64,000 nt of DNA from Anoxynatronum buryatiense (GTDB lineage: Bacteria > Bacillota > Clostridia > Peptostreptococcales > Tindalliaceae). The notes under the pieces were generated by a model, which saw nothing but the letters and a program-made list of their open reading frames with translations, ran no database searches and was not told the origin of the DNA. The stretch spans positions 248,001-312,000 of the forward strand of contig NZ_FXUF01000003.1 in assembly GCF_900182905.1 (NCBI RefSeq). The letters are read 5' to 3'. Shown piece after piece: positions 1 to 64,000 of the stretch. Positions within the stretch are counted from its first letter, which is position 1; each line of letters begins with the position of its first letter. The translations under genes were made by a program, and so were the position numbers.

Positions 1-614
1 AAGGGAAGTTCATTCTTTTGAGCTAATTTTTCCAAGGCAGGTCCTGCAGGGAAAGACAAACCCATGGCAACACCAAGGCGGTCAATGAGCTGCCCCAAGC
101 TGATATCGCTGGTTTGTGCCACAACAACGGCAGTATATCCCACTTCACGCGTTGGTGCCACGCGCAGTAATTCTGTTGTTCCGCCGGAAAGGTGAAGTGC
201 ATAAAATGGGCGGTTCATTTCAAGCCCTAAAGACCAAAGTCCAGCTGCCAGATGACCTTCCTGATGACTGTAAGAAAAGCAGGGAACCTGATGGATGACA
301 GCCACAGACCTGGCCAGGGATTCACCCGCCAGAAAAACAGGCATGTAAGAACCTTCAATATCACGTGGTCGATTGCTGTACCCCACTGCTTTTAAACATA
401 CCTGACTTAAAGCACTTTCCATGGATTTCAACAGAACCGGTAATTCCCGAACATGCTGAAAAAGGGCTTCAGATTGTCTGAGGCCCCGTTTTCCTTCTGT
501 TACAGTTAACAATTGACGTCGTTGATCCAAGAGCTGATAGGAAGTATCCATTAAAGCAATTGAGGTGGTATAATTACTGGTATCAAAAGCTAAAACTGCT
601 TCAGGGAGTTGCAT
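1..614 (-). CDS. TsaD-like (O-sialoglycoprotein endopeptidase/Kae1-fold) protein, 3' part cut by window edge
   Basis: The reading frame opens with ATG at 614 and runs off the left edge, so only about 204 N-terminal residues are visible. The start reads MQLPEAVLAFDTSNYTTS, the ASKHA-type first strand of the TsaD/Kae1 fold. A SHQEGH segment near residue 115 resembles the metal-binding HxxxH of TsaD. Clostridia commonly carry this shorter TsaD-like protein directly after nusB, separate from the true tsaD. The start overlaps the nusB stop by 14 bases, so translation is probably coupled. Function is likely in the TsaD/tRNA t6A family, but the divergent clostridial branch has no assigned reaction that I know of. 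Identification of the family is good; whether it is the catalytic TsaD is unsure. Confidence 0.75.
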   Translation of the reverse strand, partial: MQLPEAVLAFDTSNYTTSIALMDTSYQLLDQRRQLLTVTEGKRGLRQSEALFQHVRELPVLLKSMESALSQVCLKAVGYSNRPRDIEGSYMPVFLAGESLARSVAVIHQVPCFSYSHQEGHLAAGLWSLGLEMNRPFYALHLSGGTTELLRVAPTREVGYTAVVVAQTSDISLGQLIDRLGVAMGLSFPAGPALEKLAQKNELP

Positions 615-1023
615 GACGATCTTCCCCCCGGTCTTTCAGGTAGGTGCCCAAAATGCCATTAACAAAGGCTGATGAATTTTCGGTACTAAACTTTTTTGCC
701 ATCTCAATTGCTTCATTCACAGAGACATAACTGGGAATGTCATCTAAATCCAGTAATTCCGCAATTGAAACACGAAGAATTGCCAGATCCACCCGGGCAA
801 TACGTTCCATCTGCCAGTCAATGGCATAAGATCGAATCATTTGGTCAACTTCATCATGACGTTCAATCACAGAGGTAAGCACCTGTCTAATGTAAACATC
901 CTGATCAGGACTTTCAGGGGCGTCCTCAAGAAAATGTTGATACCCCGCCAAACTAAACTCATTCTTGATGATCATTTCGTATACTAACTGCATACACAGT
1001 TCTCTGGCTTCTTTACGCTTCAT
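601..1023 (-). CDS. nusB: Transcription antitermination factor NusB
   Basis: The 140-residue product matches NusB in length and pattern: an N-terminal MKRKEARELCMQLVYEM helix and a conserved ILRVSIAELL...PSYVSVNEAIEMAKKF...FVNGILG block in the C-terminal half. NusB binds boxA RNA with NusE (S10) in the rRNA antitermination complex. The reading frame extends upstream to a GTG at 1038, but GGAGG lies 7 bases before the ATG at 1023 and inside that extension, so I start at 1023. It lies downstream of an Asp23-family gene and overlaps the TsaD-like gene, the usual clostridial order. Confidence 0.93.
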   Translation of the reverse strand: MKRKEARELCMQLVYEMIIKNEFSLAGYQHFLEDAPESPDQDVYIRQVLTSVIERHDEVDQMIRSYAIDWQMERIARVDLAILRVSIAELLDLDDIPSYVSVNEAIEMAKKFSTENSSAFVNGILGTYLKDRGEDRHATP

Positions 1024-1045
1024 GCAGGGTACCTCCACTCACAGG

Positions 1046-1426
1046 TTAAGACGATTCACGGGCAGTATCAATGCTTTCTTCGGGAAACCGCACTGCCTGC
1101 ACATGAATGTCTACAGCACCTACTTTCAGCGCTGTCATGGTTTCAACCATAGTTTTGACTTTATCCTGAATTTCCCAGGCTATATCAGGGATGGCAATGC
1201 CGTATTCCAGTACCAAATTTAAATGAAGATAGACCACCTGATTTTTCACTTCGACTTTAACACCTTTAGAAAGGTTTTTTTTGCCCAAAACATCGGCAAT
1301 ACCGCCGGTAAGGCCGCCGCTCATACCAGCAACGCCCTTCACATCAGTGGCACTTAAACTGGCAATTGTGGCAATCACATCTTCAGCAATGTGAATTTCT
1401 CCACTGCGATGCTCTTCCATAACCAT
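1046..1426 (-). CDS. Asp23/Gls24 family envelope stress protein
   Basis: A 126-residue acidic protein of the Asp23/Gls24 family (YqhY type), recognisable from GEIHIAEDVIATIASLSATDVKGVAGMSG at the start and the VYLHLNLVLEYGIAIPDIAWEIQDKV strand-helix pair. In Firmicutes the YqhY-type member sits next to acc genes or nusB and is linked to envelope or lipid homeostasis. AGGAGG lies 7 bases before the ATG. The gap to nusB is 22 bases, so the two are very likely cotranscribed. No membrane segment or signal peptide is visible; the family associates with membranes through partner proteins. Confidence 0.85.
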   Translation of the reverse strand: MVMEEHRSGEIHIAEDVIATIASLSATDVKGVAGMSGGLTGGIADVLGKKNLSKGVKVEVKNQVVYLHLNLVLEYGIAIPDIAWEIQDKVKTMVETMTALKVGAVDIHVQAVRFPEESIDTARESS

Positions 1427-1443
1427 TTAGCATCCTCCTTAAC

Positions 1444-1479
1444 AAAGAAAATCCCATGAGTGATCAAAGGATTTTCTTT
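1444..1479 (-). terminator. Intrinsic terminator after the CD1247-like gene
   Basis: Perfect 11-bp inverted repeat (1444-1454 with 1469-1479) with A/T-rich outer arms, between the stop of the CD1247-like gene at 1501 and the Asp23 gene. It would separate the efp-side genes from the Asp23-nusB unit. Confidence 0.6.
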
Positions 1480-1500
1480 CGCCAACACATGTTTTCAGCA

Positions 1501-1986
1501 CTATTCCTGTTGATGATCCTCTGCGACAACTTCTTCTTCTTCGTCATCATGGCAATCGCCACCGCAGCAGCAACCCTCTTCACAGAAGTCATCATCAGCA
1601 AATTCGATGAGCTCATGGCATTGTGGGCACAGTATTTCTGCATCCTCATCATACAAAATATCCTCATCAAGATAGATGGCTTCACCACACTTTGGACACT
1701 CGATTTCCATGAAGTCAATTTCTTCATCTTCATAATCATCATCATCATCATTTTCGTCAAAGTCGTCAGAAATAAGTGATTCAGCTTCTGCCAAATCATC
1801 ATCCAGCGCTTCAACATAATCAGCAAGATCTTCCTGTTCTTCCTGTAATTCTTCCATCGATGCAACGATTTCTTCCAGGGTGTCCAAAATCCCCAGCAGC
1901 AGTTTTCCTTCTTTTGATGACTCTTTAATGTTTAAGCCTTCTGCCAGTCCTTTGAGGTAAGCCACATTTTCAAAAAGATGGTTCAT
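1501..1986 (-). CDS. CD1247-type acidic protein with zinc ribbon
   Basis: A 161-residue, strongly acidic protein. The first ~70 residues form a predicted helical region (VAYLKGLAEGLNI...LLGILDTLEEIVASMEELQEEQEDL) typical of the clostridial CD1247 N-terminal domain. This is followed by a run of Asp/Glu and then a zinc ribbon with two CxxC pairs (CPKCGE and CPQCHE). A Cys-rich stretch, CCCGGDCHDD, lies near the C-terminus. AAGGAGG precedes the ATG. The family is widespread in Clostridia next to efp; its function is not known. The acidic repeats generate open frames on both strands that are not genes. Confidence 0.8.
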   Translation of the reverse strand: MNHLFENVAYLKGLAEGLNIKESSKEGKLLLGILDTLEEIVASMEELQEEQEDLADYVEALDDDLAEAESLISDDFDENDDDDDYEDEEIDFMEIECPKCGEAIYLDEDILYDEDAEILCPQCHELIEFADDDFCEEGCCCGGDCHDDEEEEVVAEDHQQE

Positions 1987-2099
1987 ATTACGCCTCCTTG
2001 TCTAAACACCCTTGTTTGTAAATAACATTTGTTGACACATTTTAAAGAGAATGTATCCAGTCTACACTGCTTTTTAAAAAACATATCGTCAAAACGACT

Positions 2100-2657
2100 T
2101 TATACCCGGGACATATATTCACCGGATCGGGTATCAATACGAATCACATCACCTTCGTTAACAAAAAGGGGCACCTGAACGATAGCGCCTGTTTCCACAG
2201 TGGCAGCTTTGGTCACATTGGAAGCCGTATCTCCTTTAATGCCGGGTTCACATTCAGTTACCTGAAGTTCCACAAAATTGGGAGCATCCAACTGAAACGC
2301 ACTGCCCTGATAAAATTTAACAGTGGCACTATCATTTTCTTTTAGATAAATAATCGAATCTTCCACAATTTCTTTTGTCAAAGGAACCTGTTCATAGGTC
2401 TCGTTATCCATGAAGAAATACAATTCACCATCACTATAAAGATACTGCATTTCCTTTGTTTCAATAATTGCCAATTCAAACTTGTCGTTGGGGTTAAAGG
2501 CTTCTTCGCGAATAGCACCAGTTTTAAGGTTTTTGTATTTAGTACGAACAAAAGCCGCACCTTTGCCTGGTTTTACGTGTTGAAAGTCAACCACAACACA
2601 TGGTTCGCCTTCCTTTTGAAAAGTTTTCCCCTTTCGAAAATCACTTGCATAAATCAT
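2100..2657 (-). CDS. efp: Elongation factor P
   Basis: The 185-residue product is full length for EF-P, with the KOW-like N-terminal domain ([10 protein letters not shown]), the loop [12 protein letters not shown] carrying the conserved tip lysine, and the C-terminal OB fold ending [23 protein letters not shown] binds the ribosomal E site and relieves stalling at polyproline. GGAGG lies 7 bases before the ATG. It is followed by the CD1247-like gene and preceded by an Xaa-Pro peptidase, the standard Firmicutes neighbourhood. Confidence 0.97.
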
Positions 2658-2700
2658 AGTTCATCCTCCGCATCTCGTTAGAATAGACTGACTCCGGGTT

Positions 2701-3768
2701 CTACACAGGAACTTCCACCAACTCTTTATTGGAATGAGATAATACCTCATATCCATCAGCCGTTACTAAAACTAAATCTTCAATGCGGACACCACCCTCA
2801 TCGGGGATATAGATGCCCGGTTCAATGGTGATCACCATGCCAGGTTCCAAGGGAACCTTGCCCAGATGATTCACATGAGGCAGTTCATGAATTTCGAGAC
2901 CAACCCCATGCCCCAACCCGTGGCCAAAATAATCACCAAAACCTGCTTCAGTAATGATCTGTCGCGCAATTTCATCCAGTTCAATACCTGTGATCCCGGG
3001 CCGTACTGCCTTCAGCGCGGCTTTTTGTGCGTTAAGAACGGTTTGGTATATTTCTTTCTGGCGATCAGTTGCTTTTCCCACTACGACGGTTCGTGTCATA
3101 TCAGAGCAGTATCCGTCAACCAGATTACCATAATCAAATGTAAGAAAATCGCCAACCTCAATCAGTTTATCAGAAGCAATGCCATGAGGCAAGGCTGACC
3201 GCAGCCCCGATGCAACTATAAATTGAAAGCTGACACCATCGGCACCATTTTGACGCATATAAAATTCAAGCTCCAACGCCAATGCATTCTCAGAAATGCC
3301 CGGTTGTATTTTATTAAGAATCATTTCCCAGCCTTTATCTGCAATGGCTGCAGCTCGGCGAATAATTTCTGCCTCACCAGGTTCTTTGACAGAACGAAAA
3401 ATCGTCATTTGGTTATTCATAGGAACCAACTCTATGCCAGGAACTCCCTTTTCGTATTCACAGGCAAGTGAGTAACTGATGAATTCTTCTTCGATCCCTA
3501 CCCGTTTAAATCCTAGTTCCCGCAGATGCTTAATGGCCGATTCGTGCTTATCGATCTGTAAATATGTAAAATCAGGGCTCTGTTCCGACACCTGACTTTT
3601 ATACCTGAAATCGGTTATCAGGTATTGATGATCGGGTGTAACCACTACGGTGCCTGCCGATCCGGTGAATCCGGCGGCGTATTTTCGGTTGGCTGGTTTT
3701 GACAACAACACAGCATCCAGTTTTTCAGCGGCTATCCAGTTGCGAATGGCAGTTAATCGAGCATTCAT
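2701..3768 (-). CDS. M24 family Xaa-Pro peptidase
   Basis: A 355-residue pita-bread metallopeptidase (YqhT type). Creatinase-like N-terminal domain, then the catalytic domain with dinuclear metal ligands in the expected order: FDYGNLVDGYCSDMTRT (two Asp), GHGLGHGVGLEIHE (His), ITIEPGIYIP (Glu) and GGVRIEDLVLV (Glu). It removes residues N-terminal to proline. An upstream extension to 3864 is possible, but CTGGAGG lies 6 bases before the ATG at 3768 (MNARLTAIRN), so I start there. It lies 43 bases upstream of efp and is probably cotranscribed with it. Confidence 0.93.
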   Translation of the reverse strand: MNARLTAIRNWIAAEKLDAVLLSKPANRKYAAGFTGSAGTVVVTPDHQYLITDFRYKSQVSEQSPDFTYLQIDKHESAIKHLRELGFKRVGIEEEFISYSLACEYEKGVPGIELVPMNNQMTIFRSVKEPGEAEIIRRAAAIADKGWEMILNKIQPGISENALALELEFYMRQNGADGVSFQFIVASGLRSALPHGIASDKLIEVGDFLTFDYGNLVDGYCSDMTRTVVVGKATDRQKEIYQTVLNAQKAALKAVRPGITGIELDEIARQIITEAGFGDYFGHGLGHGVGLEIHELPHVNHLGKVPLEPGMVITIEPGIYIPDEGGVRIEDLVLVTADGYEVLSHSNKELVEVPV

Positions 3769-3962
3769 GTGATTCCTCCAGATTATATGATAGTAGTGCC
3801 CTAAATCCCTTGAATCCTTTGTGTGTTCAGCTTGATAACGATACAAGTATATCATATTAACCAATTATTGAACAGGTTTCAGTGTTTTGGAAATATCTCT
3901 CATGTCATCCGTGCTGGAAGAAGCAAACAATTATAGCAGTTTCATTTAAAGCTGATTTTTTC

Positions 3963-4016
3963 AAAAAAAATGCGAGACATGGCTTAAATCATAAAGATCT
4001 AATTGCCAGTCTCGCT
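3963..4016 (-). terminator. Intrinsic terminator of the catabolic operon
   Basis: GCGAGAC (3972-3978 as read on +) pairs with GTCTCGC (4009-4015), with an additional GGC/GCC pair inside, and on the minus strand the stem runs straight into eight T residues. It lies 30 bases past the stop of the last operon gene at 4046. Confidence 0.75.
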
Positions 4017-4045
4017 AAACAAAGGGGGGTGTCCATAAAATGAGG

Positions 4046-5470
4046 CTACTTTTCCAACTCCGGGTCAAAGAATTTACCAAAAAGTTCCTCGTCAGAGGGT
4101 CTATCTTCCTGAATCGGGCGTGATACCCATGTGGTGTTCATGTAATGCTTCAAATTAACATTTTCTGAAATAATATTCCCGCCCCAGGATCCACAACCTA
4201 AACTGGAAGTCATGGGCATCCCATTATTGAAGGCGCCGGCATTAGCTTTTGATTGGGGTTGTCTCACCATGATTCTGCTGACGGGAGCAATCATAGCTAA
4301 CTGATGAATGTGAGCATCATCAAAGGAATAAATACCACAAGAATGGCCTTTACCCTTGACCTCATAAATAGCACGCATCATTTCCAGTGCCTGATCAAAA
4401 CCGGTGTATCGATATACTGCCAACAAAGTTGTCAGTTTTTCGCTGGAGAAGAAATGCTCTTTTCCAATTTCATCTCCAATAACTATAATAAACTTGCGGT
4501 CATCGGAAATTGTAAATCCGGCTTTTTTAGCCAGATCAGGTGCTGCCTGTGCAACTGTATCTGGTAAGCGGTGACCTTCCTCGTCCCACATAGCTTTTTT
4601 TAGAAGAGCTTTTTCTTCTTCACTGGCCAAATAGCCACCTTCCAGCTGCAATTGATCCAACATTTTTTCATAGATGCTTTCTTCGATAATCAAGTTTCCA
4701 TCTGCGGAGCATCCTGAACCAAAGTCTGAAGTTTTACTCATTCGAGTGTTCATGGCCGCTTCTTGAATGTCAGCAGTTTCGTCAATAATCATGGTAGAGT
4801 TTCCGGAACCAACACCATAAGCAGGCGTTCCTGAGCTATAGGCAGATTTAACCATGTCAGGCCCACCTGTGGCCAGTACTAAATCTACTTCGGCCATCAG
4901 TGCCTTGGTCATGGGGATATTCACATTTTGAAGACATTGCAACAAGTCTGCTGGCGCACCTTCTCGTTCGAGAGCTTCTCGCATATATCGAACTGTTTCA
5001 AAAGTGGTTTTTCTCGAACGTGGATGAGGTGAATAAATAATTGCATTTCGGGCTTTAATGCCATATATGGCAGTTCCAGAAGGAGTTAATTCCGGGTTCG
5101 TTGTTGGAACGATTGAACCAATAATACCGATGGGTTTTGCATATTTGACAATTCCTTTTTCGGGTATTTCTTCAATGATGCCAACACTTTTCTGACGCAA
5201 AGCATCCCTCAAAATCCCTTTAATTTTAAAACGCTTATTAACGCGTCCCACTGGGTCTCCCAACCGACTTTCTTCAACGCCCATGAGAGATAGTTTTTCA
5301 AAAGTTTGTTTATTGGCAACTGACCAGGCTATTGCTTGTATCAAGTGATCGATCTCTCTTTGGCCATAGTGTTCGATTATCTTTTGAGCTTCGCGGGCCT
5401 TAAACAGTGCTGTGTCCAGCTCCTGTCGTTGTTCCAATGTTAGCTGCTTATCCTGTTGCAATTTGTGCAT
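4046..5470 (-). CDS. CoA-acylating aldehyde dehydrogenase, copy 2
   Basis: A 474-residue aldehyde dehydrogenase of the CoA-acylating branch (EutE/PduP/SauS-like), expected to convert an aldehyde plus CoA and NAD(P)+ to an acyl-CoA. The catalytic cysteine is C254 in SKTSDFGSGCSADGN; the nucleotide-binding region includes GTPAYGVGSGN. It is a clear paralogue of the enzyme at 12338-13810, sharing long blocks such as LRDALRQKSVGI and VRQPQSKANAGAF. It is the last gene of the leftward operon, separated from dctP by 141 bases that hold a hairpin. The substrate is unknown. SauS (sulfoacetaldehyde) is a related specificity, but no sulfonate genes are nearby. In the ring-opening model it could serve a second aldehyde or give higher dosage. 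Confidence 0.85.
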   Translation of the reverse strand: MHKLQQDKQLTLEQRQELDTALFKAREAQKIIEHYGQREIDHLIQAIAWSVANKQTFEKLSLMGVEESRLGDPVGRVNKRFKIKGILRDALRQKSVGIIEEIPEKGIVKYAKPIGIIGSIVPTTNPELTPSGTAIYGIKARNAIIYSPHPRSRKTTFETVRYMREALEREGAPADLLQCLQNVNIPMTKALMAEVDLVLATGGPDMVKSAYSSGTPAYGVGSGNSTMIIDETADIQEAAMNTRMSKTSDFGSGCSADGNLIIEESIYEKMLDQLQLEGGYLASEEEKALLKKAMWDEEGHRLPDTVAQAAPDLAKKAGFTISDDRKFIIVIGDEIGKEHFFSSEKLTTLLAVYRYTGFDQALEMMRAIYEVKGKGHSCGIYSFDDAHIHQLAMIAPVSRIMVRQPQSKANAGAFNNGMPMTSSLGCGSWGGNIISENVNLKHYMNTTWVSRPIQEDRPSDEELFGKFFDPELEK

Positions 5471-5550
5471 GTATCACTTCTTCCTTCCTGTTTTTGTTCT
5501 GAAAGTGTATATAAAAAGAACGGTGCATTATATAAGCCAGGGTTTTGTTG

Positions 5551-5582
5551 AAATGCAGCCAGAAACCAATCTGGCTGCATTT
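5551..5582 (-). terminator. Hairpin between dctP and the second aldehyde dehydrogenase
   Basis: Perfect 13-bp inverted repeat (5551-5563 with 5570-5582) around a 6-base loop. On the minus strand the 3' arm ends ATTT but no long T-tract follows, so it could be a leaky terminator or a 3'-end stabiliser that raises dctP mRNA relative to the downstream gene, a common arrangement for binding-protein genes. Confidence 0.55.
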
Positions 5583-5611
5583 GCATCAATGCTTCTGTGT
5601 TGTAAAATCAG

Positions 5612-6691
5612 TTATTGGGCATTTTCCAGTGCATTTAAGAGCGCATCTACATATTCTTGTCCGATGGCAGTTCCGATGGAATCATATACTCCCTGTGCTT
5701 TTACAAGAACTTCATCAACGAAGCTTTCGTCAAACTCAATGAGCTCCATGCCACCATCAATTAAAATTTGTTTGTTATTTTCATCAACTTCTGCAAGTCC
5801 GGCTTCAATTTCAGCTGCAGCTTCCTTAACTGCCTGCATCAGCGCTTCCTGGTAGAGCGGGTCGAGGCTGTCAAACTTACTTGCATTAATTAGAAATTGG
5901 TTGCAGTACAAAATATGGTGAGTCATGATCAGATAATCCTGAACTTCCTGAAAATTAGCGCCAACATTGGTATCTGTTGCATTTTCCTGAGCATCCACAA
6001 GTCCTTGCTGAAGAGATACGTATACTTCAGGCCAGGGAAGTGGTGTTGGTGATGCACCCAGTGATTGCCAGAATGCCATATGGTTTTGGTTTTCCATTGT
6101 TCTGATTCTCAACCCATTAAAGTCGTCAATAGAACGAATCGCTTTGTTTGATGTGGTTTCGCGGAAAGTCCCACCTTGAAGATAGTGCAAGATATACATA
6201 TTCTTATCTGCATAAGCCTGGTTAATCAGATCATAAAACGGACTTGCATTCAGAGCATAATCGATCTCTTCAGCGCTGTATTTTGCAAATACCATGGGCA
6301 GGTCGAAGATGGCGACCTCAGGAACGAATGACACTGTTTGTGCTGTTTGCGCAATGACAAAGTCAATGTCACCGGCAAGCATTTGTCCCTGGAGTTCCTG
6401 GTCATTCCCCAGCTGGCTGTTGGGGAAATAATCGATTGTCAGTTGCCCGCCAGTAATGGCTGCCACTTTTTCGGTCACAAGTTCACCGTAAAGTTGGGCG
6501 ATTGCACCTACTCCTGAGTTGTCTGCACCAATGAGTACTACCGGATCTAACGCATCAAAGCCTGAAGCAGCTGCAGGTTGATCTGCAGGTTGGTCTGATG
6601 GTTCTGCAGGCTGAGCCGGTGCTGGTGCTGGTGATCCGCATGCTGCCATTAGCATTGAAGCGACTAGTAAAAGTACAAGCAGTTTTTTCAT
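5612..6691 (-). CDS. dctP: TRAP transporter substrate-binding lipoprotein DctP
   Basis: A 359-residue extracytoplasmic receptor. It begins with a lipoprotein signal (MKKLLVLLLVASMLMAAC; Cys lipidation) followed by an Ala/Pro linker of about 25 residues, then the DctP fold. The LRIRTMENQ segment holds the arginine that in this family binds a substrate carboxylate, and PLPWPEVYVSLQQGLVDAQENA is the conserved hinge/pocket region. It should capture an organic acid outside the membrane and deliver it to DctQM encoded just upstream. The 110-base gap to dctM has no terminator. The carboxylate-binding Arg fits an alicyclic acid such as quinate but does not prove it. Confidence 0.93.
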   Translation of the reverse strand: MKKLLVLLLVASMLMAACGSPAPAPAQPAEPSDQPADQPAAASGFDALDPVVLIGADNSGVGAIAQLYGELVTEKVAAITGGQLTIDYFPNSQLGNDQELQGQMLAGDIDFVIAQTAQTVSFVPEVAIFDLPMVFAKYSAEEIDYALNASPFYDLINQAYADKNMYILHYLQGGTFRETTSNKAIRSIDDFNGLRIRTMENQNHMAFWQSLGASPTPLPWPEVYVSLQQGLVDAQENATDTNVGANFQEVQDYLIMTHHILYCNQFLINASKFDSLDPLYQEALMQAVKEAAAEIEAGLAEVDENNKQILIDGGMELIEFDESFVDEVLVKAQGVYDSIGTAIGQEYVDALLNALENAQ

Positions 6692-6801
6692 TTTATATCC
6701 TCCCTTGTCTTATCTTCATTTGAAACCAACGCCTTTACTGGAGTTGCAGATTAATCCATCGCATCACTCCTTTGACTGATGGTATTGACATCGAATTTTT
6801 C

Positions 6802-8085
6802 TTACAGAAACACGAGACTGAACCAAGGTATATAAGTAATGAGAAATAACGCTATCGCAAATGCCAGAATAAATGGTATAGCCGTTTTGGCAACATTCAT
6901 GGGTGCGGTATCAGCCAATGTTCCGGCAACAAAAAGATCAAGTCCAAATGGTGGTGTTGCCAGTCCAATTGAAAGACAACAAACCATGATGACGCCAAAA
7001 TGAACAGGATGAACTCCCATCGCCTGTACTGCTGGGAGAAGAATGGGTGATAAAATAACAATGGCCGGCCCGGTGTCCATGACCATACCCAGGATCAGAA
7101 AAACCACCACAATGCCTGTAAGAACTGTAAAACTGGATGTGAAGTTGCTTAATATGAAGTTTTCAATTAAGGCAGGTGCTTTGGCCAGTGCCAGTACACG
7201 TCCGAAAGCGATGGCAAAAGCAAGCACAAAGCAAAGGGGTGCATAGGTTTTGACTGCTTTTCCCAGGAATGGAACAATGCTTTTTACCGTAAAAGACTTG
7301 TAGATCACCAGCGATACAAAAAGAGAATAAAAAACAGAGATAACGGCTGCTTCAGTCGGGGTGACAATCCCTGAATAGATTCCCCCCAAAACAATGATGG
7401 GAGACATTAAAGCCCAAAAACTCTCCTTGAGCAGGCTGAGAAACCCTTTAGCCCGTAATTCGCTCATCTTAATGTTGATCTTCTCTTTATCTTCTCCGTT
7501 TCTAATGCAGTAAATCACCGCGTAAACCATCATTGCAAGTCCAATGAGAATTCCAGGCAAAATTCCTCCCAAGAAAAGTGCACCAGTGGAGACTCCTGTA
7601 GCAAGAGAATAGAGAACGAATGGAATGGATGGCGGAATAATAACCCCAAGCCCGCCTGCCGTTGCAATCATCCCTGCTGACCAAGTTTTGCTATACCCCA
7701 TTTCAACTAGAAATGGGATGGTCATGGAGCCTACTGCAGCGGTGGTTGCAGGGCCAGATCCAGAAATAGCACCATAAAAGAGGCAGGTCAGAATGACTGC
7801 ACATGGTAACCCGCCAGGCAGGTTTCCAACAAAATAAGCGAAAAAATTGAATAATCTCCGGGAGATACCACCCTCGGCCATTAAAACACCGCCAAGGATA
7901 AATAAAGGAACTGCCAGTATGGGTGTTGTGTCTGACCCTGAAAAGCTGTTGGCAATCAGTTGTTGAATAGAGCTTCCTGTTCCTCCCAGTATGAGAGGCG
8001 TCAGCGCACCCAATACCATACTCATAGTAATGGGAATGGCAAAAATTAAACTAACCATAAACACCAAAAAGATCCAGAATGCCAC
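6802..8085 (-). CDS. dctM: TRAP transporter large permease DctM
   Basis: A 427-residue, highly hydrophobic protein of the DctM family with about twelve membrane segments. Recognisable motifs include GALTPLILGG near the start, GAISGSGPATTAAVGSMTIP in the first half and LATPPFGLDLFVAGTLAD near the end. It drives Na+-coupled uptake together with DctQ. The start is GTG with AGGAGG upstream, and its first base overlaps the dctQ stop (TAGTG), so translation is coupled. Confidence 0.95.
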   Translation of the reverse strand: MAFWIFLVFMVSLIFAIPITMSMVLGALTPLILGGTGSSIQQLIANSFSGSDTTPILAVPLFILGGVLMAEGGISRRLFNFFAYFVGNLPGGLPCAVILTCLFYGAISGSGPATTAAVGSMTIPFLVEMGYSKTWSAGMIATAGGLGVIIPPSIPFVLYSLATGVSTGALFLGGILPGILIGLAMMVYAVIYCIRNGEDKEKINIKMSELRAKGFLSLLKESFWALMSPIIVLGGIYSGIVTPTEAAVISVFYSLFVSLVIYKSFTVKSIVPFLGKAVKTYAPLCFVLAFAIAFGRVLALAKAPALIENFILSNFTSSFTVLTGIVVVFLILGMVMDTGPAIVILSPILLPAVQAMGVHPVHFGVIMVCCLSIGLATPPFGLDLFVAGTLADTAPMNVAKTAIPFILAFAIALFLITYIPWFSLVFL

Positions 8086-8663
8086 TATACGTCACCTCCT
8101 GTTAAATTGGTCGCATCAGAAAGTGTTGTACCGGTGGATGCAACTTCCTGCTGTGCCTCTTTAAGTGTAGCCTCAACTGTTGTTTCTATTTTTTGATTGA
8201 AGTTTTTAAAGTTGTTGATAATTTCTTGAATCATGCGAACGACTGCAAGGGCGAATCCAATGTTGGTGGATAGATACATCATCCACATGGGAATCCGCAT
8301 TGCCGGCGAGAGCTGTCCAGTTGTTTTGATGATGCCAGTATACGTGATTGAGTATCTAAATAAGATAGCAAACAAAACCAGTACCATCAAGTTTGTAAGA
8401 ATCTCAATGGACTTTCGCAGCTTTTGGGGGAGCATGTCCATCACAACTGTAACTCGTAACATATTTCCTTTCTTAATGGTATAGCCGAGGGAAAGAAATA
8501 CTGTCCAAATATAACAGTATCGTGCAAATTCTTCTGGCCAGGGCATGGAACGCACAAAGGTTCTTGCCAGAATCTGAGCCATCATCACGGTGGAAATAGT
8601 CGCCAACAGGATAATTAAGATTGACTCTTCAAAGTGATCGTCCAACCATTTGATAACTTTCAT
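8085..8663 (-). CDS. dctQ: TRAP transporter small permease DctQ
   Basis: A 192-residue protein with four predicted membrane segments and the DctQ-type first helix region (WLDDHFEESILIILLATISTVMM) plus the conserved WPEEFARYCYIW block. The frame begins earlier at 8681, but AAAGGAG sits 8 bases before the ATG at 8663, so I use that. It overlaps dctM by one base. The C-terminal tail of about 40 residues is polar and Thr/Glu rich, longer than usual. Confidence 0.92.
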   Translation of the reverse strand: MKVIKWLDDHFEESILIILLATISTVMMAQILARTFVRSMPWPEEFARYCYIWTVFLSLGYTIKKGNMLRVTVVMDMLPQKLRKSIEILTNLMVLVLFAILFRYSITYTGIIKTTGQLSPAMRIPMWMMYLSTNIGFALAVVRMIQEIINNFKNFNQKIETTVEATLKEAQQEVASTGTTLSDATNLTGGDV

Positions 8664-8711
8664 AACATCGACTCCTTTCAACTATGGAAGTATAACCTTT
8701 GATCTATTATG

Positions 8712-9590
8712 TCATACGTCGCCTCGATGTGAAAGGATCGTAAAAAGTTCTTCGCGCATGACTTCAATAGGGGCCTTCTGGCCGCTCCACAGTTCAATTT
8801 GTTCGGCTCCCTGATAAAGAGACATTCCAAGACCATTCATCACCTGACAGCCTACCTGCTCGGCTTCGAGCAGAAATCTGGTTTTGGACGGGTTGTAAGT
8901 AGCATCGAAGCAAAGCTGACCAGGATTAAGAAAATCCTTTGGTACAGGTGTTTTATCCGCACTTGCAGCCATTCCAAGACCCGTGTTATTCATCACCACG
9001 TCCGAAAGTGTAACTTTTGTCTTTAACGCATTTGCTTCTTCAGGGTTAACCATTTCTGCCACCGGTGCAAACCGCTCATTGATGTCCTTTGTCAATTCTT
9101 GAGCAGCAGCGATGTTTAAATCGTAGATATATATCTTTTTGGCCCCATGATATGCCAAGACGCTACAAATAGCTCGGCCCGCACCACCGGCTCCAAGACA
9201 GATAAATGTTGAATCGGGAAGACTGATCTGAGGTGCTTCTTCCATCAGAGACCTTAAAAAACCGGTTCCGTCTGTATTGTAAGCAATCAAACGCCCCTCT
9301 TTTAGAACAACCGTGTTGCTGGCATTCATCTTTTCACATAGGGGATCCATTTCATCGACGTATTTCATCACTTCCACCTTGTTTGGCTTGGTAACTGCAA
9401 ACCCGGCAAAATTCATGTGACGAATGCCGTTAATGACATCCTCCAGATGATCATTTTCCACCTCTGCGTAAAAATAGAGCATATTAAGTCCGGTGGCTCG
9501 ATAAGCTGCATTTTGCATACGCGCTGCATATGACTGAGATAATGGTTTACCAAGTAGTGCTATCATTTTTGTATGGATATTAACCGGCAC
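8712..9590 (-). CDS. Divergent shikimate/quinate dehydrogenase-like oxidoreductase
   Basis: A 292-residue AroE-family enzyme with the catalytic Lys (K71 in VTKPNK), the conserved Asp (D107 in YNTDGTG) and a GAGGAG nucleotide-binding loop. It departs from biosynthetic AroE at the substrate carboxylate clamp. The normal SxS pair reads S-Y-A here (S20 kept, second Ser replaced by A22), and NVT before the catalytic Lys is AVT. The paralogue at 16081-16947 keeps SQS and NVT. The start is a GTG with a modest GAGAG site. It lies between TRAP genes and the TIM-barrel gene in the catabolic operon, so a catabolic role on a quinate-like or other alicyclic alcohol is more likely than shikimate synthesis. 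The substrate is inferred only. Confidence 0.82.
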   Translation of the reverse strand: MPVNIHTKMIALLGKPLSQSYAARMQNAAYRATGLNMLYFYAEVENDHLEDVINGIRHMNFAGFAVTKPNKVEVMKYVDEMDPLCEKMNASNTVVLKEGRLIAYNTDGTGFLRSLMEEAPQISLPDSTFICLGAGGAGRAICSVLAYHGAKKIYIYDLNIAAAQELTKDINERFAPVAEMVNPEEANALKTKVTLSDVVMNNTGLGMAASADKTPVPKDFLNPGQLCFDATYNPSKTRFLLEAEQVGCQVMNGLGMSLYQGAEQIELWSGQKAPIEVMREELFTILSHRGDV

Positions 9591-9664
9591 GTTTAATCAA
9601 CTCTCTTTCCATCTATTTACCTCTTACCGTCATACAGTGTTACAGTCATCATGACACCACCCAA

Positions 9665-10474
9665 TTAATATGCCAGCAATTTTTTCGCTTTTTCAAGGCA
9701 TTGGAGTGCATGTCCCAAAGTGCCACGCATCTGAATTTCTTTAGAATTTGGCAGTTCTATGGAAATTGGCTTTTGAGGCATTGCCTGAAGCATTCCCTTT
9801 AAATCAATTTCACCGTCACCTGGGTACAATCGCCCTTCTCTTGCGACTCCAATCATTTCAGGATCATCCAGGGAGGGGATGTAACCTGGGCCGTCACACA
9901 AATGAATAAATCCATAAAGAGAGTTATCTACTTCTGCCAGGTCTTTCGCTGCAACCTTTGATCGGTGAGCATGCAGGGTGTCCACCATAAGAGCGGCATT
10001 GGGACGATTGACTGCCTTCAGTATTTCCAGCGCTTCTGATAATCCCGGAACGCCCGAAAAAGTCACAAACTCAAGATTAACACGCAGGTTGTACGTGGCA
10101 GCTAAATCGCATATTTTTGCAAACTGTTCGATTGCAAATTCTTTGTTACTTGTCCAAACGCTGGAAAGAACATCTGTGGCACCCAGTTCTGCACCCGCAG
10201 AAAAAGCTGACTCATAGTCTTCCACTTTCAAGTCTTCCCTTACACGGGCCAGCTCAATGTCCATGAGTTGAATACCAGTATCTGATAACGTTTTCTTTAT
10301 CAGTTTAAATAAGCCGGAATCTTTGTCAAACTGAAACAGCGGTTCGTTGGGCAGATGCATGGGGATGGGGCGAAGGCCGACACAATCGTAGCCGGCTTTC
10401 GCTGCAATCCTAATCTGCTCAATGGGATCTGTTCCAGGAATCGTCAAATAGGCAAGCGAAAACTTTCTTGACAT
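9665..10474 (-). CDS. Xylose-isomerase-like TIM-barrel enzyme (IolE / 3-dehydroshikimate-dehydratase superfamily)
   Basis: A 269-residue protein of the AP-endonuclease-2/xylose-isomerase-like TIM-barrel superfamily. Candidate metal ligands appear in the order expected for this fold: Glu in VNLEFV, Asp in MVDTLHAH, His in FIHLCDGPG and Glu in ISIELPN. Members include inosose dehydratase IolE, 3-dehydroshikimate dehydratase AsbF/QuiC and keto-sugar epimerases, all acting next to a ketone on a polyol. GGAG lies 8 bases before the ATG. It sits between an AroE-like dehydrogenase and a ThDP enzyme, so dehydration of a ring ketone to a diketone is my preferred role. Simple isomerisation, or dehydration to protocatechuate, remains possible. 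Confidence 0.78.
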   Translation of the reverse strand: MSRKFSLAYLTIPGTDPIEQIRIAAKAGYDCVGLRPIPMHLPNEPLFQFDKDSGLFKLIKKTLSDTGIQLMDIELARVREDLKVEDYESAFSAGAELGATDVLSSVWTSNKEFAIEQFAKICDLAATYNLRVNLEFVTFSGVPGLSEALEILKAVNRPNAALMVDTLHAHRSKVAAKDLAEVDNSLYGFIHLCDGPGYIPSLDDPEMIGVAREGRLYPGDGEIDLKGMLQAMPQKPISIELPNSKEIQMRGTLGHALQCLEKAKKLLAY

Positions 10475-10503
10475 CAATGACTCTCCTTTCGGACTCAGAG
10501 CCC

Positions 10504-12321
10504 TTATTTATGAGAGGTAGAGTGGCTGGGAACCACATATTCACCCTGTTCATTTTTGACAACCTTACCGTTACTGATATTTTGTTTTGGCGTATAGATA
10601 TCATTGATATTCCAGCAACCTGGTGTGGGTACAGGAATGTTTTCCATGGGAACATCCAACAGGAACGGTTTATTGCTGGATAACGCTTGCTCAAGTGCCG
10701 GTTTGAACTCTTCGGCAGATTCAATTTTAAGGGCTTCCACACCGTAGGCTTTTGCAACAGCTGCCCAGTTTGGAGAATATGGTTCCCCATCAGGAGTGGT
10801 GAAAACAGTACCGAACTTTGTTTTGTAATTGGCATACTCAAGACCGGCAATGGTTCCGAAAGCTGCATTGTTCATCACAATCCAGATGACGGGTATGTTT
10901 TGTTCAACTGCTGTCGCCAACGTGCTGGGGTTTATACCAAAGCCACCGTCACCCACTAAAGTGATCACAGCCTTTTCCGGTGCTGCCAGTTTGCCACCAA
11001 TCAGTGCAGAGGCTCCAAAACCCATGGTCGCCAGACCTGAACTATGGTGAATGGATCCGGCCAATGTAATATCAAACTGCTGAGCGACGCCATTTTTGTT
11101 CCATCCCACATCAGTAAAAATTAAACTGTCTTCAGGAATGGATTCCTTGACATCTTTCAGAATGCGCTGAGGAGTCATGGGGAATCGATTGTCTTCAGAG
11201 ATGGCCACATTATCCTGTTTGAAAGATTCGCGCTTTTCTTTGATCATCTGACGAAGCTCAGGCTTACTAATCCCTTCGGGCTTCAGTTTTTTCGCTTCGT
11301 CCAAAATCTGTGCCAGTGCCTCTTTAAGATCAGCGACGGCACCGATACTCACCGGATAGTTGCGGCCTATTTCAGCCGGATCAATATCAATTTGTAAAAA
11401 CTCAGTTTTGTTCATGTCAAAAGTGACGCCGGGGTACCAACTGGAGCTGTCAGCTTCAGCAAAACGGGTTCCAAGTCCCAACAACACATCGGCATTAGCG
11501 GTAAACTGATGAGTGAATTCCAAGCCCCAGAAACCTGTTTGACCAAGCATCAGTGGATGTTTGTCTGAAAGGCATCCTTGCCCCATCAGTGTTCTTGATA
11601 CAGGAATATCGAGAAATTCAACTAGTTCAGCAAGTTCCTGAGAAGCGTCTGCCAATAAAACACCGCCACCTGCATGTATAACAGGGTTTTTCGCTTCAAT
11701 CAGCTTTCTGGCAATTGATTTGGCTGCTGAAGGCGCTAATGCAGGTTTAATGGTTTCATGACTGTCACGATAAGTGCGCGCAAAAAGGTCTTCTTCTATT
11801 TCCACAGAGAAAACGTCCATGGGAACAGAGATCAGCACTGGTCCGGGTCTGCCGCTTTCAGCCAGTCGAAAAGCTTTATCCAATATTTCAGGCATTGCTT
11901 CAGCGTCATCCACACGCCAGGCTCGCTTGACGATAGGCCTTAGCATTTCATATTGCGAACCATCGGCATGCATGTTGACTTCCTGGTGAGGATGCTTTCC
12001 ATAGTAATAGCGTGGTACATCTCCAGCAATTACCACCATGGGAATCGAATCAAATGATGCATTGGCTACTCCGGTGATCACGTTGGTTAAGCCAGGCCCC
12101 AGATGACACATGACCACGCCCGCTTTCTTTTTAATACGGGCATATCCATCTGCAGCCATGGCAGCTAACTGTTCATTTCGAAATGAAATGTACTGAAGTT
12201 TTTCTGATTTTGATAAAGCATCAAGAAATCCAATCACAGTATGACCACAAAGGCCAAAAATATACTCGACGCCACGGCGTTCAAGGTAATCCACCATTTG
12301 TACAGAAATTAATTTTTTCAA
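10504..12321 (-). CDS. ThDP-dependent enzyme of the acetolactate synthase/IolD superfamily
   Basis: A 605-residue three-domain ThDP enzyme. The N-terminal PYR domain has the catalytic Glu (E50 in SFRNEQLAAMAADGYAR), a central domain includes NPVIHAGGGVLLA, and the C-terminal PP domain has GDGGFGINPSTLATAVEQN...NNAAFG for Mg-ThDP. I start at TTG 12321 because AAGGAGG lies 7 bases upstream and the start is 16 bases past the preceding stop; the longer frame to 12435 would run back into the neighbouring gene. The superfamily includes decarboxylases, carboligases and C-C hydrolases (IolD, cyclohexane-1,2-dione hydrolase). A GHT near residue 27 and the neighbours favour ring-dione hydrolysis, which would yield an aldehyde for the acylating dehydrogenases. 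A 2-oxoacid decarboxylase is the main alternative. Confidence 0.82.
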   Translation of the reverse strand: MKKLISVQMVDYLERRGVEYIFGLCGHTVIGFLDALSKSEKLQYISFRNEQLAAMAADGYARIKKKAGVVMCHLGPGLTNVITGVANASFDSIPMVVIAGDVPRYYYGKHPHQEVNMHADGSQYEMLRPIVKRAWRVDDAEAMPEILDKAFRLAESGRPGPVLISVPMDVFSVEIEEDLFARTYRDSHETIKPALAPSAAKSIARKLIEAKNPVIHAGGGVLLADASQELAELVEFLDIPVSRTLMGQGCLSDKHPLMLGQTGFWGLEFTHQFTANADVLLGLGTRFAEADSSSWYPGVTFDMNKTEFLQIDIDPAEIGRNYPVSIGAVADLKEALAQILDEAKKLKPEGISKPELRQMIKEKRESFKQDNVAISEDNRFPMTPQRILKDVKESIPEDSLIFTDVGWNKNGVAQQFDITLAGSIHHSSGLATMGFGASALIGGKLAAPEKAVITLVGDGGFGINPSTLATAVEQNIPVIWIVMNNAAFGTIAGLEYANYKTKFGTVFTTPDGEPYSPNWAAVAKAYGVEALKIESAEEFKPALEQALSSNKPFLLDVPMENIPVPTPGCWNINDIYTPKQNISNGKVVKNEQGEYVVPSHSTSHK

Positions 12322-12337
12322 CAGTCTGCCTCCTTCT

Positions 12338-13810
12338 TTACGCCCGACCTTCTCTTTCGGGCTGGTAAAACTCCCCAAACAATGTTTCGTCACTGGGCTT
12401 ATCTTCAGGGATTTCTGTCGATACCCAGGTGACATTCATGTAATGATGCAAATGAACATTTTCCGAGGTGGCGTTTCCACCCCAAGTTCCACAGCCAATG
12501 CTAGATGTCATAGGCATTCCGTTTGTGAAGGCGCCGGCGTTGGCTTTTGACTGAGGCTGGCGTACCATGATTCTGCCAACATGAGCTTCAAGGGCAAGTC
12601 TGTGAATATGATTTTCATCAAAAGAGAAAATGCCAACACTGTGACCGACACCGCCAACTTCATGGATCGCCATGATAATGTCGATGGCATTTTGAAACTC
12701 ACCTTCATACTGATGAACCGCCAGAAGAGTTGTGAGTTTTTCCCGGCACCAAACATCATCATAACTTTCTGTATAGGACCCGGTACCTGTGGCAATCAGG
12801 AATTTACGATCTTCTGGAATTGAAAATCCTGCCAATTCGGTCATTCGCTGAGGTGACAGTGCAACTGAGTTGGACAATCGGTGACAAGCTTCATCCCACA
12901 TAACTTGTTTAACCGCATCTTGTTCCTGTTTGTTCAACAGGTAACCGCCAACTTCAACCAGTGCTCTCACACCCTCTGCATAAATGCTGTCATGAATGAC
13001 TATGTTACCATCGGCAGAGCAGCCAGACCCGAAATCAGACGTCTTTGAAAGCATCGTGTTGTGTGCTGCCTGGTATAGATCATTCTTGGCGGTTTCATCC
13101 CAGATCATTGTGGCATTTCCTGCACCAACACCATAGGCCGGTGTACCTGAGTGATAGGCTCTGCGCACCACACCTTGACCTCCGGTAGCGATGACCAAAT
13201 CACATTTTGCATTCAAAGCTTCAGAAAAGTCCTTGTTGATTTTGGCCTTTCCCTGCCCTAAAATTTGAATTAAGTCTTCTGGGGCACCTACCTGGCGAAG
13301 GCCTTCCCTCATTAATTCAATGGTCCTGCCCCCGGTTTTTGCCGCACGTGGATGGGGAGAAAAAATGATGGCATTCCGGGCTTTCAGCGCATAAATGGCA
13401 TTGCCCGCAGGTGTCAAGTCAGGATTTGTTGCCGGGACAACACAGGCAATAACCCCAACCGGCTTCGCGTACTTCACAATCCCTTTTTCTGGAATCTCAT
13501 CAATGATACCTACGCTTTTCTGACGCAATGCGTCTCTGAGAACGCCTCTGATTTTAAATTTTTTGTTTTCACGGCTTACCGGGTCTCCAAACTGGCTTTC
13601 TTCGATACCCATTTTGACAAGCTCTTTAAATGTCTGAGTGTTGGCCACTTTCCAAGCGATTGCCTGGATCGTTCGGTCGATGTCTTCCTGACTCCATTTT
13701 TCAAAAATCTTTTGCGCGGCATCTGCCTTTGCAAATTTTTCTTCGATCTCTGCAATTTGATCACTTGACAACTTTGCATATACTTCTTCCATCGAATTCA
13801 TTCTACTCAT
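12338..13810 (-). CDS. CoA-acylating aldehyde dehydrogenase, copy 1
   Basis: A 490-residue CoA-acylating aldehyde dehydrogenase. The catalytic cysteine is C264 (SKTSDFGSGCSADGN). GGGAGG is 7 bases before the ATG. It is paralogous to the enzyme at 4046-5470 and similar through almost its full length, differing mainly around residues 180-200 and 330-350. Placed directly between the HMG-CoA-lyase-like gene and the ThDP gene, it most simply turns the aldehyde released by the ThDP enzyme into an acyl-CoA that the lyase then splits. The exact aldehyde is unknown. Confidence 0.86.
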   Translation of the reverse strand: MSRMNSMEEVYAKLSSDQIAEIEEKFAKADAAQKIFEKWSQEDIDRTIQAIAWKVANTQTFKELVKMGIEESQFGDPVSRENKKFKIRGVLRDALRQKSVGIIDEIPEKGIVKYAKPVGVIACVVPATNPDLTPAGNAIYALKARNAIIFSPHPRAAKTGGRTIELMREGLRQVGAPEDLIQILGQGKAKINKDFSEALNAKCDLVIATGGQGVVRRAYHSGTPAYGVGAGNATMIWDETAKNDLYQAAHNTMLSKTSDFGSGCSADGNIVIHDSIYAEGVRALVEVGGYLLNKQEQDAVKQVMWDEACHRLSNSVALSPQRMTELAGFSIPEDRKFLIATGTGSYTESYDDVWCREKLTTLLAVHQYEGEFQNAIDIIMAIHEVGGVGHSVGIFSFDENHIHRLALEAHVGRIMVRQPQSKANAGAFTNGMPMTSSIGCGTWGGNATSENVHLHHYMNVTWVSTEIPEDKPSDETLFGEFYQPEREGRA

Positions 13811-13889
13811 TCATATTCCTCCCTACATTTTCATAGAACAATGTTCAGCTTTCAGGAAACGTTTTCCATTAATAATGAAGAACTCGTGC

Positions 13890-14801
13890 TTACTTAATCA
13901 AATCCTTGGAGCGGCCGGCTTTCAACACATAAGAATCAGTTTCGTGACCAACCCAATCCTGAAGTTTTTTTGCTGAACTGATGATCTGAACTAGATCGAT
14001 ACCAGTACTGATGTTCATTTCATCAAGCATGTGAATCACATCTTCAGAAGCTACATTGCCAGCCGCTCCCGGAACAAAGGGGCAACCACCGAGACCACCC
14101 AGAGAAGAATCAAAATGTGTGATACCCGCCTGCATGCCTGCCAGAATATTCGCCATGGCCATACCTCTGGTGTTGTGAAAATGAAGCCACCATTTTACAT
14201 CTGAATAACGTTCCTGCAGGTGTTTGCACATTGTATAGACCTGATTGGGTACTGCCATTCCTGAAGCGTCTGATAGAGAAATTTCTCGCACCCCAACCTT
14301 CAGATAAGCATCAATAATGCTTTGGATTGCGTCCAGAGAGATGCTCCCTTCCCAGGGAGATCCAAATGGCATTGAGATGGATCCGGACACTTCGATACCA
14401 CTTTTTTCTGCCAGTTCTACACTTTCTGCAAATCTGGCAATGCTTTCCTCTGGAGTCATGTTGATGTTCGCCAAGTTATGGCCAAGACTTGCAGATACAT
14501 TCAGTTTAATTTTACGACACCCACAGTTAACGGCACGTTCGACGCCTTTTTTATTGGCAACCAATGCTCGCAACTCTACGTTTTTAACTTCACTGAAATG
14601 GAAAAAAAGTGCATCGGTATCAGCCATTTGCGGAACAGCTTTGGGGTTCATAAATGAACCCAACTCAATGACAGTCAATCCTGCAGCAATCATCTCTTTT
14701 GTCAGCGTTATTTTAGACTGAGTATTCAATATTGTTGCCTCGTTCTGTAAACCATCTCGAAGTCCAACTTCACAAAGCGTAATGGCTGTTGGAAGTTTCA
14801 T
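13890..14801 (-). CDS. HMG-CoA lyase-family enzyme (DRE-TIM)
   Basis: A 303-residue DRE-TIM metallolyase with the family signature EVGLRDGLQNE at the N-terminus and the C-terminal glycine-rich loop SSLGGLGGCPFVPGAAGNVASED, which carries the active-site cysteine of HMG-CoA lyases. LHFHNTRG provides the metal-binding HxH. These enzymes cleave 3-hydroxy-3-substituted acyl-CoAs to acetyl-CoA and a keto acid. It is the first gene of the operon. Two adjacent ATG codons follow GAGGTG; I choose the second (14801). No leucine or mevalonate genes are near, so HMG-CoA itself is an unlikely substrate; homocitryl-CoA or a similar branched hydroxyacyl-CoA would fit the context. Confidence 0.87.
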   Translation of the reverse strand: MKLPTAITLCEVGLRDGLQNEATILNTQSKITLTKEMIAAGLTVIELGSFMNPKAVPQMADTDALFFHFSEVKNVELRALVANKKGVERAVNCGCRKIKLNVSASLGHNLANINMTPEESIARFAESVELAEKSGIEVSGSISMPFGSPWEGSISLDAIQSIIDAYLKVGVREISLSDASGMAVPNQVYTMCKHLQERYSDVKWWLHFHNTRGMAMANILAGMQAGITHFDSSLGGLGGCPFVPGAAGNVASEDVIHMLDEMNISTGIDLVQIISSAKKLQDWVGHETDSYVLKAGRSKDLIK

Positions 14802-14861
14802 CATCCTCACCTCTTTCATCACTATTCTGAATAATGAATGAATAATTTCTTGTAATTAAAG

Positions 14862-14890
14862 ATTATAGTATTTTTACTTGAAAGTCTAAT
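14862..14890 (-). promoter_or_regulatory. Promoter of the catabolic operon
   Basis: On the minus strand a perfect TATAAT (14867-14862) is followed by a 5' leader of about 50 bases to the first gene. The -35 region is poor, as expected for a promoter needing an activator. The predicted start near 14855 puts the palindrome at 14911-14925 about 63 bases upstream, the classic LysR recognition position. Confidence 0.6.
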
Positions 14891-14906
14891 ACTCATTTTG
14901 TATAAT
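14878..14906 (+). promoter_or_regulatory. lysR promoter
   Basis: TTGAAA (14878-14883), 17-base spacer, TATAAT (14901-14906) on the plus strand. The predicted start near 14913 falls inside the candidate operator, which would allow LysR autorepression. The leader to the lysR start is about 165 bases. Confidence 0.7.
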
Positions 14907-14910
14907 GATG

Positions 14911-14925
14911 ATAGAATCTCTCTAT
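14911..14925. promoter_or_regulatory. Candidate LysR operator
   Basis: ATAGA-N5-TCTAT, a perfect 5-bp inverted repeat with the spacing of LysR recognition sites, midway between divergent promoters of lysR and the catabolic operon. Confidence 0.5.
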
Positions 14926-15079
14926 AATTTATCAATAATGATCCCTCATCATGATTGCTTTTTTCAAGGAATGGCTTTGTTGCTGACGATATGAATCCAT
15001 ATATTAAATTGATGATTTTTTGTCAAAGATTTAATGAATGAAATGGCTGAAAAATGCCAGAAGCTCAGGAGGCGATTAT

Positions 15080-15991
15080 ATGACCTTGCACCAGTTACGA
15101 TATTTCGTAGAAATGTGTAATACCTTACACTACACAAAAACGGCTGAACAACTCAATATTTCACAACCCAGTTTAAGTTATGCCCTTTCCGAACTCTCAA
15201 AAGAGCTCGGGGTTTCCTTATTTGGGAAAGATGGTAAAAAGGTTTTTTTGACAGAGTTCGGTGAAGCGTTTCTTCCTTATGCAGAGAGCGCACTACACAT
15301 CCTTTCACAGGGTGAAGCACAGATTTCAAATATGAAAAATCCATCGGGTGGAATCATTAACCTGGGATATATTTACAGCGTGAGCTTTGATGCCATTCCC
15401 CATCTTGTGGATGAATTCTACGGTTCTCAGGGCAATCGAAATATTCATTTCAACTTACAGGTGGGCATGACCAACACCCTCATTGAAAAACTGCTGGACT
15501 GTACCATGGATGTTGTCATGGCACCACACCCGGAAGTCCTCAGTGAAGGGATCTCTTCGGTGCCTGTATTCAATCAGGAGTTGTATTTGGTGGTCTATAA
15601 TGATCATCCATTGGCAACTCGTACATCTGTCACGATTGAAGATTTTAAAAATGAAAAATTTGTAATGATTCACAAAAATACAGACCTCTTTCTTCAAACT
15701 GAAGCGCTTTTCAAAAAACATGGAATAAGGCCGGAGATAGCATTTAAAGTCGACGAATGCAATTCAATGGCAGCTTTTGTGGGATCACAGCTGGGAATTG
15801 CCATCATGCCAAATATCCCATCCCTAGACAGCTACAAAGTAACAGCAATTCCATTTGAAGGAAGAAGCATGAACCGGTCAATTTGTCTTCTTTGGAACAC
15901 TAAATGCCGTGCAAATCCTGTTGTCAGCAGCTTTATCAATTACTTCACATCTCATCATGAACGTATTCGTTTGAACGGCGATTCGCAATGA
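15080..15991 (+). CDS. LysR-family transcriptional regulator
   Basis: A 303-residue LysR-type regulator. The N-terminal winged helix is MTLHQLRYFVEMCNTLHYTKTAEQLNISQPSLSYALSEL, and the effector domain (residues ~90-290) shows the usual two-lobed pattern. Translation could start at 15038, but AGGAGG lies 7 bases before ATG 15080. It is the only plus-strand gene in the first 56 kb and is divergent from the ThDP/aldehyde dehydrogenase/TRAP operon, so it most likely activates that operon in response to the imported acid or an intermediate. Confidence 0.9.
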   Translation: MTLHQLRYFVEMCNTLHYTKTAEQLNISQPSLSYALSELSKELGVSLFGKDGKKVFLTEFGEAFLPYAESALHILSQGEAQISNMKNPSGGIINLGYIYSVSFDAIPHLVDEFYGSQGNRNIHFNLQVGMTNTLIEKLLDCTMDVVMAPHPEVLSEGISSVPVFNQELYLVVYNDHPLATRTSVTIEDFKNEKFVMIHKNTDLFLQTEALFKKHGIRPEIAFKVDECNSMAAFVGSQLGIAIMPNIPSLDSYKVTAIPFEGRSMNRSICLLWNTKCRANPVVSSFINYFTSHHERIRLNGDSQ

Positions 15992-16007
15992 CCATTATTT
16001 TGCAGCG

Positions 16008-16059
16008 GCTTCAGCAAAAACAGGCTGCCCGTCAATGGGGAGCCTGTTTTTGCTGAAGC
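16008..16059. terminator. Long bidirectional terminator between lysR and aroE
   Basis: Perfect 19-bp inverted repeat (16008-16026 with 16041-16059) with an internal GCC/GGG extension. The arms contain AAAAA/TTTTT, so it can terminate the convergent lysR and aroE transcripts. Confidence 0.75.
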
Positions 16060-16080
16060 TGTTATAAAAATAGCAAGACA

Positions 16081-16947
16081 CTATGAGTTTGCTAGAATGC
16101 CTGATTTAACATCAGCTACGGGCATATGCGCACCTGTCCAGATTTCAAAGGCGAGGGCACCCTGTCCAACCACCATTCCGATTCCATTCACCGTCTGGCA
16201 ACCGGCAGTTTCAGCGATTTCCAACAGCTTCGTTTTTGGCGGAGAGTAGATAATGTCAACTACTTTCAGTTTCGAATGCAGCCACGCAGCATCTTTAATT
16301 AGACTGACTTTTTCCAGATCACCCATACCAACGTTGGTTGTATTCACAAGTACATCTGCAGTCGATAGCGCTTCCTTCAAAACCGTTTCATCCAAACGAT
16401 GCTGAGAAACTTGACAGGTCGGAATCTTTTCATTGATTAACCGACAAAGTGCCTCAGCAGGCGCTGCACTGCGATTAAAAATCATCAGTTCTCCAACATT
16501 CTCAAGTGCAAGCTGTATGGCGACGCTCTTACCTGCTCCTCCTGCACCAAGAATAATGATTTTTTTACCCGAAACGGGAATATTTTCTTCTGCCAGTGAC
16601 ATAATGAATCCCATTCCATCTGTGTTGTAACCGGTCAATTTCCCATTTTCATTTTTTACCGTATTCACAGCACCGATTATCGATGCTTCTGGTGACAGTT
16701 CATCAAGAAAAGGTATCACCTTTTCCTTGTGAGGCATGGTCACGTTGAATCCTGCCACATCAAGAGTCTTCATTGCCTGAATAGCTGCTTCCAGTTGATT
16801 TTGCTGAATGTCAAAAACCAGGTAAGTGTAGTTGAGGTTCAATGCCTGAAAGGCAGTATTGTGCATTTGTGGTGACTGACTGTGGCGTACCGGAGAACCC
16901 AGAAGTGCCACCAAACGTGTCTTGCCGGTTATTCTGTACTCTGTCAT
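16081..16947 (-). CDS. aroE: Shikimate dehydrogenase AroE
   Basis: A 288-residue AroE with canonical residues: the HSQSPQMHN substrate clamp, NVTMPHK with the catalytic Lys, YNTDGMGF with the catalytic Asp, GAGGAGKS for NADP(H), and a C-terminal GIGMVVGQGALAFEIWTG containing the conserved Gln. It interconverts 3-dehydroshikimate and shikimate. GGGGGAG is 7 bases before ATG 16947; the longer frame to 16968 overlaps aroD and is less likely. It is cotranscribed with aroD and the CM-SK fusion. The catabolic operon across lysR contains a second, divergent member. Confidence 0.92.
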   Translation of the reverse strand: MTEYRITGKTRLVALLGSPVRHSQSPQMHNTAFQALNLNYTYLVFDIQQNQLEAAIQAMKTLDVAGFNVTMPHKEKVIPFLDELSPEASIIGAVNTVKNENGKLTGYNTDGMGFIMSLAEENIPVSGKKIIILGAGGAGKSVAIQLALENVGELMIFNRSAAPAEALCRLINEKIPTCQVSQHRLDETVLKEALSTADVLVNTTNVGMGDLEKVSLIKDAAWLHSKLKVVDIIYSPPKTKLLEIAETAGCQTVNGIGMVVGQGALAFEIWTGAHMPVADVKSGILANS

Positions 16948-16960
16948 GTCAGCACTCCCC

Positions 16961-17740
16961 CTATTCATTGATTGCAGGCATATTCTGATGAATGAGTTGA
17001 ATTACCTGCTGCAGTTCAGATGCGGCAATTTGGCCAGGTGCAGAAGCTGCTTTTGCAGCACCAAAAGTGAGATCTGAACCATATACTTCTCCTGCAAGAC
17101 GGCTAATCATCCCCAGTCCTCCCATGGCCATTGTAATAAGCGGTCCGACGCCATGGTCTTCCTTCACACATCGGGTTGCCTCCATCAAAGCCAGCACATC
17201 CGCAGAACACCGGGGCATCACTGCCAACTTTGGGATGTCGCCTCCCAGCTCTGCAGCTTTTAGCATTTGCTGAACCATTTTTTCTGCTGAAGGAGTTTGA
17301 TTAAAGTCATGGCTCGAAATAATAACATTTACCTGATTTTTGCGGGCGGTGGTAACCAGCTCACGAATCATGGATTCTTCCATCGCCAGCTCAACATCCA
17401 CCAGGTCAACCAGGCGTGTCTGCATCACTGCTGAAAGCAGTTCCTGATAATAGGCAGCATCTATCTCACATTGACCGCCTTCAGCTTTATTACGAAAGGT
17501 GAAAATCAGGGGTTTTCCCATCAAGATACTGTTGATGCGTTTAAGTGCTTCTTTCACAGAATCAATGCTCATCACACCACTAAAATAATCCACTCGCCAT
17601 TCAACTAAATCACAGGCAAGCTCATTGATTATTCCAGCTTCTTCTTCCAGCGAAGACAGCATACTGCCAACCATGGGAGCACATACTTTTGGTGGGCCCT
17701 CACCGATGGAAACATCTTTGACACGAATAATCCGATTCAT
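16961..17740 (-). CDS. aroD: Type I 3-dehydroquinate dehydratase AroD
   Basis: A 259-residue class I dehydroquinase, which uses a Schiff-base lysine and interconverts 3-dehydroquinate and 3-dehydroshikimate. Visible active-site landmarks are DLVEWRVDYF near residue 45, the SSHDF histidine motif and PKLAVMPRC with the Schiff-base Lys. Type I enzymes work in both biosynthesis and quinate/shikimate catabolism. With AroE it could feed shikimate into 3-dehydroquinate for the neighbouring operon. The gap to aroE is 13 bases. Confidence 0.93.
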   Translation of the reverse strand: MNRIIRVKDVSIGEGPPKVCAPMVGSMLSSLEEEAGIINELACDLVEWRVDYFSGVMSIDSVKEALKRINSILMGKPLIFTFRNKAEGGQCEIDAAYYQELLSAVMQTRLVDLVDVELAMEESMIRELVTTARKNQVNVIISSHDFNQTPSAEKMVQQMLKAAELGGDIPKLAVMPRCSADVLALMEATRCVKEDHGVGPLITMAMGGLGMISRLAGEVYGSDLTFGAAKAASAPGQIAASELQQVIQLIHQNMPAINE

Positions 17741-17771
17741 GAGTGATCATCCTCTCTATCCTGACTCTCCA

Positions 17772-18593
17772 TTAAAGATTAATGGCGTGACGGTGATGCA
17801 CCTTTCGATTAATATCCAGCTGCATTAATTGTTCAACAATTTCATGACTCACCTGTTCCACATCTTTTTCATCGGTGTTCACGACAAGGTCGGCAGCATC
17901 TTCATATAATGGGAGTCGGCTTTCCAGCATCTGGCTGATTTTATCGACAGACATATTGTCTTTCAGGAGGGGGCGACTCTGATCGTCACAAATACGCCGG
18001 TAAATCTCCTGGGGGCTCGCTTTTAACCAGACAATCACGCCGGTTTCTTTTATGTTCTCGATGTTCTTCTCGTTCAACACGACACCACCGCCGCTGCAAA
18101 ATATAATGACATTTTCTCTTTTTGAGAGTTCTTCCACCACATTACTCTCCAATTGGCGAAAAACTTGTTCTCCATAAAGCTGAAAGATTTCGCTCACCCG
18201 CATGTTCATGCGCTCCTCAATCACTCTGTCAACATCTATTTGCTCCATCGCCAACATATTTGAAAGCTCTACTCCCACAGTGGTTTTACCGCTTCCCATA
18301 AAGCCCACCAAGGTTATATGATAGGGAAATAAGCGCTTTGACTGGATTCTGCGACAGCTTTGAAGCACATGTTGATGAATAAAGCGTACTTCTTCCCGCA
18401 AATCTGGATTTGCCACATAATGACCGATTTGATTAATCACCTTTTCCTCCCGTTCTTTGTTGAAAATCGGCATTTTTTGCAGTTTCTTTTCCTCCATGAT
18501 TTCCATGATGATCTCCAGCCGCTTTTCAAGAACAGCAGCCAGCTGGCGGTCACAGAGGTCTACCTTCTTGCGCAGGTCTTCCAGTCTGGTCAT
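17772..18593 (-). CDS. aroK: Chorismate mutase-shikimate kinase fusion
   Basis: A 273-residue two-domain protein. Residues ~1-85 form an AroQ-type chorismate mutase (LRKKVDLCDRQLAAVLEKR...), and residues ~95-265 a shikimate kinase with the P-loop GFMGSGKTTVG, the DVDRVIEERM substrate motif and FCSGGGVVLNE. It joins kinase activity with the first step of Phe/Tyr synthesis after chorismate, an architecture known in Clostridia. It is the first gene of the aroK-aroD-aroE unit. The middle pathway genes (aroA, aroB, aroC) are not in this window. Confidence 0.9.
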   Translation of the reverse strand: MTRLEDLRKKVDLCDRQLAAVLEKRLEIIMEIMEEKKLQKMPIFNKEREEKVINQIGHYVANPDLREEVRFIHQHVLQSCRRIQSKRLFPYHITLVGFMGSGKTTVGVELSNMLAMEQIDVDRVIEERMNMRVSEIFQLYGEQVFRQLESNVVEELSKRENVIIFCSGGGVVLNEKNIENIKETGVIVWLKASPQEIYRRICDDQSRPLLKDNMSVDKISQMLESRLPLYEDAADLVVNTDEKDVEQVSHEIVEQLMQLDINRKVHHRHAINL

Positions 18594-18676
18594 GTGTGAT
18601 AACCCCTTTCATTCAAATTCAGAAATATTCTTTGGACTGTTAGGATGATTGCTACGTCAACCAAAAGATCAAAACA

Positions 18677-18708
18677 AAAAGAGGGATTTCGTTTGAAATC
18701 CCTCTTTT
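18677..18708. terminator. Intrinsic terminator after the 50-codon gene
   Basis: Perfect 14-bp inverted repeat (18677-18690 with 18695-18708) with a 4-base loop and AAAA/TTTT ends, 39 bases beyond the stop of the small reading frame. Confidence 0.8.
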
Positions 18709-18747
18709 CTAACAATTCATATCATGCGGTTATTAGATCGGCAGCTG

Positions 18748-18900
18748 TCAGGTTAGAGCCGGCGATGCTTCATGCGAATGATAGATGAGGGATTTGTTCA
18801 ATGTCAAATAGCCGGCGCTAAAGTAAAAATAGCCCCAGCTAAAAAAGAAATAATAAGCACGTTGTAAGTTAGACATTGAAGATCCCATCATTTGAATCAT
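18748..18900 (-). CDS. Candidate 50-residue aromatic-rich small protein
   Basis: A short frame starting ATG at 18900 encodes 50 residues. Its middle is unusually aromatic (AYYFFFSWGYFYFSAGY) and could be a single membrane-inserted segment; the tail is polar (HSHEASPALT). The ribosome site is weak (GACGGGA just before ATG), but a second ATG at codon 9 is possible. Support comes from its surroundings: a good sigma-A promoter ends 24 bases upstream and a strong terminator follows 39 bases downstream, giving a transcript of roughly 240 bases. I do not recognise the protein. A non-coding RNA made from the same promoter is the alternative. Confidence 0.4.
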   Translation of the reverse strand: MIQMMGSSMSNLQRAYYFFFSWGYFYFSAGYLTLNKSLIYHSHEASPALT

Positions 18901-18923
18901 TCCCGTCTTCTATAATTAGAAAC

Positions 18924-18952
18924 AGTTTAATCCTTGCCATATAAATTGTCAA
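18924..18952 (-). promoter_or_regulatory. Promoter of the 50-codon gene
   Basis: TTGACA (18952-18947), 17-base spacer, TAAACT (18929-18924) on the minus strand. The expected start is about 18917, 17 bases before the first ATG. Confidence 0.6.
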
Positions 18953-19028
18953 GAAAATATTCAAAATGATGAAAACAAAAGCAACTTTGTCGAAGTATTC
19001 AACATATTTTGGCTGAGTCCAGTGATCT

Positions 19029-19298
19029 TTAAGCTTCATGCCGGGGGTGTTCTTTAATGACCACCATTGCCAAAACCAGCTCCCTCATCACATCTGCCTC
19101 AAACTGAATACTCAACTCATTGGCTTTGGAGTAAGCAGCTCCCTCATCAGTCACATAATACTTAGGTGGCAGGTGATTCAGCGCAATGGCCATCATATCT
19201 GCCTGGCACTTTTCACATTGACAGACACTGGGTTGATCTTTAAGCAAATCTGCTAGTACATACTGAACAACAATTTCCATATGGTTGCGCAATTGCAT
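19029..19298 (-). CDS. comFB: ComFB-family late competence protein
   Basis: An 89-residue protein matching the ComFB family: RNHMEIVVQYVLADLL at the start, a CQCEKCQADMMAIALNHLPPKYYV core with a CxC..C cluster that may bind metal, and a C-terminal helix. GGGGAG lies 6 bases before ATG 19298; the longer frame starts without a site. It is the last gene of the leftward pilus region. In several phyla ComFB-like proteins are linked to type IV pili and second-messenger control, consistent with the nearby GGDEF/HD-GYP gene; its exact role here is unknown. Confidence 0.8.
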   Translation of the reverse strand: MQLRNHMEIVVQYVLADLLKDQPSVCQCEKCQADMMAIALNHLPPKYYVTDEGAAYSKANELSIQFEADVMRELVLAMVVIKEHPRHEA

Positions 19299-19354
19299 CA
19301 ATGACTCCCCTTTCCGGAAGGTGCTCAAATAACATAAATGCCACTGAAAAGTAC

Positions 19355-19939
19355 TTAAGGCCACACCGCCACAACCTGATTGCGGGTGCGCAAAAACATT
19401 GTTTTCACATGCAATCCTTCTGATACAGATTCATCTGACGAACCATCAACAATGACCGGAAGCTCTACGACTGCCCGCTGAGCCACCCGGGCATTTCCAT
19501 AGTTCCCCTGAACAGTGATTACGATTTCTTTTTCGTCTATGGAAACTTCAGCGAGCATTCTTAAGGCATGGGGTGTAGGGTCATCTGCAAAAACCTGCTG
19601 AAGAGGTGTGGTGCGATATGCATTCATATGATGCAACTGAAAGATTACTTCGTGACGCACATGTTCTGCCAGCAGCGCCGATGACCCGCTATCGTATGAT
19701 TCGATCTCAAGAAAAGCCTCCACTGCCCGATCTGTCCACTCGTTTAATTGCCATAAGGCCAGCTCCATACCTGATTCTGTCAGATAATGGGCCTGCAGAC
19801 GGTTTTCAAAAGAACGAACAGCCTGCTGTTCCGCCAGCTGACGCGTCAACAGGGACATTGTCAGTAAAATGAGGAGCATTCCCATCATGATCACAAACAG
19901 ACTTGCCGCCCCCCGCCGACATCTGATAGTGTGGTTCAT
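19355..19939 (-). CDS. PilX-like minor pilus assembly protein
   Basis: A 194-residue protein with an N-terminal hydrophobic helix (RRGAASLFVIMMGMLLILLTMSLLTRQLAEQQAVRSFENRLQAHYLTESGMELA). The helix runs directly into the YLTESGMELA motif of PilX/GspK-like proteins, which cap the pilus. The rest is beta-rich and not recognisable. The start overlaps the preceding prepilin stop by 4 bases. One of three PilX-like proteins in the region. Confidence 0.78.
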   Translation of the reverse strand: MNHTIRCRRGAASLFVIMMGMLLILLTMSLLTRQLAEQQAVRSFENRLQAHYLTESGMELALWQLNEWTDRAVEAFLEIESYDSGSSALLAEHVRHEVIFQLHHMNAYRTTPLQQVFADDPTPHALRMLAEVSIDEKEIVITVQGNYGNARVAQRAVVELPVIVDGSSDESVSEGLHVKTMFLRTRNQVVAVWP

Positions 19940-20469
19940 GAGTCATCACATCTGTAGGAAAGCTTAAGAGTCAATGTCTGCTCCCGATCAATTCGTCGTC
20001 CAATCAGTGTTATTTCGATAAGTTTTCCCGAAATAACCTCTTTTATCAATATATCCTCAATGCCAGTATATAAAACATTATGTTCATTGTTTTTATTAAC
20101 CCTGAGTGTGCCTGAGGTGCGGTCAAAATATAGCCAGGTATTGAGGCGATTCCGATTTACGCCGCTGAAGTCAATCCAGACAGTAGTCATTCCCGGAAAA
20201 TCAGTGCGGGGAATTCTGCTATTAAAAGATTTTTGTGCAGAATGATAGGTGATCTCCTGTTGATTCAGTTCACGAAAGCGTTTCTCGATGGCATCCATTG
20301 CCTGTCGCAGGTTCTGCTCCTCTTTGAAATGATGGCTTTGCTGACGATGATGGCTAAAGACGAAGAGAGAGCCAGTGTAGGTAACCAGCAGCAATAATGA
20401 GATCAGCGCCAGTGAAATCATGACCTCAATCAACGTCAAACCAGCTCTGGGGAAGCAGTCACTCTTCAT
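19936..20469 (-). CDS. Type IV prepilin-like protein (PilW/GspJ type)
   Basis: A 177-residue protein with a class III signal (MKSDCFPRAGLTLIEVMISLALISLLLLV; cleavage after Gly, Glu at +5). A globular part follows with a coiled region (QQSHHFKEEQNLRQAMDAIEKRF) and beta-rich C-terminus, as in PilW/GspJ. I start at ATG 20469, 11 bases inside the end of the upstream prepilin frame; the longer frame to 20541 is unlikely. Probably a minor pilin of the initiation complex. Confidence 0.82.
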   Translation of the reverse strand: MKSDCFPRAGLTLIEVMISLALISLLLLVTYTGSLFVFSHHRQQSHHFKEEQNLRQAMDAIEKRFRELNQQEITYHSAQKSFNSRIPRTDFPGMTTVWIDFSGVNRNRLNTWLYFDRTSGTLRVNKNNEHNVLYTGIEDILIKEVISGKLIEITLIGRRIDREQTLTLKLSYRCDDS

Positions 20470-20848
20470 GATCGTCACCTTCAGGCAGCGGAAAGTACCG
20501 CGGTGCATTCCATGGCTTTTCGCCAGGCAACTGTAAGACACGCAATGTGGGCAATGCCGCCGTCAAACTGTCGTCATCCATTTCTGAAGGTAAACTGCTC
20601 ATCTGAAGCAAAGGTGTATGATTGAAACCCTGTTGATGGATTTGGATCGGTTCATCTGCCTCCAGCAATACCATGGCTTCTTCCAACTGTGCCTGTTGCG
20701 CTCTCATGGCTGTAATACGTTGATGGGCCTGCGTATTGATTCTGACAGACAACATCATCCCGTGGCTTACCGGAATAAAGAATAGTCCCACTATCAACAA
20801 TGCCAGTAACACTTCAATAAGGGTAAAGCCTCTTTTGTTTTTTACCAT
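20459..20848 (-). CDS. Type IV prepilin-like protein (PilV/GspI type)
   Basis: A 129-residue prepilin with a short leader (MVKNKRG|FTLIEVLLALLIVGLFF; PilD cleavage between G and F). The mature part is small with no cysteine pair. CAGGAGAT precedes the ATG. It sits between the FimT-like and PilW-like genes, in the FimT-PilV-PilW-PilX order of minor pilin operons. Confidence 0.85.
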   Translation of the reverse strand: MVKNKRGFTLIEVLLALLIVGLFFIPVSHGMMLSVRINTQAHQRITAMRAQQAQLEEAMVLLEADEPIQIHQQGFNHTPLLQMSSLPSEMDDDSLTAALPTLRVLQLPGEKPWNAPRYFPLPEGDDHEE

Positions 20849-20895
20849 CCCGATCTCCTGTCATATCCAAAGTCGTCAGCACACTGTTACAGGCA

Positions 20896-21354
20896 TTAAT
20901 CATAAAGATCTGAAACAATCACACGTCCGGTACCAATATGTACCTCTATATCGATCTGTTGACCGCGTCGGTTTTCCAGAATAAATAGTCCATATCCGGT
21001 CAGTCCATGGCGGTTGTAGGTAATCCGCTGAATAGAAGCCTGGTTGCGCTTGATTCCAGGAGGCAGGACCTGCTTAAATATGAGGGGAGAGCTCAGGCGA
21101 TTCTCCCGAACATGAAACTGCTCATCCGTTAATTCCACCACATATTCCCGACATTCATCGGCACTTAGCTGCCGCGCTAATTGCAGCGCACTTTCCAGTT
21201 CTGCTGCTGTTGTTCGCAATTGAGTTTGATGGCGTAAAGATGCAACATCAGGAAAAGCAATACTCATCAAAAGGCTTAAAATTGCCAAAACAAGTAACAG
21301 TTCAAGGAGTGTATACCCCCGTTGATGAAAATTGCCGACTTTAAAATCAATCAT
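20896..21354 (-). CDS. GspH/FimT-type pseudopilin
   Basis: A 152-residue pseudopilin with leader MIDFKVGNFHQRG followed by YTLLELLLVLAILSLLMSIAFP and the long GspH/FimT helix (LRTTAAELESALQLARQLSADE). It starts the minor pilin set 20896-19355. It overlaps the end of the GGDEF/HD-GYP gene by 4 bases, so the two may be cotranscribed. Confidence 0.85.
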   Translation of the reverse strand: MIDFKVGNFHQRGYTLLELLLVLAILSLLMSIAFPDVASLRHQTQLRTTAAELESALQLARQLSADECREYVVELTDEQFHVRENRLSSPLIFKQVLPPGIKRNQASIQRITYNRHGLTGYGLFILENRRGQQIDIEVHIGTGRVIVSDLYD

Positions 21355-23168
21355 CGTGTCATTTCCAAAAGATGCGGCCAGTCAATGCGGATAAACGCTT
21401 TCACCATTTCCGGGTCAAACTGTGTGCCTGCACACTGCTTCAGTTCCCCGACAGCCTCACCATGTGACCGGGGTTCTTTGTATACCCTTTCATGAGTCAT
21501 CACATCATAAGCGTCTATGATGGTAAGCAAGCGAGAAAGCCTTGGAATTTCTTTTCCTTTCAAGCCTTTGGGATAGCCGCTGCCATCCCAGCGTTCATGA
21601 TGAAAAAGGATGTAATCGGCAATGTGTTCCAACTTGCTGGAGGATTTTGCAATACGGTAACCAATCTCCGGATGCTTTTTCATTTGATGCCACTCATCCA
21701 GTGTCAAGGGTCCATTTTTAGTGAGAATACTATCGGTAATCGCAATTTTTCCTATGTCGTGAAGCACACACAGCAATCGAAGTGCATCCTGTTCACTGGA
21801 ACTCAGGTTAAGAACCTGACCTAAATGAAATCCCATGGTTTTCATGCGCTGCGCATGCTCCTCTGTTTCATTACTGCGCTCAAAAAGAGTTTTTTCCAGT
21901 GAAGCAATGACAACATTCTGATTACTGCGGCTTTCCAACAGTTTGTGGCGGTACATGAGGTCTTCTGCTTCTTTGATCACAACACTCATTTTCTGGTCCA
22001 TACGTAATTTTGCAGCAGCTCCCAGCGAAATATTGGGGCGAATCACTTCGTCATCATAACTGCTGCAAGCAGTGGTAATACGCTGGCAAATATCCTCAGC
22101 CACTAATACAGGTGTTCGGGGAAGCAAGATAGCGAATTCATCGCCGCCCCAGCGGGCGACAATGTCTTCTTTTCGGCAGGTTGTTTGAAGAATCTCGGCA
22201 ATTTTACTCAGCAGTTGATCTCCCACCAAGTGACCAAAAATATCATTGGTAACCTTCAAACCATTGACATCACCTATAATCACCGAAAGAGGCAACATTC
22301 TTTCTGTATCCAGACGTTTCATTGCATCATCGAAGTAGGCACGGTTATATAATCCGGTAAGTTTATCATGAAAAGTCAGGAAACTGATTTCTTCTTCACG
22401 TAATTTCCGCTCAGTGATATCTGTGTGAGAGCCTGTCATACGAATAGCTTTTCCAGAATCATCCCAGGTAGCTTGAGCTCGTCCATGAATCCACTTATAC
22501 TGTCCTTCATTGCACTGCATTCGATATTCCATGGAAAAATGGTTGGTCTTTTGAGCCATGTGGTCCTGCAGCCCTTTCATCACTTTTCCGATATCCACCG
22601 GATGAATCAGCATGGTAAACGTCTGAAATACGCTTTTTAACTGACCATGTTCATATCCCAGCATATCCACCCATCGGTCAGAAAAAAACACTTCATTGGT
22701 GCGTATGTTCCAGTCCCAAATTCCATCGTTATTTCCTTCAAGTGCCAGTTGCCAGCGTTCTTCGCTTTCTTTTAAAGATCGCTCCGTTTCCTTGTACTGG
22801 GTGATATCAGAAATAAACTCCACCACAAACAATATGGAGCCAAAATCATCCTTCAGAGGGATGCTGTTCACTTCAACCCAACGACCATTTCCCAGTTGTA
22901 TCTGTTTGCCCAACACGTGATTTCCCGTGGCAAATACTTTTTTTGCAAAGCACTCATCTGGGCTGTTTTGTATGTATTTGCAATGCTTAAAACATTTATC
23001 CCCTGTCAAATCCTGGTGATCAATGCCAACGTTCCGAGGTTTCAGATTGGTGTACACCAAATTATAATCAGCATCAATTACGGATAAAAATCCAGGAAAA
23101 ATACTGATAACACTTTTGAGCAGACGATTTAATCGCTGATAATCTGATGTTAAATCAACAGGGTACAT
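21351..23168 (-). CDS. PAS-PAS-GGDEF-HD-GYP cyclic-di-GMP signalling protein
   Basis: A 605-residue soluble protein. Two PAS domains (roughly residues 25-130 and 140-255, the second with a PAC motif ITERKLREEE) are followed by GGDEF (residues ~265-420, active-site ARWGGDEFAILL) and HD-GYP (~425-600, with LHDIGK and HHERWDGSGYP). Both catalytic signatures are intact, so it may make and break cyclic di-GMP under control of its PAS ligands. GAGAGGA lies 6 bases before ATG 23168. It is downstream of a terminator and tightly linked to the minor pilin genes, which suggests the pilus is a target of its signal. Confidence 0.9.
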   Translation of the reverse strand: MYPVDLTSDYQRLNRLLKSVISIFPGFLSVIDADYNLVYTNLKPRNVGIDHQDLTGDKCFKHCKYIQNSPDECFAKKVFATGNHVLGKQIQLGNGRWVEVNSIPLKDDFGSILFVVEFISDITQYKETERSLKESEERWQLALEGNNDGIWDWNIRTNEVFFSDRWVDMLGYEHGQLKSVFQTFTMLIHPVDIGKVMKGLQDHMAQKTNHFSMEYRMQCNEGQYKWIHGRAQATWDDSGKAIRMTGSHTDITERKLREEEISFLTFHDKLTGLYNRAYFDDAMKRLDTERMLPLSVIIGDVNGLKVTNDIFGHLVGDQLLSKIAEILQTTCRKEDIVARWGGDEFAILLPRTPVLVAEDICQRITTACSSYDDEVIRPNISLGAAAKLRMDQKMSVVIKEAEDLMYRHKLLESRSNQNVVIASLEKTLFERSNETEEHAQRMKTMGFHLGQVLNLSSSEQDALRLLCVLHDIGKIAITDSILTKNGPLTLDEWHQMKKHPEIGYRIAKSSSKLEHIADYILFHHERWDGSGYPKGLKGKEIPRLSRLLTIIDAYDVMTHERVYKEPRSHGEAVGELKQCAGTQFDPEMVKAFIRIDWPHLLEMTR

Positions 23169-23236
23169 AGGCGTCCTCTCTATCTCATCTGACAGCTCAT
23201 CAGGAATTCTTCTTGATTTTACCATAGATAAAAATA

Positions 23237-23271
23237 CCCGGCAATCATTGCTGCACATAATGATTGCCGGG
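23237..23271 (-). terminator. Intrinsic terminator after pilO
   Basis: Perfect 13-bp inverted repeat (23237-23249 with 23259-23271), followed on the minus strand by TATTTTTAT. It separates pilMNO from the GGDEF/HD-GYP gene. Confidence 0.75.
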
Positions 23272-23298
23272 TTAATATTTGATTGTCTAACCCATTAT

Positions 23299-24489
23299 TT
23301 ATTCAATGATTCGATAAAGGAAATAAGCCGCTTCACCCCGAGTTAAATAAGCTGCAGAGTCAGTAATGCCTTCTGATGAGTGACCCGTTTCGTTCTGAAT
23401 CAGCTGGGCAGTTTCTGTCCAACCAAAACTCTCATCATTCAGGATTTTTCGCATGACAAACTCCACTTCCCGATAGGCAATGGGAGCGTTTGGCCGCAGA
23501 GTGTTATCCTGATGCCCCACAATGAAGCCGCTAAGATAACCGCTGAAAATTGCCCGTGAAATGGAACTCTCATAACGACCCAGCTCTTCATAATCATCAA
23601 ACTGTGTCAGATCTACTGGTTCCGATGGCATAGGCCAATCAAAAAGTCGGTCCAACAAGATGATAAACTCACCCCGGCTAATGGGAAGATCAGGTCCATA
23701 TGTCAGGTTGCCTGATGGTGGGAAGGCACCCCGTTCTCCAAGGGCATGCACAGCCGTTTCAGCCCAGTGGCCTCCCATGTCTTCAAAGGGAACATAGGGC
23801 ATTTGTGCTAACAGAGCTGCATCGGCATCCAGAAACATGTATCGCATTTGAAATGCACCGGCTGGTGCTGCTGGTGAAAAAGGGTTTGTTTTGAAATTTT
23901 CAGCACTTTGCAGCCACATGAACAAGTTATCCACTTGGCCAGTCATATGAGTCAGGTCATAGAGATTCAGCTGCAGATTACCCGTCAAACGATCTGCCTC
24001 TACAGCCGACATGGCTAACTGATTGACAACAATTTTTCGGTCAAACTGCCACATGGATCGAAGCAAATTAATCAAAGAAGCGTAATTGGCTTCGTACGTC
24101 ACCAGAACGTTCATGGAAGCCAGCTCAGTATCACCTGTTGTTTCTCTTGAAGGGGGCGTAAAGGAAAAAGCTGTGGCACTGACATCAGGATTCATAAGAA
24201 ATTCATTTAGCAACAAAATAATTTCTTCCTGTTCCTCAATCAATGAAAAATAGTTCGCCTGAACTGCCACTTGTCGTTCAATGGCTTCATGAATTTCCTG
24301 ATCCAGTCGTTGCTCCTGTTCTTCCAATGTCGACAATCGTCCAATTTGCAACTGCAGTTCTTCAAGTTCTGTTTTATAAAACGCCATTTCACTCATTTGA
24401 GGAATGACTAGAAACCGATAGGAACCATAAAACAGCAGGGCAAAAATGAGGATAGACAATAATACTTTTTCACGTTTTGTCATTCTCAC
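23299..24489 (-). CDS. pilO: PilO-like pilus protein with C-terminal SLH repeats
   Basis: A 396-residue fusion. Residues 1-~210 look like PilO: short cytoplasmic start, one membrane helix (VLLSILIFALLFYGSYRFLVI), a coiled coil (~35-85) and a ferredoxin-like beta region. Residues ~235-396 carry S-layer-homology repeats. The first (MGGHWAETAVHALGERG...ISRGEFIILLDRLF) is clear, the second (GYLSGFIVGHQDNTLRPNAPIAYREVEFVMRKIL) is good, and a third (YLTRGEAAYFLYRII) is degenerate. SLH repeats normally bind cell-wall polymers, so this protein could tie the PilMNO platform to peptidoglycan. It overlaps pilN by 4 bases. Standard PilO proteins are about 200 residues and have no such tail. Confidence 0.85.
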   Translation of the reverse strand: MRMTKREKVLLSILIFALLFYGSYRFLVIPQMSEMAFYKTELEELQLQIGRLSTLEEQEQRLDQEIHEAIERQVAVQANYFSLIEEQEEIILLLNEFLMNPDVSATAFSFTPPSRETTGDTELASMNVLVTYEANYASLINLLRSMWQFDRKIVVNQLAMSAVEADRLTGNLQLNLYDLTHMTGQVDNLFMWLQSAENFKTNPFSPAAPAGAFQMRYMFLDADAALLAQMPYVPFEDMGGHWAETAVHALGERGAFPPSGNLTYGPDLPISRGEFIILLDRLFDWPMPSEPVDLTQFDDYEELGRYESSISRAIFSGYLSGFIVGHQDNTLRPNAPIAYREVEFVMRKILNDESFGWTETAQLIQNETGHSSEGITDSAAYLTRGEAAYFLYRIIE

Positions 24490-25040
24490 TGCACATCGCC
24501 CCCTTTCACTCTGAACATGAAGCTAAACTGCCAACCATCATCTGTTTCAGAAATATTGGGGATAAACAGTTGCTCGAAATACCCGGTTTCACGCACGTTG
24601 AACTCAAATTCGGCAATTGCCGGTTTGCTGCGGGCTATTCCCTGAAGCTGAATATCTGGTCCTGTAATGGTCATGCCTGATAAAGCCGTATCGGCGGGCA
24701 TTGCCGTTGCAATGGTATACAGTAAAGACTCATTGATAACCTCACGGGCTTCAATTGCCAGGGCAGCAGTCTCCATTTGTTCCAGCTGCCGGTTTACCTC
24801 AACCTTTTGAGCTTCTTTTGCTTCAACCGTGGATATCAGAGGATATCGCGGATCTGATTGCAGCACCTGTCGATGATCATCAACACTTCCTCTCAATTGG
24901 GAGAGGGTAATAAAATTGTAGACAGGCCATGCAGCAGCCAGAAGCAACAAGATGACCAATACTACCGGAAAGCTGATTTTCAAGCCTTCCGACCGTTGAC
25001 TGCCTTCATCAAACACTTCAAAAAAGTTAAAATCGCGCAT
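24486..25040 (-). CDS. pilN: PilN-like pilus assembly protein
   Basis: A 184-residue protein with a short N-terminal cytoplasmic segment beginning MRDFNFFEVF in the position of the PilN peptide that docks PilM. A single membrane helix follows (ISFPVVLVILLLLAAAWPVYNFI), then a coiled coil and beta-rich domain. Order pilM-pilN-pilO is conserved. It overlaps pilO by 4 bases. Confidence 0.85.
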   Translation of the reverse strand: MRDFNFFEVFDEGSQRSEGLKISFPVVLVILLLLAAAWPVYNFITLSQLRGSVDDHRQVLQSDPRYPLISTVEAKEAQKVEVNRQLEQMETAALAIEAREVINESLLYTIATAMPADTALSGMTITGPDIQLQGIARSKPAIAEFEFNVRETGYFEQLFIPNISETDDGWQFSFMFRVKGGDVQ

Positions 25041-25054
25041 CTACCCATCCCCCC

Positions 25055-26167
25055 TTATCTTCTGATCATGGTACCCAGTGCATTGATATAAGATCCCAGC
25101 GCTGCTTCGCCGGTATACTGGCTGATATTGACATTGGTCAAGCTGCTGATGCAACTAGTGGGGATGCCAAAAGCATCCTGTAAATATGCATCAAGGCCTT
25201 TGAGTTGTGAAGAACCTCCATAAAGATAGATTTGCTCTATGGTATTACCCATGCCCCGTGTAGTGTAGTATTTAAAAATGCGATCAATGTCATCAACCCA
25301 GCTGTCTACAGTGTTTCGCACGATATTCAGCACACGCATTTTCTGTGCCTGTGGGTCGACTGGGTCTATAAATTCATCAGGCAGTTCAAATTCCTTGTTT
25401 AAATGTGCAATATCAGATTTCATCTTTTCAGCTTCATCAAAAGAAACATCCATGAAACTCACCAAGTTTTGGTCAATGCTCTGCGAACCCTGACCAATAA
25501 ATCGATTGAATTTGTAGTGGCCTTTCTCAAAAACGATCACATTCAAATGAGAATAACCGATGTCCAATACGGCTATTGCATGATCTTTGATGGAGCTGTC
25601 ACCATTTACAAGAAAATTAGAGCTGATAAGTTTATCCAACGCATTTGATTCAATGTCAAAAACTGTCGGATGTAAATTAAGCGATTTAATCAGCTCAAAG
25701 TAAGATCGTGATAAATCCTTTGGTACTGCGGTTACCAACACCCGAGACTTGGCAACGCCATTCTCCATCACTTCTTCGAGTACTTTTGACTGAACCATAT
25801 AATCACTCAGTTCAATCGGCATATACTGTTGTATTTCAAAGGCCAACATTTTTTCGATTTGTTCTTCTTCCGCTGCCGGCAACAGCACCTCGCGGGTGAT
25901 GATTTCGTTACTTTCAACCACACACAGGGCAGTTTTGGTTCTGATTTTCAATGAGTCAAGAGTGGTACCAATGCTTGTTTTCAGCGTCTCCATGTCGGTG
26001 ATGCGTCCTTTTTCGTAACATCCCTTTGGGGTACGCAGCGAAATAGCATGTTTGACATCAATGCTGCCAGTGTTAGGCTTTCCAACCACCATTTGAATGG
26101 AATGCTGCCCGATATCAAGGGATATCACTTCTTTTCCTGCCAGTTTAAGGCCTTTGTGTCGATTCAA
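25055..26167 (-). CDS. pilM: PilM, actin-like pilus assembly ATPase
   Basis: A 370-residue PilM. The actin-fold phosphate loop is SLDIGQHSIQMVVG near residue 17, followed by EQIEKMLAFEIQQYMPIEL, the conserved second-subdomain motif. A second phosphate loop (AVLDIGYSHLNVIVFEKG) and YLYGGSSQLKGLDAYL complete the ATP site. PilM lies on the cytoplasmic face and binds the N-terminal peptide of PilN. It is preceded by pilD with a gap of 15 bases. Confidence 0.93.
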   Translation of the reverse strand: MNRHKGLKLAGKEVISLDIGQHSIQMVVGKPNTGSIDVKHAISLRTPKGCYEKGRITDMETLKTSIGTTLDSLKIRTKTALCVVESNEIITREVLLPAAEEEQIEKMLAFEIQQYMPIELSDYMVQSKVLEEVMENGVAKSRVLVTAVPKDLSRSYFELIKSLNLHPTVFDIESNALDKLISSNFLVNGDSSIKDHAIAVLDIGYSHLNVIVFEKGHYKFNRFIGQGSQSIDQNLVSFMDVSFDEAEKMKSDIAHLNKEFELPDEFIDPVDPQAQKMRVLNIVRNTVDSWVDDIDRIFKYYTTRGMGNTIEQIYLYGGSSQLKGLDAYLQDAFGIPTSCISSLTNVNISQYTGEAALGSYINALGTMIRR

Positions 26168-26182
26168 TCCGGTTACCCCCTT

Positions 26183-26935
26183 TTAGATGAACATTGAAAA
26201 GTACCATTGAATGATCTGGTTTCCATATACAGCTGTCAAAAAAGTACCAATTCCAATGAAGGGACCAAAAGGTACCATGGACTTTCGACCTTTTCTGCGG
26301 GCGATGAGAAGCCCCACCGAAACAATCCCTCCAATGATAAACGACAAAAACATCACCAGTAAAATACCCTGCCAGCCAAACCACAGCCCCAATGCAGCCA
26401 TGAGCTTGATGTCGCCGCCACCCATGCCGCCATTGGAGACAATGGCGATGGCAAGAAAAAAGCCTCCGCCAATCAGTACTCCCAAAGCTGCCTGCCCAAT
26501 AGTGATGCCAGTGTTACCGATCAGCCCGTAGGCCAAATGAAAAACGCCTCCCACTGCCACCATGATGGTTAGACCATCAGGAATAATCTGGTGATCCAGA
26601 TCGATAAAGGTCATCACAATAAGCAGCAGGGTTAAAAAGGATATGGCAAAAAAAGAAATCGACAAACCATAAGACAGATATACCAGTGTTATCAGTATAC
26701 CCGTCAGCAGCTCAACCGCCGGGTATCGGGCAGAAATTTTCACGCCGCAGGTGCGGCACTTGCCCCTGAGAGCCAGCCAGCTGACCACTGGCAGCAGTTC
26801 AAAGGGCTTGAGCGGTGTATTGCAATGAGGGCAATGGGACCCCGGGAAAACAATGGACTCTTCCCGGGGAATGCGGTAAATGCAGACGTTGAGGAAGGAG
26901 CCTATGAACAGAAGCAGAAAAAATAATACAAGCAA
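26183..26935 (-). CDS. pilD: Prepilin peptidase PilD
   Basis: A 250-residue type IV prepilin leader peptidase/methylase, with zinc-binding CPHCN...CRTCG in the first cytoplasmic loop and the two catalytic aspartates in FIDLDHQIIPD and GMGGGDIK. It has about eight membrane segments. It cleaves the prepilins encoded on both sides. The start is a TTG at 26935 after GAGGGG; an ATG at 26943 is out of frame. Confidence 0.94.
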   Translation of the reverse strand: MLVLFFLLLFIGSFLNVCIYRIPREESIVFPGSHCPHCNTPLKPFELLPVVSWLALRGKCRTCGVKISARYPAVELLTGILITLVYLSYGLSISFFAISFLTLLLIVMTFIDLDHQIIPDGLTIMVAVGGVFHLAYGLIGNTGITIGQAALGVLIGGGFFLAIAIVSNGGMGGGDIKLMAALGLWFGWQGILLVMFLSFIIGGIVSVGLLIARRKGRKSMVPFGPFIGIGTFLTAVYGNQIIQWYFSMFI

Positions 26936-26998
26936 TAAATCATCCCCTCGGATATAAAAAAACTAATTTCATGAGACAAAATGATGTAGATTTGGAGT

Positions 26999-29959
26999 TT
27001 AGTTTAGTGAAAACTGCCCAATATTCACTCCATTACCTATAGGTTGATTATTATTGCGATTGCGTTGTCCGCCATTATTTAGCGTACCATTGAACAACTC
27101 ATTTGAGTTGTAACTAATAATAAGTCTACCACCATTCCATCCATCTCCATAATCATCAAATGCACGTACTTGATAAATTCGACCATAGTGAAGTTCAATG
27201 TTGTCAGTAAAGCTATTTCGTGATCTTGTGTTATTGGAATTATGTTGACCTGTATTCTCTTGGTGAATAATTGAATTGTCACTTAAGTCTACAATGTACC
27301 ATCCAACTTCATTTGGCCATTGTCCTGCTTGCCAGCTCAATGTTGCGGTTACCATTGAGTGAATAGTAACTTCAACAGAATCCGAATGATTTCCATCGAC
27401 AGATGTAACTGTAATGGTCGCTTTACCTGGAGCTACAGCTGATACCACACCACTGGAAGTAACTGTTGCTATCGAAGGATTGCTGCTTGACCAGTTGACT
27501 TGTTGATTAGTCGCATATTCAGGGGTAATCGTAACGCTTAGCTGCTTTACAGAAGTCATTGGAAGTATAAAATCATCTTCATTGATTTGAACTCCTAAAA
27601 CAGGTACGTCACCGATGGCGACACGTCCAACTGGCGGTGATAAATTTCCAGTGAGACCAGGAGGAAGTGCTTCAAAAGAACTTGCAAACTCATAAGATGC
27701 AGGTGTAATAAAACTATTGTAAGTCGGCGTTGAATTAGTGCTCCATGTAACCGGAACACTTGTTATTGCAGTGATACCCCCATCATAAGTAACATTAACG
27801 AGAACTGTGTTCCCTAATGCTTTGCGTGCTTCCTCCAGTGAGGTTCCATATAATACAGTTCTTTCAATTGGATCATGGACTAAACTTGTAATTGTACCAT
27901 TTAAACCAACAATAATGTTGACGTCCCCGTCTTCATTTGAAGTAAAAGCAAATGGTATTTGATTTTCCACTATTGGCAGACTTGTATTACCGGTATAACG
28001 GAACCGGGGATCTTCAACAGTCAATGTAACTGGTACAAAAAGATTTGGTTCATCAGCAGACCCTGTTATGGTGATGATACCATTGTCAAGAGAATAGCTG
28101 ATAGAACTAATGCCATCTTCTCCCCCTGCCTTATCCACTCGCATACGCAAATTTCCCAAAGACGTCCAAGTATTAGCGACAGGTGTAATGTTGCCTGTTC
28201 CAAAGGAACTGTCATAATTAATTGATGAGAGTTCTGCCATGTTTTCAGAGCCACTACCATTGACAGGACTAAGATTAATCCCAAAGGGGTACTGTACAGT
28301 GTTGTTCATGGGGCTATTAAATCTAACCAAACCACTGTTGCCAATATCCAAATGCCCTTGATTATCAATAATACTGCTTCCACTCTCCAACAAAATAGTT
28401 TTACCGTCGGGCACCCTTACCTTAACTTGATGGTCCCATCCTCCACCCTTAAAATCGATATGACTGTTACCAGAGTTAACAACAAAGATGCTGCTACTTG
28501 ATCCAACCTTATTCACTACAGAGTCATTGAAGGAGATAGGAGCACCGGCACCAGATTTAATTATGGAAGTGCCAGAACCAATAGTCAAGGTGGAATTATT
28601 AATATTGATTTGTCGGTCTGTAGAAGTTCCAACATTTATGGCAGTATCCAACATTAGATTACCAGTCGCAGATATAGTTGCCTGGTGCATGTAAATGCGT
28701 CCTGCTGATGCCATGTCAATATTTTCAGCACTTAATGACGCGTAATTATTGATGCCAATCAACCCTCTGTCTGCTTTTAAAGAAATGTCTTTACCAGTAT
28801 TCAATGAAGGTCCGTTGTTTGCCATCTGTATGGTTCCAGCAACTTTTACAGGATTACCAGAAGCATCCAACTGGATGTCCTGATATAGCGTAATAGCCCC
28901 ATTTCTAGAGAGGATGTCAATATTGCTGTTGTTAGTTACTTGGATGCTCTTGGCAATGTTGACATCATTATCCACTGCCCATTTGACTAAGTGGTCATTC
29001 TGCACAATGACTGGGCTCGTAGATCCTAGTGTTCGCATCGGAACAAACAAAGCACCACCGCTTGGGTCAATGATTTCAGCAGGATTAGATGGATTTGGAA
29101 AACTTTCCAGAGAGTCAAAGCCAGATGAATCCAATAATTTGATAATATGATTTTCGCTGTCAGCAAGCCGAATATCTCCACTCATTTCCTCAAAAACACC
29201 ATCATTATTTTTATCAATCCAAGCAAATATGCCTGAACGCCATTCCTCGCCCTCAAGAAACACATGATTAGAACTAATCTGACGATTCCCAGCACGTCCA
29301 TGGATATCAACTGGTGTAACAACCAAACGGATATATCTGTTGGATCCCACCATTGTTAATAAATTATTCAATTCAGTAGTCGTATTCAACAAATGTATTT
29401 GATCGTAATCATTTGGGAAAACTGGATTGGCAATGCCACGGTGGGATACGTACCAACTGTACAAGTTCGCATAAAAAAGGGTGCCCGTATCATTGACATT
29501 GTGATAAGCTGTGAGCACAGGGTTGTCACTTAGCAAAGCTTCTGTTGCAAACACGCCCTCAACGTGAATCTGAACGTTCTCAACGTTTAGTTGAGATCTG
29601 GTTTCCTTGACTGACATTATTTGTGAGAGGTAAACATTTAGTCTCTTTGCGTGATTATTAGGAAATGGCAGGGATAATTGGTGCAAATCGACGTTTTTAC
29701 CCAGAAAAGTTATATTTTCAGCTAAAGAATACTCTGATAATGTCGTCAAATCATCATGATCTCTTAATAACTGCCTTGCAAGGTAAACACGCTCTTCCAT
29801 AAGTGCTTGGGCATTAAAAGCATCAGTAGTAATGTTCGCAGCCTTTTTCATGATAAAGAACTGTGATGAAAAACCAGGCAGAATACCCACTGCAATGATC
29901 CCAATCAATGCCATAGCAATTATTATTTCAACAAGTGTTAACCCCTTACGATTTCGCAT
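26999..29959 (-). CDS. Giant modular pilin/adhesin (986 residues)
   Basis: An unusually long pilin-like protein. The N-terminus is a class III signal (MRNRKG|LTLVEIIIAMALIGIIAVG, Glu at +5). Residues ~370-580 are rich in short Asn/Gly/Ser repeats such as SLSAENIDMASAGRIYMHQATISATGN, suggesting a beta-solenoid like filamentous haemagglutinins. Residues ~786-868 form a bacterial Ig-like (Big_2) domain (SSSNPSIATVTSSGVVSAVAPGKATITV). The last 118 residues contain a YGDGWNGG motif and an Asn/Gly/Arg-rich end. Normal pilins are 120-250 residues. It would be incorporated near the tip as a modular adhesive pilin. It follows the vWA pilin by 24 bases. Confidence 0.82.
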   Translation of the reverse strand: MRNRKGLTLVEIIIAMALIGIIAVGILPGFSSQFFIMKKAANITTDAFNAQALMEERVYLARQLLRDHDDLTTLSEYSLAENITFLGKNVDLHQLSLPFPNNHAKRLNVYLSQIMSVKETRSQLNVENVQIHVEGVFATEALLSDNPVLTAYHNVNDTGTLFYANLYSWYVSHRGIANPVFPNDYDQIHLLNTTTELNNLLTMVGSNRYIRLVVTPVDIHGRAGNRQISSNHVFLEGEEWRSGIFAWIDKNNDGVFEEMSGDIRLADSENHIIKLLDSSGFDSLESFPNPSNPAEIIDPSGGALFVPMRTLGSTSPVIVQNDHLVKWAVDNDVNIAKSIQVTNNSNIDILSRNGAITLYQDIQLDASGNPVKVAGTIQMANNGPSLNTGKDISLKADRGLIGINNYASLSAENIDMASAGRIYMHQATISATGNLMLDTAINVGTSTDRQININNSTLTIGSGTSIIKSGAGAPISFNDSVVNKVGSSSSIFVVNSGNSHIDFKGGGWDHQVKVRVPDGKTILLESGSSIIDNQGHLDIGNSGLVRFNSPMNNTVQYPFGINLSPVNGSGSENMAELSSINYDSSFGTGNITPVANTWTSLGNLRMRVDKAGGEDGISSISYSLDNGIITITGSADEPNLFVPVTLTVEDPRFRYTGNTSLPIVENQIPFAFTSNEDGDVNIIVGLNGTITSLVHDPIERTVLYGTSLEEARKALGNTVLVNVTYDGGITAITSVPVTWSTNSTPTYNSFITPASYEFASSFEALPPGLTGNLSPPVGRVAIGDVPVLGVQINEDDFILPMTSVKQLSVTITPEYATNQQVNWSSSNPSIATVTSSGVVSAVAPGKATITVTSVDGNHSDSVEVTIHSMVTATLSWQAGQWPNEVGWYIVDLSDNSIIHQENTGQHNSNNTRSRNSFTDNIELHYGRIYQVRAFDDYGDGWNGGRLIISYNSNELFNGTLNNGGQRNRNNNQPIGNGVNIGQFSLN

Positions 29960-29983
29960 TTATTCACCTCTTTTCTTAAACAA

Positions 29984-31381
29984 TCAAGGACCGTAAATAT
30001 GCCAAGTATCATCAAGAATACTATTGATGATATCATTGAAAACTTCATCCAGTTTACCGCCAGAAAAAGCATGATAGTACGAACCGTTACGAAACTCGTT
30101 GCCTGGGTCATCACAAAAGTCAGCTGTTTGCTGTGCTCGAACCTGGCCGCCATCGGTCTCATTCGTAAAAGCAATTACTGAAGTGCTGATGTCAAAAGGA
30201 CTAGTCGATCCTGTGATGAGTGTTTCTGAAATGTGTTTCACATAGTTGTGAGAGTCTGTGATAGTAGTGCTTCCATTCCCTCTAAGTGTGTTGATGTTTC
30301 CATCGTTAACCTGATAGTTTGTTCCACTTCCAGAAGTCGAACTCCAGTAAGTTGGATCTCCATCCATCAAGAGAATAAGATAAGACTTAACATTATAATC
30401 TGCTTCGTTTGCAAGATAAAAATTTCTAAGTACATGGTAAGCCCTTCTCATCCCATCGCCTGTATTAGTTCCACCCGTCGGTGTGATAGCTACAATTTGA
30501 TCTTTAACAGACTGAACATTTGCTTGATCATGCAAGTTCAGCAAAGGACCTGTTTTATTATTATTAGCATTATCATTAAACTGAATAAGAGAAAGGTATA
30601 CTGGCGCATGTTCAAAATTGGCAAATCTATCAATCATCCCCGGAGATATATTCTTTAAGTGGTCAATTCTTACGTCATTTGTATCAAACACAGCAGCATT
30701 GTAACCAGCATAGCCAGATGAAGGGTTCCCAGCCATATCAAAATTCATACTGCCGGATATGTCAACAACAAATGTCACAGCAATTTTCATTCGCGGGTCT
30801 GGTCTGGCTCCTGTCCTGTATGCTAAAGCGACAGGTCTGTTGGATGATGAGCCAACTTGATCAATCCTTGCAGTATTAATTGCATTTAGTTCCGATGAAA
30901 TCTTCATCACTGAACTGGATTGGCCTTGCCGAAAAGCATGTAAATCGAACTGCAGTAAGCGAGTATCTGAAGGATCTTGGAAAAATGACATTCCCAAATA
31001 TAGATCATCATTAGCGTCAAGCTCAATTAATTGATTTTCAGTATGCGAATTACTTGTAGAATTCCACACAAAATGAACTAAACGTTTCCCTCCACTATCC
31101 AAAGCAAAATAGTTCCATCCATTTGCCAGACCTTCATTATCAAGCTTATCCTGTAAAATTGGAAAGACTGCAGTGCCATGTCGAGTAAAATTAGCTATCG
31201 TTTGAGAAGCAATACGCATGCTTGATTGTAGATTAAACTCGTCTACTGTTTTTCGGTGTGCATTACCTGAAAAATTAATCATTGGCCCTGTAACCATAAT
31301 CACCAAACTGATTAATCCTAAAACAATAATAAGTTCAATCAATGTAACTCCTTCTATCTCCCTGCTTCTTCTAACTTTCAT
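29984..31381 (-). CDS. Pilin with C-terminal von Willebrand A domain
   Basis: A 465-residue modular pilin. The prepilin signal is at the start (REIEG|VTLIELIIVLGLISLVIM, Glu at +5), then a pilin-like body to ~residue 190, then a vWA domain (~198-460). Its MIDAS is complete by eye: FVVDISGSMN (D207, S209, S211), the TPTGGTNTGDG threonine loop and LILLMDGDP. Pilins fused to vWA, such as the Streptococcus sanguinis PilB minor pilin, act as tip adhesins for host or matrix protein. Located between a PilX-like gene and the giant modular pilin, it probably forms part of the same tip complex. Confidence 0.87.
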   Translation of the reverse strand: MKVRRSREIEGVTLIELIIVLGLISLVIMVTGPMINFSGNAHRKTVDEFNLQSSMRIASQTIANFTRHGTAVFPILQDKLDNEGLANGWNYFALDSGGKRLVHFVWNSTSNSHTENQLIELDANDDLYLGMSFFQDPSDTRLLQFDLHAFRQGQSSSVMKISSELNAINTARIDQVGSSSNRPVALAYRTGARPDPRMKIAVTFVVDISGSMNFDMAGNPSSGYAGYNAAVFDTNDVRIDHLKNISPGMIDRFANFEHAPVYLSLIQFNDNANNNKTGPLLNLHDQANVQSVKDQIVAITPTGGTNTGDGMRRAYHVLRNFYLANEADYNVKSYLILLMDGDPTYWSSTSGSGTNYQVNDGNINTLRGNGSTTITDSHNYVKHISETLITGSTSPFDISTSVIAFTNETDGGQVRAQQTADFCDDPGNEFRNGSYYHAFSGGKLDEVFNDIINSILDDTWHIYGP

Positions 31382-31406
31382 TTGAGCTCCTCCTTAACAG
31401 ACCAAC

Positions 31407-31868
31407 TCACTGCGCCCACCAAAAATCTCCCTCTTTTTCCATATTATCAATGATTAACACAGCCGTCTTACTATGATCAGTTCCTGCGGCAATACCTGTA
31501 GAGGATATTTGTAGTGTTTTTCCATTATCGCCGTCATAAGATTCAATAACCACATCGGCATTGCCTGTAACAATGCCTCCCTCAGTAAAAGTGATCGATT
31601 CGCTTAGAAGTTGATCATTGGTTCTGAACTGAGTGTAAAGATCATTATTGCTGTATATTACCTCATAGGCCAGTTCAGCTCCAGAGCGAGCAATATAGTA
31701 TGATCTGATGCCTTGTTCCTGCAATGAAGTCATAGCCGTATTTGCTTGAGTCATCATGGCTGCCGATGCAACAAGGATTGAGGATACAAAGAGCAGTATG
31801 ACGACTAATATCAAGGCAGATCCATGCTGCTTTTTCGTACTAACAAATATTGTTTGAATGTTTTTCAT
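31407..31868 (-). CDS. PilX-like protein heading the tip-pilin operon
   Basis: A 153-residue protein with an N-terminal hydrophobic helix (GSALILVVILLFVSSILVASAAMM) and the YYIARSGAELAYEV motif shared with the PilX-like proteins at 35248 and 19355. I start at ATG 31868, since the longer frame to 31895 is not better supported (GGGAGTGTTAAT precedes 31868). It is the first gene of the transcript that begins near 32207 and contains the structured leader RNA. Confidence 0.76.
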   Translation of the reverse strand: MKNIQTIFVSTKKQHGSALILVVILLFVSSILVASAAMMTQANTAMTSLQEQGIRSYYIARSGAELAYEVIYSNNDLYTQFRTNDQLLSESITFTEGGIVTGNADVVIESYDGDNGKTLQISSTGIAAGTDHSKTAVLIIDNMEKEGDFWWAQ

Positions 31869-32090
31869 ATTAACACTCCCAAATAGAATCGACATTATTA
31901 TTGGTTAAAATGAATGATATCACCAATTGCAATCATTGTTATAGGCCAATACTGGCTCTTATTTTGTCATGACAAATATCCAAAGCTTCACGCAAAAAAA
32001 CAGTCGGCTTTTTTGAATAAACCAATTCTTATTGACTGTCAACAAACTAATCTTTCAAAAGTACTATTCAGACCGATTTCTCCATGCAAC

Positions 32091-32190
32091 AAAAAACCGG
32101 CTCTTCAGCCGGTTACGCCACTGGATCACCACAGCATAAGGCGTCCATCTATAGCTGCGGGTCATATCCTCTGTTTTTATGTCGAGGATT
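32091..32190 (-). ncRNA. Structured leader RNA with terminator, copy 1 (candidate riboswitch)
   Basis: Read on the minus strand, a helix is formed by GGAU/AUCC (32169-32166 with 32126-32123), ACC/GGU (32162-32160 with 32130-32128) and GCAGC/GCUGU (32158-32154 with 32135-32131). The 18-base loop contains AGAUGGACGCC, whose ACGCC (32144-32140) can pair with GGCGU (32119-32115) downstream, giving a pseudoknot. Directly after it comes an intrinsic terminator (8-bp stem 32114-32107/32102-32095, then T's). A further small stem lies just 5'. Copy 2 before pilB has the same primary core and a compensatory base pair. The ~200 bases from here to the first gene show no other clear feature. I do not recognise the RNA class. 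Confidence 0.65.
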
Positions 32191-32213
32191 ATATATAGGT
32201 CTTACGTCCTTTG

Positions 32214-32242
32214 ATTATAACATAGTGGCAATCTTGTGTATA
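32214..32242 (-). promoter_or_regulatory. Promoter of the tip-pilin operon
   Basis: TATACA (32242-32237), 17-base spacer and extended -10 TGTTATAAT (-10 hexamer 32219-32214) on the minus strand. Transcription would start near 32207, just before the structured leader RNA. Confidence 0.65.
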
Positions 32243-32326
32243 CTCAATATACATAAAATAACGTGACATTTTAGATAATCTTGACGAAACTTGACTCATG
32301 GAACGCGCGAATGTGACGGTGCTTAT

Positions 32327-33712
32327 TCATATCAACCAAATCACAACAATATCATATATCAGATCACCGTCAATGTCATAAAGCTCAACATAGTCATAGA
32401 GATGATCATCAATCATATCGACGTTTCCTGTAACAAAAATTCCATCATCACCTTCCACGTAAACCACAACATTTTCTGAAAGGATTATGATATCGCCGTC
32501 AGCAGGTGTTAATTGATTATTAATGATGGTTGAGAATCCCGGCAAGTCTTCAGGATCATCACTGTTAAGCAGATTATCGACACTGATTAACATAATGTGA
32601 TTACCGTCACTATCCAGCACATCTGCAAGGGTTTTCTCGGTATAAAAGTCTGCAAAGATACCAATAATATCAGCAACACCTTCGCCGTATTCAAGTGTGA
32701 CCACGCGGTCAAACTCATCAAATTCAGCTTCATAAAGACCCCAATGGCTGTAATGATCCCATTCATCTATAACTGTTTCAAGCAAATCAGATGTTGCTTC
32801 AAACCTTTCAGTCTCTCCATCGACCAGTAACACGATGTAAGGAAGGGTATCTTCCCAACCTGCATCAACAATAACGCCCAATAATGAGGAAGCAAGAACA
32901 ATATCCTCTTCATATTCATCTACATCCATTGCTATCTCCATTGGCTTAAACTCAGATGGTATCTGACCATCCAGTCGGCCAGTGACTGTCACCTGTTGAA
33001 TTTCTTCTTGCCAGTCAACCAGGAATCCCATCGTCTCGCTGATGAACCTCAATGGCACCAGTGTTCGGCCGTTGATGATCACAGGTGGAACACCCAGATC
33101 AACCCTGCTGCCGTTTACCATTGCGGTTGCTTCATTGAGATGCAGCACAATTTCCTGTGGACCTTTGGTGTAAGTGATCTTGCGTTCAGTCTCATTCCAG
33201 TTCACCTCAGCTGAAAGCGCTTCGGCCACGAAGCGAAGAGGCACGAGTGTGCGTCCGGTCTCAGAAATGGTGGGGGGTTGATCCAATCCGAGCTCTGCCT
33301 GATCCACCCAAGCCCGCGATTCTCCAATGATAAGCCTTACTGTTGAAACTGCTGGCGCATAAGTTAACTCAAGTTCATCAATAATCTCTTCAAGCTCAAT
33401 CAAATAAGCATTTAACAGTTCTTCAATGGCTTCTGACTCTGGTTCATCAGCAGCATCTGTTAAACGCTCTAAATCATCAAACAAAGCCATGGAAAAACGA
33501 AAGATTTCCAACTCAACCCGTTGCTCAAACTGGTTTCTTTCTTCTTCAGTCATTAATCGGCTGAAATCTTCCACCCGCACCTGTAGAAGGCCCATTTTAT
33601 CTTCGAAATCTTCGTAGTATTCTTCTGAAATCAGGGAATCGTCTATACAACCAGATAAAAGAAAACTGACTAACAGGGTGATCAGGATAAAAAGCAACCA
33701 TTTTGATCTCAT
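32327..33712 (-). CDS. Surface lipoprotein with two copper-amine-oxidase-N-type repeats
   Basis: A 461-residue lipoprotein (MRSKWLLFILITLLVSFLLSGC lipobox). An acidic helical region (~25-120) is followed by two tandem repeats of the copper amine oxidase N-terminal-type domain, each with GRTLVPLRF (GRTLVPLRFVAEALSAEVNWN and GRTLVPLRFISETMGFLVDWQ). The C-terminal half (~255-461) is very acidic and unrecognised. In Firmicutes this repeat occurs in many cell-wall-associated proteins and does not imply amine oxidase activity. It is a separate transcription unit inside the pilus region, ending 85 bases before the tip-pilin promoter. Confidence 0.82.
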   Translation of the reverse strand: MRSKWLLFILITLLVSFLLSGCIDDSLISEEYYEDFEDKMGLLQVRVEDFSRLMTEEERNQFEQRVELEIFRFSMALFDDLERLTDAADEPESEAIEELLNAYLIELEEIIDELELTYAPAVSTVRLIIGESRAWVDQAELGLDQPPTISETGRTLVPLRFVAEALSAEVNWNETERKITYTKGPQEIVLHLNEATAMVNGSRVDLGVPPVIINGRTLVPLRFISETMGFLVDWQEEIQQVTVTGRLDGQIPSEFKPMEIAMDVDEYEEDIVLASSLLGVIVDAGWEDTLPYIVLLVDGETERFEATSDLLETVIDEWDHYSHWGLYEAEFDEFDRVVTLEYGEGVADIIGIFADFYTEKTLADVLDSDGNHIMLISVDNLLNSDDPEDLPGFSTIINNQLTPADGDIIILSENVVVYVEGDDGIFVTGNVDMIDDHLYDYVELYDIDGDLIYDIVVIWLI

Positions 33713-33796
33713 AGAATCATCACTCCCCTTTGATTTTTGATACTACCAGTATCATACCACGACTCATTCAAAATAATCAGACAATACTTGAACAGT

Positions 33797-33838
33797 AAAA
33801 TGCACTGATACCATTTTTCAGTTGTATCAGTGCATTTT
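33797..33838. terminator. Intrinsic terminator after the PilW-like gene
   Basis: Perfect 15-bp inverted repeat (33797-33811 with 33824-33838) with AAAA/TTTT ends, 28 bases past the stop at 33867. Confidence 0.8.
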
Positions 33839-33866
33839 ATTTGGTTTATGGTTTAGAGAAAATCTG

Positions 33867-34862
33867 CTATGTTGAAGGGAAAACCGCAGTGATGATATTG
33901 GAGTTTGCTGGGTTGGTTGTCGTATTCGCTCCTGTCACATGAAAAAAATTTTGAAGCAGACCAATTACGGTGTATCCAACTTTTGGTGTGATAATGACTG
34001 TTGCTGTATAAATCGTATTGTTTTTAAACTTTCCCGAATCTTCGAAAGGATTGGGGTTCCATGAAACTGTTGCAGTATATTGATCAGTTGCGAAGGTGGT
34101 TACAGGCGTACCATTATGAACCGGTTTAGTGAGATTACCAATTAAAGCCAGATTGATCGTCTGAACTTCAGAAGATTCTTCATCGTCATCGTCGGAACTG
34201 CCTCCTGAACCTCCTCCCGGCCCTCCCAGTCCTCCTTCTTCAGATATCAGTCCTATCAAATCAGTATCTATTGAGAACAAAATCCCTTTGTTGCCATCAG
34301 CTTCAATGGTGTAATTTGCCAGCTGCATATTAGGCAAATTAATTTTTGAGTTCAATTGATAGTTGGCATCGCGATCATCTGCATCTACCTGAACGATAAG
34401 CATATGTTGGTCTGGAATAATTGAAGAGCCTGGCAGTGTAAAAGAAGATCGGAACTTCATTTGACTATAAGTGTCGTTGGAAGAATTAAAAATGACATGA
34501 TTTAATCGATTGTTTTCATCAAAGTAAATGTATTCCAGTTTCTGCTTGATGGCCAATAATTCAGCCGGATCACCCTCGTCAAACTCCAAAAACTCATTGA
34601 ATGTTGGCGTATCAATAAGTTTTATGAAGGTAGCGTAACGAACTTGATTCTGAATATAATCGGAGGCCAGTCGGATATCACTTTGAATATCATATTGGTT
34701 GACACCTTGCCTGAATGTGCTGTTACCAAAACTGAAAACCGAAAAAGAAACCGTCAAAACCATTAAAGCAATGGCGATGGCAATGATTAATTCAATCAGC
34801 GTGATCCCACTCCGATTGTTATGGGTAAATAGTAATCGATTTTTTTTCACGGACTTCAACAT
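33867..34862 (-). CDS. PilW-like pilin with C-terminal adhesin-type repeat domain
   Basis: A 331-residue protein with a prepilin signal (HNNRSG|ITLIELIIAIAIALMVLTV, Glu at +5) and a PilW-like body to ~residue 210. A Gly/Ser/Asp linker (GGLGGPGGGSGGSSDDDDEE) follows, then an ~95-residue C-terminal domain with YTATVSWNP and NTIYTATVIITPKVGYTV. That domain resembles the repeat found in many bacterial surface and SLH-containing proteins. A flexible linker plus surface domain suggests another modular tip pilin. It is the last gene of the 36393-33867 operon. Confidence 0.8.
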   Translation of the reverse strand: MLKSVKKNRLLFTHNNRSGITLIELIIAIAIALMVLTVSFSVFSFGNSTFRQGVNQYDIQSDIRLASDYIQNQVRYATFIKLIDTPTFNEFLEFDEGDPAELLAIKQKLEYIYFDENNRLNHVIFNSSNDTYSQMKFRSSFTLPGSSIIPDQHMLIVQVDADDRDANYQLNSKINLPNMQLANYTIEADGNKGILFSIDTDLIGLISEEGGLGGPGGGSGGSSDDDDEESSEVQTINLALIGNLTKPVHNGTPVTTFATDQYTATVSWNPNPFEDSGKFKNNTIYTATVIITPKVGYTVIGLLQNFFHVTGANTTTNPANSNIITAVFPST

Positions 34863-34879
34863 TTGAAATCAACCTTTCT

Positions 34880-35233
34880 TTAAGGTACAAGTCCTGTGAG
34901 TGTCACTGATCGGGATCCATTTCGATACAACACCGTAATGGTAATCTGATTGAGCCCATCGGGTCCATTTTGTCGATCGCGTTGGACCATATAGGGTGAA
35001 ATGCTTGGCACATTGGGAAGATTATTGATATCAAGAGGTTCAGCGGCATAGTGTTCATCTAAAAACTGCTGTGCTATTCTCGTAGCTTCAGTTCTTCTTC
35101 CCATTGAAAAAACAGTATCAAAGCCAGACGTAAACATGGTCAGAAAAGAAATAACGACAATGCTGATGATGGCCAAAGAAATGATCACTTCAATTAATGT
35201 GAGTCCTTTTTCGTTAAGATTATCTTTCATCAC
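34880..35233 (-). CDS. PilV-like prepilin
   Basis: A 117-residue prepilin (MMKDNLNEKG|LTLIEVIISLAIISIVVISF, Glu at +5) with a short beta-rich mature domain ending RNGSRSVTLTGLVP. It lies between PilX-like and PilW-like genes, in minor pilin order. Confidence 0.85.
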   Translation of the reverse strand: MMKDNLNEKGLTLIEVIISLAIISIVVISFLTMFTSGFDTVFSMGRRTEATRIAQQFLDEHYAAEPLDINNLPNVPSISPYMVQRDRQNGPDGLNQITITVLYRNGSRSVTLTGLVP

Positions 35234-35247
35234 ATCACCTTCTTTAC

Positions 35248-36393
35248 TTATTCTGTACTATAGATCATTTTTTCACTGCCGGCACGGTATGTTCGGATGC
35301 TTTGCCTGTCTGCCAGGCCCTGCTTAATGGGATCATCAGTTCTGACTCGGATTAACTCCACTCCAGGTTCATATGCATCACGAACGACCACAGAAGATTT
35401 GTTGATGTTCGTATTTTGTGCGTAATAGTAGTAACCTGAATTAATGATGGTACCTGTCCCGTCTTTTATGACGTTGCCTTCAAAGTAGACCAATCCAAAC
35501 TTAACACCATCGGCAACAGCTTCTTCAAACTGATACTCATCATAATCCTCATAGGACCCATTGATAAAATGATTATAACGGCTCTCATCTTCAAAGCCGG
35601 CCTGGCCCACATATGTCCAGGGAATTACTGAACCATTCAGCATATGATTACTTAGATCAAAGGTGACTTTCTTGTTATCGTCTCTAAGGCGAACTGTCCC
35701 TTCAAAAATGATTATTTCTGCATCAAAAGTGACATCATTGGTATTTTTCTGTTGTTGAAAGGTCACACCACTGTTGTTAGTTCCACGAAACAAAATTACA
35801 TTGGCTCGAAATACAGAAATTTTCTTCCCGTTTTGAGGAGACTTGGTTGGCGAACCGCTGAACGCCACGGCACTACCAGTCATATCCAAAGTACCATCCA
35901 CATCAGGATTCACATCGTCCCATAAATTAGAAGCCCGCCACCATCCATTGGGTGGCTCTGTCCAGGGGGTTGTATTAAAAATGACATTGGTTGGCACCAG
36001 AAGAGTTACAATGCTTGATAACGCTGTGGAATGATGTTTTCCTTCTGCCCGAATGGTGATGAGGGCAGAGTGATCAGCGTCATGGATGTAACTGATGGAA
36101 TAAGTGCCATTCCCCAGAGGAACGTTTTGAAGACTGGTTGTGCCAAGACTATTTGCCGCTGATACCAGCTCCGGCACACTTGTGCGGGGAGAAATACCTA
36201 ATAGTTTTTGATACCCTGCTTCAACGCCCGATCTGGCGATGTAATCCACTTGAATCTGATGCTCAGAGCGCATCGTGTGTCGTGTTTCTGCCATACTCAC
36301 AGATAAAAGTGCCACTCCTAAAATACTCAGTACCAGCATTACAATCATCACCCAAATAAGCGAAAATCCTTTATTCGAACGATTTTGTTTCAA
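35248..36393 (-). CDS. PilX-like pilus protein, long form
   Basis: A 381-residue PilX-like protein. The N-terminal helix GFSLIWVMIVMLVLSILGVALLSVS is followed by the IQVDYIARSGVEAGYQKL motif. A later ~200-residue region has beta-strand repeats such as FRGTNNSGVTFQQQKNTNDVTFDAEIIIFEGTVRL, perhaps a small beta-solenoid. A frame from ATG 36411 is open, but GGGGGGAG lies just before the TTG at 36393, so I prefer that start. It is the first gene of a three-gene minor pilin operon. Confidence 0.78.
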   Translation of the reverse strand: MKQNRSNKGFSLIWVMIVMLVLSILGVALLSVSMAETRHTMRSEHQIQVDYIARSGVEAGYQKLLGISPRTSVPELVSAANSLGTTSLQNVPLGNGTYSISYIHDADHSALITIRAEGKHHSTALSSIVTLLVPTNVIFNTTPWTEPPNGWWRASNLWDDVNPDVDGTLDMTGSAVAFSGSPTKSPQNGKKISVFRANVILFRGTNNSGVTFQQQKNTNDVTFDAEIIIFEGTVRLRDDNKKVTFDLSNHMLNGSVIPWTYVGQAGFEDESRYNHFINGSYEDYDEYQFEEAVADGVKFGLVYFEGNVIKDGTGTIINSGYYYYAQNTNINKSSVVVRDAYEPGVELIRVRTDDPIKQGLADRQSIRTYRAGSEKMIYSTE

Positions 36394-36531
36394 ATTTCTC
36401 CCCCCTTCCATTCCGCAGCTTCCAGCATCAATGCAATTTTGAAACAGCCTACAACTTACATTATTAACAGACTATACGGAAACAACATCCATTTTGGGGG
36501 GCTGTGTGGCTTGTTTAGTTAAACAATTGTA

Positions 36532-36558
36532 TAAAAAAAGCCAGCCGGTCGGCTGACT
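36532..36558 (-). terminator. Intrinsic terminator after the double-glycine peptide gene
   Basis: On the minus strand GTCAGCC pairs with GGCTGGC around GACC and is followed by seven T's, 24 bases past the stop at 36582. Confidence 0.8.
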
Positions 36559-36581
36559 CTTGTAGTGGTGCCACTAATGGT

Positions 36582-36887
36582 TTACCAAGGGAAAGGTTTA
36601 GGTGCAGTTGGATCGTAATCAGCAGGTCTTCTGGATCTACCTCTGTAAAGCTTGCCGCCTGCTACTTTGTCCATCTCTTCTTCTGATAATTCTTCGCCTG
36701 CCGCATCAGCTTCCATTGCTTTCACCAGAAAATCCCGTTGCTGGTCTATTTCCTCCAGTGTCAAGGACACACCCTTTCCATTTAAAAATGCCTGCACTTC
36801 TTCTGCTGTTTCTTTTCCGAAAAGCGCTTCCAAAAATCCATCGTCCTGATCCATCAGGTCTTCAAGTTTTTTCATATTCTCTTCCAT
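36582..36887 (-). CDS. Nif11-like/double-glycine leader peptide precursor
   Basis: A 101-residue peptide whose first 78 residues look like a Nif11/NHLP-type leader: acidic, helical (EETAEEVQAFLNGKGVSLTLEEI-like pattern) and ending EELSEEEMDKVAGG, with the double Gly at 77-78. The remaining 23 residues, KLYRGRSRRPADYDPTAPKPFPW, would be the core: basic and Pro-rich with two Tyr and one Trp, no Cys. AAGGAG lies 8 bases before the ATG. It has its own terminator and lies between the major pilin gene and the long PilX gene. No modification enzyme or C39 exporter is in the window. It may be a RiPP or secreted peptide precursor processed elsewhere; function is unknown. Confidence 0.72.
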   Translation of the reverse strand: MEENMKKLEDLMDQDDGFLEALFGKETAEEVQAFLNGKGVSLTLEEIDQQRDFLVKAMEADAAGEELSEEEMDKVAGGKLYRGRSRRPADYDPTAPKPFPW

Positions 36888-37060
36888 GGGCTCATCTCCT
36901 TTGGACTCGCAATATCATTACATGGTGAGCATCTGAAAAAGGAGCCATATTGTTACCTTCGAGGCACACCCGTCATGACGTCAATTCTGTGCACTATTGT
37001 ATGCCTTTCTTAATTTTTCTGCAATAGATTGCATGCCTCCGGAACCACGCATCTTACCTA

Positions 37061-37089
37061 GAAAAGAGCCAGCCCTTAGGCTGACTCTT
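37061..37089 (-). terminator. Intrinsic terminator after pilA
   Basis: AAGAGTCAGCC/GGCTGGCTCTT-type stem on the minus strand (37064-37074 with 37079-37089, one wobble) followed by TTTTC, 48 bases past the pilA stop. Confidence 0.75.
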
Positions 37090-37137
37090 GTGGTAGTGCT
37101 GTGGGGTAGGGAAAGAGGTTACAGTACCTCCCCGTTC

Positions 37138-37503
37138 CTATGGTTTCGTAGGAGTTGTACCTGCTACAGACCCATCAACATTTACACTAATCGCAGTTAT
37201 CGCAGAATCATCAGACCATTTCAAATTATCTGCATCAAGATATGCACCACCAGTTGTTAACGCTGAGAATAAGTCAGTACCATCAGCAGCTACAGGACCG
37301 TTTTCTGCTACATACAAACTTACAGCACTTTGGATTACTCTAAAAGTAGCATCATCAGCACTTGCTCTAGCATTGTTAAGTGTACCAGTGAATCTCGGAA
37401 TTGCAATCAACGCCAAAATACCCAAAATCGCAATAACCACAATCAGTTCAATCAACGTGAAGCCTTTTCTGTTTTTCAACTTCTTGTTAAACCATTGAAT
37501 CAT
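37138..37503 (-). CDS. pilA: Major type IV pilin PilA
   Basis: A 121-residue pilin, the expected size for a clostridial major pilin. Leader MIQWFNKKLKNRKG is cleaved before FTLIELIVVIAILGILALIAIPRF (Glu at +5). The small globular domain has no cysteine pair. GAGGAGG lies 7 bases before the ATG. It is the last gene of pilB-pilT-pilC-pilA and is followed by a terminator, so it can accumulate from the same leader-controlled transcript. Confidence 0.92.
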   Translation of the reverse strand: MIQWFNKKLKNRKGFTLIELIVVIAILGILALIAIPRFTGTLNNARASADDATFRVIQSAVSLYVAENGPVAADGTDLFSALTTGGAYLDADNLKWSDDSAITAISVNVDGSVAGTTPTKP

Positions 37504-37522
37504 ACAAGTCCCTCCTCAAATT

Positions 37523-38728
37523 TTATTGTACGGTTTGAAGCACATCAAACATTGGCAACACCATACTGATCACAATGAAGCCAATAATGACTCCCATGAC
37601 CACAATCATGATAGGCTCCATAAAAGTCAGCATGCGCTGAATTTCTGTCTCCACCTCCTCGTCGAAGAAATTGGCGGTTTTATCAAGAATGTCATCCAGT
37701 GTACCGGATTCTTCGCCAATTTTAATCATGTTATCAACCATTGGCGGGAAGAATCCCAGTTTGCGAATGGGTACCGACAAAGCCGCCCCCTTTCTGATTT
37801 CATCTTTTGCGGCAATGATGCCATCGCCAACAATTTTATTGCCTACCGCGCCAGCCACATTATCAAGGGACTGGAGCAGTGGAATACCGCTGATCAAAAG
37901 GGTCGAAAGGGTACGACAGAACCGGGCGCTGACCACTTTTCGAGTGAGGCCCTTAACAAGGGGGATGCGCAGTTTCCAACGATCAAATGTGCGACTGCCT
38001 TCAGGGGTGGAAGCCATTCGACGCATGATAAGCGAAAAGACAAGCAGGGCTCCCAGCAATACGTGCCAGAATGACTGTAAGAATCCACTGATGGCCAGTA
38101 AAATACGGGTGGGGAGAGGTAATTCAACACCGCTTCCCTGAAACATGCCGATGAAGGTGGGCATGACCACCACCAGGAGAAAGATCACCACAAGGGTTGC
38201 GACAACCATGAGGATGATGGGGTATACCATGGCGCTTTTCACCCGGTTATTGACTTTAAATTCTTTTTCATAATGATCGGCCATGCGTTCCATGACCACA
38301 TCGAGACTGCCGGAGGCTTCTCCTGCCGCCACCATATAAATCATGAGCTGGGGAAAAACGCCAGGGTGTTTTTCAAGAGCCTCAGAAAAAGTGAAGCCCT
38401 TCTGCACGTCTTCATACAGGTCGCTGATAATGCCTTTAAAGCGTTTATGCTCTGTTTGTTGTTTCAGGATATCTAGGGTATTCATTATGGTGACCCCTGC
38501 AGCCAGCATGGTATAAAACTGCCGGCAGAAGACAGCAATATGTTTGATGCTGATGTGGCCGAAAATCTGAATGTCACGGATATCTTTTTCGATGACTTCT
38601 TCAATGGAAACCGGATAATGCCGTTTATCACGCAGCCGCTGGATCACATCTCCTTTTGAGGAAGCGTTCTCGGTACCTTCAATGTTTTCACCAGTGGCTG
38701 ACACTGCTTTGAACTTGTAAAGCGGCAT
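37523..38728 (-). CDS. pilC: Inner-membrane platform protein PilC
   Basis: A 401-residue PilC/GspF-family protein with two repeated T2SSF domains and three membrane segments (KSAMVYPIILMVVATLVVIFLLVVVMPTF, LQSFWHVLLGALLVFSL and EPIMIVVMGVIIGFIVISMVLPMF). It links the assembly ATPase to pilin insertion. It is 16 bases downstream of pilT. Confidence 0.95.
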   Translation of the reverse strand: MPLYKFKAVSATGENIEGTENASSKGDVIQRLRDKRHYPVSIEEVIEKDIRDIQIFGHISIKHIAVFCRQFYTMLAAGVTIMNTLDILKQQTEHKRFKGIISDLYEDVQKGFTFSEALEKHPGVFPQLMIYMVAAGEASGSLDVVMERMADHYEKEFKVNNRVKSAMVYPIILMVVATLVVIFLLVVVMPTFIGMFQGSGVELPLPTRILLAISGFLQSFWHVLLGALLVFSLIMRRMASTPEGSRTFDRWKLRIPLVKGLTRKVVSARFCRTLSTLLISGIPLLQSLDNVAGAVGNKIVGDGIIAAKDEIRKGAALSVPIRKLGFFPPMVDNMIKIGEESGTLDDILDKTANFFDEEVETEIQRMLTFMEPIMIVVMGVIIGFIVISMVLPMFDVLQTVQ

Positions 38729-38743
38729 TTTTTCACCCCGTTT

Positions 38744-39805
38744 CTACAGTATGGTAGCCAGTTGTTTTTTAATATAGTCAAGGTCTTGTGAGTAAGAAAG
38801 GCAGGTTTCTCTCGAAATATCATTGTTTTTGTAAAGGCTTAATAAGGCGTTATCCATGGTGATCATGCCATGCTTGCCACCGGTTTGCACTGATGTCTGA
38901 ATCTGGTGAGTTTTACCCTCGCGCACAAGGTTGCGGATGGCCGGAGTTGCAGTCATCACTTCAAAGGCGGCCACTCTTCCCTTTCCTTCTTTTCGTACCA
39001 TCAGCTGCTGGGAAATAATTCCCTCAAGCACTGCAGCCAGCTGTACCTTGATTTGCTCCTGTTGATAAGGGGGAAACACATCAATGATGCGGTCGACAGT
39101 ATTGGCTGCTCCGATGGTATGAAGGGTGGAAAGTACCAGGTGGCCGGTTTCAGCGGCTGTGACTGCAATAGCAATGGTTTCGAGATCTCGCATCTCACCA
39201 ACCAGAATAACGTCCGGGTCCTGGCGCAGGGCGGCCCGGAGGCCGTTGGCAAAACTGTGGGTGTCCTCTCCGATTTCCCGCTGGTTAATAACACTTTTGT
39301 TATGTTTGTGAAGGTATTCAATGGGGTCTTCCAATGTCAGCACATGACAATTTCGCTCCTGGTTGATCAACTCAATCATGGAAGCCAGCGTGGTGGATTT
39401 ACCAGAACCCGTAGGACCGGTAACCAAAACCAGTCCTCGCTGTTTTCGGGTGAAATCGGAAACATTTGGCGGCAGTCCCAGCTCTTCAAGTGTGGGAATC
39501 TGGGAGTAAACAACCCGAAAGGCCATGCCATAGCTGCCTCGCTGTCTGTAAGCATTCACACGAAAACGCCCCAAACCGGGATGAGAAAAGGAAACATCCA
39601 TTTCTCCCCTTTCCTGCAGCTTGATGAGCTGTTTTTCTGTGAGCACCTGTTTCACCAGCATGGCGGTATCTTCGGGGGCAAGAGGAGCATCAGTGAGCTT
39701 CTCCAGTCGACCATCAACACGAACGATGGGGGGAAGCATTGCCGTAATATGCAAATCAGAAGCTTTGAGTTCAATAGCTCGTTTTAAAAATTGCAGGATG
39801 TCCAC
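38744..39805 (-). CDS. pilT: Pilus retraction ATPase PilT
   Basis: A 353-residue PilT with Walker A GPTGSGKSTT, Asp-box LTLEDPIEYLH, Walker B-type DVILVGEMRDLETI and His-box HLVLSTLHT. The retraction-type C-terminal sequence AVLEGIISQQL is present. The start is GTG at 39805 with AAGGAGG 6 bases upstream. It powers disassembly of pili and gives twitching movement or DNA uptake. Confidence 0.95.
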   Translation of the reverse strand: MDILQFLKRAIELKASDLHITAMLPPIVRVDGRLEKLTDAPLAPEDTAMLVKQVLTEKQLIKLQERGEMDVSFSHPGLGRFRVNAYRQRGSYGMAFRVVYSQIPTLEELGLPPNVSDFTRKQRGLVLVTGPTGSGKSTTLASMIELINQERNCHVLTLEDPIEYLHKHNKSVINQREIGEDTHSFANGLRAALRQDPDVILVGEMRDLETIAIAVTAAETGHLVLSTLHTIGAANTVDRIIDVFPPYQQEQIKVQLAAVLEGIISQQLMVRKEGKGRVAAFEVMTATPAIRNLVREGKTHQIQTSVQTGGKHGMITMDNALLSLYKNNDISRETCLSYSQDLDYIKKQLATIL

Positions 39806-39816
39806 GTGATCCCTCC

Positions 39817-41499
39817 TTATTCCAGTGAGTATGTCATTTTAACCAGTTCGTCCACAGTGGTGGTACCATTCAGCACCAACTGACGGCAGCTTTGGCGCAG
39901 GGTAATCATGCCTGATTGGATGGCTTGCTGGCGAATGGATTCAATGGGTTTTCTTTCATCGATCATGGTTTTAATTCTGTCGTACATGGGCAATATTTCA
40001 TGAATACCGGTACGCCCCCTGTATCCTGTCTGATTGCAAGCATTACACCCTTTTCCCCGATAGATGACAGCACCGTTGTCAAGGTTCAACAGTTCTCTCT
40101 CTTTTTCATTGGGTTCACAGGATGTTTGACAATCAGGACATATTCTTTTCACCAGTCGTTGAGCCATAATGCCCACTACTGAGCTGGAAACCAAAAACGG
40201 CTCTATACCCATATCGATAAGGCGGGAGATGGTGGAAACAGTGTCGTTGGTATGAAGAGTGCTGAGGACCAGATGACCGGTGATGGCAGCCCGAACTGCA
40301 ATTTGTGCCGTTTCTGTATCACGGATTTCGCCAATCATGATAATGTCTGGGTCTTGTCGCAATATTGAACGCAGGCCGCTGGCAAAAGTGAGGCCCGCCT
40401 TAACATTTACCTGCGACTGATTGATTCCGTTGATTCGATACTCCACCGGGTCTTCCACGGTGATGATGTTCTTATCTATCTTATTGAGTTCCTGAAGCAC
40501 GGTATAAAGAGTGGTGGTTTTCCCGGAACCAGTGGGTCCGGTGACCAGAATAATGCCGTGGGGGTGCTGAATGATGCGGTCAAAAGTTTTCATGTTATTA
40601 TCGTTGAAGCCAAGCTGGTCTTTACTGAGCAGAATGGCACTTCGGTCAAGGAGTCGTATGACAATTTTTTCACCATAAACGGTGGGCATCACCGCCAGAC
40701 GCATGTCAATTTCTCGCCCGTCAATTTCCATTTCCACCCGGCCATCTTGGGGAACCCGTTTTTCTGCAATATCCATTTTACCCATGATTTTTATTCGGGT
40801 AACCACAGCAGAGTGGCTGGCTTTTTGAGGTTTCATAATCTCCTGAAGATCACCGTCGATTCGGAACCGCACCCGCAGGCTTCGTTCCAACGGTTCAATA
40901 TGAATATCGCTGGCTTTCATTTTGATGGCCTGACGAATGACTGAGTTCAGTAGTTTAACAACTGGTGCTTTTTCAACATTTGCCAGTGTCTCTTCATTTA
41001 GATCATCAAAAAAATCACTGGTATAGGTTTCATCAAATTCTTCAAGTGCTTTTTCAGCACTCTCTTTTTCATAATAGAGGCCAATAGCATTGAGGATGTC
41101 TTCTTTACTGGCAATCACCGGATCCACCTGCATGCCCGTGGCAATTTTCACATCATCAACAGCAAAAATATTCAGTGGGTCGGCCATGGCCACCATCAGG
41201 CGGTTATCGGTTTGGGTAATGGGAATCAGGTTGTGTCTTCTGGCCATTTTTTCTGAAATCAAGCGGGGCATCTCTGGATCGATATAGGTTTTTTCCAGAT
41301 CCATATGGGGGATTCCCAGTTGAAACTCTAGCACCTCTATAATTTGCTTTTCAGAGATATACCCTTCTTCCACCAGTACTTCGCCGATTTTTTTGTTGGA
41401 TTCCTTTTGAATGGTAAGTGCATCTTTCAGTTGATCCGGTGTGATGATGCCGGTTTCCACCAGCAAGTCGCCAAGCCGTCTGTTCTTTAATGTCTTCAT
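39817..41499 (-). CDS. pilB: Pilus extension ATPase PilB
   Basis: A 560-residue PilB/GspE. An N-terminal MshEN domain (LGDLLVETGIITPDQLKDAL and a second copy RKIGEVLVEEGYISEKQIIEVLEFQLGIP-like) belongs to the type that in other PilB proteins binds cyclic di-GMP. The catalytic domain has GPTGSGKTTT, MIGEIRDTETAQ and HLVLSTLHT. A tetra-Cys zinc site CPDCQ...CNAC follows. I start at ATG 41499 with GGAGG 7 bases before it; the frame continues upstream to 41631 only because the leader RNA happens to be open. Confidence 0.95.
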   Translation of the reverse strand: MKTLKNRRLGDLLVETGIITPDQLKDALTIQKESNKKIGEVLVEEGYISEKQIIEVLEFQLGIPHMDLEKTYIDPEMPRLISEKMARRHNLIPITQTDNRLMVAMADPLNIFAVDDVKIATGMQVDPVIASKEDILNAIGLYYEKESAEKALEEFDETYTSDFFDDLNEETLANVEKAPVVKLLNSVIRQAIKMKASDIHIEPLERSLRVRFRIDGDLQEIMKPQKASHSAVVTRIKIMGKMDIAEKRVPQDGRVEMEIDGREIDMRLAVMPTVYGEKIVIRLLDRSAILLSKDQLGFNDNNMKTFDRIIQHPHGIILVTGPTGSGKTTTLYTVLQELNKIDKNIITVEDPVEYRINGINQSQVNVKAGLTFASGLRSILRQDPDIIMIGEIRDTETAQIAVRAAITGHLVLSTLHTNDTVSTISRLIDMGIEPFLVSSSVVGIMAQRLVKRICPDCQTSCEPNEKERELLNLDNGAVIYRGKGCNACNQTGYRGRTGIHEILPMYDRIKTMIDERKPIESIRQQAIQSGMITLRQSCRQLVLNGTTTVDELVKMTYSLE

Positions 41500-41527
41500 G
41501 TCAATTCCTCCGGTCATAAAAAAATAA

Positions 41528-41613
41528 AACCGACGAATATGTCTATTCAGCCGGTTACGCCACTGGATCACCACGGCATAGGCGTCCATCTGTAGCCGCG
41601 GGTCGTTTCCTTC
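41528..41613 (-). ncRNA. Structured leader RNA with terminator, copy 2 (candidate riboswitch)
   Basis: Same architecture as the copy at 32091-32190. On the minus strand GCGGC (41599-41595) pairs with GCCGU (41577-41573), where copy 1 has GCAGC/GCUGU: an A-U pair replaced by G-C. GGA/UCC and ACC/GGU extend the helix. The loop again contains AGAUGGACGCC, and ACGCC (41585-41581) can pair with GGCGU (41561-41557). The terminator has a 7-bp stem (41556-41550 with 41534-41528) with inner GAATA/TATTC stem, then T-rich sequence, and the pilB ribosome site follows at once. The terminator sequences of the two copies differ but the aptamer-like core is almost identical. Confidence 0.68.
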
Positions 41614-41684
41614 TGTATGAATTTGCTTCATGTTGTAAACCGGGCTAATTTTCCTATTTTTTATAACATACCCGTTATGATCCT

Positions 41685-41712
41685 ATTATACCATTTTTTT
41701 ATCATTCGTAAA
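41685..41712 (-). promoter_or_regulatory. Promoter of pilB-pilT-pilC-pilA
   Basis: TTTACG (41712-41707), 16-base spacer, TATAAT (41690-41685) on the minus strand. The start is expected near 41678, giving a leader of about 180 bases that contains the structured RNA. Confidence 0.6.
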
Positions 41713-41780
41713 GTGAATATTTTGATATATTTATGACATAACGTGACGTCACGCATTTGGTGAACGGAATGCTTTTCATT

Positions 41781-42284
41781 TCAACCAGAATTGCGGAACT
41801 TTTTCATGCGGTGAAGCACCCGGGCTTCCAATGGCCGAACCAGTGTGGTCCACCAGAACTCTTTACTTTTTATGGGAGTCACCAGGATGGTGTAGACACC
41901 CAAACGATTCCCCCCCAGCACATCGGTGAAAATCTGGTCTCCGATCATGGCCACTTGCTGTCGCTGGAACCCCATGAGACGAATGGCTTTTTTCAAAGTT
42001 CCCAAAGTGGGTTTTTTTGCTTTTGAAAAACCATGAACCATGAAAAATGCCTGCATTTCATCGACACGAAGTGAATGGTTATTGGAAACCAGCACCACTT
42101 GAAAGCCCAGTGCTCTGGCATCGGCAACCCACTGGCGTACCTCTGTTGCAGGTTCGGATTTGTCCCAGGCAACCAGTGTATTATCAATATCAATCATCAG
42201 GCCTCTTATGCCGATGGTTTGTAGCTGTTGAAGGGGTATTTCATGCAAGTTATCCACCCATAAATTTGGTTGCAGTAGTTTCAT
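41781..42284 (-). CDS. YqeG-family HAD phosphatase
   Basis: A 167-residue HAD-IIIA phosphatase with the catalytic DxDxT motif in MIDIDNTLVAWD, the SNN second motif (VVLVSNNHS) and the K-x..MIGDQIFTDVLGG third motif. This is the YqeG type, found in most Firmicutes and related to phosphatidylglycerophosphate phosphatases. It is usually linked to yqeH and aroE genes; here it lies downstream of uridine kinase with a gap of 32 bases. Confidence 0.9.
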   Translation of the reverse strand: MKLLQPNLWVDNLHEIPLQQLQTIGIRGLMIDIDNTLVAWDKSEPATEVRQWVADARALGFQVVLVSNNHSLRVDEMQAFFMVHGFSKAKKPTLGTLKKAIRLMGFQRQQVAMIGDQIFTDVLGGNRLGVYTILVTPIKSKEFWWTTLVRPLEARVLHRMKKFRNSG

Positions 42285-42316
42285 TATATCTAAAATCTCC
42301 TTTGTCGGCGCATGAC

Positions 42317-42937
42317 TTAATCTTCAAGAATGGCCTTGATTTTCGTGACGATGATATCAATGGCCACCTGGTTTTTACCACCCTCAGGGATAATAATGTC
42401 TGCATATTTTTTATTGGGCTCCACAAACTGGAGATGTGCCGGTCGAACGGTGGTCATGTACTGGTTGATGACTGAATCAAGAGAACGCCCCCGTTCTTTG
42501 ATATCTCTCATGATACGGCGAATGATCCGCACATCGGCATCGGTGTCGACAAAAATTTTGATGTCCATCAGTTCCCGCAAATCAGGGTCATCAAAAAGCA
42601 GAATGCCTTCTAAGATGATAATGTTTCGGGACTCAATCGTGAGAGTTTCTTTCTTACGTGTATGGCGTTCGAAATCATACTGGGGCATTTCAATGGATTC
42701 ACCATTTTGAAGGGCTTTCAGGTGACGCGTGAGGAGATCTGTTTCAAAAGAAAAAGGATGGTCGTAATTGACTTTGATGCGTTCTTCCAGAGGCAGATGG
42801 TCTTGGTTCTTGTAATAGGCATCTTGAGGAATGATGGCAATACTCTGTTCTGGCAGGTGTTTCAGAATTTGACGGGAAACGGTGCTTTTGCCGGAACCGG
42901 TGCCGCCGGTAATCCCGATGAGAATGGGCTTGCTCAT
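42317..42937 (-). CDS. udk: Uridine kinase
   Basis: A 206-residue uridine/cytidine kinase with the P-loop [11 protein letters not shown], the [15 protein letters not shown] motif and NYDHPFSF. It phosphorylates uridine and cytidine in pyrimidine salvage. It overlaps the U32 peptidase gene by 4 bases, the same yrrM-yrrO-udk order known from Bacillus subtilis. Confidence 0.95.
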
Positions 42938-44199
42938 TTCGCTGCCTCCTTTACCCTTCGTTCTTTTCGAATCAGTGCTTCGGGGACCACTTCAAACGGG
43001 ACCTGAAAAGTGACAATTTGCTGGGGGTGAGGAGCCTGTTCAATTGACTCACCTGCTTCATTTTTCAGTTTTGTGATGGTGAAGCGTTGCAATACCCGGT
43101 GTGGTGCAATGATTTCCACTTCGTCGCCTTCAAAAAATCGGTTTCGTTGTTCGGCGGTGGCTGTCATGGTGTGCGGATCGAAGTCGATTATTTTGGCAAT
43201 GAAATCATAGCTGCGGCTCTGGTCGGTATCCTCATATATGTGGTCTTCAGGCCCCGGAGCATCAAAGTAAAATCCTGTGGTAAAGGGGCGATGGCTTGCT
43301 TTCGACAGTTCCTGCATCCACGTTGGATCTGGTACCCAGTTGTCAGGATCGGTCAGGTAAGCATCCAATGCCATGCGGTATGCCCTTACCACTGTGGCAA
43401 CGTAATGGACGGTTTTCATGCGTCCTTCGATTTTCAGACTGGTGATGCCTGCCTTGATAAGTTGGGGCAAGTGCTGGATCAGACAGAGATCTTTGGAATG
43501 AAAAATATATGTGCCCGTCGCATCTTCGTATACAGGCATGTATTCTCCAGGACGTTTCTCTTCCACCAGGTGGTATTTCCAGCGGCAGGGATGCGCACAT
43601 TCTCCCCGGTTGGCGTCTCGCTGAATCATGTAGTTACTCAACAGGCAGCGGCCTGAATAGGAAATACACATGGCACCGTGAATAAAGGCTTCCAATTCAA
43701 GGGTGGCTGGTACCTCTTTTCGAATCTGGGCTATTTCCTGGAGACTCAATTCACGTGCAAGCACCACCCGCTGGGCACCCAGCCGGTGCCAAAATTTCAG
43801 CGACTGGCTGTTGGTGGTGTTTGCCTGTGTGCTGATATGAATTGGTATTTGGGGTGCCAGTTCCTGCACCATATCAAAGGTACCGGGGTCAGAAACGATA
43901 AATGCATCCAGCGGTATATGGCTGATGGTATTCAGGTACTCCGGCAGTTCTTTCAGATCGTCTTCATGAGGAATGATATTCAGGGTCAGGTAAACCTTAG
44001 CTCCATGACCATGGGCAAAGGCAACCCCTTCTTCCAGCTGACTGACGCTGAAATTTTTGGCAGCTGCCCGCAGTCCGAAAACCTGGCCTCCCAGATACAC
44101 GGCGTCTGCTCCATAAATGACAGCGGTTTTTAATCGTTCCAGATCACCGGCAGGTGCCAGCAGTTCAATTGATGGTGGTGGTTTCAGAAGATGAGTCAT
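42934..44199 (-). CDS. trhP: U32 family protein, tRNA hydroxylation (TrhP/YrrO)
   Basis: A 421-residue U32 protein with the family signature [22 protein letters not shown] and surrounding Cys residues (GECAHPCRW) that probably hold an Fe-S cluster. The TrhP group installs 5-hydroxyuridine at the tRNA wobble position using prephenate-derived chemistry, rather than acting as a collagenase. Bacillus has two adjacent genes (yrrN, yrrO); only the YrrO-like form is present here. The methyltransferase that completes mo5U lies directly upstream. Confidence 0.88.
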
Positions 44200-44213
44200 G
44201 GGATCCCCCGTTA

Positions 44214-44879
44214 TTATAGATTTGATGATGTTTCGTTCAGTTTCAGACTGATGGCAAGGCCGTCGCCTATGGGTAATAAGCTGGTTTGGAGTTGTGGGTG
44301 ACTGGTAATGGTTTTCAGGTAGTTGCGCATACGCGTCACGATGGTCTTTTTTCGCCGCTTCACCATGGCATCGCTGGCCACCATGCCTCTAAACAGCACA
44401 TTGTCGGAAATCAACAGGCCGCCCGGTTTCAATAATTTAAGACAGTGCTCCAGCATCTGATGATAGTGTCCCTTGGCACCGTCAAGAAAAATCATATCCA
44501 CTGGTTCGGTGAGGCAAGGAAGGATTTCTGTCGCGTCACCGGGCATTACTTTAATCTGTTGGGAACAGCCAGCCTCTTCAATATAACATCTTGCAGTATC
44601 AATCAGGTGCGGATCTCTTTCGATGGTAATCAGCCTGCAGTTTGGACCGGCGGCATAGCAAAACAGAATAGCTGAGTAGCCAATGGCTGTGCCTACTTCG
44701 AGAAGGTATTGGCTGCGGGTCGTTTTAATGAGTGTTTCCATCAGTGAAGCCACTTCCGGTGTAATGATGGGGATCTTCTGGTTTTGTGCCTCCTGCTCTA
44801 GCCTGTTGAGTATGCCTGAGCGTTGAGGTAGTAATGTCTTTAAATAATCTTCCACATAGGGTTGTGTAATAGGGTTCAT
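44214..44879 (-). CDS. trmR: tRNA 5-hydroxyuridine O-methyltransferase TrmR-like
   Basis: A 221-residue class I SAM methyltransferase of the COMT/YrrM type. SAM-binding motif LLEVGTAIGYSAILF and metal-binding DMIFLDGAKGHYHQM plus ISDNVLFRG are visible. I start at ATG 44879 (AAAGGAG 8 bases upstream). In B. subtilis YrrM (TrmR) methylates the hydroxyuridine made by TrhP, and here the two genes are adjacent. Confidence 0.88.
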   Translation of the reverse strand: MNPITQPYVEDYLKTLLPQRSGILNRLEQEAQNQKIPIITPEVASLMETLIKTTRSQYLLEVGTAIGYSAILFCYAAGPNCRLITIERDPHLIDTARCYIEEAGCSQQIKVMPGDATEILPCLTEPVDMIFLDGAKGHYHQMLEHCLKLLKPGGLLISDNVLFRGMVASDAMVKRRKKTIVTRMRNYLKTITSHPQLQTSLLPIGDGLAISLKLNETSSNL

Positions 44880-44905
44880 CAAATAACTCCTTTTGTACTT
44901 TCTGG

Positions 44906-45502
44906 TTACCCGAAAGTCATTAGAAAGGGTACCAGTACCGGCACAATGGCTGTCAGAACAACACCGGTAATAAAAGCAATGATGGCCACATTGCCATCTG
45001 TCGAACGGGAAATAATGGGCAGGGTTACATCCATACTGGTGGCGCCGGCAGGGGCTATGCTTTCCAGTTTTCCGATATAACGAGCGACAAAGGGGATGGA
45101 TACCAGTGCCATCACTTCTCTGGAAATATTTGTTATGAAGGCGAGCGTTCCCAGCTGGGCACTATGTTTTGAAAGCTCTATAGCCGAAAAGGAATACCAG
45201 CCAAAACCAGCTCCCACAGCACCCGCCTGATACCAGGGTATATGGAGGAGCAACCCGCCTGCCATGGTTCCCAGCACACTGCCGAGAGCTACCATAAAGG
45301 GTACCAGGAGAATGCGAAAACCCATTTCCCGGATCTTTTTCAATAAGTCTCCTTGACGTCCCACATCAATGCCTACAAAAAACAGTAGCAGGCACAGACC
45401 AAAAGTAATGAGACTGCCCATGTGGGGAATAATGGTGGGGGGGATCACCAGGATACCGGCACCAATGCCCAGAGCAACTGCAATGAAAATAGCGATGGTC
45501 AT
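44906..45502 (-). CDS. LysO-type lysine exporter, C-terminal subunit
   Basis: A 198-residue membrane protein with about five helices, corresponding to the C-terminal two-thirds of LysO (YbjE): LLLFFVGIDVGRQ, GAGFGWYSFSAIEL and REVMALVSIPFVARYIGK. LysO exports L-lysine and the toxic analogue thialysine. It overlaps the upstream small gene by 4 bases, so the two parts are probably made together. Confidence 0.82.
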   Translation of the reverse strand: MTIAIFIAVALGIGAGILVIPPTIIPHMGSLITFGLCLLLFFVGIDVGRQGDLLKKIREMGFRILLVPFMVALGSVLGTMAGGLLLHIPWYQAGAVGAGFGWYSFSAIELSKHSAQLGTLAFITNISREVMALVSIPFVARYIGKLESIAPAGATSMDVTLPIISRSTDGNVAIIAFITGVVLTAIVPVLVPFLMTFG

Positions 45503-45789
45503 CTTGAGTCTCCTTTTCGATGAAGAATGTGAGCAGAAACCATCTTAACGCCTATGACACTGAAGATAATCGAAAAACCAGCCAATACCACTGCCTGTAG
45601 CCCGATGGTAGCGAAAGATGCGATCACTGTTTCGTCAAGGCCAATATTCACACCCATGATGAATAATAAGAGTAACAAAGCGCCACTCTGAAAAAAATCC
45701 AGCCGGTTCAGGATGGATGGTTTTAACATGCGGCGGTAACCGATGAAGCCGCCGGCCACAATAATGACCAGGTACAATAAAATATCCAA
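45499..45789 (-). CDS. LysO-type lysine exporter, N-terminal subunit
   Basis: A ~96-residue membrane protein with three helices matching the LysO N-terminal part (GALLLLLFIMGVNIGLDETVIA). ATG 45804 is open but its own second codons form GGAGG, which is 8 bases before the TTG at 45789, so I prefer TTG. In Enterobacteria LysO is a single chain; this split form occurs in several anaerobes and is not evidence of a frameshift, because the stop/start overlap is clean. Confidence 0.75.
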   Translation of the reverse strand: MDILLYLVIIVAGGFIGYRRMLKPSILNRLDFFQSGALLLLLFIMGVNIGLDETVIASFATIGLQAVVLAGFSIIFSVIGVKMVSAHILHRKGDSR

Positions 45790-45912
45790 ACAGCACGCCT
45801 CCATTTCGAAAGTCTCAGGTAATTATATCGCAGGCGCAAGTTTCCAGCAATAGGGAATGCGGTATGTTACCATACATTCACGTGAACGCTGATATTTGAG
45901 AACATATGTATA

Positions 45913-45957
45913 AGGAGGCAATCTCGTTTCCCTGTGGGAATCGTGATGCCTCCTGTG
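45913..45957 (-). terminator. Hairpin after RNase J
   Basis: AGGAGGCA...TGCCTCCT outer stem with an inner GGGAA/TTCCC pairing, 38 bases past the RNase J stop. The T-tract is short, so termination may be partial. Confidence 0.5.
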
Positions 45958-45994
45958 GTTGGTTGTTTTGTGGTTGGTTGTTTAATGTATGGTA

Positions 45995-47854
45995 TTAAAC
46001 TTCCATAATGATGGGGAGAATCATGGGACGGCGCTGGGTTTTGTGATACAGGAAATCTTTCAGACCGTCACGAATGCCGTTCTTGAGCTGGGCCCATTCT
46101 TTGACGCCCCGCTGTTCCATTTGGTCAAGTGATTTTTGAACGACTATGCGGGCTTCTTCCATCAAATCTTCTGATTCGCGCACATAGACAAATCCTCTGG
46201 AAATGATATCGGGTCCGGCGACGACTTTGGCTTCGCTGCGATCCATGGTGACGACAACCACCATCAAACCATCTTCGGCCAAATGCTTGCGGTCACGAAG
46301 GACGATACTGCCTACATCACCCACACCCAGGCCATCCACCAAAATCGGACCTGCCTGAACCTTGCCGGTGATTTTTCCTTCTATCTGGTCAAGCTCCAAC
46401 ACCTGTCCATTTTGCATGGTAAACACATTTTCTTCAGGCATGCCCAGGCTCATGGCCAGATTGGCATGCTGCTTCAAATGTCTGTACTCTCCATGAACGG
46501 GTATAAAGTACTTGGGGCGTACCAGGTTGTGCATCAACTTTAATTCTTCCTGGCAGGCGTGCCCGGAGGTATGCACCTCAGCCAGAGAATCATAAATTAC
46601 ATTTGCTCCCTTTTCAAAGAGTTGGTTGATAACTCGGCTGACGGTTTTTTCATTGCCAGGAATGGGTGAGGCGGAGAAGATCACCAGATCTCCTGCCTGT
46701 ATATCCAGTTTTCTGTGTTCGCCGGAAGACATGCGGCTCAGCGCAGCCATGGGTTCTCCCTGGCTTCCGGTAGTTAAAAGCACCAGCTGATCATCCCGGT
46801 ATTCATCCATGTCTCGAAGATCGATGACAAGACCTTCGGGCACGTTCATGACACCCAGCTCACTGGCAACAGCAAAAACATTGAGCATGCTGCGACCGTT
46901 AATGACCACTTTACGGTTAAATTTTTGTGCTGTGTTAATAATAATCTGCAGCCGGTGAATATTGGATGAGAACGTGGCTACGATAATACGGCTTTTGCAG
47001 TTCATAAAAGCATTCTCAAGGGATTTGCGTACATTTTGCTCTGAGATAGTGGCGCCGGGGCGTTCAACATTGGTACTATCAGCCAACATTAACAATACGC
47101 CCTTTTCCCCAAGATCTGCAAACTTATGAAGATCCATCACCTGTCCATCTACAGGCGTGTAATCAATTTTAAAATCTCCTGTATGAAGAATGGTGCCGAT
47201 ATCGGTATGCACTGCAATGGCAAAGGCGTCAGGAATACTGTGTGTGGTTCGTATCGGTTCAATTTTAAAGACGCCCAGCTGGAATGTTTCATCACCCTTG
47301 ATGCGTTGCATACGCACATTGTTCAGTCGGTGTTCTTTGAACTTAACTTCCAGGAGTCCCAAGGCCAGACGGGGGCCATAAATGGGAACGTTAATCTGTT
47401 TTAGCAGGTAAGGAATGGCACCAATATGGTCTTCGTGACCGTGGGTAATGACCACGCCTCTTATTTTCTCTTGGTTTTTCACCAGATATGTCATGTCGGG
47501 AATGACAATATCGATGCCCAGCATTTCATCATCAGGAAAACTGAGACCGCAGTCGATGATGAGAATTTCATTTTTGTATTCCACCAGGGTCAGGTTTTTT
47601 CCGATTTCTTTTAGACCGCCAAGAGGAATAATTTTTATTTTTTCTCCGCCTGGTTCTGGCACCGGCACCGGTTGAGCTTTCGCCGGGCGTTTCTTTTTCT
47701 TTGCTGGTGACACTTTTGATGTTGTTGCTGTTGAAATGTCTGCTGCTACTGTGGATGCATTTTTTTCAACAGGCTGTTCTTTCGGTTTGTCTGATTGGGT
47801 GGGTCGTTTAAACCACTTCTTTTTTTTCTTTGGTTTCGTTGTTGTATCTGTCAT
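45995..47854 (-). CDS. rnjA: Ribonuclease J
   Basis: A 619-residue RNase J. The metallo-beta-lactamase core has THGHEDHIGAIPYLL and HTGDFKIDYTP, with the beta-CASP region containing SSNIHRLQIII; it also has the C-terminal domain. It is an endo- and 5'-exonuclease of mRNA and rRNA maturation. The first ~65 residues are an extra Lys/Pro/Thr-rich tail (TKPKKKKKWFKRPTQ, SPAKKKKRPAKAQPVPVP) absent from the Bacillus enzyme, which may bind RNA. AAAGGA precedes ATG 47854; the longer frame starts in poor context. Confidence 0.93.
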   Translation of the reverse strand: MTDTTTKPKKKKKWFKRPTQSDKPKEQPVEKNASTVAADISTATTSKVSPAKKKKRPAKAQPVPVPEPGGEKIKIIPLGGLKEIGKNLTLVEYKNEILIIDCGLSFPDDEMLGIDIVIPDMTYLVKNQEKIRGVVITHGHEDHIGAIPYLLKQINVPIYGPRLALGLLEVKFKEHRLNNVRMQRIKGDETFQLGVFKIEPIRTTHSIPDAFAIAVHTDIGTILHTGDFKIDYTPVDGQVMDLHKFADLGEKGVLLMLADSTNVERPGATISEQNVRKSLENAFMNCKSRIIVATFSSNIHRLQIIINTAQKFNRKVVINGRSMLNVFAVASELGVMNVPEGLVIDLRDMDEYRDDQLVLLTTGSQGEPMAALSRMSSGEHRKLDIQAGDLVIFSASPIPGNEKTVSRVINQLFEKGANVIYDSLAEVHTSGHACQEELKLMHNLVRPKYFIPVHGEYRHLKQHANLAMSLGMPEENVFTMQNGQVLELDQIEGKITGKVQAGPILVDGLGVGDVGSIVLRDRKHLAEDGLMVVVVTMDRSEAKVVAGPDIISRGFVYVRESEDLMEEARIVVQKSLDQMEQRGVKEWAQLKNGIRDGLKDFLYHKTQRRPMILPIIMEV

Positions 47855-47914
47855 ATTAATTCCTTTCTGTTTTCGCGCACACAAATACAGGCAGTCCCAT
47901 ATCTTTAAGATGGA

Positions 47915-48349
47915 CTACCTGCATTTGGAGCATAATCCGAAAAATTTGACTTTATGGTCTGTGATTGTAAACTGATACTTGTTGGTAATCTCTTCTTCCA
48001 GCGGATCCAAAAGGTCTTCCCCGACTTCAATGATGGCTCCGCAGTTCTGGCAAATCAGGTGATGATGCTGGTGATCTTCTTTGTGATTGTTAAACTCGTA
48101 CCGACTGCATCCATCATCCAGATTGATCTTCAGGATCAAACCCATTTCATCAAGGATCTGCAACGTTCGATATACCGTCGCCAGTCCAATGTCCGGGCAT
48201 TGGGTTTTCACCAGGTCATAGATCTCTTCTGTATTGAGATGCTGCCCCTGATTTTCCATGATAATATTTAAAACTGCCCTGCGCTGCGGGGTCAGTTTAT
48301 ATCCTTTTTCTTTTAGTAATGTTTTTAATTGATCCAGAGGATTTTCCAT
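47915..48349 (-). CDS. Fur-family transcriptional regulator
   Basis: A 144-residue Fur-family protein with winged helix KGYKLTPQRRAVLNIIMENQGQHLNTEEIY, recognition helix GLATVYRTLQIL and a His-rich sensor HHHLICQNCGAIIEV. Two CxxC pairs (CQNC, CSKC) form the structural zinc site. Start chosen at ATG 48349 (AGGTGAAAAT upstream). It could be Fur, Zur or PerR; the sequence alone does not settle which metal. Its promoter overlaps a palindrome, suggesting autoregulation. Confidence 0.88.
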   Translation of the reverse strand: MENPLDQLKTLLKEKGYKLTPQRRAVLNIIMENQGQHLNTEEIYDLVKTQCPDIGLATVYRTLQILDEMGLILKINLDDGCSRYEFNNHKEDHQHHHLICQNCGAIIEVGEDLLDPLEEEITNKYQFTITDHKVKFFGLCSKCR

Positions 48350-48383
48350 ATTTTCACCTGCTTCCATCAGGTTCTGTGCCTGA

Positions 48384-48403
48384 TGATTCTCATATAATAA
48401 TCA
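48384..48403. promoter_or_regulatory. Candidate Fur-family operator
   Basis: 20-bp imperfect palindrome TGATT-T--AT...AT--A-AATCA (8 of 10 positions symmetrical), located about 12 to 31 bases downstream of the -10 box of the fur-family gene. Confidence 0.45.
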
Positions 48404-48414
48404 TTTCAAATCTT

Positions 48415-48443
48415 ATTATAACGGTTTGACCCATAGTTGTCAA
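48415..48443 (-). promoter_or_regulatory. Consensus sigma-A promoter of the Fur-family gene
   Basis: TTGACA (48443-48438), 17-base spacer, TATAAT (48420-48415): perfect in both hexamers and spacing. Confidence 0.85.
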
Positions 48444-48456
48444 ATGAAAGTGGGGA

Positions 48457-48502
48457 AAACACTGCAGGCGGAACTCAGCTAATGAATCCGCCTGCAGTGT
48501 TT
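48457..48502 (-). terminator. Intrinsic terminator after the DUF1292 gene
   Basis: Perfect 16-bp inverted repeat (48457-48472 with 48487-48502), 18 bases past the stop of the DUF1292 gene, ending TTTT on the minus strand. Confidence 0.75.
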
Positions 48503-48520
48503 GGATGTGCAGACAATATG

Positions 48521-48823
48521 TTAGCTTTCTTCTGTTTCCATTTCATCCAACATGGTTTCGTATGCAGCGGCAACCTGTTCAAACTCATCGTCATCTTCAA
48601 CTGCTACCAGCATCACCTGTTCTTCATCATTGGGATCCTGTTCCATGCGGAAAATGTAGGCATCTTCATCTTCGTCAGCGTCGACGGGCAAAAGAATGGC
48701 ATATTCCTGGTCTTCCATTTCCATGGTCATAATGATCTCGAAATCTTGTTCTTCTCCATTTTCATCCACCAGGGTAACAATGTGTTCATCGTGATTGTGA
48801 TCATGTTCGTGGTCATGGGTCAT
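48521..48823 (-). CDS. DUF1292 acidic protein
   Basis: A 100-residue protein of the DUF1292 family, common in Firmicutes next to ruvX and ireB. It opens with a His/Asp-rich tail (MTHDHEHDHNHDEHIV) and is very acidic (core ENGEEQDFEIIMTMEMEDQEYAIL). AAGGAGG lies 8 bases before the ATG. The His-rich start may bind metal. No function is assigned to the family. Confidence 0.85.
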   Translation of the reverse strand: MTHDHEHDHNHDEHIVTLVDENGEEQDFEIIMTMEMEDQEYAILLPVDADEDEDAYIFRMEQDPNDEEQVMLVAVEDDDEFEQVAAAYETMLDEMETEES

Positions 48824-48863
48824 ATTTCTTACCTCCTTTGGGATTTGGTTGTCAATTCACTTT

Positions 48864-49289
48864 TCATCTATTTAAAAAATCCAGATACCCCTGCAGTATA
48901 CAGACTGCTGCTGCAGTATCAATGATTTTTTTTCTTTTGCTTCGTCTCAAATCTGCTTCTATAAGGGAGCGTTCGGCCATTTTTGTTGTCAGACGCTCGT
49001 CCCATTCTGTGATCTCGCAGCTTATTTCTGGGTGAAGCTGTTCTATAAAATGACGCACTTTTTCTGCTTGCGGCCCAATGGTGCCATTCATATTTTTGGG
49101 CAGGCCCACCACCAGACGCGTAACTTCGTACTGCTGGATGATGGTTTTTAAGGCGTCGATATCGACTTCGAGGGTATCCCTGCGGATGGTGTGCAAGCCC
49201 TGTGCCGTCCAACCCATAGGATCGCTGATTGCCATTCCGATGGTTTTGTCACCAACGTCAAGGGCTAGAATGCGTTTAAAAGGTTCCAT
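48864..49289 (-). CDS. ruvX: Putative pre-16S rRNA nuclease / Holliday resolvase YqgF (RuvX)
   Basis: A 141-residue YqgF protein with ILALDVGDKTIGMAISD, VVGLPKNMNGT, WDERLTT and IIDTAAAVCILQGYLD, all in the order expected of the RNase H-like fold. Family members mature the 16S rRNA 5' end and have been called Holliday resolvases. Part of the alaS-ireB-AKR-ruvX-DUF1292 block. Confidence 0.92.
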   Translation of the reverse strand: MEPFKRILALDVGDKTIGMAISDPMGWTAQGLHTIRRDTLEVDIDALKTIIQQYEVTRLVVGLPKNMNGTIGPQAEKVRHFIEQLHPEISCEITEWDERLTTKMAERSLIEADLRRSKRKKIIDTAAAVCILQGYLDFLNR

Positions 49290-49321
49290 AGTGTTCTCCT
49301 TTTGTGTGGTTGAATAACGGC

Positions 49322-50284
49322 TTATAAGACCTTAATGCAGAATTCTGGGCAATCCACCACACAATAACTGCATAGAATGCACCGACTGTGATCCACAACT
49401 GCCTGCCCATTAATAATGGAGAGCGCTTTCTGACGGCATCGTTTGATGCAGTTTCCGCATCCCCGGCACTCGTCTCCCAAGTGAAGTTTTCTTTTCCTGG
49501 ACATCGCTGCCTCGCGGGCAGACCTGGTGAGTGGCAAATTATTTGCCATCAGGCAGTTGGCGTTGATTTCTGCCTGTGACTGCATACCCACTGCCACAGC
49601 ATCCAGTAATGGGTGTTCGAGAGAGAATCGCAGGGCCTCTTCGTAGTTGCCCAGCAAATGGCCACCGCCCAGAGGTTTCATCCCCACAATTGCTTTTCCC
49701 GCAGCCTGTGCTGTCTGAAGAGCCTGGGTCATTTCGTCAATACCCCCGTCTTGAATTCCCAGGCCAGATGGGTTGAAAATGGGAAAAATCACCTGTAACT
49801 GAGGATAATGAAGGCTTGCAGTCACAGTCGCGATGCGGTGTGTGGAAAACCCCACAGCACGAATAATGCCCCTGTCTTTCAAGCGCATGTATTCCTGTAG
49901 TGCATCTCCGTGCCCCTGCAGGGTGTGAAGGCTCTCCTGCTCATGCATCAACATGATATCCAGGTAATGGGTTCCCATTTCTTCCAGAGCTTCTTCCACT
50001 GCTTCTCTGGCGGTTTCTGTTGACCAGGCGTATGACTTGGTCATGATAACCACATTCTCACGGCGCACCTGCTTTAGCAAGTACCGGAGATGGGGGTAAG
50101 TACCATATAGCTGTGCCGTATCAAAAAAAGTGATACCTTGTTGGTAAGCGTGACACAACAGGCGGCCGCCAGCCTCAGGTGTCATGTTTCGCTGAAGGGG
50201 GCCCAGTGTCAGGGTTCCGTAACAAAGCCTGGAAACCCTGATTTGCGTCTTGCCTAACGCATGCTGGGAAACCGGCGAAATCAT
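49322..50284 (-). CDS. Aldo/keto reductase with 4Fe-4S ferredoxin domain
   Basis: A 320-residue protein: an aldo/keto reductase barrel (catalytic Asp-Tyr in FFDTAQLYG, Lys in VIMTKSYAW, His in IMLMHEQ) followed by two CxxCxxC clusters ([11 protein letters not shown] and [11 protein letters not shown]). This ferredoxin-tailed branch is common in anaerobes; the electron partner and substrate are unknown. It overlaps ireB by 4 bases. Confidence 0.88.
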
Positions 50285-50550
50285 TTCTGGTTCATATGGT
50301 GCTTTATATAGCTGTTAAGCAGCTCTTCCAGTATTTCATCCCGTTCAATTTTACGAATCTGGCTGCGTGCACCGCCATGACTGGTGATGTAGGACGGATC
50401 TCCTGAAAGAATATACCCAATAAACTGATTGGCAGGATTATAGCCCTTTTCTTCCAATGCCTGGTAAACCTGTGTGATGATTTCCCGGGCCTGGTCTTTT
50501 TTGTCCTGTTCAAGACTGAAACGCATGGTATTATTCATTTGATCACTCAT
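50281..50550 (-). CDS. ireB: IreB-family regulatory phosphoprotein
   Basis: An 89-residue protein matching the IreB (DUF965) family, with [42 protein letters not shown]. In Enterococcus IreB is a substrate of the PASTA kinase IreK on conserved threonines. ATG 50550 follows AGGAGG. It lies directly downstream of alaS, its usual neighbour. Confidence 0.93.
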
Positions 50551-50579
50551 CACTGATTCCTCCTTTGATAAAACTGCTT

Positions 50580-53225
50580 TTACGCTAAAGCCTGCTGAAT
50601 CATTTCCATGGCACGGGAAAGGGCTTCAGGGATTTTATCGGGTTTTTTACCACCGGCCTGGGCCATGTCAGGCCTGCCGCCGCCGCCGCCACCTGTGATA
50701 GCAGCGACTTCTTTTACCAGTTTTCCGGCATGGAGGCCCTTTTCAACCAGATCTTTCGAAAGGGTGGCCATGATGTGAACTTTATCTTCCTCATGTGAAG
50801 CAAGTAATATTGCTGCCGAACCTGCTTTTTCTTTGATGCGGTCTCCCAGTTCCCGAAGTGCGTCCATTGACTGACCTTCAAGAGAAGTGATCACCACAGC
50901 CGTTTGTCCAATGGTGACTGCATTCTGAAGCAAATCACCCTGCTGGTCTTTCATTTGTTCCTGTTTCATTTTTTGAATCAGTTGATCCTTCTCCCGGCTC
51001 TCCTGAATCATTTCATCCAGTCGAGGGAGCAGCCGCTCATGGCGGGTTTTCAGCATAGAAGCCATGGTTTGTAGTGTTTCCTGATGCTGTTTGAAGAGGC
51101 GGTATGCACCGGTGCCTGTAACGGCTTCAATACGCCTCACGCCTGAAGCAATGCCGCTTTCGCCAAGAATCAGCAACATGCCGATTTCGCCACTGTTGTT
51201 GACATGGGTGCCGCCACAAAGTTCAAGGCTGAAATCACCGGTTTTCACAACACGCACCGTCTCGCCGTATTTGGCATCAAACAAGGCTTCAGCTCCCAGT
51301 GAACGGGCCTTTTCAATAGAGGTTTCCATGATTTGAACCGGGAGTGATCGCTGAATTTGTTGGTTGACAATGGTTTCAACCGTTTCAAGCTCTTCTGCGG
51401 TCATGGGTTCAAAATGGTTAAAGTCAAATCGGAGGCGTTCTGGAGTAACCAGAGATCCGGCTTGTTGCACATGTTCTCCCAGTATATGTTTAAGAGCTTT
51501 ATGCAACAGATGGGTTGCAGTGTGATTCCGGGCTGTATCGGCTCGACGCTCGGAAGTAACAATGGCCTGCAGCGTATCTCCCACGGCTATCTGCCCCTGG
51601 TCGGCCTCAACAACATGGTAGATCACTTCCCCGCTTCCCTTTCGGGTATCAACCACACGTCCTATGAAAGCGGCACCTTTTAAAACACCCTGATCTCCCA
51701 CCTGCCCGCCACCCTCTCCGTAAAACGGAGTTTGGTCCAAGAGAACGAACATCGTCGTTCCTTTTTCGGCAAGACCTCTTTCAACAGATGCTCCTTCTTG
51801 AATGAGAGCGGTAACAGTGGCAGATACAGCGAGACTGCCATAACCGACAAAACTGGTTTGAGGCACTGCTGTCAGTACGGTTAACGGATCTTCTTTCCAG
51901 CCTACAGCGCCGGCTTCACTGCGGGCATTTCGGGCACGTGTTTTTTGTTGTTCCATTTCTGCTTTAAAGGCTGGTTCATCAACGGTCATACCTGTTTCTT
52001 CAAGAATCTCTTTGGTTAGATCAAGGGGGAACCCAAATGTATCGTAGAGACGAAAAGCCTGAGAGCCGCTAAGAACTTGCTGGCCTTCCGATTTCATCAT
52101 TTCAATGTAATCACCGAGCATTTCGCTGCCCTGATGAATGGTTTCCAGAAAACGGTCCTCTTCCACCAGTATCACTTTACGAATCGTCTCTTGTTTTTCC
52201 ATCAGCTCCGGGTATCCGGAATGGAATTTTTCGACAACTTTATCCATCAGCTGATACAGGAAGGCCTGGTTAAGTCCCAGAAGCTTTCCATGCCGGGCAG
52301 CCCGGCGCAACAGCCGACGCAACACATAGCCCCTGCCCTCGTTGCTGGGCAGTATGCCATCGCTGATCATAAAGGTGATGGAACGTATATGGTCTGTAAT
52401 GATGCGAATGGATATATCATGTTGATGATTTTCCCCATAAGTGACACCTGAACGTTCACAGACATTGTCGAGAATTACCCGCATGCCGTCTATTTCAAAA
52501 ATGGAATCAACTTCCTGCAACATACAGGCTACGCGTTCCAGGCCCATTCCGGTATCGATATTGGGATTAGGCAATGGTGTATAGTTACCGGCTTCATCTT
52601 TGTTGAACTGGGTGAAAACAAGATTCCAGTATTCCACATAGCGGTCACACTCGCAGCCGGGCTTACAGGCAGCATCACCGCAGCCATATTTTTCTCCCCG
52701 GTCAAAGTAAAGCTCAGAGCAGGGACCACAGGGGCCCAGTCCAATCTCCCAGAAGTTATCTTCTTTGCCAAGACGCACAATGCGTTCTTCGGGCAGGCCC
52801 ACTTCCTGGCGCCACAGATGAAAGGCTTCATCATCATCTTCATAAATCGATGCCCAGATACGTTCCGGTGGAAGTTTCAGATGCTCCAGTGAAAACTCCC
52901 AGCTCCATCGTATGGCTTCTTTTTTGAAATAATCACCGAAAGAAAAATTTCCCAGCATTTCAAAAAAAGTGGCGTGCCGGGCGGTTTTGCCAACGTTCTC
53001 TATATCGCCTGTTCGTATACATTTTTGACTGGTGGCCATTCTATTTTTGGGGGGAACCTGTGTGCCTGCAAAAAAAGGCTTTAATGGCGCCATACCGGAG
53101 TTAATCAGAAGCAGGCTATTGTCATCTTTAGGTATCAGGGAAAAACTGGGGCGCACCAAATGATCTTTTGACTCAAAAAATTCAAGAAAGGCTTGACGAA
53201 TTTCATTGATCCCTTTTTTCTCCAT
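50580..53225 (-). CDS. alaS: Alanyl-tRNA synthetase
   Basis: An 881-residue AlaRS. The class II aminoacylation domain begins [17 protein letters not shown], the editing domain has the zinc-binding [11 protein letters not shown] and CGGTH, and the C-terminal oligomerisation/C-Ala region ends [16 protein letters not shown]. Length and domain order are normal. AAAGGAGG lies 6 bases before the ATG. Confidence 0.98.
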
Positions 53226-53332
53226 GTTGATCCTCCTTTTGTGGCACCATTATATCACGGGGCAGGGGTTTCCTGCATCTGATTCATGTAAAAAAGTGGT
53301 AGTGATGCTTCTGCGACAGATTCAGGCATCCT

Positions 53333-54433
53333 TTATCGGATACGTGACTGAATGATACCGCCACCGATCACCGTATCACCATCATACAATACCACCGACT
53401 GACCTGGTGATATGGCTTTTTGAGGCTCATTAAATATAACTTCTAATTTTCCACTGTTTGTTATGTTGGCAACACCCGGAACCGGACTGGCATTGTATCT
53501 GATTTTGATGGTCACAGGATGGTTGATCGGCAGGGTGTCCCAGGGAATAAAATTCAGATCTTCGGCCAGCAACCCTCGAGCCATTAGATTTTCCAGATTG
53601 CCTATATGAACTTCCTTTTCAGCCGGAAGAATATCTGTCACATACACCGGTTTTCCCATGGCCAGACCCAATCCTTTTCGTTGTCCCACCGTGTAGTGAA
53701 TAATTCCCTTGTGGGTTCCGACGGTATGTCCATTTTGATCTTTGAAGAGTCCTGTTTCAGTTATCTGACCGTCGTAAGCTTCGATGAATTTTCCGTACTG
53801 ATTGTCGGGCACAAAACAAATTTCCTGACTTTCAGGCTTGCTGGCCACAGGGAGGTTAAGCTCTTGGGCTATGCGCCGAACTTCTTCTTTGTGGTAGTTT
53901 CCAAGAGGCATCAGCGTTCGCTGCAGTTGTTCCTGAGTCATTTGATATAAGGCATAGGTTTGATCTTTTTTGTCAGTTACCGATTTTTTCAAAAGATAGC
54001 GCCCTGTATGGGAGTCTTGTTCGATGATGGCGTAATGGCCGGTGGCCACGTAATCACAGCCTAATTGTAAGGCGCGTCGCAACAGTTCTTCGAACTTGAC
54101 ATATCGGTTGCAGGCAATGCAGGGATTGGGAGTTCGCCCTGCTCTGTATTCCTTTACAAAATAGTCAATCACCGTTTCACGGAAATAATCTTTGAAATTC
54201 ATCACGTAAAATGGAATGTCCAGGTGATTGGCCACTCGTCGGGCATCTTCAACGGCACTGAGGGAACAACAGCTGCTTTCAGGTGTGTTTTCTTCCACTT
54301 TTTCATCTTGCCAAATTTGCATGGTGACGCCGATGACATCATACCCCTGCTCTTTTAGCACATAGGCCGCCACTGAACTGTCTACCCCGCCGCTCATTCC
54401 CAGCAACACTTTTTTTTGATTTGTTATCTTCAT
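53333..54433 (-). CDS. mnmA: tRNA-specific 2-thiouridylase MnmA
   Basis: A 366-residue MnmA with PP-loop GMSGGVDSSVAAY and the two catalytic cysteines in NPCIACNRYVKF and SQEICFVPD. It thiolates wobble uridine in tRNA-Glu/Gln/Lys using sulfur from the neighbouring IscS. Position beside iscS/iscU is common in Clostridia. Confidence 0.96.
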   Translation of the reverse strand: MKITNQKKVLLGMSGGVDSSVAAYVLKEQGYDVIGVTMQIWQDEKVEENTPESSCCSLSAVEDARRVANHLDIPFYVMNFKDYFRETVIDYFVKEYRAGRTPNPCIACNRYVKFEELLRRALQLGCDYVATGHYAIIEQDSHTGRYLLKKSVTDKKDQTYALYQMTQEQLQRTLMPLGNYHKEEVRRIAQELNLPVASKPESQEICFVPDNQYGKFIEAYDGQITETGLFKDQNGHTVGTHKGIIHYTVGQRKGLGLAMGKPVYVTDILPAEKEVHIGNLENLMARGLLAEDLNFIPWDTLPINHPVTIKIRYNASPVPGVANITNSGKLEVIFNEPQKAISPGQSVVLYDGDTVIGGGIIQSRIR

Positions 54434-54483
54434 ACATAATTCCCCAATTCGTTATGGATCAATCAATAATGACACGCATGGAC

Positions 54484-54510
54484 AAAGCGGAGAAGTGTCT
54501 TCTCCGCTTT
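54484..54510 (-). terminator. Hairpin after iscU
   Basis: Perfect 12-bp inverted repeat (54484-54495 with 54499-54510) with a 3-base loop directly after the iscU stop. The T-tract is short, so read-through into mnmA is possible. Confidence 0.5.
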
Positions 54511-54513
54511 AGT

Positions 54514-54957
54514 TTATTCTTCTTCACCGTGATCGTGATGATCTTCGTCGCCGGTGGGCGGTTGGTATCCTTTTAGACCTTCAAACTCCCGCTGGTGTCG
54601 CTGTGCGAAATCAAACATGGCACTTTTGATGGCTTCTTCTGCCAGAACAGAGCAATGCATCTTTACCGGCGGGAGACCATCAAGAGCATCTGCAACAGCC
54701 CGGTTGGATAATGCAAGTGCTTCGTCAATGGTTTTTCCTTTGATGAGTTCGGTGGCCATACTGGAAGATGCGATGGCACTGCCACATCCAAAGGTTTTAA
54801 ACTTCACATCCACAATAACATCATTTTCAATCTTGAAATACATTTTCATGATGTCGCCACATTTGGGATTACCTACCTGACCAATGGCATCAGCATCAGC
54901 AATTTCGCCTACGTTGCGGGGGTTGGTAAAATGTTCCATGACTTTTTCGCTGTACAT
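54514..54957 (-). CDS. iscU: Fe-S cluster scaffold IscU/NifU-N
   Basis: A 147-residue scaffold with three conserved cysteines in GNPKCGD, FKTFGCGSAIASSSM and VKMHCSVLAEEAI. It ends in a His/Asp/Glu-rich tail (GDEDHHDHGEEE). Its start is 3 bases from the iscS stop, so they are cotranscribed. It builds clusters from sulfur given by IscS. Confidence 0.94.
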   Translation of the reverse strand: MYSEKVMEHFTNPRNVGEIADADAIGQVGNPKCGDIMKMYFKIENDVIVDVKFKTFGCGSAIASSSMATELIKGKTIDEALALSNRAVADALDGLPPVKMHCSVLAEEAIKSAMFDFAQRHQREFEGLKGYQPPTGDEDHHDHGEEE

Positions 54958-54959
54958 GA

Positions 54960-56135
54960 TTAACGGTTGCCCTCCTTAACCTGTTCATATAGGGGTGACA
55001 TGTCACGCAGTCGCTGCACAATGGGTGGCAGTTGCTCCACGACATAATCAATTTCTTCTTGTGTTGTCATATCTCCCAACGTTAACCGAAGTGACCCGTG
55101 GGCGATTTCATGACTAAGACCAATGGCCAGCAACACATGGGAAGGATCCAGTGACCCGGAGGTGCAGGCAGACCCGCTGGATGCGCCTATTCCCACCATA
55201 TCCAGACTTAAAAGCATGGATTCTCCTTCAATAAATTCAAAGCTGAGATTCACATTATTGCACAATCGTCTTTCTGGATGACCATTGAGTCGGGTATAGG
55301 GAATGGTTTCCATCAAACGATTCTTCAAATTATCCCGGAGTGCTGTCAGGCGTTGGTCGTGGGCTTCCACATCGGTATAGGCAAGTTCAGCCGCTTTTCC
55401 AAAACCCACAATACCCGCAATATTTTCGGTGCCGGCCCGCTTCTTTTTTTCCTGGCCGCCGCCGTGTATCAGGTTGTGTATGCGTACACCCTTACGAAGA
55501 TAGAGAGCACCCACACCTTTGGGACCATATAACTTGTGGGCGGAGATTGAAATCATGTCAACAGGAAGTTGCTTGGTATCCATCACCAGATGCCCGTAAG
55601 TCTGTACTGCATCTGTATGAAACAGCACACGATGTTCCCTGGCAATGCGGCCGATTTCTTCGATGGGCTGAATGGTTCCAATTTCATTGTTGGCATACAT
55701 AACACTGATGAGAATAGTATCACTTTTAATGGCATTTTTCAAGTCTTCCAGTGAAATCAAGCCGCTTTCATCCACTGGCAGATAGGTAACCTGAAAGCCT
55801 TCTTTTTCAAGATATTCGCAAGCATGCAACACCGCATGGTGCTCAATGGCTGTGGTGATGATATGGCGCCCTTTTGACTGAAGTGCATAAGCAGTGCCTT
55901 TAATGGCCCAGTTATCTGCCTCTGATCCACCGCCGGTAAAAAAAATCTCGTCAGGACTGGCATTCAGGGTTTTGGCAATCTGATCACGGGCAACATCAAC
56001 CGCCTTGCGGCTTTCACGCCCAAAACGATGAAGACTTGAAGGGTTACCATACTGTTGTGTCAGAAAAGGCATCATGGCTTCCAACACTTCGGGTTTTACT
56101 GGTGTGGTGGCACTATAATCCAGGTATACGTTCAT
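54960..56135 (-). CDS. iscS: Cysteine desulfurase IscS/NifS
   Basis: A 391-residue PLP cysteine desulfurase. Start MNVYLDYSATTPVKPE, PLP lysine in SISAHKLYGPKG, and the catalytic Cys loop GASSGSACTSGSLDPSHVL. AAAGGAG lies 7 bases before ATG 56135; the longer frame to 56192 overlaps iscR. It supplies sulfur for IscU and MnmA. Confidence 0.95.
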   Translation of the reverse strand: MNVYLDYSATTPVKPEVLEAMMPFLTQQYGNPSSLHRFGRESRKAVDVARDQIAKTLNASPDEIFFTGGGSEADNWAIKGTAYALQSKGRHIITTAIEHHAVLHACEYLEKEGFQVTYLPVDESGLISLEDLKNAIKSDTILISVMYANNEIGTIQPIEEIGRIAREHRVLFHTDAVQTYGHLVMDTKQLPVDMISISAHKLYGPKGVGALYLRKGVRIHNLIHGGGQEKKKRAGTENIAGIVGFGKAAELAYTDVEAHDQRLTALRDNLKNRLMETIPYTRLNGHPERRLCNNVNLSFEFIEGESMLLSLDMVGIGASSGSACTSGSLDPSHVLLAIGLSHEIAHGSLRLTLGDMTTQEEIDYVVEQLPPIVQRLRDMSPLYEQVKEGNR

Positions 56136-56139
56136 GAGA

Positions 56140-56589
56140 TCACTCCTTTGGATGATTAGATGTGGGTGCATGGAGATGAAGCTGTTCTTCAATCATGTGT
56201 TGCAGCGTCATGGCATCAATGACATCATGAATACTCACACGAATTTTTTCCCATACGCTCCGGGTGACACATTCATCTGCCAGTCGGCACCGGGGAGCTT
56301 CAGGGTCGGCGACACACTCTGCAGGTGCCAGAGGACCTTCCAGTGCCAGCAATACCTGCGCCACTGTCACCTGATCAGGCGGACGAAGCATCAAATAACC
56401 GCCCTGGGCGCCACGGACACTTTTAACCAGGCCGGCTTTTCTAAGTATAGCAATAAGTTGTTCCAAATAATTTTCTGGAATGCACTGCCTTTCGGCAATG
56501 ATTTTAAGCGGGATGGGACCCTTTCCATAATGAAGCCCCAGCTCGAACATGGCCTTTAATCCATAGCGGCCGCGTGTGGAGAGAATCAT
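56140..56589 (-). CDS. iscR: Rrf2-family Fe-S-sensing regulator IscR
   Basis: A 149-residue Rrf2 protein. The winged helix MILSTRGRYGLKAMFELGLHYG...GAQGGYLMLRPP is followed by three cysteines at 92, 101 and 107 (ECVADPEAPRCRLADEC), the cluster-binding pattern of IscR, unlike CymR which lacks them. It heads the iscR-iscS-iscU unit and should repress it when it carries a [2Fe-2S] cluster; a matching operator covers its promoter. Confidence 0.92.
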   Translation of the reverse strand: MILSTRGRYGLKAMFELGLHYGKGPIPLKIIAERQCIPENYLEQLIAILRKAGLVKSVRGAQGGYLMLRPPDQVTVAQVLLALEGPLAPAECVADPEAPRCRLADECVTRSVWEKIRVSIHDVIDAMTLQHMIEEQLHLHAPTSNHPKE

Positions 56590-56623
56590 GATATGCCTCC
56601 GTTCTATCCATTACAATATCTAC

Positions 56624-56652
56624 AGTATAGAATACCCGACTAAATTTGTCAA
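56624..56652 (-). promoter_or_regulatory. iscRSU promoter with type 1 IscR box
   Basis: TTGACA (56652-56647), 17-base spacer, TATACT (56629-56624). The 21-base segment 56632-56652 read on the minus strand, TTGACAAATTTAGTCGGGTAT split as YYGACxRWWWYAGTCRRSTAT, fits the type 1 IscR consensus at all but one fixed position and overlaps the -35 box. Confidence 0.75.
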
Positions 56653-56681
56653 CATTCCTTTGATTGTTTAGTTCAATGGTT

Positions 56682-56698
56682 TTGGCATGCTCCTTGCT
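56682..56698 (+). promoter_or_regulatory. Sigma-54 promoter of the first RocB-like gene
   Basis: TTGGCATGCTCCTTGCT: GG and GC elements separated by 10 bases, matching YTGGCACGNNNNTTGCW except one base. It is 111 bases before the start codon at 56809. Confidence 0.75.
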
Positions 56699-56808
56699 TA
56701 CTTAATTAACAAATGATTTTAACAGAGCGTAACTGATTGATTGATTCTTGTGAACTTCGCCACCGAAAAACTGCGGCTTAAAATTCGAATGACAAAGGAG
56801 CGTCTATC

Positions 56809-58461
56809 ATGCTGAAGCGCATTCAGGAAAACACTGAAAAGTACACCCTTGAACTAACTCGTATCCCCAGCGCTGTGGAAACTGACGGCGAGACAGAAAT
56901 TGCACGACATATTTTTGAATTATTGAAAAACGAACCATATTTTCAGGAACATCCGGAACAGTTGTTTCTGCAAAAACTGCAGCAACACAGCACCGATCAG
57001 CGTCGCAATGTCATTGCTTACGTGAAAGGCGGTAACGGCGAACACCGTAAAACCGTTATTTTGCTGGGACATATTGACACGGTGGGTATTGAAGATTACA
57101 GAGATTTGAAGCATATTGCCAATAATCCTCCGGCTCTTGAAGAAGCATTGAAACAGATGACACTGAGCGATGAAGTCAAGCGCGACCTGGAAAGTGGTGA
57201 GTGGGTTTTTGGACGCGGTATTTTTGACATGAAATGTGGTGTGGCGGCAAATTTGGCCACTACACTGGAAGCTGCGCGTAACCCGGACCTTTTCAATGGC
57301 AATGTGATCTTTTTAGGGGTACCTGATGAAGAAGGGAACTCAGCAGGTATGCTCAGCGCTTTAAAATTACTGAATGCCATTCGAAAAAAAGATGATCTCG
57401 AGTATGTGGCAGTGCTTGACACAGATTATATGACTTCTCGTTATGAAGGTGATGAGAACCGATATATCTATGTGGGAACCATCGGCAAGTTGCTTCCCTC
57501 CTTTTACATCGTTGGAAAAGAAACCCATGTAGGCCAAAGTTTTGGCGGTTTGGATCCCAACGAACTCTCTTCAGAACTGGTTCGCGAAATAAATTTGTGC
57601 AAGGATCTTTGCGATGTTGCCGATGGCGAAGTGACAGTTCCTCCCATCACATTAAAGCAAAAAGACCTTAAGCAGGACTATTCGGTTCAAATTGCCAAAT
57701 CTGCACACTTATATTTTAATTATCCAACTCATGCCAGTGAACCCGATGAGGTTATGGATAAGCTTGTTATAAAAGCAGAAAAAGCCTTCAATCAAGTTAT
57801 TCACCGTCTGAATGATAACTATCGGGAATATTGCAGAATGAGCGAGATTCCTTTCCAAAACCTGCCCTGGAAAACCAAGGTGTATACATTTGATGCTCTG
57901 TATCGCAAGCTCGAAGCCGAACTGGGAGACAAAATGAAGCAACGTCTTGCTGCATTGAAACGTCGTCTTGATCCAGAAACAATGGACGACAGGGCATACA
58001 GCCTGGCGGTTGTCGAGGAAATATGCAAAATGAACCCTGATTCAGACCCGATGATCATCGTCTATTTTGCGCCGCCTTATTACCCGCATATGTACATCAA
58101 TGGCAAAGATGATCGGGAACGTCGCCTGCTGGAAGCTTTAAATAACAGTGCGGCGAAAGTTCAGCCAAAAATAAGCGAACCACTTAAACTGCGAAAGTTT
58201 TACCCCTATATTTCTGATTTAAGTTTTTGCAGTGTAACCGAAAATCAGGATACGATTAACAAACTGATTACCAATATGCCGGCTTGGCCTGAAAAGTATG
58301 AGCTGCCCATTGACGAAATGCGCGCCTTTGATGTACCGGTGGCCAACATTGGTCCTTTTGGAAAAGATGCTCACCAGTTTACGGAAAGACTACACAAACC
58401 TTTCTCCTTTGAAGTTATGCCTGAATTGCTTTTCGAAACAATTCATGATCTATTTCGCTAA
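56809..58461 (+). CDS. RocB-like M20 peptidase, copy 1
   Basis: A 550-residue M20-family metallopeptidase of the RocB (arginine utilisation) type. Metal ligands and catalytic Glu are visible in ILLGHIDTV, GRGIFDMKCG and LGVPDEEGNSAG. The characteristic late RocB block IVYFAPPYYPHMY and the C-terminal NIGPFGKDAHQFTERLHKPFSF are present. AAAGGAG lies 8 bases before the ATG. It is roughly half identical by eye in key blocks to the enzyme at 60541-62202. The true substrate of RocB enzymes is not settled. A sigma-54 promoter lies upstream, as for roc operons in Bacillus, and a terminator-like hairpin follows. Confidence 0.88.
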   Translation: MLKRIQENTEKYTLELTRIPSAVETDGETEIARHIFELLKNEPYFQEHPEQLFLQKLQQHSTDQRRNVIAYVKGGNGEHRKTVILLGHIDTVGIEDYRDLKHIANNPPALEEALKQMTLSDEVKRDLESGEWVFGRGIFDMKCGVAANLATTLEAARNPDLFNGNVIFLGVPDEEGNSAGMLSALKLLNAIRKKDDLEYVAVLDTDYMTSRYEGDENRYIYVGTIGKLLPSFYIVGKETHVGQSFGGLDPNELSSELVREINLCKDLCDVADGEVTVPPITLKQKDLKQDYSVQIAKSAHLYFNYPTHASEPDEVMDKLVIKAEKAFNQVIHRLNDNYREYCRMSEIPFQNLPWKTKVYTFDALYRKLEAELGDKMKQRLAALKRRLDPETMDDRAYSLAVVEEICKMNPDSDPMIIVYFAPPYYPHMYINGKDDRERRLLEALNNSAAKVQPKISEPLKLRKFYPYISDLSFCSVTENQDTINKLITNMPAWPEKYELPIDEMRAFDVPVANIGPFGKDAHQFTERLHKPFSFEVMPELLFETIHDLFR

Positions 58462-58481
58462 ATATTTTCAAACAAGTGCCC

Positions 58482-58516
58482 GGCAAACTCTTTCTAATTT
58501 TTCAATAGAGTTTGCC
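58482..58516 (+). terminator. Hairpin after the first RocB-like gene
   Basis: 10-bp perfect inverted repeat (58482-58491 with 58507-58516) followed by AATTTATTT, 20 bases past the stop. Confidence 0.55.
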
Positions 58517-58601
58517 AATTTATTTGCATAATTCGCCCATTCATTTGCACTTGATATAAATCGTCTATATTCTTAATAAAATAATTACATTTTATGCTTT
58601 T

Positions 58602-58632
58602 AAAATGACGATGATGCGATTATCGTCATTTT
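58602..58632 (+). repeat. Inverted repeat upstream of the symporter gene
   Basis: 11-bp perfect inverted repeat (58602-58612 with 58622-58632) with a 9-base loop and T-rich right side. It is about 205 bases upstream of the sigma-54 promoter, so it could be an activator-binding site or a second terminator. The segment 58633-58836 shows no other clear feature. Confidence 0.4.
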
Positions 58633-58836
58633 TATTTTCATCCACTCTTGAATTTATGATTATCCAATTGTAAAAATTGCTTGATAATTGAATTTGTCTG
58701 CCAAAATCGATGACCATTGAAATTTACCGCATCCATCGATCATATTTTTGAACAAAAATTCAGTTGACATTCTTTTTATAATAATTCGATCTAATTCTTT
58801 CGTTTGGTAACAAGATTCTGAATTATGAACACTATT

Positions 58837-58853
58837 TTGGAACGAAACTTGCA
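58837..58853 (+). promoter_or_regulatory. Sigma-54 promoter of the alanine symporter
   Basis: TTGGAACGAAACTTGCA: YTGGCACGNNNNTTGCW with one mismatch (C to A) and correct GG-GC spacing, 145 bases before the symporter start. Confidence 0.72.
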
Positions 58854-58916
58854 AATAAATACCAATGAGATTATACTTATCGATGTTTGCTTATTAAAGA
58901 GGAGGTGTTGCCATTC

Positions 58917-58934
58917 ATGACTGTTTTTGTCTGA
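58917..58934 (+). other. Five-codon leader frame
   Basis: AGAGGAGGTG, the strongest ribosome site in this leader, lies 9 bases before an ATG that encodes MTVFV and a stop. The stop TGA overlaps the ATG of the next short frame (TGATG). Confidence 0.35.
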
Positions 58935-59032
58935 TGCCTGATGCCAAAGTGCTCAGGATTTTGCAGCAGAACATAATGAAAGAAAGGGGATATGTTAAAT
59001 GGAAGGATTACTTAATGTTGTTGGGTGGTTAA
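58934..59032 (+). other. 32-codon upstream frame overlapping the symporter start
   Basis: ATG at 58934 overlaps the stop of the five-codon frame, and the frame runs through the symporter ribosome site to a stop 34 bases inside the symporter gene. It begins MPDAKVLRILQQNIMKERG. It may be chance; if translated by coupling it would compete with symporter initiation. Confidence 0.3.
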
Positions 59033-60366
59033 CCGGTTTGGTATGGGGACCACCAATGTTGATTTTACTTGTGGGGGGCGGCCTTTGGCTCTCAATTGAA
59101 CTGGGATTTTTTCAGTTCCGTTATTTTCCATATATCGTTAAACAAACCTTTGGAAAGATTTTTACCAAGCCAGAAGGCGAAGGTACTGTAACACCATTTC
59201 AATCAGTAACTGCTGCTTTGGCTTCAACGGTGGGTGCATCCAATATTATTGGTGTCCCCGCTGCCATTATGTTTGGTGGCCCAGGTGCCATTTTTTGGAT
59301 GTGGGTCATAGCCTTCGTCGGTATGGGCTCCAAATTTGCCGAAACTGTACTGGGAGTCAAATACCGCGAAAAAAATGCGGAAGGTGAATTTGTCGGCGGA
59401 CCCATGTACTACATGAAAAAAGGACTTAACTCCAAGTTTCTGGCTGCTTTCTTCGCCCTTGGCCTGATGCTGGAACTGATCCCCAGTGTGATGGTACAAG
59501 CCAACTCTGTTGCTGCATCTGCTTCCACTGCTTTTAATCTCTCGCCGCTGGTATCAGGGGTTATTATGATGGTGTTGGTCGGCATGGTAGTTGTTGGCGG
59601 TATTAAACGTATTGGCCGGGTAACGGAAAAACTGGTACCCTTTATGTCAATATTGTATTTACTGGGCGCTGTTATCATCATTTTCTCTAATATCACAAAG
59701 GTTCCTGCTGCTTTTGGCCTTATTTTTTCACACGCTTTTCAACCGGCAGCAGCCGTTGGCGGTTTTGGCGGTGCTGCTTTTGCTGCCGTTGTCCGCTGGG
59801 GGGTAGCTCGTGGAGCTTATTCCAATGAAGCGGGCATGGGAACTGCACCCATGGCTCATTCGGCAGCCATTACAGATCATCCAGTTCGTCAGGGTTTCTG
59901 GGGCGTTTTTGAAGTCATTATTGATACACTGGTCATTTGCACCATTACAGCATTGGTGATTCTCACCAGCGGTCTCTGGCTGGAAGAAGGTGCGGCAGCA
60001 GATCCCTCAGCATTACCTGCAATGGCTTTCGGGGAAATGTTTGGCCCCATGGGCGGTGCCGTGGTTACTTTTTCATTGCTGGCATTTGTCGTATCAACTA
60101 TTATCGTGGTCATTTTTTATGGTGAAAAGCAGGCAGAATACCTGTTTGGAACTGCTTTCTCCAAAAAATGGATTTATGTTTATCTGATATCGATCATTGT
60201 AGGTGCCGTGGGTGCCGCTGAGGTATTGTGGCATTTTCTGGATATCATGCTGGCGGCCATTATCATCCCCAACATGATAGCTATTATTCTCCTGCGTAAG
60301 GAAGTGGTAGCGTTAACAAAGGAATTCTTCACCAGTGAGAAGTATTATTTGAAAGATATTCGGTAG
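58999..60366 (+). CDS. Alanine/glycine:cation symporter (AGCS family)
   Basis: A 455-residue transporter with about eleven membrane segments and AGCS motifs: GGPGAIFWMWVIAFVGMGSKFAETVLGVKYRE, GGPMYYMKKGL, and RGAYSNEAGMGTAPMAHSAAITDHPVRQG. It imports small neutral amino acids with Na+. AAAGGGG lies upstream of the ATG. It sits behind a sigma-54 promoter and two short leader frames and is flanked by the two RocB-like peptidases, suggesting use of peptides or amino acids as carbon/nitrogen source. Confidence 0.94.
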   Translation: MEGLLNVVGWLTGLVWGPPMLILLVGGGLWLSIELGFFQFRYFPYIVKQTFGKIFTKPEGEGTVTPFQSVTAALASTVGASNIIGVPAAIMFGGPGAIFWMWVIAFVGMGSKFAETVLGVKYREKNAEGEFVGGPMYYMKKGLNSKFLAAFFALGLMLELIPSVMVQANSVAASASTAFNLSPLVSGVIMMVLVGMVVVGGIKRIGRVTEKLVPFMSILYLLGAVIIIFSNITKVPAAFGLIFSHAFQPAAAVGGFGGAAFAAVVRWGVARGAYSNEAGMGTAPMAHSAAITDHPVRQGFWGVFEVIIDTLVICTITALVILTSGLWLEEGAAADPSALPAMAFGEMFGPMGGAVVTFSLLAFVVSTIIVVIFYGEKQAEYLFGTAFSKKWIYVYLISIIVGAVGAAEVLWHFLDIMLAAIIIPNMIAIILLRKEVVALTKEFFTSEKYYLKDIR

Positions 60367-60395
60367 TACTACCATCTTCATTCACAGCATTGACA

Positions 60396-60429
60396 AAGCC
60401 AGGTACCATTTTCATTTGGTACCTGGCTT
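60396..60429 (+). terminator. Intrinsic terminator after the symporter
   Basis: Perfect 13-bp inverted repeat (60396-60408 with 60417-60429) followed by GTATTT, 30 bases past the stop. Confidence 0.75.
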
Positions 60430-60540
60430 GTATTTACTGATAGGTAATAACATTTACAATAGTATTACTTATTCTGCTGTCAACTGTGACTGTCAGTTAA
60501 ATAACCCAACGCAGGGGATTGTGCAGCGTTATGGCTCCCA

Positions 60541-62202
60541 TTAAAGTGATTCTGGTTGAAGCAGCTCTTGGATTGCATAAGACAGTAATGCCGGATATAC
60601 TCTGAATGAGTAATCCGTGTGTAATCTTTCTGTATTTTTATGAGCATCTTTGCCATAAGGACCGATGTTCATCACCGGTAAATTCAACTTCTTGATGGTT
60701 TCGACGGGGAGTTCGTAGGAGAATCCCCAGTTGGGCATATTGGGTTGAATATTTGAAATCACATCTTCAGCATTTTGAAGGCACACAAAACTCAAATCAC
60801 ATAAGCCGGTGAAAAACTTATCCACCAGCACCGTTTCGCCAAAGACTTCTTTTGCGTAATCAGCCACTTGATTGACCACCTGAGCAGCTTTGGCCTGACG
60901 TGGAGTGGTGGTGCTGGGCTTAATATGGGGATAGTAAGGAGGCACATACAACAGGATTATTTTTGGATGCTGATCGGCACAAAAGCTGTGTACCTCTTGA
61001 ACCATTTCAAGACTGAGAATGCGTTGGTCCATTTCTGGCTGTTGCTTCCATTTTTTTCTGCAGGAGTCCATATGAGCCTCAAAGGTTTGCCCACCGTTTT
61101 CCACTGCCATCTGCCAGAGTTCGCTGTAAGAAAGGACGGTAGGGCTCCAATCGTAGTAACTGCCCGTTGAGCCTGTCATTTGAAAGTAGCGCCGGGTTTG
61201 ATCTTTCTGACGTTGCAGTGCATCTTGCATGGCTTCCATGGCCAGTTGCCGAACCTGATCAAAAAAATGTTTGGGAGATTGATCTGCCGTCAGAAAATTA
61301 TAATAGGCGTAGGCGGATTCAGGAGTTTTCACATTGTAATGTTCCTTGGTGTCTGTCTGTTTCAGTGAAGTGGGAGGTGAAACCACTACATCTTCAAAGA
61401 TATCTGCCAAATCCATGTTAAGTTCAATACGCCGAGTCAGTTCTGATATGATCAGGTTGGCATTGAGACCGGTAAGAGAGTCGCCTCCATGGGTTTCTTT
61501 GCCAACAGCATAAGCCATTAGAACAAATTTACCAAGAGTTCCCTGATACACATATTTTCCCGGGTCACCAGGATATCGGGGAAATTGAGGTTCACCATCA
61601 ATGCAGACCATATAGTCAAGGTCATGGGTTTCTGCCAGAGTTACCAGATTGTTGGTAGCTGAAATCATTCCAAGAGAATTATTTTCTTCATCAGGTACAC
61701 CGACAAATAATAAATTTCCTTCTAAAGTATCAAGGTTATCGGCGGCAGCCTCAATCATTGCCATGGCAACAGCAACACCGCAACGCATGTCCATCACACC
61801 CCGACCAAAAATCCACTCGCCGGATTCATAGTCACGCCGAGCATCCGGAGAAAGAGATTCCGGGTTAATTCGTTTCATCAGTTCTTGAGGGTGGAACGCA
61901 ACGTCTTGATTTTTACCATAGTCTGATGCATCTACCACATCTGTATGCCCGATCATAACAATAGTGCGGTTGGAAGCAGACTTTCCTTTTACCAGGGCCG
62001 TCACGACCTTGCGATGGAAAGCATCACCTTCAATGGGGAATGCTCTCAAATACTGGGTGTGCTTTTGAAAATAGGGCACTGATTCGAAGTGTGCCATAAT
62101 TGTTTCACTGGTTGTGTTCTCCTGCGTCGTTCCAGAAATGCCAGGGGTTGCCACCAAATTGTAAAAAAGTGCTTCAAGTCGTTCTCGATTTATTTCCAGC
62201 AT
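60541..62202 (-). CDS. RocB-like M20 peptidase, copy 2
   Basis: A 553-residue paralogue of the enzyme at 56809-58461 with the same landmarks: MIGHTDVVDAS, GRGVMDMRCG, VGVPDEENNSLG, ILLYVPPYYPHIK and NIGPYGKDAHKNTERLH. GGAGG lies 7 bases before the ATG. It is transcribed towards the symporter from its own sigma-54 promoter. The two copies have diverged a good deal, so they may prefer different substrates. Confidence 0.88.
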   Translation of the reverse strand: MLEINRERLEALFYNLVATPGISGTTQENTTSETIMAHFESVPYFQKHTQYLRAFPIEGDAFHRKVVTALVKGKSASNRTIVMIGHTDVVDASDYGKNQDVAFHPQELMKRINPESLSPDARRDYESGEWIFGRGVMDMRCGVAVAMAMIEAAADNLDTLEGNLLFVGVPDEENNSLGMISATNNLVTLAETHDLDYMVCIDGEPQFPRYPGDPGKYVYQGTLGKFVLMAYAVGKETHGGDSLTGLNANLIISELTRRIELNMDLADIFEDVVVSPPTSLKQTDTKEHYNVKTPESAYAYYNFLTADQSPKHFFDQVRQLAMEAMQDALQRQKDQTRRYFQMTGSTGSYYDWSPTVLSYSELWQMAVENGGQTFEAHMDSCRKKWKQQPEMDQRILSLEMVQEVHSFCADQHPKIILLYVPPYYPHIKPSTTTPRQAKAAQVVNQVADYAKEVFGETVLVDKFFTGLCDLSFVCLQNAEDVISNIQPNMPNWGFSYELPVETIKKLNLPVMNIGPYGKDAHKNTERLHTDYSFRVYPALLSYAIQELLQPESL

Positions 62203-62272
62203 GTTGTCTCCTCCTGTTCGCTTTTTATTGGTAACGATTGATTGTATTCTTTCGCATCATGCTTTATTTCTA

Positions 62273-62289
62273 TGCAAGCTGTGTGCCAG
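62273..62289 (-). promoter_or_regulatory. Sigma-54 promoter of the second RocB-like gene
   Basis: Minus strand CTGGCACACAGCTTGCA: YTGGCAC and TTGCW are perfect, with correct spacing; only the following G is A. It is 71 bases before the start codon. Confidence 0.8.
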
Positions 62290-62342
62290 TTGCTTTTTCT
62301 TTTGAATGCGTTTCGCTTTATACCAAAGGCTGTTAAAATCTA

Positions 62343-62351
62343 TGCTATAAT
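62343..62351 (+). promoter_or_regulatory. Extended -10 promoter of the amidohydrolase
   Basis: TGCTATAAT on the plus strand; no good -35 box, as is usual for extended -10 promoters. The start would be near 62358, about 80 bases before the gene. Confidence 0.5.
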
Positions 62352-62438
62352 ATAGGACAAGAAAGAATAAAAGAATCAAACTGTGTCACTAACTGCACCA
62401 GAACCCTTTGACCATTCAAACTGACAGGAGTGATGAAT

Positions 62439-64000
62439 GTGAAGACCCTCTTTATTCATGCAGATCCAGTGCTGTTTGACGGCCAGGCTTCATTCGATGC
62501 CTTTCTTGTGGAAAATGGTGTCATCGTAGCAACAGGCACCGAGTTATCGTTGAATCCTCATGATACAACTCAGGCGCCTGTTACAAAAATCGTTGATTTG
62601 GAAGGCCGTACCGTCAGCCCCGGACTGGTTGACTGTCATCTCCACTTGATTGGTTACGCTGCCATGAAAGAAAAAAATGTCAGTCTCAAAGGCGTAACCA
62701 GTCTTGATGCCATGCAGCAAAAAGTAAGCGATTTTATTGATCAAAAAAAACTGATACCCGGAACATGGATCAACGGATCCGGCTGGAATCATGATGCTTT
62801 TCCGGTTCGCAAAATGCCCACTCGCCACGACCTTGATGCTGTTTCTGAGCAGTATCCAATGAAGTTGCTTCGGATGTGCTACCACATATGTGTCGTGAAC
62901 ACTGAAGCATTGCGTTTGGCGGGCATCACCAAAGATACTCCCGATCCCGAAGGCGGTCGCATTGACAGGGATGCCGATGGGAATCCAACAGGTATTTTGC
63001 GGGAGACTGCCATGAATCTGGTTGACCGGGTTATTCCACCCATCAAAGAAAAAGAAGAAATGAAAGAGTTAATTCTTGCGGGTTGTCAGGATTTAGTGGC
63101 CATGGGTTTTACCGGCGTGCATACAGATGACTTTGGGATGGTCGGAGACCGACAGGCTCTGCTGGAAGCTTACCTAGAGCTTGACAGTGCCAATCTTCTG
63201 CCTTTGAATGTTGTGCTTCAGATGATCACCTATGAACCTTCGGACTTTCAATTTTATCTCGATAATGGACTTACGACGGGTAAATGTTTTAACCGGTTGA
63301 TGGCCGGACCAATTAAAATTCTGGGAGACGGTTCACTGGGATCACGCACAGCGGCTTTAAAGTCACCATACAGTGACGATCCATCCACCAGTGGCTTTAT
63401 GCTCATGTCTGAAGAAAGCTTGGATCAAATGATTCGTCAGGCTTTTGAGCATGGATTTGATACTGCCATTCATGCCATTGGAGATCTGACCATGGAAAAA
63501 GTACTGGCAGCTTACGAAAGATACCAGCCTTTGATTCAACAACACCAATTAAAGCCTTCCATCATTCACAGTCAGATTGCCAGCCCGGAATTACTTGAAC
63601 AGTATCAGCGGCTGCAGGTGGTGGCCAATTTTCAGCCTATCTTTTTACATTCTGACTGGCATATTGCCGAAGAAAGAGTGGGTACCCAGCGTTTACAAAC
63701 CAGCTATTGCTGGAAAACCTATTTTCAGATGGGGATCCCCTGCGTAGGCAGTTCAGACGCACCCGTTGAAGGATTCAATCCGTTTGAAAACCTCTATACG
63801 GCTATTGCCCGAAAAGACCTGTCAGGCAATCCGAAGAATGGGTGGATTCCGGAAGAAGCACTTACACGTGAAGAGGCGATTAAGCTGTTTACCCTCTACC
63901 CGCCTCTTCTCACACGAGAAACACATATTAAGGGTCAACTGGCACCCGGGAACCGGGCCGACTTTACCGTACTGTCAGCCCACCCCTATCAGGTGGAGGA
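62439..64000 (+). CDS. YtcJ-like amidohydrolase, 3' end outside the window
   Basis: An open frame of at least 520 residues in the amidohydrolase-3 (YtcJ) family. The metal-binding HxH is in [13 protein letters not shown]; later conserved parts include [31 protein letters not shown] and [16 protein letters not shown] use GTG 62439, which has AGGAG 8 bases upstream; the in-frame ATG at 62433 is only 2 bases from that site. Members hydrolyse exocyclic C-N bonds, often of N-acyl or formamide compounds; the specific substrate cannot be read here. The protein continues past the right edge. Confidence 0.87.

Follow-up and report, generated by a model that had tools for sequence, protein, structure and literature searches.

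A single leftward operon in the 64,000-nucleotide stretch of Anoxynatronum buryatiense DNA analysed here (the window) probably serves the catabolism of quinate and/or shikimate, and would open the ring of these acids without aromatising it. With slightly less confidence, we consider it likely that the operon belongs to a widespread, undescribed non-aromatising quinate/shikimate pathway that converts a C7 acid to acetyl-CoA and 2-oxoglutarate and occurs in two forms. The anaerobic form would use an acylating aldehyde dehydrogenase (ALDH) and an HMGL-type homocitryl-CoA lyase, while the form of Azoarcus and actinobacteria would use a CoA-transferase and a citryl-CoA lyase, with a plain ALDH in actinobacteria.

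Quinate, which makes up half of chlorogenic acid, and shikimate both abound in plants. Their textbook degradation runs via protocatechuate, followed by a ring fission that depends on oxygen. The fermentation of hydroaromatic acids by anaerobes has been known for decades, to our knowledge without genes. Brune, Ludwig and Schink reportedly described such a fermentation in Propionivibrio limicola in 2002; it resembles the proposed system in its hydroaromatic substrates and fermentative mode, and we know of no genes ever identified for it. If correct, the pathway would link hydroaromatic fermentation in gut, rumen and sediment bacteria to genes and enzymes, with the ThDP subfamily as its marker family, and acetyl-CoA and 2-oxoglutarate would feed straight into central metabolism. 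It would also add one more ThDP ring-opening pathway to those for inositol and cyclohexanedione, and homocitryl-CoA to the substrates of HMGL-like and citryl-CoA lyases. The first-pass annotation knew of no described pathway of this kind, and our searches of an open-access library likewise turned up no description of one.

Window ORFs and profile searches define one operon at positions 4046-14822 (minus strand), comprising genes for an HMGL-type lyase, two acylating ALDHs, a ThDP enzyme, a TIM barrel, an AroE-like dehydrogenase and a TRAP transporter. All genes named by the first-pass annotation were found at their place and strand, although its span of 4046-14801 stops short of the end of the lyase ORF at 14822. 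The features are as follows.

4046-5470, minus strand: ALDH1, SauS-type CoA-acylating aldehyde dehydrogenase (NCBIfam SauS, 473.7 bits, below the cut-off of 600)
5612-6691, minus strand: TRAP solute receptor DctP (PF03480, 211 bits)
6802-8085, minus strand: TRAP large permease DctM (TIGR00786, 362.8 bits, above cut-off)
8085-8681, minus strand: TRAP small permease DctQ (PF04290, 113.5 bits)
8712-9590, minus strand: AroE-like quinate/shikimate dehydrogenase (TIGR00507 aroE, 212.9 bits, cut-off 200.2)
9665-10477, minus strand: TIM barrel, xylose-isomerase-like (PF01261, 69.6 bits; weak QuiC match)
10504-about 12330, minus strand: ThDP enzyme (PF02776/PF00205/PF02775)
12338-13810, minus strand: ALDH2, second SauS-type acylating aldehyde dehydrogenase (NCBIfam SauS, 423.6 bits, below the cut-off of 600)
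13890-14822, minus strand: HMGL-type lyase (PRK05692, 306.9 bits, cut-off 246)
15038-15991, plus strand: LysR-type regulator, divergent (PF03466, PF00126)
16081-16968, minus strand: second shikimate dehydrogenase AroE2 (sequence; 44-57% homologues within relatives' clusters)
16961-17740, minus strand: AroD, type I 3-dehydroquinate dehydratase (PF01487, E=6.7e-71)
17772-18593, minus strand: chorismate mutase-shikimate kinase fusion (sequence)

Since the longest ThDP ORF, extending to 12435, runs into ALDH2, the real start probably lies near 12330. Beyond the LysR gene, which is kept beside the cluster in relatives, AroE2 and AroD (16081-17740) adjoin the operon; these two and the shikimate kinase gene had been left unused by the first-pass annotation. 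The chorismate mutase-shikimate kinase fusion is probably biosynthetic, and AroK homologues adjoin clusters at loci L173, L179, L180 and L182.

From the genes, their kept association and the exchange of end enzymes, all observed directly, we infer every reaction, including the 3,4-dione, the direction of cleavage, homocitryl-CoA, the products and the ligand of the TRAP receptor. Following uptake of quinate or shikimate by the TRAP transporter, the AroE-like enzyme would oxidise ring C3, giving 3-dehydroquinate or 3-dehydroshikimate, and AroD would hydrate the latter to 3-dehydroquinate, thereby joining shikimate to the same route. The TIM barrel may then dehydrate 3-dehydroquinate across C4-C5, taking the proton from C4 and the hydroxyl from C5, which is the QuiC/AsbF reaction on dehydroshikimate but here with dehydroquinate as substrate; because C1 of dehydroquinate is saturated and bears a hydroxyl, the product would be a 3,4-dione. 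Hydrolytic C3-C4 cleavage of this cyclic 1,2-dione by the ThDP enzyme would yield homocitrate semialdehyde, which an acylating ALDH, putatively ALDH1, would convert to homocitryl-CoA, and the HMGL-type lyase would split homocitryl-CoA into acetyl-CoA and 2-oxoglutarate. Such a quinate-type ring opening had been suggested in the first-pass annotation from chemistry alone, and it now finds support in the in-operon AroD and shikimate dehydrogenase genes, the co-occurrence of ThDP enzyme, TIM barrel and lyase, a CDH/IolD-type His, the replacement by CoA-transferase and citryl-CoA lyase, and one natural hybrid.

Clusters were located at 80 genome loci, and a gene set that recurs in dozens of genomes is not a chance assembly. 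Among the 42 loci that span 15 kb or more, an ALDH accompanies the cluster in 35, the TIM barrel in 32, AroE in 30, HMGL in 29 and TRAP genes in 26. Of 118 order-level genomes, 15 have the ThDP enzyme; all of these also have the TIM barrel, which one further genome carries, and the HMGL-type lyase, which two further genomes carry. In 9 of the 16 TIM-bearing genomes a dehydroquinase gene stands no more than 10 kb from the ThDP or TIM gene. Orthologous clusters in Synergistales, Oscillospiraceae, Acidaminococcus and order-level relatives carry type I AroD and shikimate dehydrogenase, often in-operon, as in the Synergistales loci L165 and L166 (AroE-TIM-AroD-HMGL-TRAP), L086 (TIM-ALDH-ThDP-AroD) and L182 (AroD-TIM-HMGL-ALDH-ThDP-AroE). 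Acetoanaerobium pronyense, Lutispora thermophila, Acidaminococcus intestini and Clostridium symbiosum are among the cultured carriers, as is Azoarcus sp. KH32C among carriers outside Bacillota. In-operon AroD copies score 200.9-229.6 against a cut-off of 139.3 and have an intact Schiff-base Lys and catalytic His pair. A close AroE-like protein is not universal among clusters, most of those without it having another AroE, and AroE2 homologues (44-57%) stand beside ThDP/TIM genes in L173, L174, L176, L177, L179, L180, L182 and L183. Biosynthesis, too, uses AroD and AroE, and the host AroD (PF01487) is the sole copy in the genome, where no type II dehydroquinase was found; we counted this against a catabolic reading.

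The end of the pathway varies between clusters. An Azoarcus plasmid operon reads split QuiC, CoA-transferase, citryl-CoA lyase, ThDP enzyme, shikimate dehydrogenase and AroD, and actinobacteria have CoA-transferase and citryl-CoA lyase genes with a plain ALDH upstream of the ThDP gene. Citryl-CoA lyase stands in place of HMGL in L184, L186 and L187, and in L185 a homologue neighbours the ThDP gene; the replacement lyases score 460.7, 384.9 and 347.5 (PRK06224.1-1, cut-off 261). L187, from Bacillota, is a hybrid that retains the acylating ALDH (72%), ThDP enzyme, TIM barrel, AroD and AroE while citryl-CoA lyase replaces HMGL. The strongest of these indications is that acylating ALDH and HMGL give way to non-homologous enzymes with an equivalent logic; it points to an intermediate that is a citrate-like CoA ester, which would fit the opening of the dehydroquinate ring. 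The CoA-transferase variant would also suit another cleavage direction, which counts against the model. As a sign of 2-oxoglutarate fermentation, PF06050 (2-hydroxyacyl-CoA dehydratase) was rejected, as it did not separate carriers from non-carriers.

The ThDP enzyme forms a subfamily of its own, with 66-89% identity among order relatives and about 36% to the next proteins. His65 (643-aa ORF numbering), within the motif FGLCGHT, is invariant in an alignment of 61 of 61 sequences; the equivalent position is His in 9 of 9 IolD and Gly in 7 of 7 ALS sequences, and is also His in the Azoarcus enzyme. By alignment offset, as opposed to residue-by-residue alignment, His65 corresponds to His28 of CDH. 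Position 28 influences activity in the ThDP superfamily (PMC3534367), and a CDH variant with H28 changed has an altered reaction scope (PMC8541089). His463, common to IolD, was dropped as an argument because it is Leu in the Azoarcus enzyme. In profile searches the window protein reached the cut-offs of neither IolD (TIGR04377, 257 against a curated 715 bits) nor acetolactate synthase (418 against 866 for PRK06276; 404 against 538 for TIGR00118). It also scored above no 2-oxoacid decarboxylase cut-off, a grouping that the first-pass annotation had named as contrary to its proposal. IolD and CDH are more distant from the enzyme in sequence and fold than are acetolactate synthase, BbmA and glyoxylate carboligase, and this counts against the ring-opening model.

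The TIM barrel has a metal site (E136/D166/H192/E241) whose ligands are invariant in 33 sequences, and its predicted structure (pLDDT 94.5) is nearest to Lmo2234, IolI and QuiC1 (5hmq); the top fold matches include isomerases and epimerases, which we counted against a dehydratase. It had been called IolE/AsbF-type; no IolE model matched it, and family models gave weak QuiC and IolO matches alone. Against the two-domain QuiC model (cut-off 1200) the window protein scores 29.3 bits, and the two QuiC-like halves of Azoarcus score 156 and 131. When the QuiC1 sites (Glu134, Asp165, Gln191, Glu239, Arg210, His168) are compared with the family, three acidic residues and an Arg are kept, the equivalent of Gln191 is His, and at the position of His168 the 33 sequences have either His (24) or Tyr (9). 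Part of the QuiC active site appears to be missing, and this, too, counts against ring opening.

The AroE-like protein keeps the catalytic Lys, Asn, Asp and Gln motifs, with TKPNK and YNTDG conserved in an alignment of 30, and the lyase retains the RDG, HxH and GGCP motifs of HMG-CoA lyase. ALDH1 matches ALDHs of other clusters at 66-82% and ALDH2 its nearest relatives at 82-88%; the two have no evident division of labour, which was counted against the model. Among receptors of solved structure, those closest to DctP include SiaP types, and sequence comparison assigned it no ligand, which was likewise counted against the model.

The proposed route shares parts with several known systems. Like myo-inositol catabolism (IolG-IolE-IolD), it would combine a ring dehydrogenase, a metal-dependent TIM dehydratase giving a cyclic 1,2-dione, and a ThDP hydrolase that opens the ring, with His at position 28 in IolD and operon enzyme alike; it differs in its AroE-type dehydrogenase, its CoA ester and lyase, and the lack of an IolD-level score or IolE match. 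CDH resembles the operon ThDP enzyme in fold (TM 0.82 to query) and, by alignment offset, in the H28 His, but the full-length score to CDH is well below those to ALS and BbmA and the proposed substrate is another. The Qui/Qsu route to protocatechuate likewise has an AroE/YdiB-type dehydrogenase, AroD and a QuiC-related TIM barrel, whereas the operon would put a ThDP enzyme, CoA-acylating ALDH and retro-Claisen lyase where aromatic ring fission stands, and would not need oxygen. Homocitrate synthase and the operon lyase belong to the same HMGL-like superfamily, but the latter is expected to act in the cleavage direction on homocitryl-CoA, and its score of 86.9 is far from the homocitrate synthase cut-off of 462.9.

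The same substrates might be processed through another middle, which we regard as unlikely: the ThDP enzyme would cleave dehydroquinate directly as an acyloin, or in the reverse sense, leaving the acid at C3 and the aldehyde at C4, and the barrel would act as an isomerase or epimerase. The presence of IolI and epimerases among the nearest TIM folds fits this, as do an Azoarcus CoA-transferase that would suit an acid at C3 and two loci, L188 and L189, where no TIM gene was found near the ThDP gene. Against it, a beta-hydroxyacyl-CoA lyase acting after an acylating ALDH requires the aldehyde on the short arm, and the plain ALDH of actinobacteria could feed the CoA-transferase. It is less probable still that the AroE-like enzyme and a QuiC-type TIM barrel form the ordinary aromatising route to protocatechuate, the ThDP enzyme, ALDHs and lyase being merely co-regulated for another role. 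The barrel is related to QuiC in fold and weakly in sequence, and the Azoarcus TIM protein with its HPPD-like neighbour resembles a split QuiC; yet all 15 order-level carriers combine ThDP enzyme, TIM barrel and lyase, many operons include AroD, which conversion of shikimate to protocatechuate would not require, and no ring-cleavage dioxygenase or benzoyl-CoA-type genes were seen among the window ORFs.

The two remaining readings are very improbable. A cyclitol or sugar-acid (inositol-like) pathway would make the AroE/AroD neighbours coincidental, but these recur with the gene set across Bacillota, Synergistales and Azoarcus, and the host has two separate true IolD genes besides the operon ThDP gene, even though an IolG-like Gfo/Idh dehydrogenase is present in some clusters, and a transketolase and a fructose-6-phosphate aldolase-type gene in the paralogous clusters of C. 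symbiosum and C. transplantifaecale. Sulfonate or leucine/HMG-CoA metabolism, the least probable of all, would follow the top NCBIfam names, acylating sulfoacetaldehyde dehydrogenase and HMG-CoA lyase. Both ALDHs fall below the SauS cut-off, and genomic context argues against HMG-CoA as the lyase substrate, a possibility raised in advance against the quinate proposal: the window ORFs have so far yielded no leucine-degradation genes, and citryl-CoA lyase substitutes for the lyase in L187 and outside Bacillota.

All operon genes claimed by the first-pass annotation are present, in the order and on the strand it gave, as judged by comparing ORFs with family models. The operon (4046-14822, minus strand) encodes two CoA-acylating aldehyde dehydrogenases (ALDHs) of the SauS/AdhE type, a three-gene TRAP transporter, an AroE-family dehydrogenase scoring above the aroE cut-off, an AP_endonuc_2-domain TIM barrel, a three-domain ThDP enzyme and an HMG-CoA-lyase-type protein (HMGL), with a divergent LysR gene. 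The TIM barrel, called IolE/AsbF-type in that annotation, matched no IolE family model; its sole hits, QuiC and IolO, were weak. The annotation also left unused the genes past LysR, which encode a second AroE, AroD and a fused chorismate mutase-shikimate kinase. Elsewhere in the window, a long leftward gene run (19355-41631) reads as type IV pilus assembly, with a prepilin peptidase, assembly ATPases, pilin-like proteins (one of 986 aa) and a VWA-like protein, and a sodium:alanine-type symporter lies between two related M20-like peptidases on opposite strands (56809-62202).

The ThDP proteins appear, by sequence, to be a discrete enzyme family. A search of 118 order-level relatives finds the protein at 66-100% in 15 genomes, with the next relatives at ~36%; every one of the 15 also has a TIM homologue (E <= 1e-40), which otherwise turns up in a single further genome, and an HMGL homologue (E <= 1e-60), which turns up in two more, one of these weak. 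Across the phylum, members of the ThDP family are few and scattered (5/398 genomes). A neighbourhood search, proposed with the original annotation, shows that the gene set recurs in other bacteria: the best 80 loci of 219 candidate relatives in a scan of GTDB species genomes include Acidaminococcus, Clostridium symbiosum, C. aminophilum, Oscillospiraceae, Synergistales, Lutispora and Acetoanaerobium. Among the 42 of these 80 loci that span at least 15 kb, ALDH is found in 35, TIM in 32, AroE in 30, HMGL in 29 and the TRAP permease in 26. Eight loci have no TIM, HMGL, AroE or AroD near ThDP; among the seven of these whose genomes were searched, the TIM lies elsewhere in six and is absent in one, and in two Synergistales genomes a second operon, apart from ThDP, holds the remainder of the set.

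The strongest new evidence on substrate class is AroD within the clusters, as in the following gene orders:

L165 and L166, Synergistales second operon: AroE-TIM-AroD-HMGL-TRAP
L086, Synergistales MS502-76: TIM-ALDH-ThDP-AroD, further on TRAP-AroE-HMGL
L182, order relative: AroK-AroD-TIM-HMGL-ALDH-ThDP-AroE
L179, order relative: AroK-AroD-TIM-ALDH-Gfo/Idh-ThDP-TRAP-AroE
L173, order relative: AroK-AroD-TIM-HMGL-ThDP-TRAP-AroE

In 9/16 order-level genomes having TIM, a type I or II dehydroquinase is encoded no more than 10 kb from ThDP or TIM, versus ~1% expected by random placement on a rough estimate, and the in-operon AroDs score above the family cut-off and retain the Lys/His pair. AroD interconverts 3-dehydroquinate and 3-dehydroshikimate, and therefore the proposed pathway should accept both quinate and shikimate. 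However, AroD and AroE serve biosynthesis too, and AroD is the sole dehydroquinase found in the window genome, which calls for caution.

We infer each reaction of this pathway. QuiC/AsbF-type enzymes remove the C4 proton and C5 hydroxyl from dehydroshikimate, and the product aromatises. The same elimination by the TIM barrel on dehydroquinate would give a 3,4-dione, which would not be aromatic because C1 is saturated and hydroxyl-bearing. At its metal site, the TIM family has all three acidic residues of the QuiC1 active site; an Arg is also conserved, and His takes the place of the QuiC1 Gln. Such an active site, related but not identical, would suit a different substrate. The structure model (pLDDT 94.5) has Lmo2234, IolI and QuiC1 (5hmq) as its nearest folds, and it is conceivable that the TIM barrel is instead an isomerase.

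If elimination does yield the dione, the ThDP enzyme would open the ring. A His directly follows the conserved Gly of the first domain in 61/61 members of the ThDP family and 9/9 IolDs, in contrast to a Gly in 7/7 acetolactate synthases; by alignment offset, it is equivalent to His28 of cyclohexane-1,2-dione hydrolase (CDH). The CDH-H28A/N484A variant, in which His28 is changed, ligates (PMC8541089; PMC12247030; PDB 4d5g), and standard position 28 influences activity in the superfamily (PMC3534367). Counting against a CDH- or IolD-like reading, overall similarity goes to acetolactate synthase and glyoxylate carboligase, which places the enzyme outside the IolD family (257 bits against a cut-off of 715). 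This score weakens the claim that the protein is an IolD, but not that it works like one. Two genuine IolD genes lie elsewhere in the genome (G000:C1:600214-602055 and G000:C1:130152-131990), so inositol catabolism is separate from the window operon.

The end-step enzymes are exchanged between lineages. A plasmid operon of Azoarcus sp. KH32C combines a ThDP homologue (58.5%) with a split QuiC-like pair, a family III CoA-transferase (succinate-glutarate type), a citryl-CoA lyase, shikimate dehydrogenase and AroD. In Streptomyces and Nonomuraea (46-47%), the gene directly upstream of ThDP encodes a plain aldehyde dehydrogenase; CoA-transferase and citryl-CoA lyase are as in Azoarcus, an AroE and PQQ dehydrogenases are encoded close by, and Nonomuraea has a QuiC-like TIM as well. 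These PQQ-dependent dehydrogenases (L185 5161-7317; L186 5508-7646 and 18372-20444) possibly oxidise quinate outside the cytoplasm. In the Bacillota locus L187, citryl-CoA lyase replaces HMGL beside an acylating ALDH (72%), ThDP, TIM, AroD and AroE. Because lyases with unrelated folds, and unrelated means of forming a thioester (two of each), occur in the same context, the end steps appear to have been replaced convergently. This suggests one logic, in which an aldehyde or acid is converted to the CoA ester of a tertiary β-hydroxy acid and that ester is split into acetyl-CoA and a 2-oxoacid. Opening of dehydroquinate at C3-C4 predicts such an ester, homocitryl-CoA, which would release 2-oxoglutarate alongside acetyl-CoA. 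The opposite cleavage direction, leaving an acid at C3, would be compatible with the CoA-transferase variant as well.

Gene content, conserved association, end-enzyme exchange and active-site conservation were obtained directly. Every enzyme family involved is known already, as is ring opening by ThDP enzymes, whereas the whole pathway appears undescribed: in agreement with the first-pass annotation, none of this kind was found in the open-access literature searched. To our knowledge, the enzymes of the hydroaromatic-compound fermentation of Brune, Ludwig and Schink have not been identified; that such fermentation is known is indicated by the title of their 2002 paper, as cited in PMC11881992.

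Several clusters carry further genes. A recurrent Gfo/Idh dehydrogenase with weak likeness to inositol and levoglucosan dehydrogenases (L038 1386-2582, L167 5066-6379, L175 7917-9152, L179 5506-6681) could be an alternative quinate dehydrogenase. Look-alikes of a TctCBA-type tripartite tricarboxylate transporter, judged from first residues and gene order, replace TRAP in L187 (6961-10182), L188 (11687-14905), L189 (5248-8418) and L180 (11404-14484), and a methylisocitrate-lyase/PEP-mutase family protein adjoins the HMGL gene in some clusters (L050 11891-12799, L176 15680-16537). Paralogous clusters in C. symbiosum (L168 1897-12916) and C. transplantifaecale (L169 5190-18082) keep ThDP, TIM, ALDH and AroD together and add two transketolase-like gene pairs and a fructose-6-phosphate aldolase-type gene, with an IolG-like Gfo/Idh dehydrogenase also in L169; they perhaps serve a related ring compound.
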